A model generated the notes under the pieces. The model had not been told where the DNA came from. It was given only the letters and a program-made list of their open reading frames with translations, and ran no database searches. Positions 1-64,000 of a stretch of DNA of 64,000 bases are shown here, in pieces. The stretch spans positions 2,978,001-3,042,000 of the forward strand of contig NZ_CP082944.1 in NCBI RefSeq assembly GCF_019933155.2, given 5' to 3'. Made by a program: the position numbers and the translations under genes. The first letter of the stretch is position 1; each line of letters begins with the position of its first letter. This DNA is from Metabacillus dongyingensis (GTDB taxonomy: Bacteria > Bacillota > Bacilli > Bacillales > Bacillaceae).

Positions 1-2523
1 GCTCTCATCCATAAACCTGGCTAAGTCACCTGATCTATACATCCGCTCTTCTGAAGAAAATGGATTCGGTATGAATCTATCACGTGTCAAATCTAGTTTG
101 TTTAGGTACCCCCTCGCAACGCCGTCTCCAGAAATATAGATTTCCCCTACAGCACCCACTGGAACATGACGGAGATCAGAGTCTAACAAGTATATCTTCG
201 TATTTTGTGCAGGCATGCCAATTGGCACCGATGTTCCTAGATCCTTTTCAACATCGAATTGATGAATCATACACCCGACAACTGTTTCTGTAGGCCCGTA
301 TTCATTGAATATTTTGACATCTCTGCCGAAGCGATTCTGAATGCTTTTAGCAAGGCTTACCGTTAAATCTTCTCCTCCAACAATAAACTTTTTGATAGAA
401 CTTATCTCTGAATCCACATCTTGTAAGAGGGATAAATGGGATGGAGTTAATTTGACAATACTTACTTTGCCTTCCCTAAGCATTTTATATAGGACATGTT
501 CATTTTCATCAGCAGGATAAATGACAATTTGATTGCCGCTAATTAGTGGGGTAAATATAGACGTAACCGTGAGATCAAAAGCAAGTGAAGAATAGAAAGG
601 AAACACTTCGTCTTGACTTGATTCCACATATACGTTCTTCGCCCAACAAGTATAGTTAACCAATCCTTGATGCTCGATCATCGTCCCTTTAGGAGTTCCA
701 GTAGAACCCGATGTGTATATAATGTATGCGAGGTCAGATGGGTCACTCAGAGCATTAATATTAGAAGACTTACCCTCATAAAGATTTGCTGAATGAAGCT
801 GAACAACTTCCACTTTGTGTGGGGAAATGTTCCATCGATTTAAGACATCAAAGTTAGTCAGCAGCATAGAAATACCCGAGTCTTCCAGCATATAATTGAT
901 TCGTTCAGATGGATAGTCAGGATCGAGAGGCAAGTATGCTGCTCCCGCTTTCACAATCCCTAGAATTCCAATGATTGTTTCCAGTGAGTGCTTGGTTGAT
1001 ATTCCGACAATTGTACCTTTTTTCACATTTTTCTTTAATAGATACCTCGCCAATTGATTCGATTTTTCATTTAATTCACGATAGGTAAGTTCCTCGTTTC
1101 CCAAGTTAAGAGCAACTTTGTCAGGGGTCCTTGCTGCCTGCTCTTCAAAAAGCTGGTAAATAGTCTTATCCTTGGGGTAATCCGAATCCGTTGCATTGAA
1201 TTCGACTATTAATTTATTCCTTACGTCTTCTGATAAAAGTTCCAGTTCCCCAAGCTTTCTATCAGGAAATTGAAGCATTTTTTCTGCTAAATGGGTGAAG
1301 GAAAGATACATTTGTTCTATTTGTTTTTCTTCATATTCTTGGATCTTATAGTCGATATCTAAATTGAATCCTCCTGATTTAGACCACTCTCGAATAATCA
1401 GCTGGAGCGAATAAATCTGATTTCCGTTGTAGAATTCTTCATTTTCTGCTGGAATACCACCAAGTTCATTCGGAAGGTTTGTGTTGTAATAATTAATACA
1501 TGCATCAAACAAATCACCATAGCCTTTTTTCTTCAATCCCAAATCTTGTACAAGTAAATCGTAAGGATATTTTTGATGGTAGTAACAGCGAATTAATTCA
1601 CGGTTAATATCTTTGATAAATTCTCGAACCGTCATTTCCACATCGACAGAGTGCCGGAAGGGCATAGTACTCGTTAACATCCCTACGATATTTTTTTCTT
1701 TTTTCCCGGATCGATTAAGTACTGGCATTCCAACAATCAAATCCTCCTGCTTCGTTAATTTTTGAAGGTAGATATAATACAAACCAACAAAAAAAGCATA
1801 CACAGAAACATTGTGGTCAGCAGCAAATTGTTTGATTCCGTTAGATTGACTATTCGGAAAACAATATGTCTTTCTATTCCCCTCTGCACATTCTAACTCC
1901 CTCTTCTGGATCGGAATTGGAAGTGTGCTGAATTTCTCATTCCAAAATTGTTTATTCTTCATAAATCGCTCAGATGCTAGGTATGATTGTTCTTTTTTGA
2001 GACAGAGAGTATAAGAGTCTCTGTGCTGATCGATTATTTTTTCACCTTTTAAAAGCCTCATATACGTATCGAAAATCTGTTCCGTTAAAAGATTCATAGA
2101 CCATCCATCAGAAATGATATGATGAACCTTAACAAAGTAACCGCTATCGTTAGTATCTCGCACTTTAAACATTGCAAAATCGAATAGATCGCAATCATGA
2201 ATAGTGAAAGGTTTCCCCGCCTCTTGTTGAACCCAGGCGTCCAAATCCTCCCGACAATTAAAAACAACATTAAGTACGTCTATCTTTTGGTATTTTTCCA
2301 CGTATTGCCGTACTTCCTCGTCTGTTTCTATAAAACGATGTCTCATTCCGTCGTTATTTTTCACAAAACTATTAATTGCTTTCTCCAGGAAGGTAAAATC
2401 CAGCTCCCCTTTTATCGTTACTACTCCACCAATATTATGCAGTGGTTGATGAGCGTTGATTTTCTCCATATACCAAATTCTTTTTTGGGGATGAGTTAGC
2501 GAATAATACTCTGTATGATTCAT
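1..2523 (-). CDS. Non-ribosomal peptide synthetase, starter C - A(Asn) - ..., 3' end outside window
   Basis: The start is the ATG at 2523, four bases after the PKS stop. The first ~430 residues are a condensation domain (HHIISDG at the active site) whose N-terminus and DCDLF segment resemble the lipo-initiating starter C domain of surfactin synthetase. An adenylation domain follows, with YTSGSTGTPKG, NEYGPTE and YRSGDLAR; the reading frame runs off the window just after the last of these. The residues I align to the ten-letter specificity code read DLTKIGEVG(K), essentially the published Asn code. The expected role is to acylate Asn with a fatty acid on the assembly line. The following T and possible E domains cannot be seen. 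It is the last visible gene of the NRPS/PKS operon, although a starter domain suggests it acts first. Family certain; Asn call good; order of action inferred. Confidence 0.93.
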   Translation of the reverse strand, partial: MNHTEYYSLTHPQKRIWYMEKINAHQPLHNIGGVVTIKGELDFTFLEKAINSFVKNNDGMRHRFIETDEEVRQYVEKYQKIDVLNVVFNCREDLDAWVQQEAGKPFTIHDCDLFDFAMFKVRDTNDSGYFVKVHHIISDGWSMNLLTEQIFDTYMRLLKGEKIIDQHRDSYTLCLKKEQSYLASERFMKNKQFWNEKFSTLPIPIQKRELECAEGNRKTYCFPNSQSNGIKQFAADHNVSVYAFFVGLYYIYLQKLTKQEDLIVGMPVLNRSGKKEKNIVGMLTSTMPFRHSVDVEMTVREFIKDINRELIRCYYHQKYPYDLLVQDLGLKKKGYGDLFDACINYYNTNLPNELGGIPAENEEFYNGNQIYSLQLIIREWSKSGGFNLDIDYKIQEYEEKQIEQMYLSFTHLAEKMLQFPDRKLGELELLSEDVRNKLIVEFNATDSDYPKDKTIYQLFEEQAARTPDKVALNLGNEELTYRELNEKSNQLARYLLKKNVKKGTIVGISTKHSLETIIGILGIVKAGAAYLPLDPDYPSERINYMLEDSGISMLLTNFDVLNRWNISPHKVEVVQLHSANLYEGKSSNINALSDPSDLAYIIYTSGSTGTPKGTMIEHQGLVNYTCWAKNVYVESSQDEVFPFYSSLAFDLTVTSIFTPLISGNQIVIYPADENEHVLYKMLREGKVSIVKLTPSHLSLLQDVDSEISSIKKFIVGGEDLTVSLAKSIQNRFGRDVKIFNEYGPTETVVGCMIHQFDVEKDLGTSVPIGMPAQNTKIYLLDSDLRHVPVGAVGEIYISGDGVARGYLNKLDLTRDRFIPNPFSSEERMYRSGDLARFMDES

Positions 2524-2527
2524 ATAA

Positions 2528-5500
2528 TCACCACTTTATCTTTTTTGATTTAGAGAAGAAGTTCACCTGCTGACCGTACTCTATCATTTTCCTTACCAAT
2601 TGATCATTTATATCATTCCATATAAAACCAGTTCTGCTTAGCAGCATATTTGTTTTATCAGCTGTGATATGAAAAACTGTCTGCCCAGCATTATCAAAGA
2701 CTTCCAGTTCTTCTCCTATGCTATGCAGCTGTAAGTTATAAATAGCTGATGCATGTCGATCGACTTGCTTTTCATCAAAGATAAAATCTAAAAATTTGTC
2801 AATTGACGTTTCTTTCACATCAATATTCAAGTCAGGAGTAGTTAGAAGATCGGATAAACTCATATAATTCGGATTAAAGATATGGTGGGTTTCATTCATT
2901 AATTCTTCTTTATCAAATAGACTGATTATTGCTCGACTAACATCATCAACACATGAAAAATCTGTATCTCTATCCATTTCTGGAACCAGACCAATTTCTA
3001 TATATGATTTCATCATAGAATACAAAGCGTTCTGCTCTATGTTCTCTTGAAACCTGCCAGATTTAGAATCAAAAACGATATTTCCTACTCGAAAAATGTT
3101 TACGTTTACTCCTCTTTCCCTTGCCTCAATAACAATCTTTTCAGCTTCTAGCTTTGTTTTCGGGTAAGGATTTTCAATAACTTGTCCCAAATCATTATCG
3201 TATTCCGTATACAATATATCTTTTTTATTTTTCACTGTACCGGAAGCTACAGCCAATGTAGAAATATGGTTAACATCTTTCTTTACTCCCGTGAGTGAAA
3301 AATCGATTAAATTTTTCGTAGCCAATACGTTCGCTTCGAAGGATTTATCGTAGTTTCCAAAATGACTAACATTACCAGCTGAATGGATAACACATTGAAT
3401 CGTTTCACTAAGATATTGATAATTACTCATATCCAATCCAAAATCATTTCTTGCCAGGTCACCACTGTAAACAAAAATTCTTTGTTTAAACTTGTCATAA
3501 AAAGGTGGATCAAAATAAGAACAAATTTTTTCTTTCGTGCGATTTTCTGCTTCTATTTGATTCTTGCTTCTTACAATGAGGTGAACATTGCTATCTGATT
3601 TTGTTAATAAATCACGCAGCAAGTAAATTCCCAAATATCCTGTAGTTCCTGTTAATAGAATCTCTTTATAATTAAGTTGATAAAAAAGATTTACTTCCTC
3701 ATATCTTCTGTTTTTATCATCATATAAACGGCGTGTTTCTTCAATGTCCCTAATTTTATCCTCTACTAAGCGGTGCCTTTCCCTCCTTGCAACAAGGTAA
3801 CTTGTCAACACATGTTTATCGACCTTATTCTTCTCTCCCTTAAACGTGATATGCTGTGCTAGTTCAGACGCTCTGGGATATTCAAATAAATGATTAATAG
3901 AAATATCAAAATCCTTCTGTAATCTGGCGACAACATTGACTGCGGTAAGTGAGCTGCCTCCTATTTCAAAAAAATCAGCATGAGGACTTATATATTTCAA
4001 ACCAGTAACTTCCTTATATGATTCTATAATTTTTTGCTCTTTATCATCTTTAGGGGCAATAGGCTGCTTCGAATCTCCTACAAGTTCACTTTGAGATAAG
4101 GACGCACTTTCTCGGCTTTTTAAATCCTTAGAAATACTAAAGAACTGCCGATCAAAGGGATATGTGGGTAAAGGAACCCGCTGTCTTCTTTCTTGTGAAA
4201 AGTATTTCGGCCAATCTATCTTTACACCATAAATGTACAGCTTACCAATATTTTGAAGCAAAAACTTATCATCGGAGACTCTTTCTTTGGAATGCCGTAC
4301 AGTGTTTACAATCGCAAGTTCTGATTCTCCCTGCTCTTGTTGTCTAACCAATGCACTTAAAGCTCTTCCAGGTCCGACCTCGACAAAAATGTTTTCCGAA
4401 CCTGTTACTAGATGCTTGATACCGTCAGAAAACCTAACTGTTTGCCGCAGATGATTTACCCAATAATCGGAGCTGGTTGCTTGGCTTGCGGTAATCCACT
4501 CTCCTGTGACGTTAGAAATAAATGGGATATTTGGATGATGAAGATCAATTTCTTTAATCTTCTCTTTATAAGCAGCTAAGATCGGATCCATCATGGATGA
4601 GTGAAAAGCATGAGAAGTTAACAGTTTAATATATTTAAAACCTTCACGATTCAATTTGGTCTCCAAAATGTTCATTTCTTCATCAGAACCCGAAACAACA
4701 CATGATAATGGACCATTCACCGCAGCAAAGGATAAATCACGACTCATTAATGGTAAAATGTCATTTTGCGAAGCCTTTACGCTTACCATACTTCCCTTAG
4801 GTAATTGCTGCATTAAGATCCCACGGTCATAAACCAGCTTAAGTGCGTGCTTTAGGGATAATACCCCGGACAAGCAGGCAGCTACATATTCTCCTATACT
4901 GTGCCCGATCATGCCATCAGGACGAATCCCCCATCCTATTAACATTTTTGCCAATGAGTATTCAAAAATAAATATTGCAGGTTGAGTATTGGATGTCTGA
5001 TTGATCGCGTCACTTGCTTTAGCTTCTGGATCAGAGGGATATAATAATTCCATCCAATTGACGCCGCTAATTCCCTCTAAAATTTGACAGCAGCGATTAA
5101 GTTCTTCCCGAAATATCTTTTCTTCTCTATACAAATCCAACCCCATATTTACATACTGTGCCCCTTGTCCAGGAAACATGAATATTATTTGCTTACTGGC
5201 GCCATCATAACTTTTGGTCTGAACTTTAACAGGGTTCATAGCGAAAAGTTCACGCTTAGCTTCCTCTATATCAGAAACTACCAGCATTCTTCGATGTTTT
5301 AAACTTTTTCTGCCGTTTAAAAGAGTATAGGCCACATCGGCCAAATTCACATTAGGGTCTTGATTCAAGTAATCTGCCAACTTTTTTGTCTGTTCCTCAA
5401 GTGACTTTTCCGTTTGTGCAGAAAAGGAAAGTAATTGATATCTTCTTCCTCTATCCGAAGCCTCTATATCCGGTGCTTCCTCAAGGACTACATGGGCATT

Positions 5501-6775
5501 TGTGCCCCCCATACCAAACGAACTTATTCCAGCTCTTAAAGGAAACCCGGAGTTCTTCCATTCCGTCAATTTATTGTTCACGTAAAATGGGCTATTCTCA
5601 AAGTCAATATTCACATTTGGTTTCTCGTAGTTTATATGTGGTGGAATCATTCGGTGTTTTAAAGAAACGACCGTTTTAATCAAACCTGCCACACCTGCGG
5701 CGTTATCGAGATGACCAATATTCGCTTTGACAGATCCGATGCCGCAAAACCCTTTTTTTCTTGTGTTAAACGCCAGTTTTAAAGCTTCAATCTCAATTGG
5801 ATCTCCTAACATGGTTCCAGTACCATGGGCCTCTACGTAAGATATGCTTTCGGGTTCCACTTCTGCCATGAGATGGGCTGCCTTGATAACGTCAGCTTGT
5901 CCTTCAACACTGGGTGCGGTAAAGCTGACCTTATTTGAACCGTCATTATTTATTGCAGATCCTTTCACGATAGCATGGATAAAATCTCCGTCAGCAACAG
6001 CATCTTCTAGACGTTTCAATACAACGATTCCAGCGCCATTACCGTTAACCGTTCCCCTGGCATTTGCATCAAAAGGTCTGCAATGCCCATCTGGTGAAAG
6101 AATCATACCATCTTGATAGAAATGGCCTCTTTTCTCAGGTAATGTGAGTGAGACGCCACCAGCCAAAGCCATGTCACAATCACCGCTTAAAAGAGCCTGG
6201 CTTGCCAAGTGAACAGCAACCAAGGATGATGAACACGCAGTTTGAACGGTGTAGCTTGGGCCTTTCAAGTTCAATTGATGAGACAATCTTGTACTGAAAA
6301 ATTGTGAACCATTCAACAATTCTGCTTCTTTTATAAAATCACGTGCTTGATGGTAAACCGTGTCAATCCAATACAAGTTTGTTGAGCTTCCAATATAAGT
6401 ACCAACCAGTCCGTTAAAGGTATCGGAACAGTAGCCGCTGTTCTCCAACGCTTCCCAAGCACATTCGTGTAAAACTTTTAACTGTGGATCCATTACTTCT
6501 GCTTCCCGGGGAGAGTACTTAAACAAATGAGTATCAAACCATTCTGTGCCGGTGATGGATCCTCCAGCCTTAACGTAATTGGGACTCTGGATTGTTTCTT
6601 GGTCAATTCCTGCTTCCCGCAGCTCCTCATCTGAGAAAATGGATACCGATTCTTTGCCATTCTTCAAATTCTCCCAGAACGCATTTACATTATTTCCCCC
6701 AGGAAATCTGCATGACATCCCGACAATAGCAATTTCCATACCGTTTCTAACCGATAGCTGCGGACTATGATTCAT
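2528..6775 (-). CDS. Type I PKS module with terminal thioester reductase (KS-AT-ACP-R)
   Basis: 1415 residues. The ketosynthase (about 13-430) has TACSSSL near residue 181, VEAHGTGT and NIGHLDNAAG. The acyltransferase (about 540-840) has GHSIGEY near 624 and the HAFH motif typical of malonyl-CoA selection. An acyl carrier domain has the phosphopantetheine serine in EIGGSSL near 941. The C-terminus is a thioester reductase (about 1035-1415) with the nucleotide-binding LTGTTGYLG and a YPKTK catalytic pair. There are no KR, DH or ER domains, so the added ketide keeps its beta-keto group unless modified elsewhere. The R domain should release the chain as an aldehyde or alcohol with NAD(P)H. The start overlaps the NRPS stop by 11 bp, so the genes are translationally coupled. 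It is odd that a chain-releasing domain lies upstream of another NRPS gene. Confidence 0.95.
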   Translation of the reverse strand: MNHSPQLSVRNGMEIAIVGMSCRFPGGNNVNAFWENLKNGKESVSIFSDEELREAGIDQETIQSPNYVKAGGSITGTEWFDTHLFKYSPREAEVMDPQLKVLHECAWEALENSGYCSDTFNGLVGTYIGSSTNLYWIDTVYHQARDFIKEAELLNGSQFFSTRLSHQLNLKGPSYTVQTACSSSLVAVHLASQALLSGDCDMALAGGVSLTLPEKRGHFYQDGMILSPDGHCRPFDANARGTVNGNGAGIVVLKRLEDAVADGDFIHAIVKGSAINNDGSNKVSFTAPSVEGQADVIKAAHLMAEVEPESISYVEAHGTGTMLGDPIEIEALKLAFNTRKKGFCGIGSVKANIGHLDNAAGVAGLIKTVVSLKHRMIPPHINYEKPNVNIDFENSPFYVNNKLTEWKNSGFPLRAGISSFGMGGTNAHVVLEEAPDIEASDRGRRYQLLSFSAQTEKSLEEQTKKLADYLNQDPNVNLADVAYTLLNGRKSLKHRRMLVVSDIEEAKRELFAMNPVKVQTKSYDGASKQIIFMFPGQGAQYVNMGLDLYREEKIFREELNRCCQILEGISGVNWMELLYPSDPEAKASDAINQTSNTQPAIFIFEYSLAKMLIGWGIRPDGMIGHSIGEYVAACLSGVLSLKHALKLVYDRGILMQQLPKGSMVSVKASQNDILPLMSRDLSFAAVNGPLSCVVSGSDEEMNILETKLNREGFKYIKLLTSHAFHSSMMDPILAAYKEKIKEIDLHHPNIPFISNVTGEWITASQATSSDYWVNHLRQTVRFSDGIKHLVTGSENIFVEVGPGRALSALVRQQEQGESELAIVNTVRHSKERVSDDKFLLQNIGKLYIYGVKIDWPKYFSQERRQRVPLPTYPFDRQFFSISKDLKSRESASLSQSELVGDSKQPIAPKDDKEQKIIESYKEVTGLKYISPHADFFEIGGSSLTAVNVVARLQKDFDISINHLFEYPRASELAQHITFKGEKNKVDKHVLTSYLVARRERHRLVEDKIRDIEETRRLYDDKNRRYEEVNLFYQLNYKEILLTGTTGYLGIYLLRDLLTKSDSNVHLIVRSKNQIEAENRTKEKICSYFDPPFYDKFKQRIFVYSGDLARNDFGLDMSNYQYLSETIQCVIHSAGNVSHFGNYDKSFEANVLATKNLIDFSLTGVKKDVNHISTLAVASGTVKNKKDILYTEYDNDLGQVIENPYPKTKLEAEKIVIEARERGVNVNIFRVGNIVFDSKSGRFQENIEQNALYSMMKSYIEIGLVPEMDRDTDFSCVDDVSRAIISLFDKEELMNETHHIFNPNYMSLSDLLTTPDLNIDVKETSIDKFLDFIFDEKQVDRHASAIYNLQLHSIGEELEVFDNAGQTVFHITADKTNMLLSRTGFIWNDINDQLVRKMIEYGQQVNFFSKSKKIKW

Positions 6776-9700
6776 TCCAATCCCTCTTTCTTCGCCTTCT
6801 GTCCTTTAGCCTGTTTCTCGATTCCTCCATCACTTGTACTCGATCTGGATTCGTTTTCTCTGGTTCCGCATTAATCAATTTTAATTGTTGGGCCAAAGAA
6901 TAAATGGTGGTGTGTCTGAATAACGCCACTACAGGTAAGTCGATGTTTAATTCTTCTTTCAGCCGCTCATTTACTTGAACAATATTAAGGGAATTTCCAC
7001 CAAGCTCGAAAAAATGATCATGGATACCTACTTTGTTCACACCAAGTACCTGTTTCCATATATCCGCTATAGTTATTTCTATTTGTGTTCCAGGTGCCTT
7101 ATAAGAGGGTCCTGACAACATATAGTCCTCGTCTTTTCTTTTTTGCAGCGCTCTTACGTCAATTTTGTCACTGTTCGTCAGGGGCATACTTTCCAACTTT
7201 ACAAAATGTGATGGGATCATGTAATCTGGCAGCTTATTTTTCAAGTATTCTCTTAAATCTGCGGTATTTACATCTTGAATTGTAATCAAATACGCACACA
7301 AGTAACTTTCATCACTCTGATTCTGTTTTGCAATGACAACTGCGTCCTTAACGGAGCTATGGTTTAAAAGATGCTCTTTTATTTCATCCGGCTCTACTCG
7401 GACTCCTTTAATCTTTACCTGGTGATCAATTCTTCCGATATATTCAATGTTCCCATTTTGAAGCCACCTAGCCAGATCCCCAGTTTTATACATCCTTTTA
7501 CCCGGAACAAATGGATCGGAGACGAAACGTTCATTTGTCAAATCTGGGTTATTGATATAGCCTCTCCCTACGCCCGCACCAGCAATACATAACTCCCCAG
7601 TTGCACCTAAGGGTACGGGACTATGATCTTGGTCTAAAATATACGCTCGATAGTTGTTTAAAGGTTTACCTATAGGCAAGCTCGAACCTTCTTCTTTTTC
7701 GTTGCAAACATAAAGTGTTGAAAAAATCGTTGTCTCGGTTGGACCATAAAGATTTATTATTTGATCGGCATTAACAGTTCTTCGTAATTCATCGTAAAGA
7801 TTCTTTGTGAAGACCTCGCCTGCTACAAAGACGTAGCGAAGACGCTGATTTGTAGAGGCACTATTTATCAAAACCTTCAAATGGGCGGGTACAGCACCCA
7901 GCATATTGATTTTGTTTTGCTCAATAAAACTCCAAAGTTTCCTCGGTTCAGCAGCCAGCTCTTCCTCAGGAATATACAATTTTCCTCCTGACAGGATCGG
8001 GAGAAAAATCTGTTGTACGGAAACATCGAAAGAAACTTTCGCAAGCAGCAAATGATGAAACTCTTGGTCAAACTGCATGTTTTCGATCAATCCACCCAGC
8101 TGATTGACAAGATTTCTGTGCTCGATCATAACACCTTTTGGATTCCCAGTTGTTCCGGACGTATAAATCACATATGCCAAGTCGTCGGATTGATTTATAT
8201 TTTCAAGAGTAGAATCATCTTCATTACAGATCGTTTCATCATCCAGTCCAACAACTTCCTGTTCAAAAGTTAACTTTCCCTTCAAATGATGCTGCGTCAG
8301 GATTAACTGACAATTACTGTCTTTCAATAGATATTCTATCCTGCTTATCGGAAAGCCGGGATCGATTGGCAAAAATGCGCCTCCTGCCTTTAGCACCCCA
8401 AGAACTCCTATGACCATTTCCAAGGAGGGCTCAGCAATAATTCCGATGATGTTATTTCTTTGCACTCCTCTTGTTCTTAAAATGCGGGCCAGTTGATTGG
8501 CTTTCGAATCAAGCTCAGAATAAGATAGTGTAATCCCATTACAAACGACAGCAGTTTTCGATATTGTCTCTTTCACTTGATTCTCAAATATCTCATGCAC
8601 CGTCATTTGATGATATGAGAATTCTGCATCCGTATTATTGAATCCTGAGAGAATGGTTTGCTTTTCTAGCTCGGACATTATCTGAATATCTTGCAGCAGC
8701 ATATTCACACTTTGGGTAATTTCATCAAGCAAACGCATAAAATGGTCGGCCATTCTTAGTACTGTTTCTTTCATAAATACATTCGTCCGAAACTTAAATT
8801 TCAAATCAATGCTATTGTTCGTTTCCATTGCATGAATGAACATATCAAATTGAGTCAAGTTGCTTTCTATCGGGAATTTATGGAAGGACAATTCTTTAGT
8901 ATCCTTAAAGAAATTCTCATTACTGTCTAGAGAAAACATAATGTCAAACATCGGATTTCTACCAAGATTTCTATGAACGCCTAATTGATCTATCAACACT
9001 TCAAACGGATATTCTTCATGATCCAGAGCATTCAGCGTAGTATTCTTCACTTCACTCAAAAACTTCCGAAAAGTTTTTTCACGACATGGAAAGTTTCTCA
9101 TTACCACAGTATTAACAAACATGCCGATAACACCTTCCAAACCAGGACGGGATCTACCTGCAGTCGGTGAACCAATTGTAATATCTTCTTGACCGGTATA
9201 TTTGAAAAACAACACATTCAAAGCAGAAAGTAACACCATATAAAGGGTTGCCCCATTCTCCGCTGCTATTCTTCTTAAACGTGATGTCAAATCGTGGCTT
9301 GCAGTAACTAATACATGATCCCCTTCATAATTTTGCAAGGGACGACGCGGGTAATCAGTATTTAACTCTAGTGCAGGAATACCTTCTTTAAACAGGTCTA
9401 ACCAATACTCCTCTTTGCGCTTAAAATCATCAGTCTGAAAAAATACCTCCTGCCATACTGAGTAGTCTCTATACTGTATCTTAGCCTGAGGCAGGTTTTT
9501 ATCTGAATAGTAATCAGAAAATTCCACCATAATAATATCCATGGATATACCATCAAAAACAATATGATGAGCATCAGTCAACAGCAAATGCTTATTTTCT
9601 CCGATCTTAATAACCGTTACTCTAAAAAGAGGAGGTTTTTCCAGGTTAAAAGGCTTGACTAAACTCTTTACAAATTCCATTAGTCTATCTTTCGGGGCTT

Positions 9701-12533
9701 CCGCAAAATCGACAATAACATCTAATCTAGGATGAACTGACTGTACAAGTTGACCACCGACAAAAGAAAATGATGTGCGCAAAGATTCATGACGATCAAC
9801 GAGCTTCTGGAAAACTGCCACCAGCTTATCTGGATTAAGATTACCTTCTATAATGATTGCAGAGGGCAAATTATAGGCCACAGAGTCTCGATTAAGCTGC
9901 CACATGATAAATAATCTTTTCTGCTGTGATGAGACGGGATAGTATTCTCTTTCTTTGACAGCTAAAACGGTTGATCTCTTATGTTGTTGCATCTTAGTAA
10001 TTAGATTAACAACTTCTTTTATGGTTGGTTGCTTAAACAATTCGCTTATTTGCAGATTTGTTTCAAATACTTGGTTTATCTTCAGAACAATTGAAGCAGC
10101 CTTTAACGAATGGCCGCCTAATTCAAAGAAGTTATCATAAACTCCTATTCTTTCAATATTAAGAACTTCTTCCCAGATACCAGCGATCATTCTTTCCAGT
10201 TCACTTTCAGGTGCGACATAACTTGAGCTTGACGCATTATCCAAATCAGGCACGGGCAGTGCTTTTCGATCAATTTTTCCATTTTGATTAAGAGGCATTT
10301 TATTCAGTTGAGTGAAATAAGCTGGTACCATGAAATCCGGCACCCTTTTAATTAGATAATTTCTTAATTCCGAATTCGTTATATCCCCATTGGCAACAAA
10401 ATAAGCGCTTAACTCTTTTGTGCCAAAAGTACCTTCCATCGCAACAACAACTGCTTCCTCCACATCCTGGTGTTTCAAAAGACAATTCTCAATTTCACCT
10501 ACTTCTACCCGAAAGCCTCTTATCTTTGTAAGATTGTCTATTCTTCCAATAAATTCAATATTCCCATCAGGCATCCACCTCGCCATATCCCCAGTTTTAT
10601 AAACTTTTTTCCCGGGAATATGCGGAAACTCCACAAACTTTTCTTTAGTTAAAACGGGTGCATTGTAATATCCCTGTGACAATCCGACTCCAGCAATACA
10701 TAATTCTCCTGTTATACCAATTGGCAAGAGGTTCATTTCTTGATTAACAATGTATAGTTCTACATTATTGAGCGGCTTTCCGATAGGAATTGACTTCTGC
10801 TGAATTAATTCTTGATTGCTGATTCGGTAGAAGGAGGCAATATCCGTGCACTCAGTAGGACCATAAGTATTTACTATTTCACTACTGAAGCTGGCTGACT
10901 CCGCCAAAGGTTTCAACTTTTTACAATTAATTGATTCACCGCCTAAGAAGACATGTTTCAGTGATGTTAACCTGCTGTAATCCGATTCTTCATTATAATC
11001 AACCAATGGATAAAAACCGCTTGGTGTACAATTTATAGTTGTAATTTTATGAAATTCAATATAATCTGACATTTTATTATAATCGTACATACCCGGCTCA
11101 AAGAGGTGTAATCGTCCTCCTCTTATTAATGGAGCAAATAAATTCTTATGCGCAGTGTCGAAACTTATTGGGGCAATTAATAATAAATTGCTGGCTTCAT
11201 TTATATCAAATTCATTCGTGTACCAGTAGAGCAGGTTTACAAATGAATTTCTTTTAACCATAACCCCTTTAGGATCACCAGTACTTCCCGAGGTGTAAAG
11301 AACATACATTAAACTTTCAGATGAGATTTCGAGCTCTAGATTTTTTTCCATTGATACTGGTGTACCCTTTTCTAAAGTTGTATCGATATCAATAAATAGA
11401 GTATTCTGATTAATATACACATGTTTATGATCACTGCATTTCAAAATTATATCTACGTTGGAGTTACCTATAACCTTTTTTATACGTTCATTTGGATAGT
11501 TTGGATCAATGGGTAAATAAGCTGCTCCTGCTTTTAAAATTCCTAATACTCCGATTGGAAGTTCGAGAGATCTATCCACCATACTTCCTACTACACAATT
11601 TTCTTTGATCCCCAGCTTAACCAATTCATTTGCTATATGGTTCGCTTTTTTATTTAATTCCTGATAAGTTAACTTTTGGCCTTGATAAACGACTGCTGTC
11701 TCATGAGGAGTTTTTGACACTTGTAATTCAAACAATTCAACAACTGACTTGTCTCTAGGAAAATCTGCAGCAGTGTTGTTAAACTCATAAAGAATTTGAT
11801 TCCTATCATTGGATAAAATATCGATTTCAGAAAGTCGAATATTAGGGTTTTCCACCACTGCTCTAAAGAAATGAGTCAGTTGATCTGTAATTTTTCCGAT
11901 CATTTCTCCTGCGATTCCGTTACAAGTAATAGAGCATTCAATAGTGCTTCCATGCCAAGTGAAATTGAAGACCGTGTCGGCATATGAATCATAATTTGAA
12001 CTGCTGCGTTGAATATTTTCAAGCTGGACAACTGTAAGGGGGTTCAGTCTATTGGAGGTTTTAGAATCAAAACCTAATAATTTTGCTAATTTATCATGTG
12101 ATACTTTCTGGTTTTTATTGGCATCAGAAATATTTTGCTGCACTTTAAATAGAAGCTCTTTAAATGACATTCCGCTATGGATATCACTTCGTATGATCAA
12201 TTGATGATCTTGATAAGCTGCCCCAGATTTTGATTGAATAACTGGGGTTCCGATTGAGACATCTCCATTATCCGTATATATTGAAAGTAAGTATTTTACC
12301 CCGCTCATCAGAATGATGAATAACCCATATTCGGATTGATCACTCATCTTAAGGATTTCACGGGATATTTGACCTGGTATTCTATATGTAAATAACTTGC
12401 GTTTACGATCTTCAAAATCAACATTATTATTTTTATGAGTAAAGCTGCTCATGCTTAAATTCTCGGATAGCTGACTCAACCAAAATTTTTCTTCTTCAGT
12501 TAACAAATCATTATTATATGTATGATTGATCAT
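6765..12533 (-). CDS. Non-ribosomal peptide synthetase, half-C - A - T - C - A - T
   Basis: The ATG at 12533 has GGGAGAGG eight bases upstream and is preferred over an in-frame TTG at 12551. About 1922 residues. The N-terminus starts directly at the second half of a condensation domain and lacks HHxxxDG. The first adenylation domain (YTSGSTGDPKG near 414) gives an aligned code DTKNFGTDI(K) that I cannot assign. T1 has ELGGHSL near 805. A complete C domain follows (HHIVFDG near 988). The second A domain (YTSGTTGNPKG near 1461) gives DVQGFALIF(K), also unassigned. T2 has ELGGNSL near 1844, and there is no thioesterase. It probably adds two residues and passes the chain to the KS domain encoded by the next, overlapping gene. 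The start lies inside the thioesterase gene. Confidence 0.95.
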   Translation of the reverse strand: MINHTYNNDLLTEEEKFWLSQLSENLSMSSFTHKNNNVDFEDRKRKLFTYRIPGQISREILKMSDQSEYGLFIILMSGVKYLLSIYTDNGDVSIGTPVIQSKSGAAYQDHQLIIRSDIHSGMSFKELLFKVQQNISDANKNQKVSHDKLAKLLGFDSKTSNRLNPLTVVQLENIQRSSSNYDSYADTVFNFTWHGSTIECSITCNGIAGEMIGKITDQLTHFFRAVVENPNIRLSEIDILSNDRNQILYEFNNTAADFPRDKSVVELFELQVSKTPHETAVVYQGQKLTYQELNKKANHIANELVKLGIKENCVVGSMVDRSLELPIGVLGILKAGAAYLPIDPNYPNERIKKVIGNSNVDIILKCSDHKHVYINQNTLFIDIDTTLEKGTPVSMEKNLELEISSESLMYVLYTSGSTGDPKGVMVKRNSFVNLLYWYTNEFDINEASNLLLIAPISFDTAHKNLFAPLIRGGRLHLFEPGMYDYNKMSDYIEFHKITTINCTPSGFYPLVDYNEESDYSRLTSLKHVFLGGESINCKKLKPLAESASFSSEIVNTYGPTECTDIASFYRISNQELIQQKSIPIGKPLNNVELYIVNQEMNLLPIGITGELCIAGVGLSQGYYNAPVLTKEKFVEFPHIPGKKVYKTGDMARWMPDGNIEFIGRIDNLTKIRGFRVEVGEIENCLLKHQDVEEAVVVAMEGTFGTKELSAYFVANGDITNSELRNYLIKRVPDFMVPAYFTQLNKMPLNQNGKIDRKALPVPDLDNASSSSYVAPESELERMIAGIWEEVLNIERIGVYDNFFELGGHSLKAASIVLKINQVFETNLQISELFKQPTIKEVVNLITKMQQHKRSTVLAVKEREYYPVSSQQKRLFIMWQLNRDSVAYNLPSAIIIEGNLNPDKLVAVFQKLVDRHESLRTSFSFVGGQLVQSVHPRLDVIVDFAEAPKDRLMEFVKSLVKPFNLEKPPLFRVTVIKIGENKHLLLTDAHHIVFDGISMDIIMVEFSDYYSDKNLPQAKIQYRDYSVWQEVFFQTDDFKRKEEYWLDLFKEGIPALELNTDYPRRPLQNYEGDHVLVTASHDLTSRLRRIAAENGATLYMVLLSALNVLFFKYTGQEDITIGSPTAGRSRPGLEGVIGMFVNTVVMRNFPCREKTFRKFLSEVKNTTLNALDHEEYPFEVLIDQLGVHRNLGRNPMFDIMFSLDSNENFFKDTKELSFHKFPIESNLTQFDMFIHAMETNNSIDLKFKFRTNVFMKETVLRMADHFMRLLDEITQSVNMLLQDIQIMSELEKQTILSGFNNTDAEFSYHQMTVHEIFENQVKETISKTAVVCNGITLSYSELDSKANQLARILRTRGVQRNNIIGIIAEPSLEMVIGVLGVLKAGGAFLPIDPGFPISRIEYLLKDSNCQLILTQHHLKGKLTFEQEVVGLDDETICNEDDSTLENINQSDDLAYVIYTSGTTGNPKGVMIEHRNLVNQLGGLIENMQFDQEFHHLLLAKVSFDVSVQQIFLPILSGGKLYIPEEELAAEPRKLWSFIEQNKINMLGAVPAHLKVLINSASTNQRLRYVFVAGEVFTKNLYDELRRTVNADQIINLYGPTETTIFSTLYVCNEKEEGSSLPIGKPLNNYRAYILDQDHSPVPLGATGELCIAGAGVGRGYINNPDLTNERFVSDPFVPGKRMYKTGDLARWLQNGNIEYIGRIDHQVKIKGVRVEPDEIKEHLLNHSSVKDAVVIAKQNQSDESYLCAYLITIQDVNTADLREYLKNKLPDYMIPSHFVKLESMPLTNSDKIDVRALQKRKDEDYMLSGPSYKAPGTQIEITIADIWKQVLGVNKVGIHDHFFELGGNSLNIVQVNERLKEELNIDLPVVALFRHTTIYSLAQQLKLINAEPEKTNPDRVQVMEESRNRLKDRRRRKRDWNES

Positions 12534-13242
12534 AAAAACCGCCTCTCCCAACTAATGTCAAATTAATCAGATCTATGATATCAATATAATTTTCATTAAT
12601 AAAAAAGTGCCCTCCTGGATAGCCGCGGACTTGGCTGTCTTTTGAAGTAAAGTCAGTCCATTTTTTCATATCTTCCTCAGTTATATCATCCTGCTTACCG
12701 TACATAGCAGTAATACTAGTGTTTAATTTGTACCCTTCTCTGCTAAATTCATATTCTTCTATCAATTTAAAGTCAGACCTTAAAATCGGTAAATATATAT
12801 CCATTAACTCCTGATTATTAAGAATCTCTTTTGGAGTACCATTTAGTTTACCTATTTTTTCTTTGAATTCTTTTTCAGGTAAATTATGAACTTTCTTTTC
12901 TCTAACATGGTTAGGAGGTTTTATGCCTGACAGAAAAATATGAGCAGGGGAATGTAAGCCTTCGCTCACCATTTTTTTACAAAGTTCATAGGCGATAAGT
13001 CCTCCCATGCTATGTCCAAAAAACGAATAATTACTTTTGTTTATATAATCAGTTATATTTTCGAATATATCATTTGTGATCTCATTCATATCTTGATAGC
13101 AGCATTCTTGAAATCTCTTTCCTCTCCCTGCATAGTGAATAGGCTGCAGCTCAATGCTATGGTGTAAATAATTGCGCCAATTATTGAATATTGACCCTGA
13201 TCCTCCAGCGTAGGGAAAACAAAAAAGAACCAATTTACTCAT
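12514..13242 (-). CDS. Type II thioesterase of the NRPS/PKS cluster
   Basis: 242-residue alpha/beta hydrolase of the GrsT/SrfAD family, which clears mis-primed or stalled acyl groups from carrier domains. The nucleophile elbow is GHSMGGL near residue 96, and the C-terminal GGHFFI supplies the catalytic histidine. The N-terminus LFCFPYAGGSGSIF is typical of the family. No signal peptide is visible, as expected for a cytoplasmic editing enzyme. The ATG is preceded by AAGGGG. The 3' end overlaps the next NRPS gene by 20 bp and contains its ribosome binding site, so it is the proximal member of a coupled operon. Confidence in the family is high; carrier targets are inferred from the neighbours. 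Confidence 0.93.
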   Translation of the reverse strand: MSKLVLFCFPYAGGSGSIFNNWRNYLHHSIELQPIHYAGRGKRFQECCYQDMNEITNDIFENITDYINKSNYSFFGHSMGGLIAYELCKKMVSEGLHSPAHIFLSGIKPPNHVREKKVHNLPEKEFKEKIGKLNGTPKEILNNQELMDIYLPILRSDFKLIEEYEFSREGYKLNTSITAMYGKQDDITEEDMKKWTDFTSKDSQVRGYPGGHFFINENYIDIIDLINLTLVGRGGFYDQSYI

Positions 13243-13431
13243 TCATTATCCCCTTCCCGGATAAATTGATTTGAATAAACTAAAAGACTCTATAGAGATT
13301 AATAAGTTACCCGACACCTCCCAAGGTTTTGCTAAACTAACCCCCAACTTATATGTATAGGGTGCAATCAGGAAAAACATCTTTGGCAAACCAGTTAATT
13401 TCTATAAAGCCTATATAAAACGTGTATGAAA

Positions 13432-14445
13432 CTATTTGTTCTTTAATTTATTCCAGAATGGTATACGGCCTTGAATATCATCAATAACCGATGAGAACCC
13501 TGGTGCAGAAGACAAAAAGAAGCCCGTACAATGGTGCGCTTTTCGGTATTCTGAATCTTCCAACAATATAAGATGAGCTTTCTTTATGTTGTAGTGCGGT
13601 ACAGCAGGGAAAAGGTGATGAACTAAATGGTATGAATTTCGGTGAGGGTGGATTAGAGTGCGCTCAAACCAATTCCCAAAAGAATTTCTTGATGCAAATA
13701 TCTCCTGTTCAGACTCTAACCCAGCATGTTCGGCCATTTCAGCCCAATACTTTAACACTTGGAATGTTGTTATAAATGGTACAAACCAGAAAAGGATTAA
13801 CTCTTGCCAAAAACCAAAAATAATTGAATTAATAATGATAACTGCCCAATATAAAGTTCGGATTACCTGATCCAAACGAGGTTCATCTTTTGCATATGCT
13901 GTTACTTTGATCATTCCGATTAGATAGTTGGGCACATGCACCAAGAACAATGGCTTTAAGCAATGATGAATAAAAAACTTCATCCTATTTTCAGGAGGTT
14001 TATCCAATCCAACAATTTGATACCGTTGTTTATCGGGGTCTACGTCGCTCCACAAGTATTTGTGGTGACTCATATGACTCTTACAGTATGCTTTATGAGA
14101 AATCATTATCGGATAGGCTGCAAAGAAACAAGCAACCCACTTATTTAATTTACGGTTTTTAAACAGCATACGATGACTTGACTCATGCATCATGATATCC
14201 AATCCGCGCATACGGCTGCCGATGATAACGATACTAATTAAATACATCCAAACAGTTGGTATAAAATAATTGAGAACAATTGCCAAGGAGATGATTAACC
14301 AATCCAGTCCTATAGCAAAAAAATTATACCAATTATTACGTTGTTGTAAGTCGCGGATTTTCAACAAGATTTCTTTCGAAAATCGATGCTTTTCTAACTC
14401 TTGTGGGGGGTTCGTCGCTTCTAATCGGTTAATTTCACTATTCAT
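13432..14445 (-). CDS. Membrane fatty-acid desaturase, cluster-associated
   Basis: 337 residues, with the three histidine clusters of membrane di-iron desaturases: HESSH, HMSHH, and HLVHH near the C-terminus. Hydrophobic stretches flank them. The enzyme would introduce a double bond into an acyl chain using O2 and an electron donor. The ATG follows AAAGGAG. It lies 189 bp upstream of the thioesterase on the same strand with no clear terminator between, so it may be co-transcribed with the assembly line. It could tailor the fatty acid taken up by the starter condensation domain at 1-2523. A housekeeping lipid desaturase is the alternative. Function as desaturase is well supported; acyl-carrier or lipid substrate is unknown. 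Confidence 0.9.
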   Translation of the reverse strand: MNSEINRLEATNPPQELEKHRFSKEILLKIRDLQQRNNWYNFFAIGLDWLIISLAIVLNYFIPTVWMYLISIVIIGSRMRGLDIMMHESSHRMLFKNRKLNKWVACFFAAYPIMISHKAYCKSHMSHHKYLWSDVDPDKQRYQIVGLDKPPENRMKFFIHHCLKPLFLVHVPNYLIGMIKVTAYAKDEPRLDQVIRTLYWAVIIINSIIFGFWQELILFWFVPFITTFQVLKYWAEMAEHAGLESEQEIFASRNSFGNWFERTLIHPHRNSYHLVHHLFPAVPHYNIKKAHLILLEDSEYRKAHHCTGFFLSSAPGFSSVIDDIQGRIPFWNKLKNK

Positions 14446-14655
14446 GTTATTAACTCCTTTTAATAGAAATCATGAACTTGATTTACGACCTGAATCATTT
14501 ATTTATAATCTCTTTATAAATACCAATAAACTTCCGAATTTCACCAAAACCCGAAACTGTCTATTACAGATCCACTTTCTAACCATACCCCCATCATTGT
14601 TATATACTTAAAAGTCACAAATAGTCATATTTTCCCAAGACTAAATCCTAAATTA

Positions 14656-15681
14656 TTATCCATATATCAGTTTATCAATCCCAGTTACAATAGGGATTAC
14701 ACTTTGATCAATATTCGACATAATATGAGAATGTATCTTTGATTTTGCATTTACAGAGGAATGAATTCTAACACCTGGATCAAATCCAAATATAATATAT
14801 TTGAGAACCTCATCATTTTTCATTGAAATCCAAACTCCATATCCATAATAGATATCATTGCTGCTCTTCACATAGGGAGTTAATAGCTTGTCCGTATACT
14901 CTTTTCCTAATAGTTTCGCATTTAATAATCCATTCCAAAACTTTGCTAAGTCTAACACGGTTGTAAATGCTCCTCCATCTGGACCTCCTACTAAAGGAAC
15001 GGAATAAATATTTGTTCTCCAATCGTTGCCTTCTTCGCTGTCAATATACCCTAGTGCCGTCCGTTCTGGGAGTTTATCCATCCGGAAATACCCAGAATCG
15101 GACATATCACAAACTCGAAATATATTTTCCGCAACATACTCTGGAAACGTCATCCCTGTCATTCGTTCAACAATCAACCCAAGTAAAATATATCCTGCAT
15201 TGCTATATGAAAACTTACTTCCGCTATTAAATTTCATAGGATGATCCTGGAACATAGGTAAGAAATCTTTTGGTGATTTAATAGAATACATAGGGACAGC
15301 TTTCCATAACTCTTCAAAATCACTCATCACTTCTTCATCGAAATAATCTGGTACTCCTGAGGTATGTGTTAAGAGGTGGTGAATTGTAACATTTGGATGG
15401 AAATGTGGAAAAGAGATATCCAGACAATCTTTGAGGCATGTATCGAAAGTTAAAATCCCTTTCTCAACTAGTTGACATATCGCAACTGAGGTGAAAATTT
15501 TACAACCAGATGCCATTCCAAATCTGGTCCTTGAAGTAATAGGGATATGTTCACTTCGATTGGCGTAGCCAAATCCACCCTCAAATATCTTTTTTTCATT
15601 TTGAATTAAGATTGCGCCAGAGAACCGTAATCTATCATCATAATTCATTACAAATTCTTCAATACTTTCAGAAAGCTCCAT
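14656..15681 (-). CDS. Serine hydrolase of the beta-lactamase / class C fold
   Basis: 341 residues of the beta-lactamase-related (Pfam Beta-lactamase, PBP4*/EstB) family. The nucleophile motif SxxK is SGCK near residue 59, the second motif is YSNAG, and the third region is a GGPDGG segment. The family covers esterases, D-aminopeptidases and carboxypeptidases besides lactamases, so the substrate is open. There is no signal peptide or membrane segment, so it is probably cytoplasmic. AAAGGT lies eight bases before the ATG. It is on the same strand as the NRPS operon, 210 bp upstream of the desaturase, and could be a tailoring or self-protection hydrolase. It could equally be an unrelated neighbour. 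Confidence 0.85.
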   Translation of the reverse strand: MELSESIEEFVMNYDDRLRFSGAILIQNEKKIFEGGFGYANRSEHIPITSRTRFGMASGCKIFTSVAICQLVEKGILTFDTCLKDCLDISFPHFHPNVTIHHLLTHTSGVPDYFDEEVMSDFEELWKAVPMYSIKSPKDFLPMFQDHPMKFNSGSKFSYSNAGYILLGLIVERMTGMTFPEYVAENIFRVCDMSDSGYFRMDKLPERTALGYIDSEEGNDWRTNIYSVPLVGGPDGGAFTTVLDLAKFWNGLLNAKLLGKEYTDKLLTPYVKSSNDIYYGYGVWISMKNDEVLKYIIFGFDPGVRIHSSVNAKSKIHSHIMSNIDQSVIPIVTGIDKLIYG

Positions 15682-16073
15682 TAAATCCGACCTTTCTCAT
15701 TTTTATATTTACTAAATATTTCTAATGGTAATTTTAACCTTTTCACTTCTTGCTAACAAGAGTTCTAAAGACCCTAATTTATCCAGCTTCAACCTAACGA
15801 TTTAAAGAGTCCTGGGACTTTGTTCTGCGGTGTCCAGATTAAAACAGAGGATATCCATTCCCCTCATCAATGGTTTTAGACTTGACTTTGAGATTGGAGA
15901 ACCTTTTGAAATGTTGGATATCATTTAATTTTTCCATACTGATTATTCCTCGATCCCTAATCAGGAAATCATATGTTACTTTAAATAGATTTCATGATGG
16001 TTAAAATATTAGACAACTAAATGAAGCAAGCAATAGGTCTTTCTTCAGTAGTGTCATGTTTCTATAAAACCCC
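15682..16073. other. Intergenic stretch without recognised gene
   Basis: About 390 bases between the hydrolase and the small gene at 16124. A 30-odd-codon minus-strand reading frame begins near 15936 but has no ribosome binding site and resembles nothing I know. No clear promoter or repeat is seen. Confidence 0.4.
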
Positions 16074-16101
16074 AAAAAAGAGACTGCCAGCGCAGCCTCT
16101 A
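16074..16101 (-). terminator. Rho-independent terminator after the 43-residue gene
   Basis: Read on the minus strand, a stem of AGAG-G-CTGC pairing with GCAG-T-CTCT around a four-base loop is followed by six T residues. It lies about 23 bases after the stop codon at 16124. Confidence 0.7.
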
Positions 16102-16123
16102 GATTACTTTGCTTCTTTAATTT

Positions 16124-16255
16124 TTAGTCCTTCTTCTTCTGCCCGCTTTTAGCACGGTTGCTGTCTAACTCAGCAGCATATTCTTCTTGTGTTTTGCCCT
16201 GCTTTTGACTTTCGGATTGGATTTTTCTGAACTTGTTATCATTTAAGTTTGGCAT
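16124..16255 (-). CDS. Small hydrophilic protein, 43 residues
   Basis: This short frame has an excellent ribosome binding site, GAGGAGG, with the ATG at 16255, and a terminator right behind it; both argue that it is real. The product is very polar and rich in Lys, Gln, Asn, Glu and Ser (it starts MPNLNDNKF and ends AKSGQKKKD), with no hydrophobic segment and no cysteine. The composition resembles small acid-soluble or other minor spore proteins of Bacillus, but I do not recognise a specific family. Function unknown. Confidence 0.65.
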   Translation of the reverse strand: MPNLNDNKFRKIQSESQKQGKTQEEYAAELDSNRAKSGQKKKD

Positions 16256-16349
16256 GTTTGCACCTCCTCATAACAGGAGTATTTTGTGCAATAAGCCATA
16301 CGTTCATTCCAGATAGGAGAAAAACAAGCATGATCTTCACAATTTGAAG

Positions 16350-16856
16350 CTATTGGTTAATCCGCAAAATAAATAATTCTGCCAATTTAACGTTGTAATA
16401 AATACCCGTAAATAGAATAACCGCTGAAGAAGCACCTTTAATAAACGGGTGAAGTTTTATAAAAGGAAGTTTTTCACTTAATGTTTCCACAATGAAAAAT
16501 TGGAATAATACAACAATCGAAAAGAAACTTATTCCGTCCATGGGAATCATGAACACGAAGCTGAATAAGATGCCAAACGATAAATACATAAACAGCTTAT
16601 ATATATTTCTGGTGTTCTGAGGCACTTTTTTAGCAATCCATTCTATAATGAAAGATACTGGCAAAGCGTTGAGCAACACTCCCCCAAGTAAAAAAAAGTG
16701 GATAAAGCTGAAATCCAGATAATGGTGAATTTCAATGTTAAAGTCCACTGCATTTAATGCTGTCAGCAGCAAAAACAAAGACAGTATATATGTAATAATA
16801 GATAAATTGATTTTTTGATAATCACACGAATCTTTCCTTATTATTGAACTTATCAT
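16350..16856 (-). CDS. Predicted membrane protein of unknown function, 168 residues
   Basis: The protein has about five hydrophobic helices (roughly residues 19-38, 48-68, 85-105, 107-127 and 142-162) separated by short polar loops, with KKVPQNTRN as the main cytoplasmic-looking loop. No catalytic motif or known family is recognised. The ATG at 16856 has AAAGGG about eleven bases upstream. It stands alone on the minus strand between the 43-residue gene and a GNAT gene. Its A+T-rich codons match the neighbours. Confidence 0.6.
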   Translation of the reverse strand: MISSIIRKDSCDYQKINLSIITYILSLFLLLTALNAVDFNIEIHHYLDFSFIHFFLLGGVLLNALPVSFIIEWIAKKVPQNTRNIYKLFMYLSFGILFSFVFMIPMDGISFFSIVVLFQFFIVETLSEKLPFIKLHPFIKGASSAVILFTGIYYNVKLAELFILRINQ

Positions 16857-16981
16857 GTATTATGAATTCCCTTTTGGTTATCCGCACTGATTCGTTACTT
16901 CTTTAATATGATTCCTTTTTTTTCACATCATCAGGCGGCTGCTAGTACACAGCTGCACCGACAAAGAGGAAAGATGGAATT

Positions 16982-17021
16982 AAAAAAGAAAGCCCCAAAT
17001 CATTAGCAGCACATCTTTGGG
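16982..17021 (-). terminator. Terminator after the GNAT gene
   Basis: CCCAAA and TTTGGG form a short stem on the minus strand, followed by GGC and a run of six T residues. It lies about 55 bases past the acetyltransferase stop at 17077. Confidence 0.5.
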
Positions 17022-17076
17022 AAAGATTATTATTTGTTGAATTCTATCAAAACAAGGTAGATCCTATTTTCATTCC

Positions 17077-17583
17077 TCAGCAAGTTTTATAATAAACAAT
17101 AGTTGCATCAAGCTTTCCATCCGCTGATTCAGCAAATAACGGGATGCGGCCGCATTCTGTAAAACCAAGTGAGATGTAAAGTTGATTCGAGACATCGCCT
17201 TCTCTTGTATCGAGAACTAACAGGGATCTCTTTTCTTGTTTAGCCCGCTCTTCGGCTTTTTGCATTAATAACCGGGCGATGCCTTTTCTGCGATAGTCCG
17301 GATGTGTGATCAGTTTTGCGATTTCTGCTCTATGGCGTCCGTTTTGTTTCCCGCATAATTGGAGCTGAACGCTCCCAACAATTTCATGATTCACTTTCGC
17401 AATTAGGAGAATCACATTGGGTTCTAATACGTTTTCCCAATATTCTGTTGCCTGAGAATGGCTCATTGGGGGCAGAAACCCTATTGAAGCACCTCCCTCT
17501 ACTGTCTTGATCAGAAGATCAGAAAGCTTCTCAATATGCACTTCTGACGTTTTCAATTCTGAGATTTCCACTTCGTATGACAC
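17077..17583 (-). CDS. GNAT family N-acetyltransferase
   Basis: 168 residues of the Gcn5-related acetyltransferase fold. The acetyl-CoA pyrophosphate-binding motif is YRRKGIARLLM near residues 97-107, preceded by an AEIAKLITHPD beta strand and followed by the LGFTECG C-terminal motif. These enzymes transfer acetyl from acetyl-CoA to an amine; the acceptor cannot be read from sequence. The start is GTG at 17583, chosen because GGGGAGG lies seven bases upstream. The downstream neighbour on the plus side is the long palindrome array, so the gene is probably monocistronic. Confidence 0.88.
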   Translation of the reverse strand: MSYEVEISELKTSEVHIEKLSDLLIKTVEGGASIGFLPPMSHSQATEYWENVLEPNVILLIAKVNHEIVGSVQLQLCGKQNGRHRAEIAKLITHPDYRRKGIARLLMQKAEERAKQEKRSLLVLDTREGDVSNQLYISLGFTECGRIPLFAESADGKLDATIVYYKTC

Positions 17584-17734
17584 CTTTATTACCTCCCCTC
17601 TCCTTTTATTTTACATGAAAAATTTTCTAAAAAGAATGAAGTATGCCTTGGCAAATGATCTCTCCCGCTAAATGATTCATTTTGCGGCCATACAGTAAGC
17701 ATTGATCTAAACCGCGATCCCGCTTGTGGTCCAG

Positions 17735-18860
17735 ATAGAGGTCTCAAAAGCCTGAATTCGTTCATTTTGAGGTCTCAACCGCGCTCTATGAGTACTCAAA
17801 ACAAGGGAGGAATTCAATTTGAGTACTCAACCACGCTCTTTGAGTATCCAAAACCCGGGAGGAGTCCAGTTTGAGAACTCAACCACGCTCTTTGAGTTCT
17901 CAAAATCCCGAATTCGTCCAGTTTGAGGACTCAATCGCTTTCTATGAGTACTCAAAACCCGGGAGGAATTCAATTTGAGTACTCAACCACCCTCTATGAG
18001 TTCTCAATATTCGAATTAGGTCTGTTAGAGGACTCAATCGCTTTCTATGAGTACCCAAAACCCGGGAGGAATCCAGTTTGAGGACTCAATCACGTTCTAT
18101 GAGTTCTCAAAAACCGCGAGGAATCCAATTTGAGTACTCAACCACGCTGTTTGAGTTCTCAAAATTACGAATTCGTTCTGTTAGAGGACTCAATCGCGCT
18201 CTTTGAGTATCCAAAACCCGGGAGGAATCCAATTTGAGTACTCAACCACGCTCTTTGAGTTCTCAAAATTACGAATTCGTTCTGTTAGAGGACTCAATCG
18301 CGCTTTATGAGTCTCCAAAACCCGTGAGGAATCCAATTTGAGTACACGCTCTTTGAGTTCTCAAAATTACGAATTCGTTCTGTTAGAGGACTCAATCGCG
18401 CTTTATGAGTCTCCAAAACCCGGGAAGAATTCAATTTGAGTACTCAAACACGCACTTTGAGTTCTCAAAATCCCGAATTCGTTCTGTTAGAGGACTCAAT
18501 CGCGCTCTTTGAGTATCCAAAACCCGGGAGGAATTCAATTTGAGTACTCAAACACGCACTTTGAGTTCTCAAAATCCCGAATTCGTCCAGTTTGAGTACT
18601 CAATCGCTTTCTATGAGTACTCAAAACCCGGGAGGAATTCAAGTTGAGTACTCAACCACCCTCTATGAGTTCTCAAAATTACGAATTAGGTCTGTTAGAG
18701 GACTCAATCGCGTTCTATGAGTTCTCAAAACCCAGGAGGAATCCAGTTTGAGGACTCAATCGAACTCTATGAGTCCCCAAAAACCGGGAGGAATCCAATT
18801 TGAGTATTCAAACGATATGAGTTCTCAAAATCCCGAATTCCTTCAGTTAGAGTTGCATGC
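17735..18860. repeat. Long non-coding array of 44 palindromic motifs with alternating 21/31-bp spacing (52-bp units, 104-bp dimers)
   Basis: The core motif is TTTGAGTACTCAA, or variants in which the first three bases are TTT, TAT, TTA or GTT and the centre is TA, TT, GA or TC. Copies start at 17735, 17766, 17787, 17818, 17839, 17870, 17891, 17922 and so on to 18847. Successive starts are 31, 21, 31, 21 bases apart throughout, with only three exceptions (30, 15 and 17). Two kinds of 52-bp unit alternate: one carries an ACGAATTCG linker and the other a CCCGGGAGGAAT linker, giving a 104-bp dimer. No reading frame spans it, because TGA occurs in each motif. Spacing of 21 and 31 bp is two and three helical turns, so all motifs face the same side of the helix. 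Function unknown. Confidence 0.93.
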
Positions 18861-19119
18861 GCCTGATAAGCAAGCAGCATCCATTGTAAATCTGCTCCCA
18901 ATGTCCAATTTTAAATGAAAAGGACTAAAAACGACAAGATATTTTCATAAGATTCTGTGAATTCGGCAGGAAACTAAAGAATTGCTGGAGAAATAAAAAG
19001 ATGAAGCAAGACAGTAAAATTCTTTTGTAGAGGGGGGATTTTGGAATTAAGAAAAGGCAGCTTCTTAGTTAAATTTGACAATGCCCGTACATTGAGAATA
19101 CTAATAAAGGGTGATAAAA

Positions 19120-19530
19120 ATGAGTCTGACAGCAGATAAAATCTTTGTTAACTTACCTGTAAAAAATCTTAATCAATCCGTCGAATTTTTTTCAAAAATC
19201 GGGTTTGAGTTCAACCCCCAATTCACAGATGAAAATGCCACTTGCATGGTGATCAGCGAGCATATTTTTGTCATGCTGCTTGTTGAAGATTATTTCAAAA
19301 CTTTTACTAAGAAAGTTATTTCGGATGCAGGAAAAAGTACTGAAGTTATCCTGGCTCTATCTGCAGATAGCCGAGAAAAAGTTGATGAGATTGTTAATAA
19401 AGCGCTGCATGCTGGAGGTAAGGAATCTAAAGACCCAATTGATCATGGATTTATGTATGGCTGGAGCTTTCAGGACTTGGACGGTCACCTCTGGGAAGTT
19501 ATGTATATGGATGAAAGCGCGGTTAATTAG
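19120..19530 (+). CDS. VOC (glyoxalase/bleomycin-resistance fold) family protein
   Basis: About 136 residues, starting IFVNLPVKNLNQSVEFF and ending with QDLDGHLWEVMYMD, the two signature ends of a vicinal-oxygen-chelate domain. The likely metal ligands are a His in the IDHG segment and the Glu of LWEV. The family includes PhnB-like and DUF-type proteins, lyases, dioxygenases and antibiotic-sequestering proteins; no substrate can be assigned. The ATG at 19120 with AAAGGGTGA just upstream is preferred over the GTG at 19111. It appears monocistronic, with a terminator at 19658-19681. Confidence 0.85.
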   Translation: MSLTADKIFVNLPVKNLNQSVEFFSKIGFEFNPQFTDENATCMVISEHIFVMLLVEDYFKTFTKKVISDAGKSTEVILALSADSREKVDEIVNKALHAGGKESKDPIDHGFMYGWSFQDLDGHLWEVMYMDESAVN

Positions 19531-19657
19531 ACAATCACTTATTCGAAAGAGAAAAAACCTCCAATTGAAGATTAAGGAGTTACGTTTTGGGAGGGAAAAC
19601 TTGAAATCACACGGTTTTAAACACCGGGTATAGCATTAGGATTAGTAAACTAATTCG

Positions 19658-19681
19658 CACCGCTTTTAGTGGTGTTTTTTT
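19658..19681 (+). terminator. Terminator after the VOC gene
   Basis: CACCGCT and AGTGGTG form a seven-base stem (one G-T pair) with a three-base loop, followed by seven T residues on the plus strand. Confidence 0.75.
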
Positions 19682-19685
19682 GCAT

Positions 19686-19716
19686 AATAAAACTCAGTTC
19701 ATTGTTGAACTGAGTT
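19686..19716 (-). terminator. Terminator behind the DMT transporter genes
   Basis: AACTCAGTTCA and its exact complement TGAACTGAGTT flank a four-base loop; on the minus strand TTATT follows. It closes the minus-strand transporter region and may also block readthrough from the plus side. Confidence 0.7.
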
Positions 19717-20049
19717 AATAAGTTATTCCATTATACCTCCGATTGTTGAAGATCGGGACCATTGCGATCAGCATAGATGCAATACTGCTCGATACATACT
19801 TTTGGCCTTGTGCAGTAAGAATAAACGGCAAGACTACTTCAAAAAGTGCAATCCAAAAATATTTTTTAGTATTGGTTGTGTAGTTTTTCTTGATTGGAAC
19901 AGATTAATCACTGATAAACAAATTGCACCGATCAGTGCTTTCAAAGCAGACAACGAAATGGAATTTACATCATTCGTTACTAATTCCGCGAAGAAAAATT
20001 GAGATCCCCAAATGAAGCTTATGATTAGCAAGAGACTATATTTTTTCAT
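19715..20049 (-). pseudogene. Truncated and frameshifted second EamA/DMT transporter
   Basis: Starting at the ATG at 20049, the sequence encodes an EamA N-terminus (MKKYSLLLIISFIWGSQFF, then a second helix) that stops at 19834 after a frameshift near 19850. The neighbouring frame continues the family pattern: ALFEVVLPFILTAQGQKYV, then SSIASMLIAMVPIF. After this point the match to the family ends abruptly and a stop follows at 19715. Only about 110 of the expected ~300 residues remain. It overlaps the 3' end of the intact EamA gene by 14 bp, so the two were a tandem pair. The break coincides with a short sequence related to the repeat at 22860. Confidence 0.75.
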
Positions 20050-20953
20050 TTGATTTGCCCCTTGCACCAAAATAGTTTGTACCAACAACACCGATGATAA
20101 TGATAATTGATCCAACTATATGGTATAAATGAAATTCCTCTTTTAAAAAAATGACCCCTGCTAGAATGGTAATGAGCGTAGCAAAATTACTGAAAACACT
20201 CATTTTCGATGCGTCTATTTTTGATAAAGCATAGTTGGAAAGATAGGACGTTCCTAATGACGATAGGATACCTAAATATAAAATGGCAAGAACAAAATCC
20301 CAGTGTCCAAAAGGTTGCATATATTGATGGACTGTTCCATTCATTACATGGTTTGTCAGTGCCAGTCCATTAAAAGCTATAAACCCAAACAAGGTCATGA
20401 AATATGTGATAGTGAATAACGAATAGCGTTGTGTTAACTTTCTGGCAAATACGTTGTATAGTGAGGCGGTAAGTGCTGAAAGTAAAATTAAACCAGTCCC
20501 AAGGAGACTTGTATTTGTGCTCCCTGCCCCGTTCATGTACATAATATAGATCACACCGAGTACAGATAAACCAATGGCTATTTTTTGACTACTTGTAGAT
20601 GTTTCCTTTAAAATGATACTTGCAAAAATTAACGTAAAAATTGGTATTGTTGCTTGAATAATACCAGCTTCTGATGAAGATGTATGCACTAACCCAAATA
20701 CCTGAAAAGCAAAAAAGAGTGTCGGATATAAGATGGCTAACAAGGCAATCCGCAGTACATCTTTTTTTGTTGCTTTGATCGATTCTTTTTTTAACACGAA
20801 CAACACTGTGGCAGCGATCCATGCAATGGTAAACCGATGAGCCAATGTATCTAACGGTGTTGCAACCGTTAATGTCACTTTAACAAACATAAATGACAAT
20901 CCGATAATGATTGCATAGATGGTTGCTGCGATATATGCATTTCTATTTTCAAT
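20036..20953 (-). CDS. EamA / drug-metabolite transporter (YcxC-like exporter)
   Basis: A protein of about 305 residues with ten predicted membrane helices in two EamA repeats (a second-repeat GLILLSALTASLYNVFARK segment is visible). Such carriers export amino acids or other metabolites. The first in-frame conventional start is TTG at 20899, but that would cut the first helix. The reading frame continues upstream through a complete helix to ATT (20953) or ATA (20956), with AAGGGGG eight bases before the ATA, so a non-canonical start is likely. It is divergent from a MocR regulator, an arrangement like ycxC/ycxD of B. subtilis. Family sure; exact start uncertain; substrate unknown. Confidence 0.88.
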   Translation of the reverse strand: MENRNAYIAATIYAIIIGLSFMFVKVTLTVATPLDTLAHRFTIAWIAATVLFVLKKESIKATKKDVLRIALLAILYPTLFFAFQVFGLVHTSSSEAGIIQATIPIFTLIFASIILKETSTSSQKIAIGLSVLGVIYIMYMNGAGSTNTSLLGTGLILLSALTASLYNVFARKLTQRYSLFTITYFMTLFGFIAFNGLALTNHVMNGTVHQYMQPFGHWDFVLAILYLGILSSLGTSYLSNYALSKIDASKMSVFSNFATLITILAGVIFLKEEFHLYHIVGSIIIIIGVVGTNYFGARGKSNEKI

Positions 20954-21034
20954 TATTTCGATTACCCCCTTATATTGATCTGTCCGGTACCATTATCGTA
21001 AGAGATAATAATAACCTTTACGATATAAAAAATA

Positions 21035-21058
21035 CACATCTGTACCGATACAGATGTG
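21035..21058. promoter_or_regulatory. Perfect inverted repeat, probable MocR operator
   Basis: Arms CACATCTGTA and TACAGATGTG are exact complements separated by CCGA. They lie 11 bases before the start of the MocR gene and about 80 bases before the divergent transporter start. A partial copy (ATCTGTCCGGTACC) lies near 20975-20990. Position and symmetry suggest the binding site by which the regulator controls itself and the exporter; this is inferred. Confidence 0.6.
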
Positions 21059-21069
21059 CAAAGAGGTTT

Positions 21070-22413
21070 ATGATGCTTAAATATGAATCAATCTATCAAT
21101 CCCTTATGATGCAAATTCAGTCTGGAAAATTTTCGGCCGGTGCAAAATTACCATCCATTCGAAATTTAACTCAACAATATTCTTGTAGTAAAAGCACTGT
21201 ATTGACCGCTTTAAAAAAATTGGAGGAGCAACATATTATTTATGCCCTACAGAAAAGTGGTTATTATGTTGTGGATAATCACGTCTTCAAAACCCCATTG
21301 TCCACTGACATAATTGACTTTACAAGCGCATCTCCTACTTGGCATGCATTTCCTTATAAAGAATTTCAACACTGCATAAATAAAGCAATTGATACCTATC
21401 AAGAAGAATTATTTCGCTACGGAACGCCAAAAGGTTGGCCACCACTCATAGCAGAAGCTAAAAAACTGTTAGAATCTTACCAAGTATTCACGCATAACGA
21501 ACAGATTTTCATCACTGCAGGTGTTCAACAGGCTCTTTCTTTAGTAAGTATGATGCCCTTTCCAAATAATCGTTCCACCATTCTAGTTGAACAACCCAGC
21601 TATCATTTATATATGGAACTGCTGAAAACCTTACAGATACCAGCAATAGGAATTCAACGTACCGCGAAAGGTATTGATTTAGGTCGACTAGAACAAATAT
21701 TTCATGAAGAAGATATTAAATTCTTTTATACAATGCCGCGCTTCCATAATCCTTTAGGATCTTCATACGGTAAAAAAGAAAAAGAAGCTATTTTACAATT
21801 AGCAGACCAATATAATGTATACATTTTAGAAGATGATTATTTAGCAGATTTTGAATACAATCCGAAGAACGATCCTCTTTTTGCTGATGATTACCATGAT
21901 AAAGTCATCTATTTAAAAAGTTTTTCAAAAATAATGTTTCCCGGGTTAAGAGTTGGTTTGGCGGTTCTTCCTTCCTCAATTATTGACATTTTTCAAAAAT
22001 ACAAAATGACAACGGATATCGACAGCTCTATGATTTCACAAGCCGCATTATATCTCTATTTGAAAAATGGTATGTTTGAACATAATAAAACGAAAGTCAG
22101 TAACATCTATTATGCACGTGCGAAAATTCTGCATCAATCAATACAAGATCATTTATCTACGTACGAATCATCAACAGAAATTGTAATGCATAGTCATATT
22201 AGGTTGCCCAAGCGTGTGAATTTGAAATCATTTGTTTATCATTTGCATGAAGAAGGCATATATCTGGATTCAGTTGAAAGAAATTATTTAGATGGCTTTT
22301 ACCACGATCGGATTTTGAAGTTGAATGTTTCAAATGTTGACGCCCATCGAATTGAAGAAGGAATTAGGAAAATTGCAAGTGCATTAAAAAATCCTCAAAA
22401 CTACTTTTTATAA
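21070..22413 (+). CDS. MocR-type regulator: GntR DNA-binding domain fused to a PLP aminotransferase domain (YcxD-like)
   Basis: The start is the ATG at 21070 (AGAGG upstream); residues upstream of it in the same frame are A+T-rich non-gene sequence. Residues 1-75 are a GntR winged helix (SGKFSAGAKLPSIRNLTQQY, then SKSTVLTALKKLEEQ). From about 110 on there is a fold-type I aminotransferase domain with the PLP lysine in SFSKIMFPGLRVG. MocR proteins sense PLP plus an amine or amino acid and control a divergent transporter or enzyme gene. Here the divergent partner is the EamA exporter, as in ycxD/ycxC of B. subtilis. A strong terminator follows at 22454. Confidence 0.93.
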   Translation: MMLKYESIYQSLMMQIQSGKFSAGAKLPSIRNLTQQYSCSKSTVLTALKKLEEQHIIYALQKSGYYVVDNHVFKTPLSTDIIDFTSASPTWHAFPYKEFQHCINKAIDTYQEELFRYGTPKGWPPLIAEAKKLLESYQVFTHNEQIFITAGVQQALSLVSMMPFPNNRSTILVEQPSYHLYMELLKTLQIPAIGIQRTAKGIDLGRLEQIFHEEDIKFFYTMPRFHNPLGSSYGKKEKEAILQLADQYNVYILEDDYLADFEYNPKNDPLFADDYHDKVIYLKSFSKIMFPGLRVGLAVLPSSIIDIFQKYKMTTDIDSSMISQAALYLYLKNGMFEHNKTKVSNIYYARAKILHQSIQDHLSTYESSTEIVMHSHIRLPKRVNLKSFVYHLHEEGIYLDSVERNYLDGFYHDRILKLNVSNVDAHRIEEGIRKIASALKNPQNYFL

Positions 22414-22453
22414 ATTCTTTCAACAAGGCAAAACTGTCCTTGTTCGAAAGCAT

Positions 22454-22500
22454 AAAGGGTGATGGATATTAAACATGACTAATATCCATCACCCTTTTAC
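22454..22500. terminator. Strong hairpin terminator after the MocR gene
   Basis: An 18-base stem, AAAGGGTGATGGATATTA (22454-22471), pairs perfectly with 22480-22497 around an eight-base loop. TTTTACTTTT follows on the plus strand. Confidence 0.8.
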
Positions 22501-22643
22501 TTTTGACTAATACATTCACCTTTATTTTTTGTCTCACGGCTCCTATAGTATTCCTTCTTCGAAATCAGATTTACTTTATCATCGTCTGATAGATTTTCAG
22601 ATTAAAAAAGTCCACTTACATTCGTATATTATTAAAAATTCTA

Positions 22644-22673
22644 ATTCCATTAAATGGCCCGATTGTTGCAAAG
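22644..22673. repeat. Dispersed short repeat, copy 1
   Basis: The core ATTAAATGGCCCGATT is shared exactly with 27834-27849, and 24 of 30 aligned bases match. The flanks A+T-rich; no reading frame. The 640-base gap 22414-23053 otherwise holds the MocR terminator and the related motif at 22860; no supported gene. Confidence 0.5.
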
Positions 22674-22830
22674 AAACAAACTCTTCCACAATCCTGCCCT
22701 TTTCTGGAATAACATACCATTTCAAGATGATCCACCTAATTTCCTTTCTTACACCACAACATGTCCCGTTGCTTAATACCAATTATTTCAAAATCAGATG
22801 ATTAACTCAATCTTTTATATACCATTAAAA

Positions 22831-22876
22831 AGGACACTTACCTTATTACAGATAAGCGTCCGATTGTGGAAGATCG
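22831..22876. repeat. Dispersed short repeat, related copy with inverted repeat
   Basis: GGAC-A-CTTA at 22832 pairs with TAAG-C-GTCC ending near 22861, and the block ends in CCGATTGTGGAAGATCG. The last element is nearly the same as 19738-19755 at the broken end of the DMT pseudogene. Confidence 0.4.
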
Positions 22877-23053
22877 ACCATATTATTAATTAAGAAGGAG
22901 CAATGATTGCTTTAGCTAGAATAAAGCGATCTTATTTGTCAAAGGACAAGGAATTAAGCGAGCGAGTTCTGTAAGATCATCTACACATAAACTCTATAAT
23001 TAGTCATATATTTAGACAATATAAGTTAGTATATAGAGGAGGATGAGTATATC

Positions 23054-23296
23054 ATGCAAACAAAAGAAATACGCTTACGTCGAATCCAACATCTGGCATA
23101 TGAAATCATGGATGAGATGAATAAAAGGAAAGAACGGAGACAGTTTGATACATTAAGTCTAGTGATTGATAATTTATCTCGGGCAATCGGAGACTTTGCA
23201 GATCCATTAGGCAATTATTCACTCGACTATTTAGAAAAAAAAGTGGAAAATGCCCATTATCTGTTATTTATAAATGAAAAGAAGGTTCACTCTTAA
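23054..23296 (+). CDS. Small hypothetical protein, 80 residues
   Basis: The ATG at 23054 has AGGAGG about ten bases upstream. The product is charged and probably all helical; a heptad-like N-terminal half (RRIQHLAYEIMDEMNKRKER) is followed by a DTLSLVIDNLSRAIGDF segment. There is no signal peptide, membrane helix or cysteine. I do not recognise the family. The Bacillus-like codon use and ribosome binding site support expression. It ends 61 bases before a strong Fur-box-like site. Confidence 0.6.
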   Translation: MQTKEIRLRRIQHLAYEIMDEMNKRKERRQFDTLSLVIDNLSRAIGDFADPLGNYSLDYLEKKVENAHYLLFINEKKVHS

Positions 23297-23357
23297 TCCT
23301 CTTGGAATACTTTTGTTTTATCACAGCTAATAAATTTTTATTAAATATGAATGAAAA

Positions 23358-23372
23358 TGATAGTTATTATCA
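23358..23372. promoter_or_regulatory. Fur-box-like site with no adjacent gene start
   Basis: TGATAGTTATTATCA matches the 7-1-7 Fur consensus TGATAATNATTATCA at all but one position. It lies between two converging gene ends. On the minus strand, TTGATA overlaps it and CATATT lies 18 bases further, a possible promoter for an unannotated transcript antisense to the 80-residue gene. Confidence 0.6.
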
Positions 23373-23383
23373 ATACTATACCT

Positions 23384-23414
23384 AATAAAGGATAACCAAA
23401 ATGTTGGTTACCCC
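23384..23414 (-). terminator. Weak hairpin after the DUF1540 gene
   Basis: GGATAACCA and TGGTTACCC pair with one G-T on the minus strand; TTTATT follows. It lies just past the DUF1540 stop at 23424. Confidence 0.45.
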
Positions 23415-23423
23415 TTAAGAAAA

Positions 23424-23579
23424 TTAAACTCCTGGTTTAAATGTTTTACAATCTGTTTCTTCACTATTCGAAGCTTGCTTACCTTTATGACTTACAACGT
23501 AAATAGCATCCGCATTACATTTGTTTCCTGAACCCCAATACGAACAGTTGTTTACTTCACAAAGAACATCTTTAGCCAT
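23424..23579 (-). CDS. DUF1540 cysteine-rich small protein, 51 residues
   Basis: The ATG at 23579 is preceded by GAGGAGG. The product has the DUF1540 pattern: a CEVNNCSYWGSGNKC cluster followed by an AIYV strand and a closing ETDCKTF. Four cysteines suggest binding of a metal ion such as zinc, though the function of the family is not established. It is soluble with no signal sequence. It is monocistronic, with a hairpin behind it and the orphan Fur-like site 50 bp beyond its 3' end. The family call is made from the motif by eye. Confidence 0.82.
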   Translation of the reverse strand: MAKDVLCEVNNCSYWGSGNKCNADAIYVVSHKGKQASNSEETDCKTFKPGV

Positions 23580-23971
23580 AGTATCACACCTCCTCTTTTG
23601 TTATCATTAACTAATTTGAGGTGGTTGATACTTTTTATTTTAGTGTGAATATTCTTAGGAATATGTTTAAGATATGCATTCCTTTTTCGCCCTATTCTGA
23701 AATAATCCTTTACTAATATTACTTCATTAAGCCCTTTTTACCTTTTCACTTTTTTGTGCTTTTAGCCTTCAGAATAGTAGTTGCATACCGAACAGGTAGG
23801 GTACGCATAATATAAATTCAGACCGCCACTGCACAGATAATTGCTACACCCTACAGTGCTACTTTCTAAGCCTCAGTTAACTGTGAATGCCAAAGGATAG
23901 GATCACACTTTTCTGGTCGAACCCAGAACCTCCAAATAGTGCTGATTGTACATAATGCTTAATGTAATGAA
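23580..23971. other. Intergenic stretch without recognised gene
   Basis: About 390 A+T-rich bases between the DUF1540 gene start and the end of rph. No reading frame with a ribosome binding site, no repeat and no clear hairpin terminator is seen. Confidence 0.4.
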
Positions 23972-26602
<2,631 letters not shown>

Positions 26603-26745
26603 TTATCGCTCAATACCAAGACGAATCATATGCATAAATTGTTCATCTGATCAACCTTTGTTCTGTAATTGTTTCCATTACGCTGTCCACTCGTTCTTGC
26701 TTCTGGCGAAGTTCCATGTTCATATCAAAAAAATAAAAATTGGGG

Positions 26746-26775
26746 TTGACTGAAAAGGATTTTATGATGTATAAT
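26746..26775 (+). promoter_or_regulatory. Sigma-A-like promoter facing away from rph, with no gene downstream
   Basis: TTGACT and TATAAT are separated by 18 bases. A near-symmetrical GGATATTTT / AAAAATCC pair follows at 26784-26804. Downstream on the plus strand there is only the end of a minus-strand gene, so the product would be an RNA or the promoter is a relic of a lost regulator gene. Confidence 0.45.
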
Positions 26776-27010
26776 TAAAATAGGGATATTTTATACAAAA
26801 ATCCATTAACAGTGTGTATCTATATAAATTTACCACAGTTTCTCAATTTTATCAATGTATTTTCACGACCATAATTGATGCAAATTCAAAGGAAGAAAAA
26901 CCCATTTTACAAGACAAATGACTCACACTATATGATCCAAATATCCAATCATTTAGTGTAGCGTCAGGAAAATACGGATTTACAACGTTAAGAAATTCCA
27001 ATATTAAAAA

Positions 27011-27052
27011 GCCCAGTTTCTTAGTATTAATATTAAGAAACTGGGCTTTTTT
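27011..27052. terminator. Bidirectional terminator after the GNAT gene
   Basis: GCCCAGTTTCTTA (27011-27023) pairs with 27034-27046, flanked by A runs on the left and T runs on the right. It serves the minus-strand acetyltransferase ending at 27105 and can stop the plus-strand transcript from 26746. Confidence 0.8.
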
Positions 27053-27104
27053 CGTTTTTTTTAGTTGCTTAAAGTAAATCCGCGTTTTGCTGGCGGCAGC
27101 CCAT

Positions 27105-27659
27105 TTACATCCCATCTTTGTTATCTTTCTTAGAGAAAACTTCTTGATAATCAATTAAGTTTAAACGCCAATTATTGCACCGCATAAAGCTCCCCAGCGG
27201 GTATTCAAATTCGCATTCGGAGATAAATTGAAAGCCAAGCTTTTGACAAATTGCATTTGAAGCAGGATTACTGATTGAAGGAAAAGCGTGAACGTACTTA
27301 TACTTGTTCTGCTCAGCTGCTTTAACTAATGCTAATTTCACTGCCATTGTTGCTATACCTTTCCCCTGAAACGATGGTAAGACGCTCCATCCAGTTTCAT
27401 ACACATTTTCACCATTCCAATTATTTTCCCAGTATCCAACAGATCCTGCTGCTTCTATATCTGGTAACATTTTAATGCTAAACATACTTCCCCAATTACC
27501 AGGCTCAAGATACCGTTTGTGTCGTTTCAAAACCTTTTCCTTACTCTCCGGACCCCCAAGGTGCTTCAACATCTCTGGAGTGTTCATACGAAAAAGTAAT
27601 TCAAGGTCCTTATCTTCCCAAGGCTTAATCTGAATGGATTGGTTGCTTTGTTCTGACAT
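27105..27659 (-). CDS. GNAT family N-acetyltransferase (RimJ/RimL-like)
   Basis: 184 residues. The N-terminal IQIKPWEDKDLELLFRMN, the central TGWSVLPSFQGKGIATMAV acetyl-CoA motif and the C-terminal NAICQKLGFQF are those of Acetyltransf_3 type GNATs, which acetylate protein N-termini, ribosomal proteins or small amines. The acceptor is unknown. The ATG at 27659 is very close to AGGAG, but GGGG sits at a better distance further upstream. The gene is monocistronic between a long intergenic region and a bidirectional terminator. Confidence 0.85.
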   Translation of the reverse strand: MSEQSNQSIQIKPWEDKDLELLFRMNTPEMLKHLGGPESKEKVLKRHKRYLEPGNWGSMFSIKMLPDIEAAGSVGYWENNWNGENVYETGWSVLPSFQGKGIATMAVKLALVKAAEQNKYKYVHAFPSISNPASNAICQKLGFQFISECEFEYPLGSFMRCNNWRLNLIDYQEVFSKKDNKDGM

Positions 27660-27829
27660 CTCCTATATCCCCTAACATTTTTAATTATTTGTTCTTTCTA
27701 TACTGAAGAGCAAAATCCCTTTAATTAGTGATGCTTATTGTTGTACTAACCTGATTCTTTAGTTTAAGTACATTTCCTCACAATCTCAAACCAAAATTAA
27801 CATATATATCTAATTCTTCTTTAAGTCTT

Positions 27830-27859
27830 ATTCAATTAAATGGCCCGATTATTGAAGGA
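27830..27859. repeat. Dispersed short repeat, copy 2
   Basis: It shares ATTAAATGGCCCGATT with 22648-22663. It lies in the 456-base gap 27660-28116, which holds no supported gene; A+T-rich sequence here leads into the promoter region of the subtilisin gene. Confidence 0.5.
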
Positions 27860-28116
27860 AATTAGTCATGCGTGATTGACTAACAGTGTTATTGGTTTTT
27901 ATTTCATGGTTAAGCCAACTTGTATCTAAACCAGCTAGATGACGTGTTGATCTAAGAAGTCAGTCATGATTTTCGTAACTTGGGACAATTGCAAAACAGG
28001 AACATTAGTTCGATAAAAACACATCTATTGTAACTGTTTATATAGATTTTGAATTGTTAAACTATTAGTAACTACCAAGAATAAACAGAAAATTAATTCT
28101 GTCAGGAGGTATACAA

Positions 28117-29079
28117 ATGGAGCGAAAATTACATTTAATTCCGTATCAAGTAAATGCAGTGGTCGAAGCGGTGTCTGAGGTGCCAAAAGGTATTGAACTT
28201 ATTGCGGCTCCAAAAATCTGGGAGAAATCGAAAGGGAAGGGAATCACGGTTGCGATATTGGACACAGGCTGCGATGTCACCCATCCTGATTTGAATGAGC
28301 GGATTATCGGAGGACGGAATTTCACTGGTGATGATAATGGAAATCCTGATGTATATACTGACTATAATGGCCATGGAACCCATGTGGCTGGCACAATTGC
28401 TGCGGTCCATAACGATACAGGAGTAGTTGGGGTTGCACCTGAAGCGAGTCTACTGATTTTAAAGGTTCTTGATAAAAATGGATCAGGTCAATACGACTGG
28501 ATCATAAATGGAATTAACTATGCAGTTGAACAAAAGGCGGATATCATTTCTATGAGCCTCGGTGGTTCTGAGGATGTTTCTGAGTTGCATCAAGCTATTC
28601 AAAACGCAATCGCTAAGCAAATTCTAGTAGTATGCGCTGCTGGAAATGAGGGAGATGGACAGGATTCTTCAAATGAATTGGCCTATCCTGCCTGCTACAA
28701 CGAAGTCATTAGCGTTGGAGCTATTAATCTGCAACGCCGTTCTTCTGAATTTTCAAATTCGAATAATGAAGTCGACTTAGTAGCTCCTGGTGAAGAAATC
28801 CTTTCAACGTATTTAAAGGGAAAGTATGCAAAACTAAGCGGAACCTCGATGGCAGCACCGCATATATCCGGTTCACTTGCGCTCATTAAAGAGATTGCCA
28901 ACAAAAACTTTGAGCGAAATCTCACAGAGCCTGAGCTGTATGCACAATTAATAAAGAGAACGGTTCCGCTAGGAAACTCGCCAAAACTCGAAGGCAACGG
29001 ATTGCTGTACTTAACAGCAGAGGACTGCTTATCGGATGTGTTCAACCAAAAAATATCTGCTCAGGCGTTGAAATTATAA
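28117..29079 (+). CDS. isp: Intracellular subtilisin protease (ISP)
   Basis: 320 residues with no signal peptide. The short N-terminal extension contains LIPYQV (residues 7-12), the ISP inhibitory stretch that blocks the active site until cleaved. The catalytic triad is Asp49 (AILDTG), His86 (NGHGTH) and Ser244 (GTSMAAPH); the oxyanion Asn is in AAGNEG. ISPs are the major cytoplasmic serine proteases of Bacillus in stationary phase. AGGAGG lies eight bases before the ATG. The stop codon overlaps the start of an endonuclease I gene (TAATG), so the protease and a nuclease are made together. The N-terminus lacks a secretion signal, which excludes the extracellular subtilisins. Confidence 0.95.
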   Translation: MERKLHLIPYQVNAVVEAVSEVPKGIELIAAPKIWEKSKGKGITVAILDTGCDVTHPDLNERIIGGRNFTGDDNGNPDVYTDYNGHGTHVAGTIAAVHNDTGVVGVAPEASLLILKVLDKNGSGQYDWIINGINYAVEQKADIISMSLGGSEDVSELHQAIQNAIAKQILVVCAAGNEGDGQDSSNELAYPACYNEVISVGAINLQRRSSEFSNSNNEVDLVAPGEEILSTYLKGKYAKLSGTSMAAPHISGSLALIKEIANKNFERNLTEPELYAQLIKRTVPLGNSPKLEGNGLLYLTAEDCLSDVFNQKISAQALKL

Positions 29080-29894
29080 TGGAAAAGCTAGAATTGCTAT
29101 ACAGTGAACGGGAAACGGCCAAGTCAGACTTTTTAAAATATAAAGAAAATCGATCCTATTATGACGAAAAGAAAGATAAGGAAGTCAAGGATCAATATTA
29201 CCAGAGCATTTCATTCACGGATGCTAATCTGTCAGACAGCCTTCATACATTGCTTGAAAAAACACATACAGATCAGTTAAACTACAGCCCGCACCGTTAT
29301 GTGTACCCTTGGGTTGATTTGCAGGAAAACGGTCAATTAAAAAGCCTTTATTCTGGAAAAGGGATGAATCCGCTTTCTGTCATAGAGGAGGACGTTCGAC
29401 TCCATGAAATGCAGGCAAAAGGGTTAATTGGCAGCTTCTCGGAAGATCTATTAAACTGTGAACATGTAGTTCCTCAATCATGGTTCGATAAAAAAGAACC
29501 GATGAGAGGAGACTTGCATCATCTATTTGCCTGCGAACCCACCTGCAATAGCAGTCGCAGCAACCATCCTTACTATGATTTCCACGATTATGTCCCTGAA
29601 GGATGGATTCTAGGAATCAAAGATGGCTGCGGCAAGACTGAAGAAAGTAAATTCGAACCAGAATACGGCAAAGGAATCGTTGCCAGAGCAACACTCTATT
29701 TCCTAATTCGCTATCCAAACACAATAAAAAAAGAACTAGAGAATGTCTCTTTATTGCTAAAATGGCATCAAACATTTCCGGTATCCATCTATGAAAAGCA
29801 TCGCAACCTAGCTATCTATGAACTTCAAGGCAATCGGAACCCATTTATTGATTTTCCAGAGATGGCAGAGAGTATTGTAACCATAGAAAAATAA
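29079..29894 (+). CDS. Endonuclease I family (EndA-like beta-beta-alpha-Me) nuclease
   Basis: 271 residues. The core NCEHVVPQSWFDKKEPMRGD contains the EHxVPxSWF signature of Endonuclease_1 (PF04231), and LHHLFACEPTCNSSRSN follows as in that family. The His of EHVVP is the expected general base, and Asn and His residues bind the metal. The enzymes cut DNA (some also RNA) non-specifically. Most family members are exported, but no signal peptide is seen here. There is no own ribosome binding site; the ATG sits in TAATG of the subtilisin stop, so translation should depend on reinitiation. A hairpin with a GCC-ATTC-GGC core and a T-rich tail follows near 29949-29990. Confidence 0.9.
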   Translation: MEKLELLYSERETAKSDFLKYKENRSYYDEKKDKEVKDQYYQSISFTDANLSDSLHTLLEKTHTDQLNYSPHRYVYPWVDLQENGQLKSLYSGKGMNPLSVIEEDVRLHEMQAKGLIGSFSEDLLNCEHVVPQSWFDKKEPMRGDLHHLFACEPTCNSSRSNHPYYDFHDYVPEGWILGIKDGCGKTEESKFEPEYGKGIVARATLYFLIRYPNTIKKELENVSLLLKWHQTFPVSIYEKHRNLAIYELQGNRNPFIDFPEMAESIVTIEK

Positions 29895-30496
29895 AGTGAT
29901 TGATTGGAAACTCCTTTGTGAAAGGGTCTTTCTAGAATAAAAGATTGAAAGGAGTGCAGCCATTCGGCTTCCTTTTATAATTTTTATGCTTTGTCAGAAA
30001 AATATCCAGACGAATATTAAAGGTCCTGCAGCAACTTGCAACAGGCCCGATGTTAAATTTATATAATGACAATTCACTTATTGAATTAAAAAGCCTGTAT
30101 CAAAGATTACCAAGTAATCATTGATACAGGCTTCTTTTATTTCTTTCCCCTCCATAAAGTTTGATTGCACTTAGAGGTTTCCGTTCCCTTCAAATGATTT
30201 ACCCCCACAATGATCATTCAAAGAATGAAATACCATGTTTCCAGAGGACTGCTAATCGGATACCAGTGAATGAGAATTGTATGAGCAAGTAGGTCAATCA
30301 ATCGACATGCTTCGTAAATTACCCACTATCCATCATATTTAAACTCTATATAGAGATCAATTGCGCATTGTTCGTAAATAACCAAATAAGAACGATTTGA
30401 GTAGGTGTATATATTCTTTTAAATGAGTTCAAGTATAATTACTTCAGCTTTTTTTACTCTAATGTAACCCTGATTCTTACAAATATCATCTTTTTG
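29895..30496. other. Intergenic region with two hairpins, no gene
   Basis: About 600 bases. A bulged hairpin at 29949-29978 followed by T-rich sequence probably terminates the subtilisin/nuclease operon. A stronger hairpin lies at 30091-30137 (listed separately). The rest is A+T-rich with no supported frame. Confidence 0.5.
30091..30137. terminator. Strong bidirectional hairpin
   Basis: AAGCCTGTATCAA and TTGATACAGGCTT form the outer stem, and GATTAC and GTAATC the inner stem. The T-rich tail is on the plus side (TCTTTTATTT) and the minus side has TTTTTAATTC. Confidence 0.7.
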
Positions 30497-31879
30497 CTAC
30501 CCTTTAGGTAAGGAAATAGTGATTGAAGTCCCCTTTAAAGGTTCACTTTCGATTGAAATACTGCCATGATGCAACTTTACAATCTTTTTCACAATCGAAA
30601 GACCAAGACCTGTCCCTTCGGTTTTGCGTGTTCTTGCCTTATCTGCACGATAGAATCTCTCAAACGCCTGTTTTCTCTCATCCTCAGACATTCCAATCCC
30701 CTCATCGCGGATTATGATCGTAACCTGATCCTCATTATTATCTGTTTCAATATGAATACTTCCGCCTTTTTCACTATATTTAACCGCATTATTTAAAAGG
30801 TTTTCCCATACTGTTTGAAGCAAGGTTGCATTTCCTTTGATATCTTCTGCTTTCAAAGAATGAGAAAGGCTCATTTCTTTTTCCTCTAATTTCCATCTAT
30901 TGTGGTTAATCGTGTCTAACCATTGTTTATTTATTGAAAGAAGTTTCTGATCTTGAACTGCAAGAGATTCGTCCAAAACGGTTAATGCAAGCAGCTGTTT
31001 AGTTAATTCAGACAATCTGGACGTTTCTTGATGAATAATTTTCTGATAAGCGAATTGCTCTTCTTTTGTCACATCAGGCTTATTTAATAACGCAAGGTAG
31101 CTTTGAATCGTATGCAGCGGTGACTGAATATCGTGTGAAACATTATTTACGAACTCTTTTCTTTTTGTCATCAGCTGCTTGATTTGCACACGCATTGCAT
31201 CAAAACTTTCAGCTAATTGGCCGATTTCATCTCGGCGGGAAATGTTAATCGGTTCATCAAACGATTCAGCGGCCAGTTTTTTTGTCACGTTGGTCAAGTG
31301 AGTAATTGGATGAATTAATTTCCTTGCAGCAATAATCATGCCAAAAACACTTAAAAGCAATAGACCAATACCAAGACCTCCGAATAAAAAACGAAGCTCT
31401 CCAAACAGCAGGCCGATGTTAGGACGAATAAATAGAGCATATTTTGTTCCATCCGCTTCCAATGGAACACCTACTGAATTTTTTAGCTCATTTGCAAAAA
31501 ATCCTGTCACAAACGTTTCTCTTGGGTAGTCTCGCATTCCATGGTACACTTCCCCGTTAATGACAGTAGAAATAACCTCTTTGGGCAAAGTTTTATCCCG
31601 GTACTCCCCTCCATAGAAAGAACTGCTTCCGCTTTGATCCTCCACATATAGCTGATAGCCGGATGCGCCCAGCATTTCAAAAGCATCACTTAGCTGATCG
31701 GAACTCAAACCTTCTAAATATGCCGACATCTCAGCCGCAATCGCTGCATTCTTCTTATCATTTTCTTTTTTTACATACTGGTGATAATACGTATTCATAA
31801 CAAAGAAGGATGTTAAACTGCTGATGATCATTGTAATGAGAGTAAACCAAACGAACTTCAGGTAGAGTGAATGGGTCAT
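30497..31879 (-). CDS. hssS: Heme-sensing histidine kinase HssS
   Basis: 460 residues. A membrane helix at about 10-30, an extracytoplasmic domain at 31-165, a second helix at 166-187, a HAMP domain, a DHp helix with the phospho-acceptor His in NVSHDIQSPLHT, and an ATPase domain (NAVKYSEKG, DEGIGM, GTGLGLSIVK) are in order. The sensor domain has YHGMRDYPRETFVTGFF and NSVGVPL followed by a FIRPNIG segment, which matches my memory of S. aureus HssS closely. HssS detects heme-induced membrane stress and phosphorylates HssR. The ATG overlaps the hssR stop by four bases. HrtA/HrtB lie just upstream, confirming the assignment. Confidence 0.92.
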   Translation of the reverse strand: MTHSLYLKFVWFTLITMIISSLTSFFVMNTYYHQYVKKENDKKNAAIAAEMSAYLEGLSSDQLSDAFEMLGASGYQLYVEDQSGSSSFYGGEYRDKTLPKEVISTVINGEVYHGMRDYPRETFVTGFFANELKNSVGVPLEADGTKYALFIRPNIGLLFGELRFLFGGLGIGLLLLSVFGMIIAARKLIHPITHLTNVTKKLAAESFDEPINISRRDEIGQLAESFDAMRVQIKQLMTKRKEFVNNVSHDIQSPLHTIQSYLALLNKPDVTKEEQFAYQKIIHQETSRLSELTKQLLALTVLDESLAVQDQKLLSINKQWLDTINHNRWKLEEKEMSLSHSLKAEDIKGNATLLQTVWENLLNNAVKYSEKGGSIHIETDNNEDQVTIIIRDEGIGMSEDERKQAFERFYRADKARTRKTEGTGLGLSIVKKIVKLHHGSISIESEPLKGTSITISLPKG

Positions 31880-32550
31880 GTCAGCTCCTCCAGCTTATAC
31901 CCTACTCCGCGGACTGTTGTAATTTGTATATCAGGCGCCTTGCTGGAAAGCCTGCTGCGGATTCGTTTCATATGAACATTGACAGTCTGGTCATCACCTG
32001 TGTAGTCTATTCCCCACACACTTTCAATTATTTGTTCGCGGGTAAACACATGATTTGGACGAGATGCGAGAAGGCTCAGGACTTCGAATTCTTTAAGCGG
32101 AAGCATCAGCGTCCCGCTTTCCGCCTGAACTTCATAGCTTCTGCGGTCAATTTTGATAGAACCAATAATCAGGAGCTCATCCTGATGTTTTTGATATCTT
32201 CTTAAAATAGCTTGTATTCTATATAGTAATTCTTTAAATTCAAATGGTTTTACGACATAATCATCTGTTCCTGATTGAAATCCCTTTTCTTTGTCTTCTA
32301 TGTGATGCCTTGCCGTTAATAAGATGACAGGCACCTCGCAAATATTTTTCATTTCTCTTGTTACTTCAAAACCATCTAAACCAGGCATCATAATGTCTAT
32401 TACAGCTAAGTCGACCGACGTTTTATTTAATATGGAAAGAGCTTCCTTACCAGAATAGGCGCCGATTGCATTATAGCCTGCTCGATTTAACTCTATCTGG
32501 ATATATTTCACCATATCCTGATCATCGTCCACTACTAAAATTCTTTTCAT
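31876..32550 (-). CDS. hssR: Response regulator HssR (OmpR family)
   Basis: 224 residues. The receiver domain has an acidic pocket in VVDDDQD, the phospho-acceptor Asp in DIMMPGLDG (near residue 52) and the Lys of VVKPFEFKEL; an OmpR/PhoB winged helix ends in ITTVRGVGYKLEE. HssR activates hrtAB when heme is in excess. An exact four-base overlap couples it to hssS. GGGGAAG precedes the ATG. A hairpin lies between hrtA and hssR (32621-32645), so the pair may have its own promoter besides readthrough. The predicted target is the direct repeat at 34420-34439. Confidence 0.92.
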   Translation of the reverse strand: MKRILVVDDDQDMVKYIQIELNRAGYNAIGAYSGKEALSILNKTSVDLAVIDIMMPGLDGFEVTREMKNICEVPVILLTARHHIEDKEKGFQSGTDDYVVKPFEFKELLYRIQAILRRYQKHQDELLIIGSIKIDRRSYEVQAESGTLMLPLKEFEVLSLLASRPNHVFTREQIIESVWGIDYTGDDQTVNVHMKRIRSRLSSKAPDIQITTVRGVGYKLEELT

Positions 32551-32620
32551 GTTCTCTTCCCCTTAGATAAGAAATAAACCTATCATTCACTATTGTAATC
32601 AAATTAATATGGACAAAATC

Positions 32621-32648
32621 AGACTGCCTCAGATTCCGGCAGTCTTTT
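32621..32648. terminator. Hairpin between hrtA and hssR
   Basis: AGACTGCC (32621-32628) pairs with GGCAGTCT (32638-32645). T-rich sequence follows on both sides, so it may reduce readthrough from hrtBA into hssRS. Confidence 0.65.
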
Positions 32649-32661
32649 CATGATTGTTCCA

Positions 32662-33339
32662 TTAATTGAAAACCAGCCCATCCTTTATTGTAACGACTTT
32701 GTCTGCATAAAGAAGCATTTCTTCGTCGTGAGTAACCATCATTGTGGTAATCTTCATCGTTTTTGTTAATTGTTTGATTAAATTCATTATATCTTTTGAT
32801 CTTTTAGAATCTAAACTGGCTGTCGGTTCATCCGCAAATAAGATTTTTGGTTTGTGTATCAAGGCTCTGGCTACAGCAGCTCTCTGTTTTTCTCCACCTG
32901 ATAAAGATTGGGGATATGCATCCTTCCGATGATACAGATCTGTCAATTTTAGCAGCTTTCCTGCTTCGTCTCTTTGTTCCTGTTTCTTTAGCTTTGTTTC
33001 AGAGAGTTTAAGCATGAGAATTAGCTGATCTTGAACCGTAAGAAATGGGACCAGATGAGAAGCTTGAAAAATAAAGCCAAACTGATTGGCTCTCAAATTT
33101 CTGATTTGGTCCTGACTCATTTCACTTACATTTTCACCATTAAAAAGAATATTCCCATGTGTTGCACGCTGAAGTCCTGCAGCAATCGTCAAAAGCGTAC
33201 TCTTCCCTGAACCTGAGGCCCCTACTAACGCAGTGATTTCACCTTCTTTAAGAGATAGGCTAATTCCTTTTAATACTTGTTCTTCCTCTTCACCATAAAT
33301 GAACGTTTTCTTCACATCATTCAGCTGTAATATTGTCAT
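32662..33339 (-). CDS. hrtA: Heme efflux ABC transporter ATPase HrtA
   Basis: 225-residue ABC ATPase of the MacB/LolD group: Walker A GASGSGKST (near 40), Q-loop in FIFQASHLVPFL, signature LSGGEKQRAAVARAL, Walker B ILFADEPTASLD and the H-loop in VTHDEEM. With HrtB it forms the pump that relieves heme toxicity at the membrane. The ATG begins one base after the hrtB stop, so the two are co-translated. The adjacency to hssRS and an HssR-type site at the promoter identify the substrate class; the sequence of the ATPase alone would fit other MacB-like systems. Confidence 0.9.
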   Translation of the reverse strand: MTILQLNDVKKTFIYGEEEEQVLKGISLSLKEGEITALVGASGSGKSTLLTIAAGLQRATHGNILFNGENVSEMSQDQIRNLRANQFGFIFQASHLVPFLTVQDQLILMLKLSETKLKKQEQRDEAGKLLKLTDLYHRKDAYPQSLSGGEKQRAAVARALIHKPKILFADEPTASLDSKRSKDIMNLIKQLTKTMKITTMMVTHDEEMLLYADKVVTIKDGLVFN

Positions 33340-33340
33340 T

Positions 33341-34375
33341 TTACCCTTCTCCCTGTTGTATGGCTTTTAATGGTTCGACTTTTTTTATTTGAATACCTGA
33401 TAATGTAGCCCCAATGAACCCAACTGCTATAAAAACGAGTGAAAACTGAAAACTGGTTTTGGCCGGCAAATAAAATGGCAATCCCTCAGGAGCAACGGTT
33501 TCTAACGCTTGGCTCAATAGAACAGATATTCCAAGTGAAGCGAGCGTGATGATCATCATTTGGCTCCACATCATAACAAACAACGACCTCGTTTTCATGC
33601 CAATGGCTTTTAATATTCCGTACAGCCCTATTTTTTGAACATTCATCATGTAGAAAAAAATAGTAAACAGCATGCCGCTTATGACTATTAAAAACCAGGA
33701 AATCATATTCAGGGACATCTGCTCCGCGCTATAGCTGGGAATTGTGCTGAGGAACTCGTCATTCGTAAAAGACTGAAGTCCGGTAATAGATGGAGCCTCA
33801 ACTAGTTCTGGAATAAAGATTAACTGCATCTCAGTTCCTTTAAAAATTTCTTTGTAATCTTCTTTATGAATAAAAGCTGCAGGAGCATGACTGAATTTCT
33901 TGTGATCTGCAAACCCTTTTACGATCAGTTCTTTACTATATTGTTTGTTTTTTACCTTATCTCCTATTTTCACTCCTTCATCTTTTAAAGAACGATCTAG
34001 AATCACTTCTCCTTTTCCGACCTCTTCAAAAAATGGCGAATGAGCTGCTGCCACAAATGCAACACTATGCTGCTTATCTTGATCATCGTTTATAAAACCC
34101 ATTTGGATTGCAAGGACAGATGCCTGTTTATTTTCCGCAAGGACATTTCCCTCAATCTTTTTATCAATCTTAGATGCGAGATAATTTTCTTCAGCATCTT
34201 CATTCATATAGAAATGACCATCAGGCAAATCTTTTATCAGAGATGCATTATCTTTGGATAATCCATTTGAAAGCCCAGAAATCATAAACGTCAGAAAACT
34301 CACTAAAAAAATGATGAATCCTAAAATGATAAAACGGGCCTTGTTTTTTTTGATTTCCTTCCATGCCAGAATCAT
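33341..34375 (-). CDS. hrtB: Heme efflux ABC transporter permease HrtB
   Basis: 344 residues from the ATG at 34375, chosen because TTGGAGG lies seven bases upstream. The frame stays open to 34429 but that would run through the promoter. The topology is the FtsX/MacB type: one N-terminal helix (about 15-37), a large extracytoplasmic domain (about 38-220), then three helices with a KIGLYGILKAIGM loop between the first two and the closing VEPLKAIQQGE. HrtB extracts heme from the membrane with energy from HrtA. It is the first gene of hrtBA-hssRS, which is the reverse of an hrtA-first order. Confidence 0.9.
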   Translation of the reverse strand: MILAWKEIKKNKARFIILGFIIFLVSFLTFMISGLSNGLSKDNASLIKDLPDGHFYMNEDAEENYLASKIDKKIEGNVLAENKQASVLAIQMGFINDDQDKQHSVAFVAAAHSPFFEEVGKGEVILDRSLKDEGVKIGDKVKNKQYSKELIVKGFADHKKFSHAPAAFIHKEDYKEIFKGTEMQLIFIPELVEAPSITGLQSFTNDEFLSTIPSYSAEQMSLNMISWFLIVISGMLFTIFFYMMNVQKIGLYGILKAIGMKTRSLFVMMWSQMMIITLASLGISVLLSQALETVAPEGLPFYLPAKTSFQFSLVFIAVGFIGATLSGIQIKKVEPLKAIQQGEG

Positions 34376-34406
34376 TTTGCTTCCTCCAATTCTCTTGATA
34401 CGAAAA

Positions 34407-34439
34407 TTATAAATAAGCAAGGTGAACACAACATGAACG
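34407..34439 (-). promoter_or_regulatory. hrtBA promoter with HssR-type direct repeat
   Basis: On the minus strand GTTCATGTT, two bases, then GTTCACCTT (34420-34439) reproduces the GTTCATATT-N2-GTTCATATT direct repeat known for S. aureus HssR. TATAAT (34407-34412) follows at a -10 position, so the repeat covers the -35 region, as expected for an activator site. Confidence 0.78.
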
Positions 34440-34461
34440 GGAGATTACAAACGTACAGCAT

Positions 34462-34503
34462 AAAAAACCTGTAACAGGTTCGAAGTCCGTTTACAGGTTT
34501 TTT
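34462..34503. terminator. Hairpin terminator upstream of hrtB
   Basis: AAACCTGTAA (34465-34474) pairs with TTACAGGTTT (34491-34500), with A and T runs at either side. It would isolate the hrt promoter from the degenerate gene to its right. Confidence 0.65.
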
Positions 34504-34512
34504 AATGGTTTG

Positions 34513-34772
34513 TTAATTTTGCTTATTAATAGTGCTTTTCTTTATTAATTCTTTATAAGCAGCAATCTTATCATCAAGCTTTTTTCCAGTAGCCCCCAGC
34601 GTCTTAATTGTTTGTGAATCGATTTTTTGTGATTTTCAAACAGCTGCAGTGTTGTTTGTTCTCCTTCTAAGAATAATTGAGCATCTGCTAAAGAAATGGC
34701 AGTTTTTATGTTTCTATGCTGGACCTTTACGACATTGAAAAAATGGTCGGCATTGTGGACGCGGCATACGTA
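34513..34772 (-). pseudogene. Degenerate gene fragment, perhaps the C-terminus of a MerR-type regulator
   Basis: On the minus strand a frame free of a start codon reads VQHRNIKTAISLADAQLF, then QTTLQLFENHKKSIHKQ. A shift to the next frame near 34615 continues plausibly as IKTLGATGKKLDDKIAAYK with a stop at 34513. The pattern of a helical, Leu-rich coiled region ending in a Lys-rich tail resembles the effector end of MerR-like regulators, but this is a guess. There is no start, no DNA-binding domain and at least one frameshift. Confidence 0.35.
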
Positions 34773-34884
34773 TGAGTTTAACCTCTATCACCCTATCTTT
34801 TATTATGCCGAACGATCCTGCCGTTCCCATTCATAAAAGAAAAAACTAGGGCGGAAAATTCCGCTCTAGTTTTTTCTAATGATT

Positions 34885-35232
34885 TTATGCGTTCTCTTTT
34901 CCAACAAGCCTGACAAGCATATGCGCCAATTGATGGCGCTGTTCGTGCCCGCATGCTTTCCAAAGTTCCTGAAGCAATTTTTCTTCTCTATTTCTCGGTT
35001 CCTCATTTTCAGCAAGGTATGCTGCTACCTTTTCTGCTGTTTTGGCTAATTGTTCTTCATTTAGTCCGAGTTTTTCGCCTAGTGCCACCCTTTTCCCCAA
35101 ATACTGTTTAAAGCTTTCAAAACTCCCCAGAATATCTTCCATCTTTTCATCAGGAATCGTCGCTATGCGGCTTTCAACTTTTTCTGTTTCCAGACCTTCA
35201 TTTTTATTAATAATATGATTTTGTTCTGACAT
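34885..35232 (-). CDS. DUF3243 (YmfJ-like) protein
   Basis: 115 residues. The C-terminal 80 match the DUF3243 pattern: FKQYLGKRVALGEKLGLNEE, then EEPRNREEKLLQELW, and HQLAHMLVRLV at the end. The N-terminal 30 residues are a polar extension. The family is common in Bacillaceae and of unknown function; it is soluble and all-helical by appearance. The ATG at 35232 has AAGGGATG upstream. It is divergent from the germination operon, with no shared operator seen. Confidence 0.85.
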   Translation of the reverse strand: MSEQNHIINKNEGLETEKVESRIATIPDEKMEDILGSFESFKQYLGKRVALGEKLGLNEEQLAKTAEKVAAYLAENEEPRNREEKLLQELWKACGHEQRHQLAHMLVRLVGKENA

Positions 35233-35417
35233 TTGAATCCATCCCTTCTTTATATAAGCGTCGTTCTATTAGTTTTTTACCCGCTTTTTTCATATCGAAA
35301 CTTATTAACTCTTTACTGCCTGACTATGTTGAAAATCAGGGAAACACCACCAAATTATCGTATAAAACCCATTTTTTAACTAAATACTAACTTTTATTAA
35401 TAACAATGGGGGAAAAC

Positions 35418-36482
35418 ATGCGAATTCAGCCAGGAATTGCTCCTATCCATATCTATTTCATGATTATCATGTCTTCCGGATTAGTCAATCACGTTCTTAT
35501 CTTACCGCTTATTCTTTCGGCTGCCGGGCGAGACTCATGGCTCAGTGTTGCTGTTTCAATCGTTCCTTATATCATTTGGATTCTATTAATAGGTGCAGTT
35601 ACTAAAAAGATTGGAAATCAAAACCTTTTAGACTATTTGAAATCTCGTCTTGGAAGTGTTCCTGTTTTTCTGTTATCAGTGATTTTGTTCCTATATTTTT
35701 ATTTGAATGCTGCAGTGACCTTCAGAGATACAGTTACTTGGACAAAAACCAATTATTTGATGAATACTCCACCGCTTGTTCTTTGCATTTTGTTAGGCTT
35801 ACTGTGTTTTTTCGGAACATATAAAGGTATTCAGGAATTAGGCATTGTTGCTATGATTGCTCTTCCGCTGGTTGTTGCCTTTGGTTTTTTCATCGCAATT
35901 GGAAATATTCAGCATAAGGATTACTCCATGCTTCTTCCCATCGCTGAACATGGACCAGGACCAATAATAAAGGGCACAACCTACGTTTTTTCTGGACTTA
36001 CAGAATTATGCACGCTTTTATTTATGGTCCAGTATACGAATAAGCCTTTGAAATGGAAGCATATTTTCCTGGTGGCTTTTATCTTAATGGGACTCATGCT
36101 TGGTCCTTTGATGGCAGCAATCGCTGAGTTTGGACCATACGAGGCAAGCAAGCTCCGCTATCCTGCATTTGAGCAATGGAAGCTCCTTACCATCAGCAAA
36201 GAAATTACCAGAATGGATTTTCTGTCGATCTATCAATGGATTTCAGGAGCGTTTATTCGTATCAGCTTACTGATTTATATAGGATCACATTTGATTAAAG
36301 TGAAAAAATACAGAATTTGGATAATAAGTCTTTTATACATTCTGGTAATCGGCTATACACTTGCTCCAATATCTAACCTTGTCATTTTCAGGTATCTCTA
36401 TCATTACTTTTTTCCCTTCCAGATGTACGTTATGATTCCGCTCATCAGCATCATTTGTATTTACGTCCTACTTAAGAAATGA
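35418..36482 (+). CDS. Spore germinant receptor subunit B (GerAB/GerXB-type permease)
   Basis: 354 residues with about ten membrane helices and the GerAB-type opening IQPGIAPIHIYFMIIMSSG, with an FGPYEASKLRYPAFEQWKLL loop conserved in spore germination permeases. The family belongs to the APC superfamily and binds the germinant in the inner spore membrane. The ATG at 35418, with GGGGG five bases upstream, is preferred over the ATG at 35406. It is the first gene of a three-gene operon in the order B-A-C, whereas many Bacillus receptors run A-B-C. It is probably transcribed in the forespore; no promoter was assigned. Confidence 0.93.
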   Translation: MRIQPGIAPIHIYFMIIMSSGLVNHVLILPLILSAAGRDSWLSVAVSIVPYIIWILLIGAVTKKIGNQNLLDYLKSRLGSVPVFLLSVILFLYFYLNAAVTFRDTVTWTKTNYLMNTPPLVLCILLGLLCFFGTYKGIQELGIVAMIALPLVVAFGFFIAIGNIQHKDYSMLLPIAEHGPGPIIKGTTYVFSGLTELCTLLFMVQYTNKPLKWKHIFLVAFILMGLMLGPLMAAIAEFGPYEASKLRYPAFEQWKLLTISKEITRMDFLSIYQWISGAFIRISLLIYIGSHLIKVKKYRIWIISLLYILVIGYTLAPISNLVIFRYLYHYFFPFQMYVMIPLISIICIYVLLKK

Positions 36483-36491
36483 GGAAACTGT

Positions 36492-37973
36492 ATGACACAT
36501 AATGCTGCCGCTAATGTCAAAGCTATTGAACTAAATGAATTTTTGTCCTATTTTCAAAACAATATGGATGTGGTCATTAAGAAACGCTTATTTACTGAAG
36601 AATTTCCTTGCGGTTATACGCTTTTGTTTTGCAAGGGGTTAACAGATGTTCAGATTATGGAGGAAACGCTGCTTCCTTTTTTGACATCAATAATCGAAAA
36701 AGGTGAAACTTTAGATTGTCAATCGATAGGAAACCGTTTTACAGTAAATAAACTTTCTCTTACTGATCAAGAGCTTCAGTTGATAGAACGCAGTCTGTTT
36801 TCAGGCAATGTTTTAATAACAAAAGATCATGGAAGCTATGTTTATTCAATTGATCTATCAAACACACCTAAAAGAAGCCCTGAAGAATCCAATACAGAAA
36901 TTTCGATCAGAGGAGCGCGAGATGGATTTATTGAGGATTTAGAAACGAATTTCGCCCTAATAAGAAAACGATTTAAATCTTCCTCGCTGCATAGTAAATC
37001 CTATACGATTGGAAAGAGAAGCCAGACTTCTTTATCTCTGCTGTATGTAAATGATATTATCGATCAGGATTTAGTAAAACGGGTTCATCATCGTCTCACA
37101 CAATTAGATCTTGATGTTTTGGTGAGCAGCAGTGATTTAGAAGAGGCCTTATCAGATCATTACTTTTCTATTTTTCCTTTACTTGATAATACAGGACGTC
37201 CTGATTATGCCGTTCAATCCTTGGTTCAGGGTCATTTCATCATTATTGTCGATGGATCCCCTACGGTTCTGATAGGACCAGCGACACTAGGGATTACATT
37301 AAAATCACCAGAGGATTCAAACGCAAGTTTTTATATGGTTACTTTTGAACGGCTTCTGCGTTTTACGGGATTATTTACAACGATTTCACTCCCTGGTCTG
37401 TGGGTTGCGCTAACAACCTTCCACCAGGATCAGCTCCCTTATCCGCTGCTTGCAACTCTTACTCTTTCTCGAACCGGACTTCCTTTATCCTTGCCGCTTG
37501 AGATGATGATTATGGTCGTATTGTTCGAATTGTTTAAAGAAGCTGGCGCAAGGCTGCCGAGGGCAGTCGGTCAGACTGTAGCTGTATTGGGAGGGTTAAT
37601 CGTAGGAGATGCAGCCATTCGTGCAGGTCTTACTTCCCCTACTACACTTGTTGTCGTAGCAATCACCATGATCGCAAGCTATACATTCGTGAACCAATCG
37701 TTAAGCGGAAATTTGCTTTTTTTACGTGTTTATACCCTCTTGATGTGCGGTTTGTTTGGATTATTCGGCTTTTTTATATCAATGCTCAGCTTATTTTTGC
37801 TTCTGGGGTCCTTGCGTTCATTTGACTATCCTTACTTGGCAACATTGGCTGCACCTAATGTTTCAGACTTTCTAAAAACATTTCTCAAACTGCCTTTTCC
37901 GCTTATGAAACAAAGAGATAAATCGATGTTTCCTCAGGACTCATCCCGTCAAGGTGACAACAATGATCACTAA
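36492..37973 (+). CDS. Spore germinant receptor subunit A (GerAA family)
   Basis: 493 residues. A soluble N-terminal region (to about 285) contains the family blocks SLLYVNDIIDQDLVKRVHHRL and DYAVQSLVQGHFIIIVDGSP. Five membrane helices in the C-terminal half include the conserved ALTTFHQDQLPYPLLATL and the GLPLSLPLEMMIM segment. With the B and C subunits it forms the receptor that opens in response to germinants. It starts nine bases after the B gene and overlaps the C gene by 11 bases. Germinant specificity cannot be predicted from sequence. Confidence 0.95.
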   Translation: MTHNAAANVKAIELNEFLSYFQNNMDVVIKKRLFTEEFPCGYTLLFCKGLTDVQIMEETLLPFLTSIIEKGETLDCQSIGNRFTVNKLSLTDQELQLIERSLFSGNVLITKDHGSYVYSIDLSNTPKRSPEESNTEISIRGARDGFIEDLETNFALIRKRFKSSSLHSKSYTIGKRSQTSLSLLYVNDIIDQDLVKRVHHRLTQLDLDVLVSSSDLEEALSDHYFSIFPLLDNTGRPDYAVQSLVQGHFIIIVDGSPTVLIGPATLGITLKSPEDSNASFYMVTFERLLRFTGLFTTISLPGLWVALTTFHQDQLPYPLLATLTLSRTGLPLSLPLEMMIMVVLFELFKEAGARLPRAVGQTVAVLGGLIVGDAAIRAGLTSPTTLVVVAITMIASYTFVNQSLSGNLLFLRVYTLLMCGLFGLFGFFISMLSLFLLLGSLRSFDYPYLATLAAPNVSDFLKTFLKLPFPLMKQRDKSMFPQDSSRQGDNNDH

Positions 37974-39090
37974 ACATATAAAACTTTTTCTGCTGCTTTT
38001 TTCGATCAGTACCGTTCTGAGCGGATGCTGGGGAAGCCGGGGAATTAGCGATCAGCTTTATATTGAGGCATTAGGAGTGGACTATAAAGATGGAAAGTAT
38101 ATTGTATACACAGAATCTGCCGTTTTTTCTTCCATAGCAAAGCAAGAAGGTGGAGGATCCCAGCCTTCGGAGTCCCCAGTACTGGTAGGAAAAGAGGAAG
38201 CAGATAGCTTAACGATGGCGTTCAGGAAATTGGAGAAGGCATCCCAATATCCCCTGTACTATGGCCACATACAGGTAATCTTGCTAAGTGAGAGGGTTAT
38301 TAATCAAAAGTTAGAAGAAGTTATCTCTCACATAGGCCATGATCCGTTAATCAGATATACCTCTTGGGTTTTCGGCACATCTGAGGATTTGTCAGAAGTT
38401 TTGAAAACAAAGTCTCTCTTTAATCAGGCACCAACATATAAAGTCATGTTTCATCCTGACATTATGCTTAGCCGGAATCATGCTGTAAATCCTTTAAATA
38501 TGCAGATGCTGATGAGAGGCGGCAATGAGCCTTATGGATCGATCCTGATTCCGAATGTTATTATCTCTCAGGGAAAATGGCAGGAAGATGAAAAAAAGCC
38601 CCCCACCCCTCAAGTAAATGGAGGTTTTATTGTATCCAAGATGAAATCCAAGGGATTTTTGAGTTACGAAGATCTTTCAGGACTACAATGGTTAACAGAG
38701 GAGCAAAAAGAAAATAAACTTGAAATCCCTCATGAAAAAACTGTCGTTGAACTCTTGGTGAAGGGCTATAAAATCACTCTTCATCAACCTGTAAAGGATG
38801 GATTGCACTATACTGTTAAATTGAATACTAAGGCTTTCATTGATGAAAGTGTAGATGAACCTTCACTGACCAGTTTAAAGAAAAAAATCAAACAAGAAAT
38901 TAAAAATGATGTACAGCGCACATATGAAAACGGAATTAAGCTGGACGCAGATTTGTATAATTTGACTGCATCCACATACCGCTCATCACCTGAACTCACA
39001 AAAAAATATAAGCTGCGGGAAGATTCTCTGTCTGAGATCCAAATAGAAGTTGTCATTGTGAATGCCGGAAGTCAGAAATACAAAGAGTAA
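37963..39090 (+). CDS. Spore germinant receptor subunit C (Ger(x)C lipoprotein)
   Basis: The ATG at 37963, with AAGGTGA five bases upstream, is preferred over GTG at 37954; about 375 residues. A lipoprotein signal ends with the lipobox LSGCW (Cys near residue 21). The rest is the Ger(x)C fold, with IEALGVDYKDGKYIVYTESA, a GHIQVILLSE block and a C-terminal KIKQEIKNDVQRTYENG helix. The protein is anchored on the outer face of the inner spore membrane. Its start overlaps the A gene, and it closes the operon; the hairpin at 39282-39318 follows. Confidence 0.95.
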   Translation: MITKHIKLFLLLFSISTVLSGCWGSRGISDQLYIEALGVDYKDGKYIVYTESAVFSSIAKQEGGGSQPSESPVLVGKEEADSLTMAFRKLEKASQYPLYYGHIQVILLSERVINQKLEEVISHIGHDPLIRYTSWVFGTSEDLSEVLKTKSLFNQAPTYKVMFHPDIMLSRNHAVNPLNMQMLMRGGNEPYGSILIPNVIISQGKWQEDEKKPPTPQVNGGFIVSKMKSKGFLSYEDLSGLQWLTEEQKENKLEIPHEKTVVELLVKGYKITLHQPVKDGLHYTVKLNTKAFIDESVDEPSLTSLKKKIKQEIKNDVQRTYENGIKLDADLYNLTASTYRSSPELTKKYKLREDSLSEIQIEVVIVNAGSQKYKE

Positions 39091-39281
39091 TATGATGTTT
39101 GGTAAAGGTCACTCTTTAGCCCCGGAAAAATAAAATGGAGTGTCGTTCCAGAACCATGTACCACGGAGGCTCAAAGCGGATTTCATTCCATGGCCCAGAT
39201 TTTTCTCATCCGATTAGTCTATATATACACCTGCCCACCATGAAAGAACAGGCACTTCTAGCCGTTTTCACAGTAAAAAAG

Positions 39282-39318
39282 GGTGTGCCAAAAGTTAGCC
39301 TCATGGCACACCTCTTTT
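39282..39318. terminator. Bidirectional terminator between the germination and ECF operons
   Basis: GGTGTGCCA (39282-39290) pairs with TGGCACACC (39304-39312). TCTTTT follows on the plus strand and CTTTTTTAC on the minus strand, so it serves both converging operons. Confidence 0.8.
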
Positions 39319-39401
39319 ACTCAACTTCCCATCAATATTATTTCATTTAATAGAATGAACTGATTATATGATTGTTGATGTTATTTTTACTGTGTAGAGT
39401 T

Positions 39402-40616
39402 CTACTTTAAAAAGTTAAGAGCAGAAAGTGTGTAGATTTGCACAGTTTCAACGAGCTCATCAATATCAACATATTCATCGGCATGATGGGGAATATGGCG
39501 GTCACCTGCTCCTGTTGTAATGATCGGCACACCTGCAAGGTGAAGGAACGTCCCGTCTGTCGCCCCAGGGACCCCATTGTATACGGGTTCTTTGCCTGTA
39601 ACTTGCTTATAAGCCTGAGCTACTGCTTGTACCACCTCATGATCTTTTGATGTTTCTGTCCAAGGTCTGTCTTCAATCAATTCAAGTGTAGCTTTGAAAT
39701 GTGGATCTTCTTTACCCAGCTGTTCAATAATGACTTCTATTTCTTTCCTCAATTGATGATGCTCTTGCCCGGGAACCGTCCGAATATCCAGTGTAGTCAT
39801 ACATTGTGCGGGAACTACATTGATTTGCGGTTCTCCCTTAACTGGCGCTTGCAAGATAGTTGGAGTAATACTAGGCCATCCAAGATAGGGATGTTCACCC
39901 ATCCGTTCTTTTTCCCGCTGTTCCAATTGGTCCAATTCTACGATTAATTTAGCCATTCGTGTATTTGGATTAATTCCGGTGAGCGGCATCGCACCATGAG
40001 CCATTTTTCCGTAAGTTTTTAATACAATGCGCATCGCCCCTTTTTGTGTAATACAGAGCTGATTCTCCTCAGGTTCACAGATAATAGCTCCATCCACTCC
40101 ATCTGCCCATCCTTTTTTAATAAAATCTTTAATTCCGATCATCATTCCCTCTTCATCGCATGGGATACAAAGGATTATTTTCCCATTAAAAGCAGCGTCT
40201 GATTTTTTTATAGAATGAACAGCAGAAATGGCTGCAGCAAGGTTTCCTTTCGTATCACAAGAACCTCTGCCATAAATTCTGCCATTGCTGACTTCTCCGC
40301 CAAAAGGATCATATGTCCATGAATCAATATCTCCTTCAGTCACTACATCCGTATGTCCTTCAAATAAGAGAGTTTTGCCTGGAATGCCAGAGTCATAAAC
40401 CGCAATAACATTTGGCCGTCCTGGCACCACTTCTTCATAATAAACTTCTAATCCGATGTTCTTAAGATAGTCATCTATGAAACGGGCGACTTTTTCCTCG
40501 TTTCCGCCCTCGACATTTGGACGATAGACACTTTGTATACGAATAAGACTCCTTGTCAGTTCAATCACTTCTTTTTTATCAATAAAAGGAAGAATAGATT
40601 CTATCGCTGCTGTCAT
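39402..40616 (-). CDS. M20 family metallo-deacylase (ArgE/DapE type)
   Basis: 404 residues. Metal and catalytic motifs of the M20 family are in place: FEGHTDVVTEGD, GRGSCDTKGN, the Glu pair in CDEEGMMIG, ICEPEENQLCITQKGAM and the C-terminal IPHHADEYV. The family cleaves N-acyl amino acids, carbamoyl-beta-alanine and dipeptides with two zinc ions. It is the last gene of the sigma-54 operon, 15 bases behind the P1 amidase. In the proposed scheme it, or the P1 amidase, hydrolyses the amide between an acyl group and beta-alanine, as in pantothenate. Alternatives are N-acetyl-amino-acid or succinyl-diaminopimelate-like deacylation. Confidence 0.88.
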   Translation of the reverse strand: MTAAIESILPFIDKKEVIELTRSLIRIQSVYRPNVEGGNEEKVARFIDDYLKNIGLEVYYEEVVPGRPNVIAVYDSGIPGKTLLFEGHTDVVTEGDIDSWTYDPFGGEVSNGRIYGRGSCDTKGNLAAAISAVHSIKKSDAAFNGKIILCIPCDEEGMMIGIKDFIKKGWADGVDGAIICEPEENQLCITQKGAMRIVLKTYGKMAHGAMPLTGINPNTRMAKLIVELDQLEQREKERMGEHPYLGWPSITPTILQAPVKGEPQINVVPAQCMTTLDIRTVPGQEHHQLRKEIEVIIEQLGKEDPHFKATLELIEDRPWTETSKDHEVVQAVAQAYKQVTGKEPVYNGVPGATDGTFLHLAGVPIITTGAGDRHIPHHADEYVDIDELVETVQIYTLSALNFLK

Positions 40617-40631
40617 GGCAAACGTCCTTTC

Positions 40632-41603
40632 TTAATGAGATTCATTGACTTCGTTACTTGATGGAAAGCCCTTAATTCCTTCTGCATTCTTAACAGCCAG
40701 AATGACCGCTTCTGCCAAAATGTCAGCAGCAATCGTTCCAATCAGGTCAACTGATGCACTCATATCCCCCGTACTCAGGGAAAAGATTGTGTCTCCATCA
40801 AACATCGTATGCACAGGATAGATGGTTCTCGCTAATCCATTATGTGCCATGGAGGCTACTTTAGAGGCCTGCGATTTAGTTAACTTCGCATTGCAGGCAA
40901 CCACCCCTATTGTTGTATTAGTACCGGGCTTTAGGGGAATGGAAGGCTGCTCTAGCATCCATTCTAAACTGCTCTTTATTTTCCCCTGATCATCTCTGGC
41001 ACCGGCAATCACTTCTCCCGTTTCGGGATTTCGAATTTCCCCCATCGCATTAACTGCAACAATGGCTCCTACAACCAAACCATTTGGAAAAACTCTAGAA
41101 GCGGAACCAAGCCCGCCCTTCATAGCCCGATCGTGACCAGCTATTTTTCCAACCGTAGCCCCGCAGCCCGCTCCTGAATTACCTAACGGGAAATATCCTC
41201 TTTTTGCGTTTGATGCAGCCTTATATCCCATTTTCTGATCTGGACGAATAGAAGGGTCCCCTACGGGCAAATCAAACAGGACAGCTGAGGGAACAATCGG
41301 AACCACTCCTGCACCTACATCCAGACCAATACCTTTCTTTTCCAAAAACTGCATAACACCACTTGCTGCATCAAGGCCATAGGCACTTCCTCCCGCCAGG
41401 CAGATACTGTGAACCCGGTCTATAAGGTTCACTGGATTCAGTAAATCGGTTTCCCTTGTTCCTGGAGCTGAACCCCTAACATCTACTCCGCATACAGCAC
41501 CTTTCTCCAACAATAAAACGGTACAGCCCGTATAACCAAATTTGTCCTCTTCATTCCCTACTTTTACACCAGGAACGTCTGTTATGTTATAAAACCGTTC
41601 CAC
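40632..41603 (-). CDS. P1 family peptidase (DmpA/NylC-type N-terminal-nucleophile amidase)
   Basis: 323 residues. The N-terminal YNITDVPGVKVGNEED, the GGSAYGLDAASGVM block and the NTTIGVVACNAKLTKSQ segment identify the DmpA/P1 group. In these enzymes self-cleavage occurs just before a Ser or Thr (here Thr of NTT, near residue 235), which becomes the nucleophile. Known members act on beta-peptides, D-aminoacyl amides and nylon (6-aminohexanoate) oligomers, all amides of unusual amino acids. The start is GTG at 41603, overlapping the S-component stop by one base (TAGTG). Its place behind the S component suggests it cleaves the imported compound. Confidence 0.88.
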   Translation of the reverse strand: MERFYNITDVPGVKVGNEEDKFGYTGCTVLLLEKGAVCGVDVRGSAPGTRETDLLNPVNLIDRVHSICLAGGSAYGLDAASGVMQFLEKKGIGLDVGAGVVPIVPSAVLFDLPVGDPSIRPDQKMGYKAASNAKRGYFPLGNSGAGCGATVGKIAGHDRAMKGGLGSASRVFPNGLVVGAIVAVNAMGEIRNPETGEVIAGARDDQGKIKSSLEWMLEQPSIPLKPGTNTTIGVVACNAKLTKSQASKVASMAHNGLARTIYPVHTMFDGDTIFSLSTGDMSASVDLIGTIAADILAEAVILAVKNAEGIKGFPSSNEVNESH

Positions 41604-42160
41604 TACAATTCTCCTGAAATCTTTGATTTCTTGTTTCCGCTATGGTCCAGCTTTTTCCATGCGACAACCACCGCAAGCGTAATGATCACGGAAACAATTG
41701 CTTCCGGTATTCCGTTGGTTACAGCAATCGTAACCGCGACACCTGGAGCAATATATCCTCTGATTACCGCCATTGTCAAAACAAGCAGCGTATTGGTAAA
41801 TGCACCTACAAATCCTGCCACCCCAATAGCGGCATATTCGTTGACTCTCTTCAAGGAAATGTAAGATAAATAGGCTGTTACTCCAATAAACAATCGCGGC
41901 AGTATAGCAACCAGCGGGTCTTTGAATAACGGAATGGTTGCATCAAGGAACGAAGACACACCGAAGATCAGTCCAATGACTAATCCAACAAACGGGCCTT
42001 GCATGACTCCTCCTATTATTGCCGGGACATGCATGATAGTAGCGTTCCCCGCTGCAGTTGGAACAGGAATAAAACCTAATCGGGTGACACCAAGCAAAAT
42101 AGCTACTGCTCCTAATACTCCGGCAATGACAATCTTTCTAGTGGTTAGACCTTTTTCCAT
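41603..42160 (-). CDS. ECF transporter substrate-binding S component
   Basis: 185 residues, six hydrophobic helices. The N-terminal region contains the S-component helix-1 motif (IVIAGVLGAVAILLG) and the loop block TIMHVPAIIGGVMQGPFVG seen in the ECF_trnsprt (PF12822) group that includes vitamin carriers such as PanT, RibU and FolT. The substrate cannot be read from sequence; a pantothenate-like ligand is proposed from the neighbours. AAGGAGG precedes the ATG. It follows its own T and A subunits, so the operon encodes a complete, probably dedicated, ECF transporter. Confidence 0.85.
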   Translation of the reverse strand: MEKGLTTRKIVIAGVLGAVAILLGVTRLGFIPVPTAAGNATIMHVPAIIGGVMQGPFVGLVIGLIFGVSSFLDATIPLFKDPLVAILPRLFIGVTAYLSYISLKRVNEYAAIGVAGFVGAFTNTLLVLTMAVIRGYIAPGVAVTIAVTNGIPEAIVSVIITLAVVVAWKKLDHSGNKKSKISGEL

Positions 42161-42232
42161 TCGATTACCCTCCTTATTTTTTCAGACTGCTAGAATGGTA
42201 TTGCATTTTAAATAATAGAAATGGATTAAAAT

Positions 42233-43078
42233 CTAATAGGGAAATGGAAATGCCAATAATAGAATAGTAAATAGAATACAGAAAAGGAGTGCACTATAAT
42301 CTCTGCTTTGAGCTTTATATTTTGTATAAATTGACCGTTCACTCCCCGGGGTATAGCATCTGGATTCCATAGCAAGCACTAAATCTTCAGCCCTCGCCAT
42401 CGCAACATTGAATAATGGAATGATAATCGGAAAGACATCCTTGGTCCGCTGGATAATTCTCCACCATGCTCCTGTGCCAAATTCTGCCCCTCTTGAGGCT
42501 TGAGCTTTCATCATTTTTTCCATTTCCACTGCAAATGTAGGAACAAAGCGAATCGCAATCGTAATGATTAGAGCAAATTCATGAACCGGAAACTTAACAT
42601 GCTTTAAAGGTCTTAACAGACTTTCGATACCATGTGTAATTTGTGTGGTTGAAGTGCTTAAGGTTAATACACTGCTTAAAAAAATGATTTCAATAAATCG
42701 AAGGGCAGAAACGATTACCAGACGAACGCTGTCACTAGTAATAAGAATAAATCCATAATCGACAAAAACCGTTCCGCCTGAAGCAATTTCGCTATAGAAT
42801 AACAGCTGCAATACCGCTAAGATCAAAATGAAAGGGACAGCCGGCTTGACTCCTGACAAACCATAGCTAATCGGAATACGTGACATATAAAATAAATAAC
42901 ATGCAAAAGCTAGTGCAATTATATTTCCCCCATATGTGTCACAAATAGCCATTGCTATGACAAGGATGGTAAATGCCAAGAGCTTCATGCGAGGATCCAT
43001 ACGATGAATGAGAGAACCTGTGGGCAAATACTGCCCTATGGTAATATTTCGGGTTAACTCGAATTCAAAACCAGCCAT
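42233..43078 (-). CDS. ecfT: ECF transporter transmembrane subunit EcfT
   Basis: 281 residues from the ATG at 43078, with AGGAGG eight bases upstream. An in-frame GTG at 43087 would leave no room for that site. The CbiQ/EcfT family is shown by GSLIHRMDPRMKLLAF near the N-terminus, about five helices and the coupling helix region QASRGAEFG, the Ala-Arg-Gly motif that contacts the ATPases, followed by a second motif ARAEDLVLAMESRCY. It scaffolds the S component and the two ATPases. It lies five bases behind ecfA2 and 72 bases before the S gene. Confidence 0.92.
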   Translation of the reverse strand: MAGFEFELTRNITIGQYLPTGSLIHRMDPRMKLLAFTILVIAMAICDTYGGNIIALAFACYLFYMSRIPISYGLSGVKPAVPFILILAVLQLLFYSEIASGGTVFVDYGFILITSDSVRLVIVSALRFIEIIFLSSVLTLSTSTTQITHGIESLLRPLKHVKFPVHEFALIITIAIRFVPTFAVEMEKMMKAQASRGAEFGTGAWWRIIQRTKDVFPIIIPLFNVAMARAEDLVLAMESRCYTPGSERSIYTKYKAQSRDYSALLFCILFTILLLAFPFPY

Positions 43079-43083
43079 TTTCC

Positions 43084-43956
43084 TCACCTCCTATTTGACT
43101 GAATGACAGAAACCAGTTCTTTTGCTGCAGCCTCTATTTCATATGCATTAAGATTGACTGAATATCCTCGTTCTTTTAGCTGCGCCAGAATCTCCACCGT
43201 TTGAGGTGCTCCAATATGATGTTTTGCCAGGATTTCGGAATTGCCGAATATGTTTCCCGGTGTTCCTTCAATCAGATTTCTTCCTTCTGCTAAAACGTAA
43301 ATTCGATTTGCTAAATACGCAACTTCCTCCATGTTGTGAGAGACAAAAATGACTGTCATATTTTCCTTTTTGTTCAACTGAAGTATTTGCTCCAAAAGTT
43401 CCTGTCTTGACCTTGGATCAAGGCCTGCTGTCGGTTCGTCCAATACCAAAATTTCAGGCTTTAAAGCAAGCACCCCGGCCAGAGCGACTTTTCTTTTTTG
43501 GCCGCCGCTTAAGGCATAGGCAGCACGATCTTTCAGGTCTTCAAAGGAAAGCCCAACCAATTCCATTGCCCATTTCACACGGTCTCTTACTTCTTTTAAA
43601 GGAAGTCCCATCTTTAATGGGCCATAAGCAATATCATCACCAATCAATTTTTCGAAAATCTGATCCTCTGGATTCTGAAACACAAGGCCGACCTTTCTCC
43701 GCAGCGCTTTTACATCTAGCTTTGGATTAGATAAATGCTGGCCGTCCACTATAACATTACCCTGCTGAGGGCGCATCAGCCCATTAAAGTGCTGAATTAA
43801 AGTCGATTTGCCTGACCCTGTATGTCCAATAATTGCTATACATTCCCCCTTATCAACACGTAAACTTACTCCGGAGAGGGCCTTGTGTTCAAGAGGTGTC
43901 TTTTCCATATAGATATGATGTAAGTCCTTCACTTCAAGAATGGGAAATTCACTCAA
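43084..43956 (-). CDS. ecfA2: ECF transporter ATPase EcfA2
   Basis: 290 residues. Walker A GHTGSGKST, Q-loop in LVFQNPEDQIFE, signature LSGGQKRKVALAG, Walker B ILVLDEPTAGLD and the H-loop in FVSHNMEEV are present. The C-terminal extension is typical of energy-coupling-factor ATPases. The start is TTG at 43956 overlapping the ecfA1 stop, with GAGGGG upstream; the stop region contains the ecfT ribosome binding site. It pairs with EcfA1 as the heterodimeric motor. Confidence 0.93.
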   Translation of the reverse strand: MSEFPILEVKDLHHIYMEKTPLEHKALSGVSLRVDKGECIAIIGHTGSGKSTLIQHFNGLMRPQQGNVIVDGQHLSNPKLDVKALRRKVGLVFQNPEDQIFEKLIGDDIAYGPLKMGLPLKEVRDRVKWAMELVGLSFEDLKDRAAYALSGGQKRKVALAGVLALKPEILVLDEPTAGLDPRSRQELLEQILQLNKKENMTVIFVSHNMEEVAYLANRIYVLAEGRNLIEGTPGNIFGNSEILAKHHIGAPQTVEILAQLKERGYSVNLNAYEIEAAAKELVSVIQSNRR

Positions 43957-44816
43957 CCTGCATACACCCCTCTTTTGGCTGATAAACGGATTACCTCTTG
44001 AACGATCTCGTTATTATGAATCAAATCAGCCTCATATTCATTGTCATATTTATGAATCAGCCTTGCTAATTGGCTTGCTACAGGGACATCCAGCTGCAAT
44101 CGATGCAGCAGTTCATGCTGCTGAAAAATTTCTCTTGGTGCACCATCCAATACGATTTGACCTTTTTCAATGACAATAACCCGGCTTGCTTCAGCTACCT
44201 CTGACATATGGTGGGTTACAGTAATGATCGTCATACCGTCGTTATTAAGCTTGCGGACAACATCCAGAATATCTCTTCTTCCATAAGTGTCCAGCATACT
44301 GGTCGCTTCATCCAGGACAATGCAATCAGGCTTCATCGCAAGGATTCCCGCAATAGCAACCCGCTGCTTTTGGCCTCCTGAGAGATGATGAGGAGGGCGA
44401 TTCCGAAATGCACTCATCCCAACCGCTTCTAATGCAAAATCAATTCTTGCCTTCATTTCTGAAGCAGGTACTCCGATATTCTCCAGCCCAAAAGCTACAT
44501 CATCTTCAACAATCGTCGAAACAATCTGGTTATCGGGATGCTGAAAGACCATCCCTACTTTTTGACGGATCTCACGGAGCAGTCCTCCATCTCTGGTATT
44601 TAAACCATCCACAAAAATATCGCCAAGCTGCGGTTTTAGAATTCCGTTAAAATGCTTTGACAGCGTTGACTTTCCAGAGCCATTATGACCAATTATCGCC
44701 ACATATTCACCCGGATGTACATCAAAGGTAACGTTCTGCAGAACAGGAACAGTCTTTTGGTTGTTAATTGTATATTCAAACGAAATTCCATCTATTTTAA
44801 TGAATGGTTTACTCAT
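43953..44816 (-). CDS. ecfA1: ECF transporter ATPase EcfA1
   Basis: 287 residues. Walker A GHNGSGKSTLSKHFNG, Q-loop in MVFQHPDNQIV, signature LSGGQKQRVAIAG, Walker B CIVLDEATSMLD and the H-loop in VTHHMSEV mark an energy-coupling-factor ATPase. The Ser-Met variant in ATSMLD is characteristic of the EcfA1 partner of the EcfA1/EcfA2 dimer. The ATG overlaps the dehydrogenase stop (TAATG). Presence of a complete motor within a catabolic operon is unusual because vitamin S components normally share one motor encoded near ribosomal protein genes. Confidence 0.93.
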   Translation of the reverse strand: MSKPFIKIDGISFEYTINNQKTVPVLQNVTFDVHPGEYVAIIGHNGSGKSTLSKHFNGILKPQLGDIFVDGLNTRDGGLLREIRQKVGMVFQHPDNQIVSTIVEDDVAFGLENIGVPASEMKARIDFALEAVGMSAFRNRPPHHLSGGQKQRVAIAGILAMKPDCIVLDEATSMLDTYGRRDILDVVRKLNNDGMTIITVTHHMSEVAEASRVIVIEKGQIVLDGAPREIFQQHELLHRLQLDVPVASQLARLIHKYDNEYEADLIHNNEIVQEVIRLSAKRGVYAG

Positions 44817-45589
44817 TACACTCCCCTTCCTCCATCAACATTCATGATTTCCCCAGTAACAGCCCTGGCGAGATCAGAAGCAAGATATAGTGCCGCTTGG
44901 GCAATATCCTCAGGCTGAATTAACGTACCTAAAGGAACACTTTCAAGAAAAATTTTCTTTTTATCCTCTTCTACTTTTTGCGGATCGCCAGGTAAAAATC
45001 TCTCAAGCATTGGTGTTTCAGCAGGGCCTGGATTAATGGCATTGACCCGTATTTTAAAAGGAGCCAATTCCAGCGCCAATGCCCTGGTTAACATAATCGC
45101 TGCTCCTTTAGATGCACAATATGCATTTAATCCTGGCCTGGCCCTTATTCCTGCTATCGATGCGATATTTATAATCGATCCTTTTTCCTTTCTTTTCATA
45201 ATAGGAACAAGATGACGGGTTGTTAGAAAAATCGATTTCAAATTAACAGACATAATTTTATCCCATTCACTTAAGCTCATTTCTTCTATCGGGGTAAAGA
45301 ATTGCGGAACGCCGGCACAATTAATCAGAATATCTATATCTTCAAATTCATTAAATGCCTCTTTGACAAGATTTTGGACACTTTCGTCATCTCCTACATC
45401 TGTATAAACCGTCTTAACGTGTCCTGTTCGATCTATTTCTTCCGCCGTCTGGTCTGCTGCATCTTTATTTATGTCAGATAGAACCACGTTTGCCCCTTGT
45501 GCTGCAAACAATTTAGCTGCAGCTTTTCCCATACCTGAGCCCGCACCTGTAATAACGGCTGTTTTTCCTTCTAACAATCTTGCAGTCAC
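44816..45589 (-). CDS. Short-chain dehydrogenase/reductase, proposed pantoate 4-dehydrogenase
   Basis: 257 residues of the classical SDR family: TGAGSGMGKAA cofactor loop, NCAGVPQF, the catalytic Ser in NIASIAG, and YCASK with the Tyr and Lys. Asp39 after the second beta strand (VVLSDIN) favours NAD(H). The C-terminus is the usual VTGEIMNVDGG. The GTG start at 45589 overlaps the ALDH stop by four bases. The generic fold does not give the substrate. Its position between an aldehyde dehydrogenase and a transporter suggests oxidation of a primary alcohol to an aldehyde, as pantoate to 4-dehydropantoate (EC 1.1.1.106). Confidence 0.9.
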   Translation of the reverse strand: MTARLLEGKTAVITGAGSGMGKAAAKLFAAQGANVVLSDINKDAADQTAEEIDRTGHVKTVYTDVGDDESVQNLVKEAFNEFEDIDILINCAGVPQFFTPIEEMSLSEWDKIMSVNLKSIFLTTRHLVPIMKRKEKGSIINIASIAGIRARPGLNAYCASKGAAIMLTRALALELAPFKIRVNAINPGPAETPMLERFLPGDPQKVEEDKKKIFLESVPLGTLIQPEDIAQAALYLASDLARAVTGEIMNVDGGRGV

Positions 45590-47037
45590 AGGTTCATCAC
45601 CACCATTCGCTCATCTGTCATTTCTTGAATCGCATAGTGCGGCCCTTCCTTCCCAAGGCCACTGTTTTTCACTCCCCCATAAGGCATAACGTCATTACGA
45701 TAAGTGGATACATCATTAATAATGACTCCACCGTATTCCAGAACTTTTGCCGCCCTCATAGCCAGCTGCAAATCACGTGTGAAAATTCCTGCCTGTAAAC
45801 CATATTCTGATTGATTAGCAGAATGAAATGCCTCTTCAATATCTTGATAAGGGATGATACAAACGATTGGGGCAAAGACTTCTTTACATACAACCTTCAT
45901 GGCAGGATTCGTGTCAACGAGTACCACTGGATATAAGACCGCCCCTTCCCTCTTTAATGGAAGCAAAGATTTGGCACCTTGTTCTATGGCTTCTCTCACC
46001 CATTCCTCTGATCGAATAGCATCTTTCTCACTGATCATCGGGCCCACATCTGTTTCTGTTTTTTCAGGATCGCCGACTATCAGCTGCTGAACATGCGATA
46101 AGTAGTTTTCCGTAAACTCTTTTAATACCGATTGATGGATATATAAGCGCTGTACAGCTATACAGGCTTGTCCAGCATTATGAAAACTTCGGCTTGCCGT
46201 CAGTTTTGCAGCAAGTTCAAGATCTGCATCATTATGAACAATATTTGGAGAATTGTTTCCCAGTTCAAGCGCCACAGGCCTCAGTCCGCTTCGTTCTTTA
46301 ATATGCTTGCCTACTTCACCAGAACCCGTGAACGTATACATGGCAATTCGTTCATCTTCCAATAGCCATTCACCCACTTCACTTCCTGTTCCGGTAATGA
46401 TGTTCACATATCCCTTGGGAAGACCTGCTTCTTCTAAGAGTTCTACTAGCTGAAAGGTCGCAAGAGGAGTTGAAGTTGCTGGTTTAATTACAATGGTATT
46501 TCCAGCCGCAAGAGCTGGCGCTATTTTATGGATGCCCAATAATAAAGGATAATTGAATGGAGTAATCACTCCTATGACACCTTTAGGAACACGAATGGTA
46601 AATCCCAGCCGGTTATCTGATCCTTCTGTCGCCTGAAGAGGAATCATTTCTCCTGCTATTCGTTTAGCTTCTTCAGCAGACAATCGAATCGTGTTAATCG
46701 TGCGATCCAGTTCCCCTGATGCATCTTTGCGTGTTTTTCCAACTTCTCTTACTAATGAAACCTCAAAATTCTCTCGTCTTTGTTCCATTAAGTCTGCTGC
46801 TTTTGATAGAATATTAGACCGTTGATAGGCAGTTAATTTGTTTGATTTAAAGATTTTTTCAGCAGCACTCACAGCTTCCTTTACATGTTGTTTTTCCGCT
46901 TTAGAGATTGATGCAATCAATTCACCTGTGTACTTGTGATAGACAGGAATATGATGTACTGTGTGAATGTGTTCACCGTTAATGTATAAATGGAAGTTTT
47001 TATGATTCAGCAGGGATGTTTGTATCTCAGTCATCAT
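45586..47037 (-). CDS. Aldehyde dehydrogenase family protein, proposed aldopantoate dehydrogenase
   Basis: 483 residues from the ATG at 47037 (AAGGAG six bases upstream). The ALDH fold shows GVIGVITPFNYPLLL (cofactor loop), TFTGSGEVGKHI, the general-base Glu in ALELGNNSPNI and the nucleophile Cys in FHNAGQACIA, with the closing NSGLGKEGPHYA. Substitution of the usual GG after ELG by NN occurs in some branches acting on hydroxylated or phosphorylated aldehydes. It would oxidise an aldehyde to an acid with NAD(P). It is packed between the beta-decarboxylating dehydrogenase and the SDR, which fits conversion of 4-dehydropantoate to 3,3-dimethylmalate. No CoA-acylating motif is seen. Confidence 0.92.
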   Translation of the reverse strand: MMTEIQTSLLNHKNFHLYINGEHIHTVHHIPVYHKYTGELIASISKAEKQHVKEAVSAAEKIFKSNKLTAYQRSNILSKAADLMEQRRENFEVSLVREVGKTRKDASGELDRTINTIRLSAEEAKRIAGEMIPLQATEGSDNRLGFTIRVPKGVIGVITPFNYPLLLGIHKIAPALAAGNTIVIKPATSTPLATFQLVELLEEAGLPKGYVNIITGTGSEVGEWLLEDERIAMYTFTGSGEVGKHIKERSGLRPVALELGNNSPNIVHNDADLELAAKLTASRSFHNAGQACIAVQRLYIHQSVLKEFTENYLSHVQQLIVGDPEKTETDVGPMISEKDAIRSEEWVREAIEQGAKSLLPLKREGAVLYPVVLVDTNPAMKVVCKEVFAPIVCIIPYQDIEEAFHSANQSEYGLQAGIFTRDLQLAMRAAKVLEYGGVIINDVSTYRNDVMPYGGVKNSGLGKEGPHYAIQEMTDERMVVMNL

Positions 47038-47047
47038 TTTCATCTCC

Positions 47048-48133
47048 TTATATAGAATTCATGCTCATTTTGGTCATTTGCTTGTTAATGGCTTCTCCAA
47101 ATTCTATTGTCGTATTTTTACCGCCGAGATCAGGGGTAGATACATTTTTTTCAAGAAGAACCTCTTCAATAGAAGAAACGATCAAGTCGCCTATATCAGA
47201 ATAGCCAAGATGCTCCATCATTAAGCTAATACTCCAGATTTGTGCAATTGGATTGGCAATTCCTTTTCCGGCGATGTCAGGTGCAGAACCATGAATCGGT
47301 TCGAACATCGACGGATAGTTTTTTTCCGGATTAATGTTTCCGGAAGGCGCAAGACCAAGGCCACCGACAATGGCTGCACCAAGATCAGTTAAAATATCGC
47401 CAAACAGGTTGCTGCCAACGACTACATCCAATTCTTCCGGTCTTGTAATAAAGTAAGCAGCCAGTGCATCAATATGATAAATATCAGTCTTGATGTTCGG
47501 ATGATGCATGCCGACTTCTCTGACGATTTCATCCCAGAAAGGCATCGAGTGATTTATACCATTCGATTTTGTTGCTGCCGTCAGCCTTCTCTTAGGTCTT
47601 TTTTCAGCAAGCGAATAGGCATATTTGATGACTCTTTCGCTTCCATATCTCGTAAAAACATTATTTTGTACCGCCAGCTCAAAAGGAGTATTCTCGTGAA
47701 GGCGCCCTCCCATGTTGGAATATTCCCCTTCAGTATTTTCACGGACTACAACAAAATTCAAATCATCATGAGCTTTATACCGGAGGGGACTGTTCAAACC
47801 TCTTAATAGTTTAATAGGCCTCAAATTGATATACTGCTGAAAGGCTCTGCGAATGGGCAAGATCAGTTCCCATACTGAAATGTGATCAGGCACAGTTGGG
47901 GCACCAATTGCCCCAAGCAGAATGACATCATAATCCCGCAGAATGTCCAAGCCATTTTCCGGCATCATCTTTCCGTGTTTTAAGTAGTAATCACAATTCC
48001 AATCAAATGTGTCTATGGAGAAATGAATTCCTCCGTGGAGTTCCTGAATTTTCTTTAATGTTTTTAATCCTTCTGCCATGACTTCAGGGCCAATTCCATC
48101 ACCAGGTATGGCAGCTATTGAAAAATGTTGCAA
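47048..48133 (-). CDS. Beta-decarboxylating dehydrogenase (tartrate/D-malate/dimethylmalate dehydrogenase type)
   Basis: 361 residues of the isocitrate/isopropylmalate dehydrogenase superfamily, DmlA/YcsA branch. Features are AAIPGDGIGPEV, YINLRPIKLLRGLNSPL with the substrate-binding Args, VVVRENTEGEYSNMGG, a catalytic Lys in TAATKSNGI, the metal Asp pair of VVGSNLFGDILTDLG, and EPIHGSAPDIAGKG. Branch members oxidatively decarboxylate (R)-malate or tartrate, and dimethylmalate dehydrogenase (EC 1.1.1.84) also accepts (R)-malate. The start is TTG at 48133, with AGAGGTGA six bases upstream. It is the first gene behind the sigma-54 promoter at 48171. The operon context favours 3,3-dimethylmalate to 2-oxoisovalerate and CO2. 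Confidence 0.92.
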   Translation of the reverse strand: MQHFSIAAIPGDGIGPEVMAEGLKTLKKIQELHGGIHFSIDTFDWNCDYYLKHGKMMPENGLDILRDYDVILLGAIGAPTVPDHISVWELILPIRRAFQQYINLRPIKLLRGLNSPLRYKAHDDLNFVVVRENTEGEYSNMGGRLHENTPFELAVQNNVFTRYGSERVIKYAYSLAEKRPKRRLTAATKSNGINHSMPFWDEIVREVGMHHPNIKTDIYHIDALAAYFITRPEELDVVVGSNLFGDILTDLGAAIVGGLGLAPSGNINPEKNYPSMFEPIHGSAPDIAGKGIANPIAQIWSISLMMEHLGYSDIGDLIVSSIEEVLLEKNVSTPDLGGKNTTIEFGEAINKQMTKMSMNSI

Positions 48134-48170
48134 GCTATCACCTCTTTTTGTTCTGTTAATAGATTATTAA

Positions 48171-48186
48171 TGCAAGTTCTATGCCA
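48171..48186 (-). promoter_or_regulatory. Sigma-54 (SigL) -24/-12 promoter of the nine-gene operon
   Basis: On the minus strand TGGCAT, five bases, then TTGCA: the GG and GC doublets are exactly ten bases apart, as required, and only one base departs from TGGCAC-N5-TTGCA. It lies 38 bases before the TTG start. Upstream, the 12-bp palindrome CATTAATTAATG (48250-48261), a TTCAG / CTGAA inverted pair (48189-48213) and repeated TGAAAC elements could bind the activator encoded next door. Confidence 0.85.
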
Positions 48187-48295
48187 ATTCAGTTAATTTA
48201 AAATATTCTGAATTATAAAGGCGTTTTAAGGTATAAATGTACTGAGTATCATTAATTAATGTTTCATTTTGCATCATGCGTTTCAGTTTAAAACA

Positions 48296-50137
48296 CTAGA
48301 GTTTATATTCTTTTATTTTCCTCCAAAGTGTTGATCGATCAATTCCAAGTGATTTTGCTGCTTCTGCCTTACTTTCATATTGCTTTAGCGCTACTTGGAT
48401 TAAATCTTTTTCTTTTTCTTTAATGGTCGCATTGCCAGCAGTTGTGTCGGATCTGTTTATTCTAAGTTTAGGATAATAATACGAGGCATCTTTTGCAGAT
48501 ATGGCTGAATCTTGTTGAAGCAAGACAATTCGTTCCAAGACATTTCTTAACTCACGGATATTTCCCGGCCAGTGATACTCTTGTAATACAGAAAAAAAGT
48601 CTTCATCAATCTTTTCAATTTGTTTGCGGTGCTGTTCATTGAATTGCCGGATAAAATGGCGGGTAAGGAGGGGGATATCAGCAAGCCTTGTGCGTAATGG
48701 CGGCAAATCAAGTGAAAGCACATTTAAACGATAGTATAAATCATTTCTAAACCGCTTATTTTCAATTTCGGATTCAATGTTTGTATTGGTTGCTGCGATA
48801 ATACGAACATTCACAGGTATTGTTCGCTTGCCCCCAATCCTTCGAATTGATCTCTCCTGTAAAACTCTTAATAAGTGCGCCTGAATTTGCAATGGCATTT
48901 CACCTATTTCATCCAAAAATAAAGTTCCTCCATGCGCCAATTCAAATAGTCCTTGTTTTCCTCCTTTTCTTGCTCCTGTAAAACTTCCTTCTTCATAGCC
49001 AAATAGTTCACTCTCTAGTAAACTTTCAGGGAATGCGGCACAATTAACTGCCACAAAAGGTCCAATTGCTCTGGTGCTTTGTAAATGAATTCCCTGGGCA
49101 AATAATTCTTTTCCTGTTCCAGACTCCCCTGTAATTAATACTGTAGCGTCCGTTTTTGCAAATACCTTGGCCTGTTCCTTTGCTTCACAGATTTTTTTTG
49201 CTTCTCCTACAATATCATTAAGTGTATATTTAGCCTCTAGACCATTCTCATGCAGCTTTTTCCTTAACTTCATTTCAAGCCTTTGCAGGTCTGTAATCTC
49301 TTTAAAATTGGATACTGCTCCTACAACAGTGTTATTAAGAATAACAGGATACCGATTAATCATGAATTGACGGTCCTGAATTTTGGCTACATCCCCTATT
49401 TCCTTCTTACCTGTTTGCAGAACTCTCAGCATATCAGAATTCGGGATATAATCTGTAATATTTCGGCCAATAACTTCTGCTTCCAAACCCAGAAATACTT
49501 TCGCATTATTATTGGTCAACGTGATTTTCCCTTGCCGGTCAACTGCTATTAAACCATCATGTGCAGAATCTACAATAGCCTGTACTTGATATTTTTCTTT
49601 AAACATCTCTTTCGTAACATCGATTAATTGGATTGCCTGACGAATAGCGGAAATTACCGTATCCATTGAAGGCTGAACAAAAAAGAGATGCTTCTTAGAT
49701 TGCTGTAAAAATGAAAGGTTTTTTTCCCAAGAAGAAACAAGAATGGATGTGTTTTTCTTTGCGTAGCCGTAATGAACCTGTTCCCTGCTGCAAATTTCAA
49801 AACGATTTTGATGCCTTATATGATTTTCAGTATCTAACCACTTTTTTTCTTCTTCTGAGACCATAATAAGAGGATTTTTATCGTTAAGATCATGATCTTC
49901 TATTGTTTTTTCGAAATCACTTAAATGAATGGACAATGAAACAACTGGGATGGAAAGTGAGTGAACCTCGTTTACATAAGTTAAGGGCGTAATTAGAACA
50001 AATGGGTTCATCATATGATCTATAACTGTTTTTTTTGAGTGAAAGCAGGAAGGCTGATGACCGTGTTCACTTAAAATTCGAGTGACGATTGCTTCTAGTG
50101 TTTTATTCAATTTATACAATGCGATCAATTTCTCCAC
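48296..50137 (-). CDS. Sigma-54-dependent transcriptional activator (PAS, AAA+, Fis HTH)
   Basis: 613 residues. The N-terminal ~190 residues resemble a PrpR-type effector region. A PAS domain (about 200-300: [18 protein letters not shown]) follows, then the AAA+ domain with Walker A GESGTGKE, the sigma-54 contact loop EEGSFTGA (Ser for the usual Ala of GAFTGA), [11 protein letters not shown] and the [13 protein letters not shown] arginine-finger region. A Fis-type helix-turn-helix ([17 protein letters not shown]) closes it. The start is uncertain between GTG at 50137 and a TTG three codons on. It lies directly upstream of the -24/-12 promoter on the same strand, so it is the likely activator of the operon, sensing its substrate or a product. 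Confidence 0.93.
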
Positions 50138-50333
50138 TCTCCTTCTTTTTTATAATTTATCATATTCATACATAAAAAAAGAGCCCAATTCTCTTGAACT
50201 CATCAACAAAGCCTATCATTCAAGATAAAGAGCAGTCCATTCTACCCTACATGAATCCAATGGTGGAACGGTTAGCAAATCCTTGGCTTTTTATATGAAA
50301 AGGTGCATCTATTGCTCCCTTTATTGAAGTTTT

Positions 50334-51392
50334 TTATCTGGCGTTTATCTCCCTTACTAATACTCCAATAGCGTCCTTCTTCTCAAGCGAGGTCATTTTC
50401 TCTTTCATTTCATCCCTTCTTTTCTTTAAATCAGCAAGATGTATAACCAATGTATCAACAGATAAATTTTCTTCCTCAAGCATCATAGCATATCCTTTTT
50501 CCTGAAATGATCTTCCGTTTAATATCTGATCTCCCCTGCTTTGATTTTTCGTAAGAGGAATGATGAGCATTGGGATTTTTAATGCAAGGAATTCGAAGAT
50601 AGAATTTGATCCTCCTCTGGTAATGACAAATTCCGTTGCTGCTAAATAATGCGGCAGCTCGTCAAAAACATATTCGAATTGTTTGTAGTCCTTCAAATTT
50701 GTATAGTTCTCATCAACGTTGCCTTTTCCGCATAAATGAATAATCTGATAATCTTTCAGCAGCGGCAATGCAGCTCTAATAGTCTCGTTGATTTTTTTTG
50801 CCCCGAGGCTGCCGCCCATCACCGTTAAGACCGGACGTTTGCGGTCAAAGCCGAGCAGCTCCGTTCCTTTGTATGGAGATCCTTTTAAGATACCTCTTCG
50901 AATCGGTGAGCCGATGGCAGCTGTTTTATCCTTTGGAAAATAGTTCAGCGTTTCTTCAAACGAAGTAAATATTTTTGTAGCGAAGCGCTGTGCAATTTTA
51001 TTGGCAAGGCCCGGAGTCATATCGCTTTCATGAATCAGAACAGGAATTTTCAATGATCTGGCTGCAATAATGACCGGTACGGAGACAAAACCGCCTTTTG
51101 AGAAAACTAAAGCAGGCTTCAGTTTTCTTAGTACTTTTCTTGCATCCATGCAGCCTTTTAACACTCGAAAGCTGTCAACCACGTTTTCAAAATCGAGATA
51201 TCTTCTCAGCTTTCCGCTGGAAATTCCATGATAGGGAATAGAGATTTTCTCTATCAGTTCCTTTTCAATCCCTTTATTAGAACCTATATATTGGACGTCC
51301 CAGACGCTTTTATCGAGCTCATCAATAATCGCGATATTTGGCGTGACATGCCCTGCTGAGCCGCCTCCTGTAAAAACGATCGTTTTTTTCAT
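50334..51392 (-). CDS. murG: MurG-family UDP-GlcNAc transferase
   Basis: 352 residues of the GT28 family. FTGGGSAGHVTPNIA at the N-terminus binds the lipid carrier; GGSLGAKKIN and the HLCGKG block, with ITRGGSNSIFEF further on, bind UDP-GlcNAc. MurG makes lipid II from lipid I at the cytoplasmic membrane. AAGGAGG precedes the ATG. It is placed 16 bases after a CitR-like regulator rather than in a division/cell-wall cluster, so it may be a second copy (MurG2), as found in some Bacillus species. No role in citrate metabolism is expected; readthrough from citR could express it. Confidence 0.92.
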   Translation of the reverse strand: MKKTIVFTGGGSAGHVTPNIAIIDELDKSVWDVQYIGSNKGIEKELIEKISIPYHGISSGKLRRYLDFENVVDSFRVLKGCMDARKVLRKLKPALVFSKGGFVSVPVIIAARSLKIPVLIHESDMTPGLANKIAQRFATKIFTSFEETLNYFPKDKTAAIGSPIRRGILKGSPYKGTELLGFDRKRPVLTVMGGSLGAKKINETIRAALPLLKDYQIIHLCGKGNVDENYTNLKDYKQFEYVFDELPHYLAATEFVITRGGSNSIFEFLALKIPMLIIPLTKNQSRGDQILNGRSFQEKGYAMMLEEENLSVDTLVIHLADLKKRRDEMKEKMTSLEKKDAIGVLVREINAR

Positions 51393-51408
51393 ATAAAATG
51401 GCCTCCTT

Positions 51409-52287
51409 TTAAATTCTGAACTGTGAAAGAAATGCTAAAAATTCTTTTTGCTTTTTATGAGTGTACTTCATGATGGCATATGTATGAGCTTCGGGCAATG
51501 AAATAGAAGGACAATCGACCTCGAGCAGTCTTCCTTCAAGCATTTCTCTCCTGACAGTTGAAGCTGGAAGAAACGAAACTCCAAGTCCTTCGACAATAAA
51601 CCTTTTCGTAATGTGAATTTGGGAGACCTCCATCATTCGAATGCCGGGATAGTTTGTTTTTACAGCTCTGCACAGGGAATCCCAGTATACAGGATGATTA
51701 TGAGTGAGAAGGTAATTTGATGTTAAAACCTCTTCCTCATTCAGAGGGAGTGCACTTTCAGAATCCACTCCATCGTGTGTGGCTACAAGTAATACCTTAT
51801 CTTTGTACAGAAGCTGACAGTTTAAATCTGGATGCGTGCTTTCTGAACAGGACAAACCCAGATCCACCTTTTCATTCAGCACTGCGTTTTCAATCTCGCT
51901 TGACTCAATAATTTTAACGGAAATTTCTACCTCAGGATACTGGTTGCAGTATTTTTTAAGCACATAAGGAAGAATCGTGTCCGCAATCAGCGGGGAAATC
52001 GCCAGGGTAAACTGCGATGTAAATCCCTGCTGAAAGGATTGCAGCTTTACTAGCCCATTCTGATAAACTGAAAGCAGCTCCTTTGCATGCTTTAAATAAA
52101 CCCTTCCCTCTTCTGTCAGCTTAATTCTCCGGCCATCTCGCTCAAATAAGGAAACCCCGAGCTCTTTTTCAAGCAGTTTGATATGAACGGAAACAGATGG
52201 CTGGGAAATGTAGAGCAGCTCTGCTGTTCTTCTGAAATTTTCGCATTCTGCAGCCGTGACAAACGTTTGAACCCAAGTGAATTCCAT
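51409..52287 (-). CDS. citR: LysR-family regulator, CitR-like repressor of citA
   Basis: 292 residues from the ATG at 52287 (AGGAGG six bases upstream, overlapping the alternative ATG at 52293). An N-terminal LysR helix-turn-helix reads FRRTAELLYISQPSVSVHIK, and a two-lobed effector domain begins near residue 90 (FTLAISPLIADTILP). It is divergent from a CitA-type citrate synthase, exactly as citR/citA in B. subtilis, where CitR represses citA. A perfect palindrome lies in the shared promoter region. The assignment rests on that gene order as well as family. Confidence 0.85.
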   Translation of the reverse strand: MEFTWVQTFVTAAECENFRRTAELLYISQPSVSVHIKLLEKELGVSLFERDGRRIKLTEEGRVYLKHAKELLSVYQNGLVKLQSFQQGFTSQFTLAISPLIADTILPYVLKKYCNQYPEVEISVKIIESSEIENAVLNEKVDLGLSCSESTHPDLNCQLLYKDKVLLVATHDGVDSESALPLNEEEVLTSNYLLTHNHPVYWDSLCRAVKTNYPGIRMMEVSQIHITKRFIVEGLGVSFLPASTVRREMLEGRLLEVDCPSISLPEAHTYAIMKYTHKKQKEFLAFLSQFRI

Positions 52288-52300
52288 ATACATCCTCCTA

Positions 52301-52315
52301 ATTAAGATTCTTAAT
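52301..52315. promoter_or_regulatory. Palindromic operator between citR and citA
   Basis: ATTAAGATTCTTAAT is a perfect 15-base palindrome around a central T, just in front of the citR start. A second half-site TCTTAAT lies at 52341-52347. The spacing and location fit a LysR regulator controlling both genes. Confidence 0.65.
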
Positions 52316-52395
52316 CAAATGATTTATATATATTTAATTTTCTTAATACTTATTATTTTATAGAATAGACAGTACAAAGGAAAGGAGAGATTTTT

Positions 52396-53484
52396 ATGGT
52401 AATTAAAGGATTAAAAGGCGTTAAAGCTGCTGAAACTGCAATCAGCCATATTGACGGGGTAAATGGGCGATTGATATACAGAGGACTTGATATAGGGGAA
52501 TTGACGAAAAATCATTCTTTCGAAGAAGTTTCATATTTATTGTGGCATGGAGAATGGCCAGACCATCACCAGCTCCTTCAGCTGAAAAACGAACTGAAGA
52601 AACATCGCGAGCTTCCCGAGTATTTAGAAAATCTGCTAATCAGTCTCCCGGCTGAGATGGATTTTATGAGCGTTTTGAGAACAGCGGTTTCAGCAGCTGG
52701 TCCTTTAAATAAAGATAAGCCCTCTTATTCAGACAGCATCCGGTTAACGGCTATGATGCCGACAATCATCGCATGCAGAAAAAGCCATCTAGAAGGCAGA
52801 CCCTTTGTCCGCCCTTCAGCGGAGCTTGATCATGTTGAAAATTATCTTTATATGCTTAATGGAGAAAAGCCTGCGGAATCTCAGTGCAAGGCACTGGAAA
52901 CCTATATGATTTTAACTTTAGAGCATGGAATGAATGCTTCTACATTCTCAGCCAGAGTTACCGTCTCTACCGAGTCTGACATCTATTCAGCGGTGACCTC
53001 CGCTATCGGCACGATGAAAGGTCCGCTTCATGGAGGAGCTCCTTCTGAAGTCATCGCCTTTTTAGATGAAGCTGCCAAAAGCGGTAATATTGAAAAACTG
53101 ATTCGGGAGAAAATAAATCGCGGGGAACGATTAATGGGGTTTGGCCATCGCGTATATAAAACGCATGATCCAAGAGCTTTGGCACTGAAATCAGTATTAC
53201 TTGAGATTGCAGGCAAGGATGAATGGCTTGGTCTTTCCCTAGATGTGGAAACGGCTGCTGTCAGACTGCTTCAAGAGCTAAAACCGGGAAGAGCATTATA
53301 CACCAATATTGAATTTTATGCTGCAGCCATTATGAAATCTATTCAAATGGAATCTGATCTTTTCACCCCGACTTTTACAGCAAGCAGAGTTGTCGGCTGG
53401 ACGGCACATGTCCTTGAGCAGGCAGAAAATAATACGATTTTCAGACCGGAGTCTCACTATATTGGGAAAATGCCTGTGGTTTAA
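52396..53484 (+). CDS. citA: Citrate synthase I, CitA-like
   Basis: 362 residues. The citrate synthase signature GFGHRVYKTHDPRA contains the catalytic His, MKGPLHGGAPSEV supplies the second His, and the substrate-binding Asp lies in FTPTFTASRVVGW's neighbourhood. The length and sequence throughout resemble B. subtilis CitA, the minor citrate synthase, rather than CitZ. The enzyme condenses acetyl-CoA with oxaloacetate. AAAGGAGAG precedes the ATG. It is divergent from the CitR-like repressor, and a terminator lies at 53681-53718. Confidence 0.93.
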   Translation: MVIKGLKGVKAAETAISHIDGVNGRLIYRGLDIGELTKNHSFEEVSYLLWHGEWPDHHQLLQLKNELKKHRELPEYLENLLISLPAEMDFMSVLRTAVSAAGPLNKDKPSYSDSIRLTAMMPTIIACRKSHLEGRPFVRPSAELDHVENYLYMLNGEKPAESQCKALETYMILTLEHGMNASTFSARVTVSTESDIYSAVTSAIGTMKGPLHGGAPSEVIAFLDEAAKSGNIEKLIREKINRGERLMGFGHRVYKTHDPRALALKSVLLEIAGKDEWLGLSLDVETAAVRLLQELKPGRALYTNIEFYAAAIMKSIQMESDLFTPTFTASRVVGWTAHVLEQAENNTIFRPESHYIGKMPVV

Positions 53485-53680
53485 TCTCAGGTTTTTAAAA
53501 AGAGAAAAAAGATTGCGTTGATTTTGTGTACTGCAGAAAACGGGAAGAGGTCCGAAGAGTGCATAAAAAATGTGGCTTTGCGCACAGAAAATGCGGATTT
53601 GTCACAGACCGATTAGGTACCCATTCAAAGGGATGCCGATTTAATCCGTTTACTGTTTTTAAAAAATCACCCTTAAATGA

Positions 53681-53718
53681 AAAAAGACACAATAAGCATC
53701 GCTCATTGTGTCTCTCTT
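53681..53718. terminator. Bidirectional terminator after citA
   Basis: AGACACAAT (53685-53693) pairs with ATTGTGTCT (53704-53712), with an A run before and CTCTTT after. Confidence 0.75.
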
Positions 53719-53873
53719 TACATTTTCACTTCAGATGGAAGCTCTAACCACTTTTTATTTTTTTCGGCGACCGGCTTTTTTGACCAAAAGGTTGCTAGAA
53801 TTGGACCGGAAATGTTATGCCATACTGTTCCAAGTACACTTGGCAGCGCAGCTAGCGGACCAATTACGTGTAG
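53718..53873 (-). pseudogene. C-terminal remnant of a bile acid:sodium symporter family (YocS/PanS-type) gene
   Basis: The minus strand encodes [20 protein letters not shown], then [10 protein letters not shown] and a Lys-rich tail to the stop at 53718. The [20 protein letters not shown] pattern is the last helix of BASS transporters. Only about 48 codons remain; an in-frame stop precedes them and there is no start. The rest of the gene has been lost. The family call is from memory of the motif. Confidence 0.6.
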
Positions 53874-53880
53874 AGTTTAG

Positions 53881-54400
53881 GACACCAAATTTATAAACGC
53901 CTTCCCTCTGTTTCACTTACTAAGTAATTGATGGCCTTGAGCATACCACTCTCATTAAGTATTGGTCATTGTCTTGGAGCTTTCTCTTTCAGGGGCAGAT
54001 CCCGGTAATAAATTATAGTGTCGGTGTTGCATTTTAAGTTTTTTTCCATATTTTTTACCTCTACATTCTAACCTCCAAAATAAATCTATTATATTGGAAA
54101 CTGATTCTATTATTATTTAGGTCACTCCTCTCAAATTTTTTAAAGGATATAATAAACCTGCAGAAGGTTTTTAATCAAGGGCTTATCCCATTAAAATAAG
54201 TTGTAATATTTTTTAACCAATTGATAGAGCCATTACAATTACTTAACATTTTCCATTCCGTTCACACGTTTATTGGGTTAGGTTCTATTGTTATACTTTG
54301 ATATTTATAAATTAATCTATCAAGTTTTTCTCTCCATAAAAGAATTTTTCAACCTTTCTTGCCTCTGCTATTCTTAACTTCATTTGAATTTTATAACAAA
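53881..54400. other. Intergenic stretch without recognised gene
   Basis: About 520 A+T-rich bases between the BASS remnant and the protease terminator. No reading frame with a ribosome binding site, no riboswitch core and no repeat is seen. Confidence 0.4.
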
Positions 54401-54401
54401 G

Positions 54402-54438
54402 AAAAAAGAGGAAGGAATGTTTTGCATTCCTCCCCTTT
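54402..54438 (-). terminator. Terminator after the dockerin protease
   Basis: GGAATG and CATTCC form a stem around a five-base loop, extended by GAGG/CCTTC; TCTTTTTTC follows on the minus strand. It lies about 16 bases past the protease stop. Confidence 0.7.
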
Positions 54439-54453
54439 TATCAACATCCCTTG

Positions 54454-57400
54454 TTATTGTTTCGGCTCAAGACCGACAAGACGCAGGAAGTATTCCAGAC
54501 CTTTTTTGCCAATTTTTTCTTTTGGCTGTTTATCGGCAGGCGCATCCGGTCCCTTCGTTAAGAAATTTTTCTCAACGAAGCGAATGTCTGTTTCGTCTAC
54601 CACACCATCTTGATTGATATCTTGCGGCACGATAGATGAATCCTTCGTACCATATGCATCAACGACACTCTGGATATCGAGGATATCAATCATTTTGTCG
54701 CCATTCACATCCCCTGCAAGACTTCTCTGACCAATTCTTAAAAATTGCCCTCGTAGCTCTCCATTTGCATCATGATATCCAGGAATGAATTTCTTCATCA
54801 CTTTAAGATGCCCCGGAACATCGAAAACAGCTGTATATACTTGATCGGAAGCCGGAATATCATTGATCGTGAAGGATCCATTTTTATTAATTGTTCCTTT
54901 ATACTTTTTACCGCTTCTGGAGAGAGCGTATACTTGTGCTCCTATTTTTGAATAATCCCCTTTTTTCAAAAATGCTGATCCTGATTCATATATCAAAAAT
55001 GCTTCCGGCAATATGGATCCCAGCAACTGTGTATGTGTAGGAGTTATTTTAAGATCTTCAGTGCCGTAAAAAGGAATAGCAGTACCTGCTGTTTGTCCGG
55101 ATTTCTTATAAGACCCCTTCTTTACCTCAAATCCAGGAATTTCATCGTAAACTTCATCATTCGATACTTTAAACGTTACATCGAGGAACGGCATGTCTCC
55201 ATCCAGTCCTCTGAATACATTTCCAGTAATGGAAGCACCGATCTTCAAACTATTATTGAATGTACCTTCCGTCACAACAGGTTTATCTAGTGATACCTGT
55301 AAGCCTTTTTCATTTGCATATTGTTTTACTGCCTTGTTCAGCTTCACGTTCGAAAACTTGAAGAAGTCTTTGTAGTACTCTACATTAAATTCTCCCGAGA
55401 CAAGCTGTTTCACATTATTAAGGCTGAGTGTCATCGTAAAGTTATCGCCGACTTTTAACTCTTTCTTGTCATAACTGGAAGTCGTATATTCCGTTCCTTC
55501 TTTCATGAAGTAATACTTTTGGTAACCAACTGCTGTTGCAGTATCCCACGTTCTCAACCACAATCTCATAGGTTGTTTTGCTATATCACTTTCCTCAATT
55601 CCTAATTTCACATCTCCATTCGCTTGAACCGGGAAGAACCCAGCCATATATCCAGAGCCACCTGTATAGTAAGCCATAGTGTTGGACGATTGATTGACGT
55701 CCAACCCTTTAGATTGCAATAAATCCACTGTCTCATCCTTAGCTGTTCCATGCAGCCACACTGCTTTTTGGCCATCTTCTACTGTAAACATAGAATCATT
55801 GATTTCGATTACTCCCGATTTTATATCCATGTTTACTTCTGGTGCTGTATTGTCCACGATAAGCGGATTGTCTACCACATATGATCCACCTTCCTCATCG
55901 TGTGCAATCAGCTCCAGTATATAATCGCCTGCTGGAAGCTTTATAGGAATATCACTGATTGGCTGGGACGGATCATTTGTAAATGGTAAGACCGTACCGC
56001 TGAACGCACCCATAAGATACACTTCTCTATCTATTGGAAAGTTAGTGTTCGCTGTCCCTATGAACCCTACAGATTTTCCTGTTTTACTGTCTTTTACTAG
56101 CACATCCATGGTTGTCATTGGGCTGTTCAACTTCATGATGAAATGGATCATTGTGTCATTAAGTTCCCAGAAAGGTGTTGTATTTGTCACGGATGGTCTA
56201 GTCGCTTTGACATAATCAAATCCTTTTTCAGTCGCCATAACAGCAAATGGAATTTGATAGGTTTCGTCTGGATTGTTGGAATTGGTCACATGAATATACC
56301 CTTCATATCTTCCTGCCGCAGCGCTGGTTGGTATCGTTATTTTTGGCTGAAGCTCCTGTGACTGCCCGCTTGATACTGTAATCGATGAAGGCACAGCTAC
56401 TTTCACACCGTTCTTCACTGCATCTTGAATGCCTTTGCGCTCGCCGTGATACTCCACTTCTAGTTTATAAGATTTTTCTTCCTGGCTGTTGTTTTGAACC
56501 GTCACCTTTTTGCTTGCTTCAATTGGTTCATTACCTTTTTTATAATATCTGCCGAATACGATGGAGCCTGTTTGTTCGTCAATTTCTACGACGTTTCCAT
56601 TTTCGATATTTTTTGTCTTATCCCATACCTTGATGGATGTATCTGTATGAACCGATTGATAGGCATCGATTCGTCCTGCACCCACTTCGTATACAGAATA
56701 ATTCCCTTTTAAATCATCCGATGTATTCATGAGTGCCGTTTTCACATCGAAAGGAGTGTATTCTGGATGCTCCTGCAAAATCAATGCTGCTGTACCTGCT
56801 ACGTGAGGAGAAGCCATAGACGTTCCTGATAAGCGGACATAGGCATTGCCGTAATTAATGCCTTCCTGCGGATCGTTGATATATTCCGGTGTCGTAGAGA
56901 ATATCGACACACCTGGAGCGACTACATCCGGCTTAATATCATAATTTCCATTTACCGGTCCGCGTGAACTGAAATCTGCTAAATGATCGCCTTCTGTTTT
57001 TGTGTTATTTAACGTTTCAAATGTGAAAGAACCTTCGCCCAGCCCCTTTAATCGCTCACCATCCGCTTTTGACAGGCGGAAAGAAGGGATTAACCCGACG
57101 GCCTCACCCAAGTAGGCAGGTATTTGCCCGTCGACATTGTTATACACAATCACTGATTTAGCCCCAGCGTTTTTGGCGTTTTTGATTTTTTCATCAAACG
57201 CAAGTTCCCCGCGCTGAATCAACGCAATTTTCCCGCTGACATCTTTCCCGGCAAAATCAACCGCTTTACCAAGTCCCGCAAATACAATTGGTAAGGATTT
57301 TCCTTGCAATTCTTCTAATCTATCAGAAAAATCTTTGCCTAGCAGCTGCATATTTTCAAACTTCTCGGCGGAAGCGCTTCCACTAAATGCAGGAATGGAC

Positions 57401-58602
57401 ATGGAGGCATCGCTTGCACCTACTGATATGCCAAGAGCTGCTGTTCCTGGAGAGCCAAGAGTTTTTTCGTTCGGTCCGGAGTTGCCCGCGGCAACGACGG
57501 TCACCAGGCCTGAAATCATGGCGTTATTTACTGCGACAGAAGTGGCGTATAAAGGATCGTTAGTCTGCGCGCCAAGCGACAAATTGATGACGTCCATGCC
57601 ATCTTCAATCGCTTGATCGATTCCAGCAAGGATTCCTTCTGTATTTCCCCCTCCCCAAGGTCCCAATACTCTATACGCATATAAATCTACTTCAGGTGCT
57701 ACCCCTTTCACAGCATAATCCACATTGTTTTTCTTTTGGGCTGCAATCGTCCCTGCGACATGTGACCCATGGTTTGTGTAATACACATAGCCGGGAACTG
57801 TTGGCTTGCCCTCTTTTATCCAATCCTCATATGTGGTTTCCATCGGATCTGCATCATTATCTACAAAATCATATCCGCCTTTATATGCTTCTTTTAAGTC
57901 TGGATGGTTGTAATCAATACCTGTGTCAAGAACGCCGACTTTAATGCCCTTGCCGGTAATGTTCTCGGCATGCAGCTTGTCCACGCCAATTTGCGGAATA
58001 CTGTCTGCCATTTTCGGATCGATGGCTTCTTTCGTTTTTACCGGCGGTTCCACTTTTACCTCGTAATCTTTAAAGATACGTTTAACTACACCAGATTGCA
58101 GCAAATCCTCCACTGCCACACCAGGCAGCGTCATCGCTACACCGTTGATGGCGTTTTTATACTCTCTAGTGATGTTTACATCTTCTGCTTTGTACTTGGT
58201 CACGTTTTTCTGTGATTTCAATGATTGCACATGCTGTTTAAAATCTTTATGAGCTTTTTCCACTTTCTCATTCGCATCAGCAGAAGATAGTTTCTTTCCT
58301 TTCGCTGCTTGTTTCATCACTTCAATTTTCGCCGGCGCCTGTTCAAATTCAACGATGACTTTGACTAATTCCGGACTATTTGCATTAATATCCGGAGAAA
58401 TCGTAAAGTTTGAATTGGTATCCAATTGCTCTAATGCCTTTCTTTGTTCTGCAGACAGGCTCGCTAAGATCTCTTCCGCATTTTCAACTGGATTCAGCTC
58501 AAACGAGCTTTGCGCCAATACGTTATATGGAGCGCCTTGAGATAGTAACATGCCAACAGCTAGCGTTCCTGTAAGAATTTTACTGATTTTTTTCCTCTTC
58601 AT
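54454..58602 (-). CDS. Secreted S8 subtilisin-like protease with PA, cohesin-like and dockerin domains
   Basis: 1382 residues. A Sec signal peptide (about 1-30) is followed by an I9-type propeptide. The S8 catalytic domain has Asp near 224 (GVLDTGIDY), His near 279 (NHGSHVAGT) and Ser near 593 (GTSMASPHVAG). A PA insert lies between the His and Ser blocks. Then come Fn3-like beta domains, a cohesin-like domain (about 1060-1210: KVGDNFTMTLSLNNVKQLVS), a carboxypeptidase-regulatory-like domain and a type I dockerin with two calcium loops (GDVNGDKMIDILDI; DINQDGVVDETDI). It lies outside any cellulosome context. AAGGTGA precedes the ATG. The promoter region is a copy of that of the next protease. 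Confidence 0.93.
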   Translation of the reverse strand: MKRKKISKILTGTLAVGMLLSQGAPYNVLAQSSFELNPVENAEEILASLSAEQRKALEQLDTNSNFTISPDINANSPELVKVIVEFEQAPAKIEVMKQAAKGKKLSSADANEKVEKAHKDFKQHVQSLKSQKNVTKYKAEDVNITREYKNAINGVAMTLPGVAVEDLLQSGVVKRIFKDYEVKVEPPVKTKEAIDPKMADSIPQIGVDKLHAENITGKGIKVGVLDTGIDYNHPDLKEAYKGGYDFVDNDADPMETTYEDWIKEGKPTVPGYVYYTNHGSHVAGTIAAQKKNNVDYAVKGVAPEVDLYAYRVLGPWGGGNTEGILAGIDQAIEDGMDVINLSLGAQTNDPLYATSVAVNNAMISGLVTVVAAGNSGPNEKTLGSPGTAALGISVGASDASMSIPAFSGSASAEKFENMQLLGKDFSDRLEELQGKSLPIVFAGLGKAVDFAGKDVSGKIALIQRGELAFDEKIKNAKNAGAKSVIVYNNVDGQIPAYLGEAVGLIPSFRLSKADGERLKGLGEGSFTFETLNNTKTEGDHLADFSSRGPVNGNYDIKPDVVAPGVSIFSTTPEYINDPQEGINYGNAYVRLSGTSMASPHVAGTAALILQEHPEYTPFDVKTALMNTSDDLKGNYSVYEVGAGRIDAYQSVHTDTSIKVWDKTKNIENGNVVEIDEQTGSIVFGRYYKKGNEPIEASKKVTVQNNSQEEKSYKLEVEYHGERKGIQDAVKNGVKVAVPSSITVSSGQSQELQPKITIPTSAAAGRYEGYIHVTNSNNPDETYQIPFAVMATEKGFDYVKATRPSVTNTTPFWELNDTMIHFIMKLNSPMTTMDVLVKDSKTGKSVGFIGTANTNFPIDREVYLMGAFSGTVLPFTNDPSQPISDIPIKLPAGDYILELIAHDEEGGSYVVDNPLIVDNTAPEVNMDIKSGVIEINDSMFTVEDGQKAVWLHGTAKDETVDLLQSKGLDVNQSSNTMAYYTGGSGYMAGFFPVQANGDVKLGIEESDIAKQPMRLWLRTWDTATAVGYQKYYFMKEGTEYTTSSYDKKELKVGDNFTMTLSLNNVKQLVSGEFNVEYYKDFFKFSNVKLNKAVKQYANEKGLQVSLDKPVVTEGTFNNSLKIGASITGNVFRGLDGDMPFLDVTFKVSNDEVYDEIPGFEVKKGSYKKSGQTAGTAIPFYGTEDLKITPTHTQLLGSILPEAFLIYESGSAFLKKGDYSKIGAQVYALSRSGKKYKGTINKNGSFTINDIPASDQVYTAVFDVPGHLKVMKKFIPGYHDANGELRGQFLRIGQRSLAGDVNGDKMIDILDIQSVVDAYGTKDSSIVPQDINQDGVVDETDIRFVEKNFLTKGPDAPADKQPKEKIGKKGLEYFLRLVGLEPKQ

Positions 58603-58710
58603 ACCGCATCACCTTGTCCCTATATAATTGTTTTTTTCTCTCTTAAACTTGTATATTTTTTACAAACAAGTTATTTAAAGAAAGATCCATGAAACTAGTT
58701 AACTAGATAC

Positions 58711-58803
58711 TGTCCTTATCATCCCACATTTCTACTTTTCTGAAAATTAAACATAGGAAGTAAATTTTGTAGTTATTGGTTCTATACCAATATAAAACAA
58801 AAG
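58711..58803 (-). promoter_or_regulatory. Conserved promoter block of the dockerin protease (copy 1)
   Basis: It aligns without gaps to 62521-62613 (constant offset 3810). The gene-distal box at 58776-58803 is identical in both over 28 bases and contains the inverted repeat TTGGT-N5-ACCAA. The gene-proximal box at 58711-58749 is also conserved (CTTTTCTGAAAATT). The 26 bases between have diverged. It is probably the binding region for a shared activator. The rest of 58603-58915 holds only the terminator of the other protease. Confidence 0.75.
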
Positions 58804-58872
58804 TACTACTACGCGACTTTTTATTTAATCATTCATCTTTTGCGTATAGAAATGGCACCATGCACCGGGCAT

Positions 58873-58904
58873 GAAAAAACCCAAGTGAATCATCCTCACT
58901 TGGG
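58873..58904 (-). terminator. Terminator after the second S8 protease
   Basis: CCCAAGTGA (58880-58888) pairs with TCACTTGGG (58896-58904); six T residues follow on the minus strand. It lies right behind the stop at 58916. Confidence 0.85.
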
Positions 58905-58915
58905 CCGCAATCGGT

Positions 58916-61900
58916 TTATTGTTGGAGAACCGTTACTTGTTTAGGCGTTGTTGTTACTTTAAAACCGTCTTTTGTCACGACATCAATTGAGATAGAATAC
59001 GTTCCATTTTGAAGGTCCGTATTAGGTACCCATTGTGTTTTCAGTGTATGTTCATTTTTCACTTCAAACGAATCGACTATCTTTCCACTTGCATCTTTAA
59101 CATTAATCGTCCAGTCTGCTCTGGCATAAGCCCAGGCATTAATATTTGCAGGTTTGCTTTTGTTAATATTTGCAGCTGGAGTTAAACTGAACGTTTGAAC
59201 GGCCATAGTATATTTAATATAGCTCGGATCTCCCCAAACTTTGTACGATTGATTTCCTGCATAATCAATGGCTAGGATAATAATACTTTTCGGTTCTGTA
59301 TTAACTAAGAAAGATTTTTGCTCAAGACTTAGTGAATAATATTGTCCATTCACCCATACAACAGCAGAATTAAAGTCACTTGCATTGTCTTGCGGATTGA
59401 AGGAAATTTCATATTTTCCGTTTTTTTGCGTTACTGTAATATCTGAAACGGTCGGAGGGACAGAATCTACCGTAATTGGCATTTTAACAATCTGTGGTTT
59501 TGCGTCTGAATAATCTAATGTTGTTTTGGTAACATATTGATAAACACCATCAGGTACATATTGTCCGGATGAGTCTTTCATATCCCATTTATATCCGCCA
59601 TACATTCTATCCCCATATGACATTATGTTTTTTCTGAATTTCCATGGAGTACCAGTATATTCACTAAAATCGCCTAAATTTTTTATGAGATTTCCAGATT
59701 GATCTTCAATATACATTTCAACTTTGTCTAAATTACGTAAGGCTTGGAAGGACGGATAGATACCATCGAGTATATAGTTTTTCGAGAATGCAATATGGTT
59801 GAGACTGAACCTTCCAGTATATGGGTTATATCCCAATGGATATCTTTCTGAATTCTCATCCCAAAGGGCCGTATATCCTACAAATGCATCCTTCTCCCAT
59901 GCAGGTGCGTCGATATTTCGCGGTTCATCCCATTTTCCATAGAAGCCCATATAAGGAACAGTTAAAGGTACTGCTTTATCTTGGTCCTTGGCTGCTGGAA
60001 CTAGACGAACAAATCCTTCTACAAAACTATTTTTCTTTAAGGAATCTGGTAAAGTTACATTAACAGTCAGTATTTTTGTTTGACCTGGTTTAATTTTAAG
60101 TAATGCTCCAGTTTTATCTGTTACCACATTATCATTTACAGTGACTGTCGCACCATTAATTCGTTCACTAGTTAATGTTAAATACTCTTTTGAATCCAAT
60201 TGCCCATCACTATCTAAATCGAATTCCTTCATTTCAGTCTTATCTTTCAATAGATCTACATAAACATTGTATTCAATATCATCACTATTATTTTTACCCT
60301 TAAGAGTGTCGAATGCTTCCATGATTAAATTAAAGCTTGTATTTTGACCGATTTCCTTTAATGCAACCGCTCCAGCTTGTTCTAAAGGCGTGTTTCTACT
60401 TGTTACAATGACTGGTGTATTAATGGCATTTTGAATTTTCATTATCCCAGACCCTTGTACACGTGGTGAATATGGAACTTCTCCATTTGTCCTTGGATCC
60501 ATGGCAAAATTAGCTGTATTCATTAAAGCAAGTTTTGCTTTTAAAACTGTATCTTCTGAATGGGTTAATCCTTTTTGATAAAGGGCCTGCAATAACAATG
60601 CTGAACCGCCTGCAACATGAGGAGCTGCCATCGATGTACCGCTCATCACTTCATAATCATTTCCTGGTATAGTTGAATAAATATTTCCACCAGGAGCAGA
60701 AATCTCTGGTTTAAAATCTAATGTACTTGGCGAACCAAAAGATGAAAAATAGGACATTGTGTCTTTCGCTGGATTCTCTACCCAAGTATTGCCTGCAAAT
60801 TTCATGCTTAAATATTGACCACTTGGCAGACTATTCATTTTACTAAGTAATGCTTCACCTGCAGCTTTACTTGTTGACGCCGTTGGTGCTGCTGTTGGCG
60901 TTACTGGTAGTGTAGTATAATCTGACCAATTTGCAGGTGGTATCATAATAACCGCCTTTGCTCCTGATCTCTTAGCTTCCCACTGAATGGATGAAACCGT
61001 ACTATATGAATTTAATAGCTTAACAACGGCAATATAGTCAGTTTTGCCTTTAGGATAATCTGATGCATTCTTTCCTTCCCCAACATATACCAAATCATAA
61101 GGTACTTCTGGTGAAAGAACCTTAGAGAATTTAAAATTATACGATGCTGGAAATTGCGTTTGATCTTTGAACGGCACCGAAAACCCACTTGCATCTGCTA
61201 ATGCATTTAAATGAAGTTTACTATTTTCATAGGAAGCAACCGATAACGCATATGGACTTACACCCGGTGCACCAACCGTTCCAATATCTGGATTTTCTGC
61301 ATATGGTCTTAATGAAGAGAGAATAATATTATTCTTTGTACTATAGGCTGTATTACCGGCTGCCACTACAACAAGGGTGCCTTGTTCTGTCGCAACTCGG
61401 ATTGATTTTTGGATCGGATCAAAATCTTCATCTACATAGCCTGCATCAACACCTAAACTCATGTTAATTACATCTGCACCCATTGTGACTGCATGCTCAA
61501 TTCCTGCGATAATATCATCCTCATAGGCACCACCGCCATTATCAGAAAATACCTTCTCGGCTAATAGTTGAACACCTGGTGCAATTCCAGCGACACCACC
61601 CTTCGTTTCGTCGCCATTTGCTCCAATTGTACCAGCCACGTGTGTACCATGCGGACTGCCTTTTGTTCCCGGAATGACATTGGTATCATTGTCTGCCCAG
61701 TCATATCCTGTTGGGACTTTATCGGAATACCAAATTTCGTTTACGTCTGTCTCAGCAAATTTTTGATTAATTTTATCTTGAGTCCATTTTTCTTTCGCTT
61801 TGGCTGTGTCAGAAAGTTTCATATCTTTGTGCGTATAATCAATCCCGGAATCTACGACCGCTACTACTAATCCTTCACCTTTATAACCATATTGTTCCCA

Positions 61901-62461
61901 TACTTTTTGAGCTAGCACTAATTCTTTACTTGCTGCCATATTTTCCTGGAAAGTTCTAGCGATATGGACATTCGCAACCCCTGAAATAGACTGGATATCT
62001 TTTATATTTTGGAACTCTGTTTCTACACTGAATCCATTAAACCCTTTGAAAAAACGATGCTTCACTTTAATAGGAGCATTTGATTGAGAATTTTTTTCTT
62101 TTGAGATTTGTTCGATTACTTTATCTTGTTTTTGTTTATATAAAGCTTTTTTGCTTTTGGCTGTTTGCTCAATTTCTGTTGGTTGTTCAACTTCTACGAT
62201 TAAGCGAACAGTATCATTCGGTTTATATGCTGTAGCCAAACCTTCTTTTTTAACGTCTTTATATAGTGAATCTTCTTGACCTGTTTCGATCTTATCCTTA
62301 TCAAAAAATAATTGTCCTCTTTGTTCCCCAATTTCTTCAGCCATTTGCGACTCAGCTGGCGTAACATCACCTTCTGCAAAAACGGTAAGTGATGAAAATA
62401 ATAAGGAAGTCATCGCTGCTGTGGTCATGACTTTCCATGGCTTCATTTTTCTTTTTTTCAT
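58916..62461 (-). CDS. Secreted S8 subtilisin-like (lactocepin/C5a-peptidase-like) protease
   Basis: 1181 residues from the ATG at 62461 (AAAGGAG eight bases upstream; an ATG two codons earlier sits too close). A signal peptide (to about residue 30) is followed by a propeptide and the S8 domain with Asp near 203 (AVVDSGIDY), His near 270 (PHGTHVAGT) and Ser near 608 (GTSMAAPHVAGG), split by a PA-type insert. An Fn3_5-like domain follows; it carries an inserted calcium-loop sequence DLDSDGQLDSKEY. Further beta domains, including a FlgD-like SGQYVPDGVYQY segment, end the protein. No LPXTG anchor is present, so it is probably released. It lies next to the NarL-type two-component genes. Confidence 0.93.
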   Translation of the reverse strand: MKKRKMKPWKVMTTAAMTSLLFSSLTVFAEGDVTPAESQMAEEIGEQRGQLFFDKDKIETGQEDSLYKDVKKEGLATAYKPNDTVRLIVEVEQPTEIEQTAKSKKALYKQKQDKVIEQISKEKNSQSNAPIKVKHRFFKGFNGFSVETEFQNIKDIQSISGVANVHIARTFQENMAASKELVLAQKVWEQYGYKGEGLVVAVVDSGIDYTHKDMKLSDTAKAKEKWTQDKINQKFAETDVNEIWYSDKVPTGYDWADNDTNVIPGTKGSPHGTHVAGTIGANGDETKGGVAGIAPGVQLLAEKVFSDNGGGAYEDDIIAGIEHAVTMGADVINMSLGVDAGYVDEDFDPIQKSIRVATEQGTLVVVAAGNTAYSTKNNIILSSLRPYAENPDIGTVGAPGVSPYALSVASYENSKLHLNALADASGFSVPFKDQTQFPASYNFKFSKVLSPEVPYDLVYVGEGKNASDYPKGKTDYIAVVKLLNSYSTVSSIQWEAKRSGAKAVIMIPPANWSDYTTLPVTPTAAPTASTSKAAGEALLSKMNSLPSGQYLSMKFAGNTWVENPAKDTMSYFSSFGSPSTLDFKPEISAPGGNIYSTIPGNDYEVMSGTSMAAPHVAGGSALLLQALYQKGLTHSEDTVLKAKLALMNTANFAMDPRTNGEVPYSPRVQGSGIMKIQNAINTPVIVTSRNTPLEQAGAVALKEIGQNTSFNLIMEAFDTLKGKNNSDDIEYNVYVDLLKDKTEMKEFDLDSDGQLDSKEYLTLTSERINGATVTVNDNVVTDKTGALLKIKPGQTKILTVNVTLPDSLKKNSFVEGFVRLVPAAKDQDKAVPLTVPYMGFYGKWDEPRNIDAPAWEKDAFVGYTALWDENSERYPLGYNPYTGRFSLNHIAFSKNYILDGIYPSFQALRNLDKVEMYIEDQSGNLIKNLGDFSEYTGTPWKFRKNIMSYGDRMYGGYKWDMKDSSGQYVPDGVYQYVTKTTLDYSDAKPQIVKMPITVDSVPPTVSDITVTQKNGKYEISFNPQDNASDFNSAVVWVNGQYYSLSLEQKSFLVNTEPKSIIILAIDYAGNQSYKVWGDPSYIKYTMAVQTFSLTPAANINKSKPANINAWAYARADWTINVKDASGKIVDSFEVKNEHTLKTQWVPNTDLQNGTYSISIDVVTKDGFKVTTTPKQVTVLQQ

Positions 62462-62520
62462 GAACATCTCTCCTTTTCCTTATAAAAAAATAAATAGATA
62501 AAACTAATAAACTTCAAATC

Positions 62521-62613
62521 TATCTTTATCATCTCTCATTTTCACTTTTCTGAAAATTGATCAAAAGGTATAATCACTGAAGCTTTTGGTTCTATACCAA
62601 TATAAAACAAAAG
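62521..62613 (-). promoter_or_regulatory. Conserved promoter block of the second S8 protease (copy 2)
   Basis: This copy of the block at 58711-58803 has its 28-base distal box at 62586-62613 with TTGGT-N5-ACCAA. The box overlaps the terminator of the response-regulator gene, whose T-tract and stem it supplies in part. Confidence 0.75.
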
Positions 62614-62650
62614 AACTATCCGCACCTTGTGCAGGCGCAGGATAGTTCTT
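62604..62650 (-). terminator. Terminator of the response-regulator gene
   Basis: AAGAACTATCC (62611-62621) pairs with GGATAGTTCTT (62640-62650) around an 18-base loop that itself holds a GCACCTTGTGC hairpin. TTGTTTT follows on the minus strand. Confidence 0.7.
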
Positions 62651-63291
62651 TAAGAAAAAGGAACAAGTTGATTTCGAACGGCATAAATGACTGCTTGGGA
62701 ACGGCTTTTCACATTCAGCTTTTTGAAAATCTTATTGATGTGGATTTTAACGGTCTTGTCACTGATAAATAGGGCTTCAGCAATTTCTTTATTACTAAGA
62801 CCTTTGACCAATTCAAACAGGATTTCTTTTTCACGCTTTGTCAGCATATTTTCGTTTGGTTCTGATTTCGTGTGCTGGTGATGATACGTAATCAGTTTTT
62901 TCGTCATGCGCGGATGAATAACAGAATCTCCTTGTGACACCATTCGGATGGCTGCCACCACTTGTTCAGATGATGAATCCTTCAATAAATATCCGTCTGC
63001 ACCCGCCCGAAGCGCTTCCATCAAATATTCATCATCCTCAAACATAGTCAATACGAGAACACGGCAGTTTGGATACTGACTTTTCACCTGTGAGGTTACC
63101 TCAATTCCATTTTTTCCAGGGAGATTGATGTCCATCAAAATACAATCAGGTCGTAACTCTTCTACTTTCTTCAACACCTCATCCCCTGAAACAGCTTCTC
63201 CTACGACTCGGATATCGAATTCTAGATCTAATATACTCCGAATTCCATCACGCAAGACAGTATGATCATCCACTAATAATATTTGAATCAT
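62650..63291 (-). CDS. NarL/LuxR-type response regulator
   Basis: 213 residues. The receiver domain has [12 protein letters not shown], the phospho-acceptor Asp in [11 protein letters not shown] (near 54) and Lys in [11 protein letters not shown] LuxR-type helix-turn-helix ends it ([20 protein letters not shown], then [18 protein letters not shown]). The ATG at 63291 lies within the 3' end of the kinase gene (26-bp overlap). Its terminator runs directly into the promoter of the second S8 protease, and the TTGGT-N5-ACCAA box in front of both proteases is a plausible target. That link is inferred. Confidence 0.93.
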
Positions 63292-64000
63292 GATACTCTT
63301 CCCTCTTTTCCGAATCTGGAATTAACAATGTTATTTCTGTACCTTTTCCTGGTGAACTATCAATCTGAAGGGTTGCACCCAGCTGTTCAGCTTGTTCATT
63401 CATATGCAAGATTCCATAATGGGGCTCATGTTTCGTTTTAATCATAGATTCAAAAAGGGAAAAGCCAATCCCATTGTCCTTCACCTTTAAAAGTACATGT
63501 TCACGTTGATAGCTTAAAAGAATATCAACTTTGTCCGCCTTTGCATGCTTAACAATGTTCTGCAAGCTTTCCTGTAATGTATCGAAAATGACTCGTTCTT
63601 TTGAAAAACTGAGAGTTCGTGAACGGCCCCTTTCATGATATTTAATGGCCAGATCATATTCTTGTTTAATGGATTGAATTTTATTGTCAATTGCTTGTTT
63701 TAGCCCTAATCTTTGGGTAGGATATGGCTTTAAAGCATAGATAGAATACCGAACTTCCCCTAAACTCTTCCGTAATTTTTTTATGCTTTTGTCTACCACT
63801 TGCTCCATGTTTCCTGATTGATCTTTGGACTGTTTCTGAGCTGATTCCAGATGAAATATGACTCCGGCTAATACTTGTGCGATTCCATCGTGGATTTCAC
63901 GGGCTAATCGATTTCTTTCTTCCAGAATAATTCGTTTTTCCTGTTCGGAGACGAGCGACCGTGTTTTAAGCAAGCTGCCCAAATGATTGGCAAACGTAGC
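63266..64000 (-). CDS. NarL-type sensor histidine kinase (HisKA_3), 5' end outside window
   Basis: The last ~240 residues of a kinase whose frame stays open past position 64000, so the N-terminal sensor region is not visible. [20 protein letters not shown] contains the phospho-acceptor His of the HisKA_3 dimerisation domain, and the ATPase domain has [14 protein letters not shown], the VKDNGIGF box and [11 protein letters not shown]. The residues just before the dimerisation domain ([11 protein letters not shown]) look like the end of a GAF or linker domain. It overlaps the response-regulator gene, forming a coupled DegS/LiaS-like pair that probably controls extracellular protease production. 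The signal is unknown. Confidence 0.9.

Follow-up and report, generated by a model that had tools for sequence, protein, structure and literature searches.

A candidate pantothenate uptake and catabolic operon in Metabacillus dongyingensis

Here, we describe a nine-gene operon of Metabacillus dongyingensis (NZ_CP082944.1) that very probably imports pantothenate (vitamin B5) and catabolises it to 2-oxoisovalerate, a reading in which the genes, their order, the promoter element, the relatives and the conserved contexts and residues are observed, and the substrates, flow direction and inducer are inferred. The biochemistry of the enzymes that break down pantothenate was worked out decades ago, and the Pseudomonas fluorescens route comprises pantothenase (EC 3.5.1.22), pantoate 4-dehydrogenase (EC 1.1.1.106), 4-dehydropantoate dehydrogenase (EC 1.2.1.33) and dimethylmalate dehydrogenase (EC 1.1.1.84). 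Each step from pantothenate to 2-oxoisovalerate has a predicted enzyme of the right class in the operon, and the exits, 2-oxoisovalerate and beta-alanine, are likewise those of the P. fluorescens pathway. The host here is a member of the Bacillota rather than Pseudomonas, the enzymes being compared by class, and the Metabacillus operon differs further by its ECF transporter genes, its sigma-54 control and one additional hydrolase, S58. A 2023 paper calls the pantothenase protein unknown (PMC10393543), and EC 1.2.1.33 appears, graded 'difficult', in a table of a 2007 orphan-enzyme survey (PMC1940265). No gene set for the breakdown pathway was found in the open-licence literature searched by pathway terms, a negative that is weak evidence of novelty because it covers open-licence literature only. 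Between them, the operon and the related clusters supply candidate genes for every step, with two unrelated candidates for pantothenase. The features are as follows (all coordinates are positions within the window, the whole 64-kb stretch of DNA that was analysed).

48296..50137, minus strand, sigma-54-dependent activator, probable regulator (PAS, AAA+, Fis-type HTH)
48171..48186, minus strand, -24/-12 (sigma-54) promoter element TGGCATAGAACTTGCA (sequence pattern)
47048..48133, minus strand, DmlA-like beta-decarboxylating dehydrogenase, proposed 3,3-dimethylmalate dehydrogenase (PF00180; TIGR02089 526.9 bits, cut-off 470.4)
45586..47043, minus strand, aldehyde dehydrogenase (ALDH), proposed 4-dehydropantoate dehydrogenase (PF00171 504.5 bits)
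44816..45589, minus strand, short-chain dehydrogenase (SDR), proposed pantoate 4-dehydrogenase (PF13561; NF005559 subfamily above cut-off)
43953..44816, minus strand, EcfA1 ATPase (TIGR04520 370.1 bits, cut-off 315)
43084..43956, minus strand, EcfA2 ATPase (TIGR04521 354 bits, cut-off 330)
42233..43087, minus strand, EcfT transmembrane subunit (PF02361 119.9 bits)
41603..42160, minus strand, EcfS substrate-binding subunit, PanT-like (PF12822 88.7 bits, cut-off 30.7)
40632..41603, minus strand, S58/P1 hydrolase, proposed pantetheine hydrolase or second pantothenate hydrolase (PF03576)
39402..40616, minus strand, M20 metallohydrolase, proposed pantothenase (PF01546; TIGR01910 284.1 bits, cut-off 217.6)

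By their ORF coordinates in the window, all nine genes lie on the minus strand: the DmlA-like gene comes first, starting at 48133, and is followed by ALDH, SDR, EcfA1, EcfA2, EcfT, EcfS, S58 and M20, which ends at 39402. These are the nine reading frames, with the classes and order, that an earlier note on this DNA had described, and each class is backed by Pfam and NCBIfam. Neighbouring genes overlap by 4 bases (ALDH/SDR, EcfA1/EcfA2, EcfA2/EcfT) or 1 base (SDR/EcfA1, EcfS/S58), or are separated by gaps of 4 (DmlA-like/ALDH), 15 (S58/M20) and 72 bases (EcfT/EcfS). The sigma-54 promoter claimed earlier is present ahead of the first gene as the -24/-12 element TGGCATAGAACTTGCA, which starts 53 bases ahead of the DmlA-like start codon, and the strict -24/-12 pattern occurs twice in the window when both strands are scanned. 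Immediately upstream of the operon lies the activator gene, whose product has an N-terminal stretch without a Pfam match. With the element and the adjacent AAA+/HTH activator found, the operon is probably sigma-54-controlled, and the activator would switch it on in response to a putative inducer.

Relatives were compared across 80 loci and some 60 regions from sampled genomes, with genes of related loci labelled by best BLASTP match to references from the same loci or by reading of the N-terminus, and with family models run on a subset of the proteins. A neighbourhood search for the same nine families, a check proposed with the earlier note, recovered the full set in two Fictibacillus genomes, where all nine genes are 76-96% identical and keep their order, apart from one MFS gene that lies among them; in a genome of the same genus (G049), EcfS, S58 and M20, the genes that this comparison covers, are 99, 96 and 97% identical. 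Activator relatives lie ahead of clusters in L001, a locus of Fictibacillus barbaricus CCM 4982, and in L002, L003, L010, L012, L132, L136-L139 and L222. Of the 44 gaps that separate an activator relative from the next labelled gene, 20 contain the strict -24/-12 pattern; some loci are represented twice among the 44, which also include the window's own locus and an unrelated one of the same genome (L086). Clusters of relatives link to an independently named pantothenate carrier, PanF, which scores above its curated cut-off in five of them: PanF-M20-DmlA-SDR-ALDH in L093, L205 and L207, PanF-M20-SDR-ALDH in L218, and aminotransferase-MMSDH-PanF-amidase-DmlA-SDR-ALDH in L251/L265. PanS-like carriers occur in DmlA-SDR-ALDH clusters that hold no hydrolase gene (L135, L248); their scores below the curated cut-off count against the reading, as does the symporter adjoining M20 in L130, which is not PanF. 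After locus comparison, pantothenate uptake followed by a three-dehydrogenase route to 2-oxoisovalerate, as first read from the window, is the best-supported interpretation.

The operon's own ECF transporter, whose S component resembles PanT, would bring pantothenate into the cell. In the PDB, only PanT chains match EcfS clearly by sequence, and they are also its best fold matches among solved structures (ECF-PanT, PDB 4rfs and 6zg3), so that the previous placement of the S component in the group of pantothenate carriers holds and is sharpened to PanT as its nearest solved relative in both sequence and fold. EcfS Arg89, Asn123 and Phe66 occupy the positions of PanT Arg95, Asn131 and Trp64, and Arg, Asn and Trp are named as important for pantothenate binding in PanT (PMC7755397). 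The binding Arg and Asn, common to both, are kept in all 29 aligned EcfS proteins, whereas the Trp is replaced by Phe in all 29, which counts against pantothenate, as do internal stops in the EcfS of 4 of 45 genomes (G100, G197, G330, G099). EcfS is most likely PanT-like and is the proposed pantothenate carrier. Unlike the ECF-PanT comparison systems, the Metabacillus operon has its own A1-A2-T genes, and whereas ECF-PanT is tied to CoA supply, the transporter genes here are linked to breakdown enzymes. According to the excerpted text of PMC11487621, PanU/YhfU of B. subtilis likewise provides ECF-type pantothenate uptake in a Bacillus relative, but with a different S protein (a point counted against the pantothenate reading), with a shared energising module and in the service of CoA; that excerpt makes no mention of breakdown genes alongside PanU. 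Were the transporter and hydrolases instead a salvage system, supplying pantothenate, pantoate or beta-alanine for CoA and not for carbon, Clostridia clusters of S58-EcfS-CoaX, which resemble salvage, and genomes with ECF-EcfS-S58 or ECF-EcfS alone (L209-L215) would fit; this is very improbable, since PanB and PanC are already in the Metabacillus genome, making the operon dispensable for making the vitamin, and the pantoate would be destroyed by the dehydrogenase trio. If the catabolic reading is true, an ECF vitamin transporter serves catabolism and not cofactor supply.

Cleavage of pantothenate to pantoate and beta-alanine would fall to the M20 enzyme, in which His88, Asp121, Glu155, Glu156 and His377, which we take to be metal-site residues, are invariant in 29 proteins. 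Either S58 or M20 had been put forward for this step; that choice is narrowed, with the PanF-M20 clusters and genomes without S58 favouring M20, and L008, L013 and L014 may still be compatible with S58. The evidence points to M20 as the proposed pantothenase (pantothenate amidohydrolase). Within the same family, 3 of 80 genomes carry it, and this scarcity counts against the pantothenate reading. A plasmid search, made to find mobile or Pseudomonas versions, gave 18 records for M20, 15 of them Thermus and none reaching 60% identity, and two for EcfS. An amidase is present in the L004 genome, which has no M20 match, and both amidase and M20 in the L006 genome.

The S58 protein has an NTT self-cleavage site from residue 229, and its best PDB match is nylon hydrolase, not ThnT. 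ThnT, reported in PMC6097109 and PMC13062082 to cleave the pantetheine amide in thienamycin biosynthesis, shares with it the S58 fold family and the NTT site, and differs in that the Metabacillus gene stands in a catabolic operon. Relatives of S58 adjoin CoaX or CoaBC, a context bearing on a ThnT-like pantetheine role. S58 more likely acts on pantetheine or as an alternative pantothenate hydrolase; it would probably work one step earlier (pantetheine to pantothenate and cysteamine) or as a second pantothenate hydrolase. That S58 is the pantothenase of the same pathway, with another task for M20, is unlikely. In its favour, S58 accompanies DmlA, SDR and ALDH in L008, L013 and L014, whose genomes have no M20 match at E <= 1e-60, and 42 genomes have both EcfS and S58, several of them without M20. 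Against it, the PanF-M20 clusters of L093, L205, L207 and L218 lack S58; at E <= 1e-60, no S58 match is present in 6 of the 45 genomes with M20; S58 is partial in G370 and partial with two stops in G291, two genomes in which M20 and EcfS are matched almost end to end; and pantothenate cleavage would be wasteful beside CoaX or CoaBC. The S58 protein could instead be a BapA/DmpA-like peptidase in an operon that handles beta-peptides or N-acyl beta-amino acids; this would accord with the S58 family membership and with relatives beside Opp-type carriers (L008, L013, L014, L204, L206, L208), and is nevertheless extremely improbable, as it leaves unexplained the PanT-like S component and the PanF, PanS-like, CoaX, PanE and PanB neighbours.

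Downstream of M20 in the proposed pantothenate route, the SDR, with its YxxxK and GxxxGxG motifs, would form 4-dehydropantoate by oxidising the alcohol group of pantoate; the ALDH, with its motif Cys and Glu present and no NCBIfam equivalog above cut-off among its best 25 matches, would yield 3,3-dimethylmalate; and the DmlA-like enzyme would convert this to 2-oxoisovalerate and CO2 by oxidative decarboxylation. The last belongs to the tartrate dehydrogenase/decarboxylase and DmlA family (TIGR02089, PDB 3flk), with oxidative beta-decarboxylation proposed for it too, and scores above the cut-off of a model whose curated name is tartrate dehydrogenase, which counts against pantothenate. In the loop ahead of the conserved PIRR stretch it carries Glu89 in place of the Gly of the TIGR02089 family. 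Of 32 linked proteins, 31 have Glu at residue 89, and all four unlinked ones have Gly; among 20 further DmlAs, picked by the author from DmlA matches outside the first set, all three Glu89 proteins and none of the 14 Gly proteins adjoin SDR and ALDH; four DmlAs from unrelated contexts, counted against, nest within one operon group. A tartrate or malate role for the DmlA-like enzyme was weighed and is judged less probable because of genomic context and residue 89.

Among 398 sampled genomes, M20 occurs in 33 of the 35 that have a DmlA of at least 68% identity (Fisher p 8.7e-36, uncorrected for relatedness, with most carriers from one family, f37), the exceptions, G101 and G256, counting against the reading. 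The two genes lie no more than 10 kb apart in 15 of the 33 genomes, farther apart on the same contig in 8 and on different contigs in 10. These counts used a DmlA list of 54 rows (all of at least 68% identity and chosen lower ones) and whole lists for M20, EcfS and S58, with S58 matches that are partial or hold internal stops in some genomes scored as present. The trio might act on another hydroxy acid (e.g. 2,4-dihydroxybutyrate, tetronate, malate/tartrate) and only share its control with genes for taking up and hydrolysing pantothenate; besides the tartrate dehydrogenase score, this could account for the many genomes in which a TRAP carrier but no hydrolase accompanies the trio (L125-L127, L129, L131, L133, L134, L263; TRAP family models run in L125 and L263 only) and for a relative in a carnitine-like cluster (L256). 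It is improbable given that PanF adjoins the trio in four clusters and PanS-like carriers in two, that co-occurrence with M20 persists when the genes are unlinked, and that Glu89 contrasts with Gly.

More broadly and more doubtfully, it is possible that bacteria of several phyla eat CoA-derived pantetheine and vitamin B5 through a modular system, in which S58 would split pantetheine, M20 or an amidase-signature enzyme would be the missing pantothenase, and pantoate would be removed by SDR-ALDH-DmlA (Bacillota) or by reversed PanE and PanB, giving 2-oxoisovalerate and a one-carbon unit (Atribacterota, Chloroflexota, Spirochaetota). Among relatives, family models were scored for PanB in L029 only, PanE in L029 and L048, CoaX in L022, CoaBC in L021 and amidase in L004 and L251. 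If the catabolic reading of the operon is right, it bears on which microbes consume vitamin B5 in communities.

Of the two products, 2-oxoisovalerate would be passed on to the branched-chain 2-oxoacid pathway, and an aminotransferase and a CoA-acylating semialdehyde dehydrogenase would handle beta-alanine; both exits are encoded elsewhere in the genome. The best models partly name the Metabacillus 2-oxoacid dehydrogenase genes pyruvate dehydrogenase, as they do those near DmlA in L132, and both results count against the reading; the association of DmlA-SDR with a branched-chain dehydrogenase in L132 is left out of the evidence because the E1-alpha scores as pyruvate dehydrogenase. The aminotransferase and MMSDH genes are adjacent to each other elsewhere in the Metabacillus genome; their position outside the nine-gene operon and the aminotransferase model's name, merely "aminotransferase", count against the reading. 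In L001 and L128, aminotransferase and MMSDH genes flank the ECF form.

The window contains a run of nine genes, separated by small gaps or overlapping, with these classes according to family models:

48133 to 39402, minus strand: DmlA/tartrate-dehydrogenase-family enzyme (DmlA), aldehyde dehydrogenase (ALDH), short-chain dehydrogenase (SDR), ECF A1-A2-T-S (S, EcfS), S58/P1 hydrolase (S58), M20 metallohydrolase (M20)

The ECF transporter (A1, A2, T and S) is complete, a sigma-54 activator gene is the immediate upstream neighbour, and a -24/-12 element starts 53 bases upstream of the first start codon; together with the gene run and the family models, these bear out the nine-gene operon behind a sigma-54 promoter described in an earlier note. 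Of 44 gaps between an activator and the gene that comes next, counting repeats and the gap of the window itself, 20 contain the strict element. Pantothenate breakdown chemistry is established in Pseudomonas. The reading of the operon as a pathway for pantothenate breakdown to 2-oxoisovalerate, also put forward in the earlier note, is well supported by the occurrence of the trio DmlA, SDR and ALDH with PanF and with PanS-like carriers and by the co-occurrence of M20 and DmlA. New, within the literature searched, are the candidate genes, one per step, and the way in which carriers and hydrolases interchange around the trio.

Neighbourhoods were compared by a genome scan with S58 as query, keeping the best 80 loci, and then by searches of sampled whole genomes. 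Among the 80 loci (L numbers denote loci in other genomes), the full nine-gene set was found again in L001 and L002 of Fictibacillus. In L001, next after the nine genes come a CoA-acylating methylmalonate-semialdehyde dehydrogenase (MMSDH; 622.3 bits, cut-off 448.5) and a class III aminotransferase whose model is named only in those general terms; these would be the pair needed for beta-alanine, and the pair is absent directly after the nine genes of L002. In the Neobacillus loci L004 and L006, the position expected for M20 is taken by an amidase-signature gene. The host is related to Metabacillus, its S58 sharing 97% identity with a protein named Metabacillus dongyingensis. In its genome (5,416,110 bases, two contigs), relatives of the L001 pair, an aminotransferase (74% identity) and an MMSDH (76%), are adjacent near 1.97 Mb of contig C1. 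A cluster near C1:3.48-3.49 Mb contains butyrate kinase, 2-oxoacid dehydrogenase E1-alpha, E1-beta and E2, and methylmalonyl-CoA mutase, and is adjoined by an activator 48% identical to that of the window; judging by these genes, we take it for a bkd cluster. The E1-alpha scores under the pyruvate dehydrogenase cut-off, the E1-beta scores above the cut-off of one subfamily named pyruvate dehydrogenase, and the pyruvate and 2-oxoglutarate dehydrogenase loci, identified by eye, are separate from this cluster. PanB and PanC are encoded in the host genome.

The class was sampled with 398 genomes, of which 35 have DmlA at >=68% identity and 64 have S58 (E <= 1e-60), while M20 (E <= 1e-120) and EcfS (E <= 1e-50) are each present in 45. 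M20 and DmlA occur together in 33 (Fisher p 8.7e-36, ignoring kinship of genomes), M20 and EcfS in 36, and EcfS and S58 in 42. The M20 and DmlA genes of these 33 genomes are <=10 kb apart in 15, further apart on the same contig in 8 and on different contigs in 10, so the association is more than adjacency. M20 is scarce near home (3/80 genomes of the family).

A review (PMC12570885) lists PanF, PanT and PanS as identified bacterial pantothenate importers and includes pantoate and ketopantoate in the cargo of PanS. In the sampled whole genomes, the trio was found with each carrier type known for pantothenate.

Carrier genes in clusters of other genomes
PanF-M20-DmlA-SDR-ALDH: L093, L205, L207
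PanF-M20-SDR-ALDH: L218
Aminotransferase-MMSDH-PanF-amidase-DmlA-SDR-ALDH: L251/L265
TRAP carriers adjoining the trio: L125-L127, L129, L131, L133, L134, L263
Opp-type carriers: L008, L013, L014, L204, L206, L208

PanF scores 694-741 bits in the five clusters (cut-off 328). PanS-like carriers in L135 and L248 score 284.5 and 294.4 bits, under the curated cut-off of 400, and no hydrolase gene was seen in these two clusters. We read this as pantoate-capable carriers occurring without a hydrolase and pantothenate carriers with one, a rule that is incomplete, since the symporter adjoining M20 in L130 is not PanF. Two further genes recur: one for an MFS carrier, which has 69-85% identity with that of L001 and may carry pantoate, and one for a GlcD-like FAD oxidase beside TRAP, MFS or PanF genes, of which the sole copy scored (L125; TIGR00387) is under the cut-off.

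MFS carrier: L001:5459-6784, L002:5445-6761, L130:5873-7330, L137:17890-19212, L139:17170-18513, L222:12856-14187
GlcD-like FAD oxidase: L125:16258-17619, L130:4396-5766, L218:12622-14085, L222:11465-12844

On a Thermus thermophilus plasmid (L243), an M20 relative (43%) has an SDR on one side and ABC carrier genes on the other; upstream lie genes for a PucR regulator and a class III aminotransferase.

The earlier note left pantothenate hydrolysis to either a P1/DmpA-type amidase or M20. M20 is the likelier predicted pantothenase, because 6 of the 45 M20 genomes give no S58 match (G133, G143, G220, G236, G334, G437), three of them being those of the PanF clusters L218, L207 and L205; because genomes G291 and G370 have a partial S58 match (two stops in G291) beside full-length M20 and EcfS; and because M20 and the amidase-signature enzyme occupy equivalent positions behind PanF. 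S58 may nevertheless be the pantoate-releasing enzyme in L008, L013 and L014, where it accompanies the trio while their genomes give no M20 match. ThnT, an S58 enzyme described in PMC6097109, is termed a pantetheine hydrolase in PMC13062082; the operon S58 shares its NTT site, but has nylon hydrolase as its best PDB match. CoaX-like genes adjoin S58 relatives in L017, L022, L028 and L071, and CoaX and CoaBC in L021; with L244, these loci are S58-EcfS-CoaX clusters of Clostridia, some behind a biotin-ligase gene, and an annotated C. difficile record has consecutive genes for biotin ligase, P1 peptidase, ECF S component and type III pantothenate kinase. Might such clusters form a so far unrecognised unit for the salvage of pantetheine or pantothenate?

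Four bins contain PanE clustered with M20 and S58, three of them with PanB:

L029:8680-12821 and L038:8681-12875 (Atribacterota): LIV-type ABC carrier, M20, S58, PanE, PanB
L048:1379-4363 (Spirochaete): S58, PanE, M20
L025:65-8535 (Chloroflexi): PanE and PanB divergent from an ECF-M20-S58-EcfS set

No PanC match was found in these four genomes or in three other M20-bearing genomes of Atribacterota, all of unstated completeness; the PanC model matched 9 of 14 control genomes. PanE and PanB in reverse would convert pantoate to 2-oxoisovalerate and a one-carbon unit, and pantoate breakdown via reversed biosynthesis is possible for these clusters. A modular scheme, in which S58 splits pantetheine, M20 or the amidase is the pantothenase, and pantoate is removed by either the trio or reversed PanE/PanB, is less likely than not, and marginally more so because PanE adjoins M20 and S58 in just four of the seven genomes that lack a PanC match.

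In the DmlA tree, operon DmlAs fall into two deep groups. Glu at residue 89 (loop W-E) is present in 31 of 32 linked DmlAs of both groups, including that of the window (L208 has Gln), and loop W-G in four DmlAs from other contexts. Of 20 further DmlAs chosen by hand among the matches in sampled genomes, three have Glu89, all adjoining SDR and ALDH (L248, L251, L263); 14 have Gly89, none adjoining both; two have Asp and one Gln. The four Gly89 DmlAs from other contexts nest inside one operon group, which suggests from this correlation that residue 89 and function may have changed together. One of the two Asp89 DmlAs lies with a Rieske oxygenase, ALDH and BCCT carrier in a carnitine-like breakdown cluster (L256:3117-8502), which likewise ends with ALDH and then DmlA.

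Elsewhere in the window, there are two large synthase genes (2528-12551), one for an NRPS of two modules and one for a PKS protein with a terminal male-sterility-type reductase domain, and 54454-62467 holds a tandem pair of very large subtilase-family proteins of 1382 and 1183 residues.
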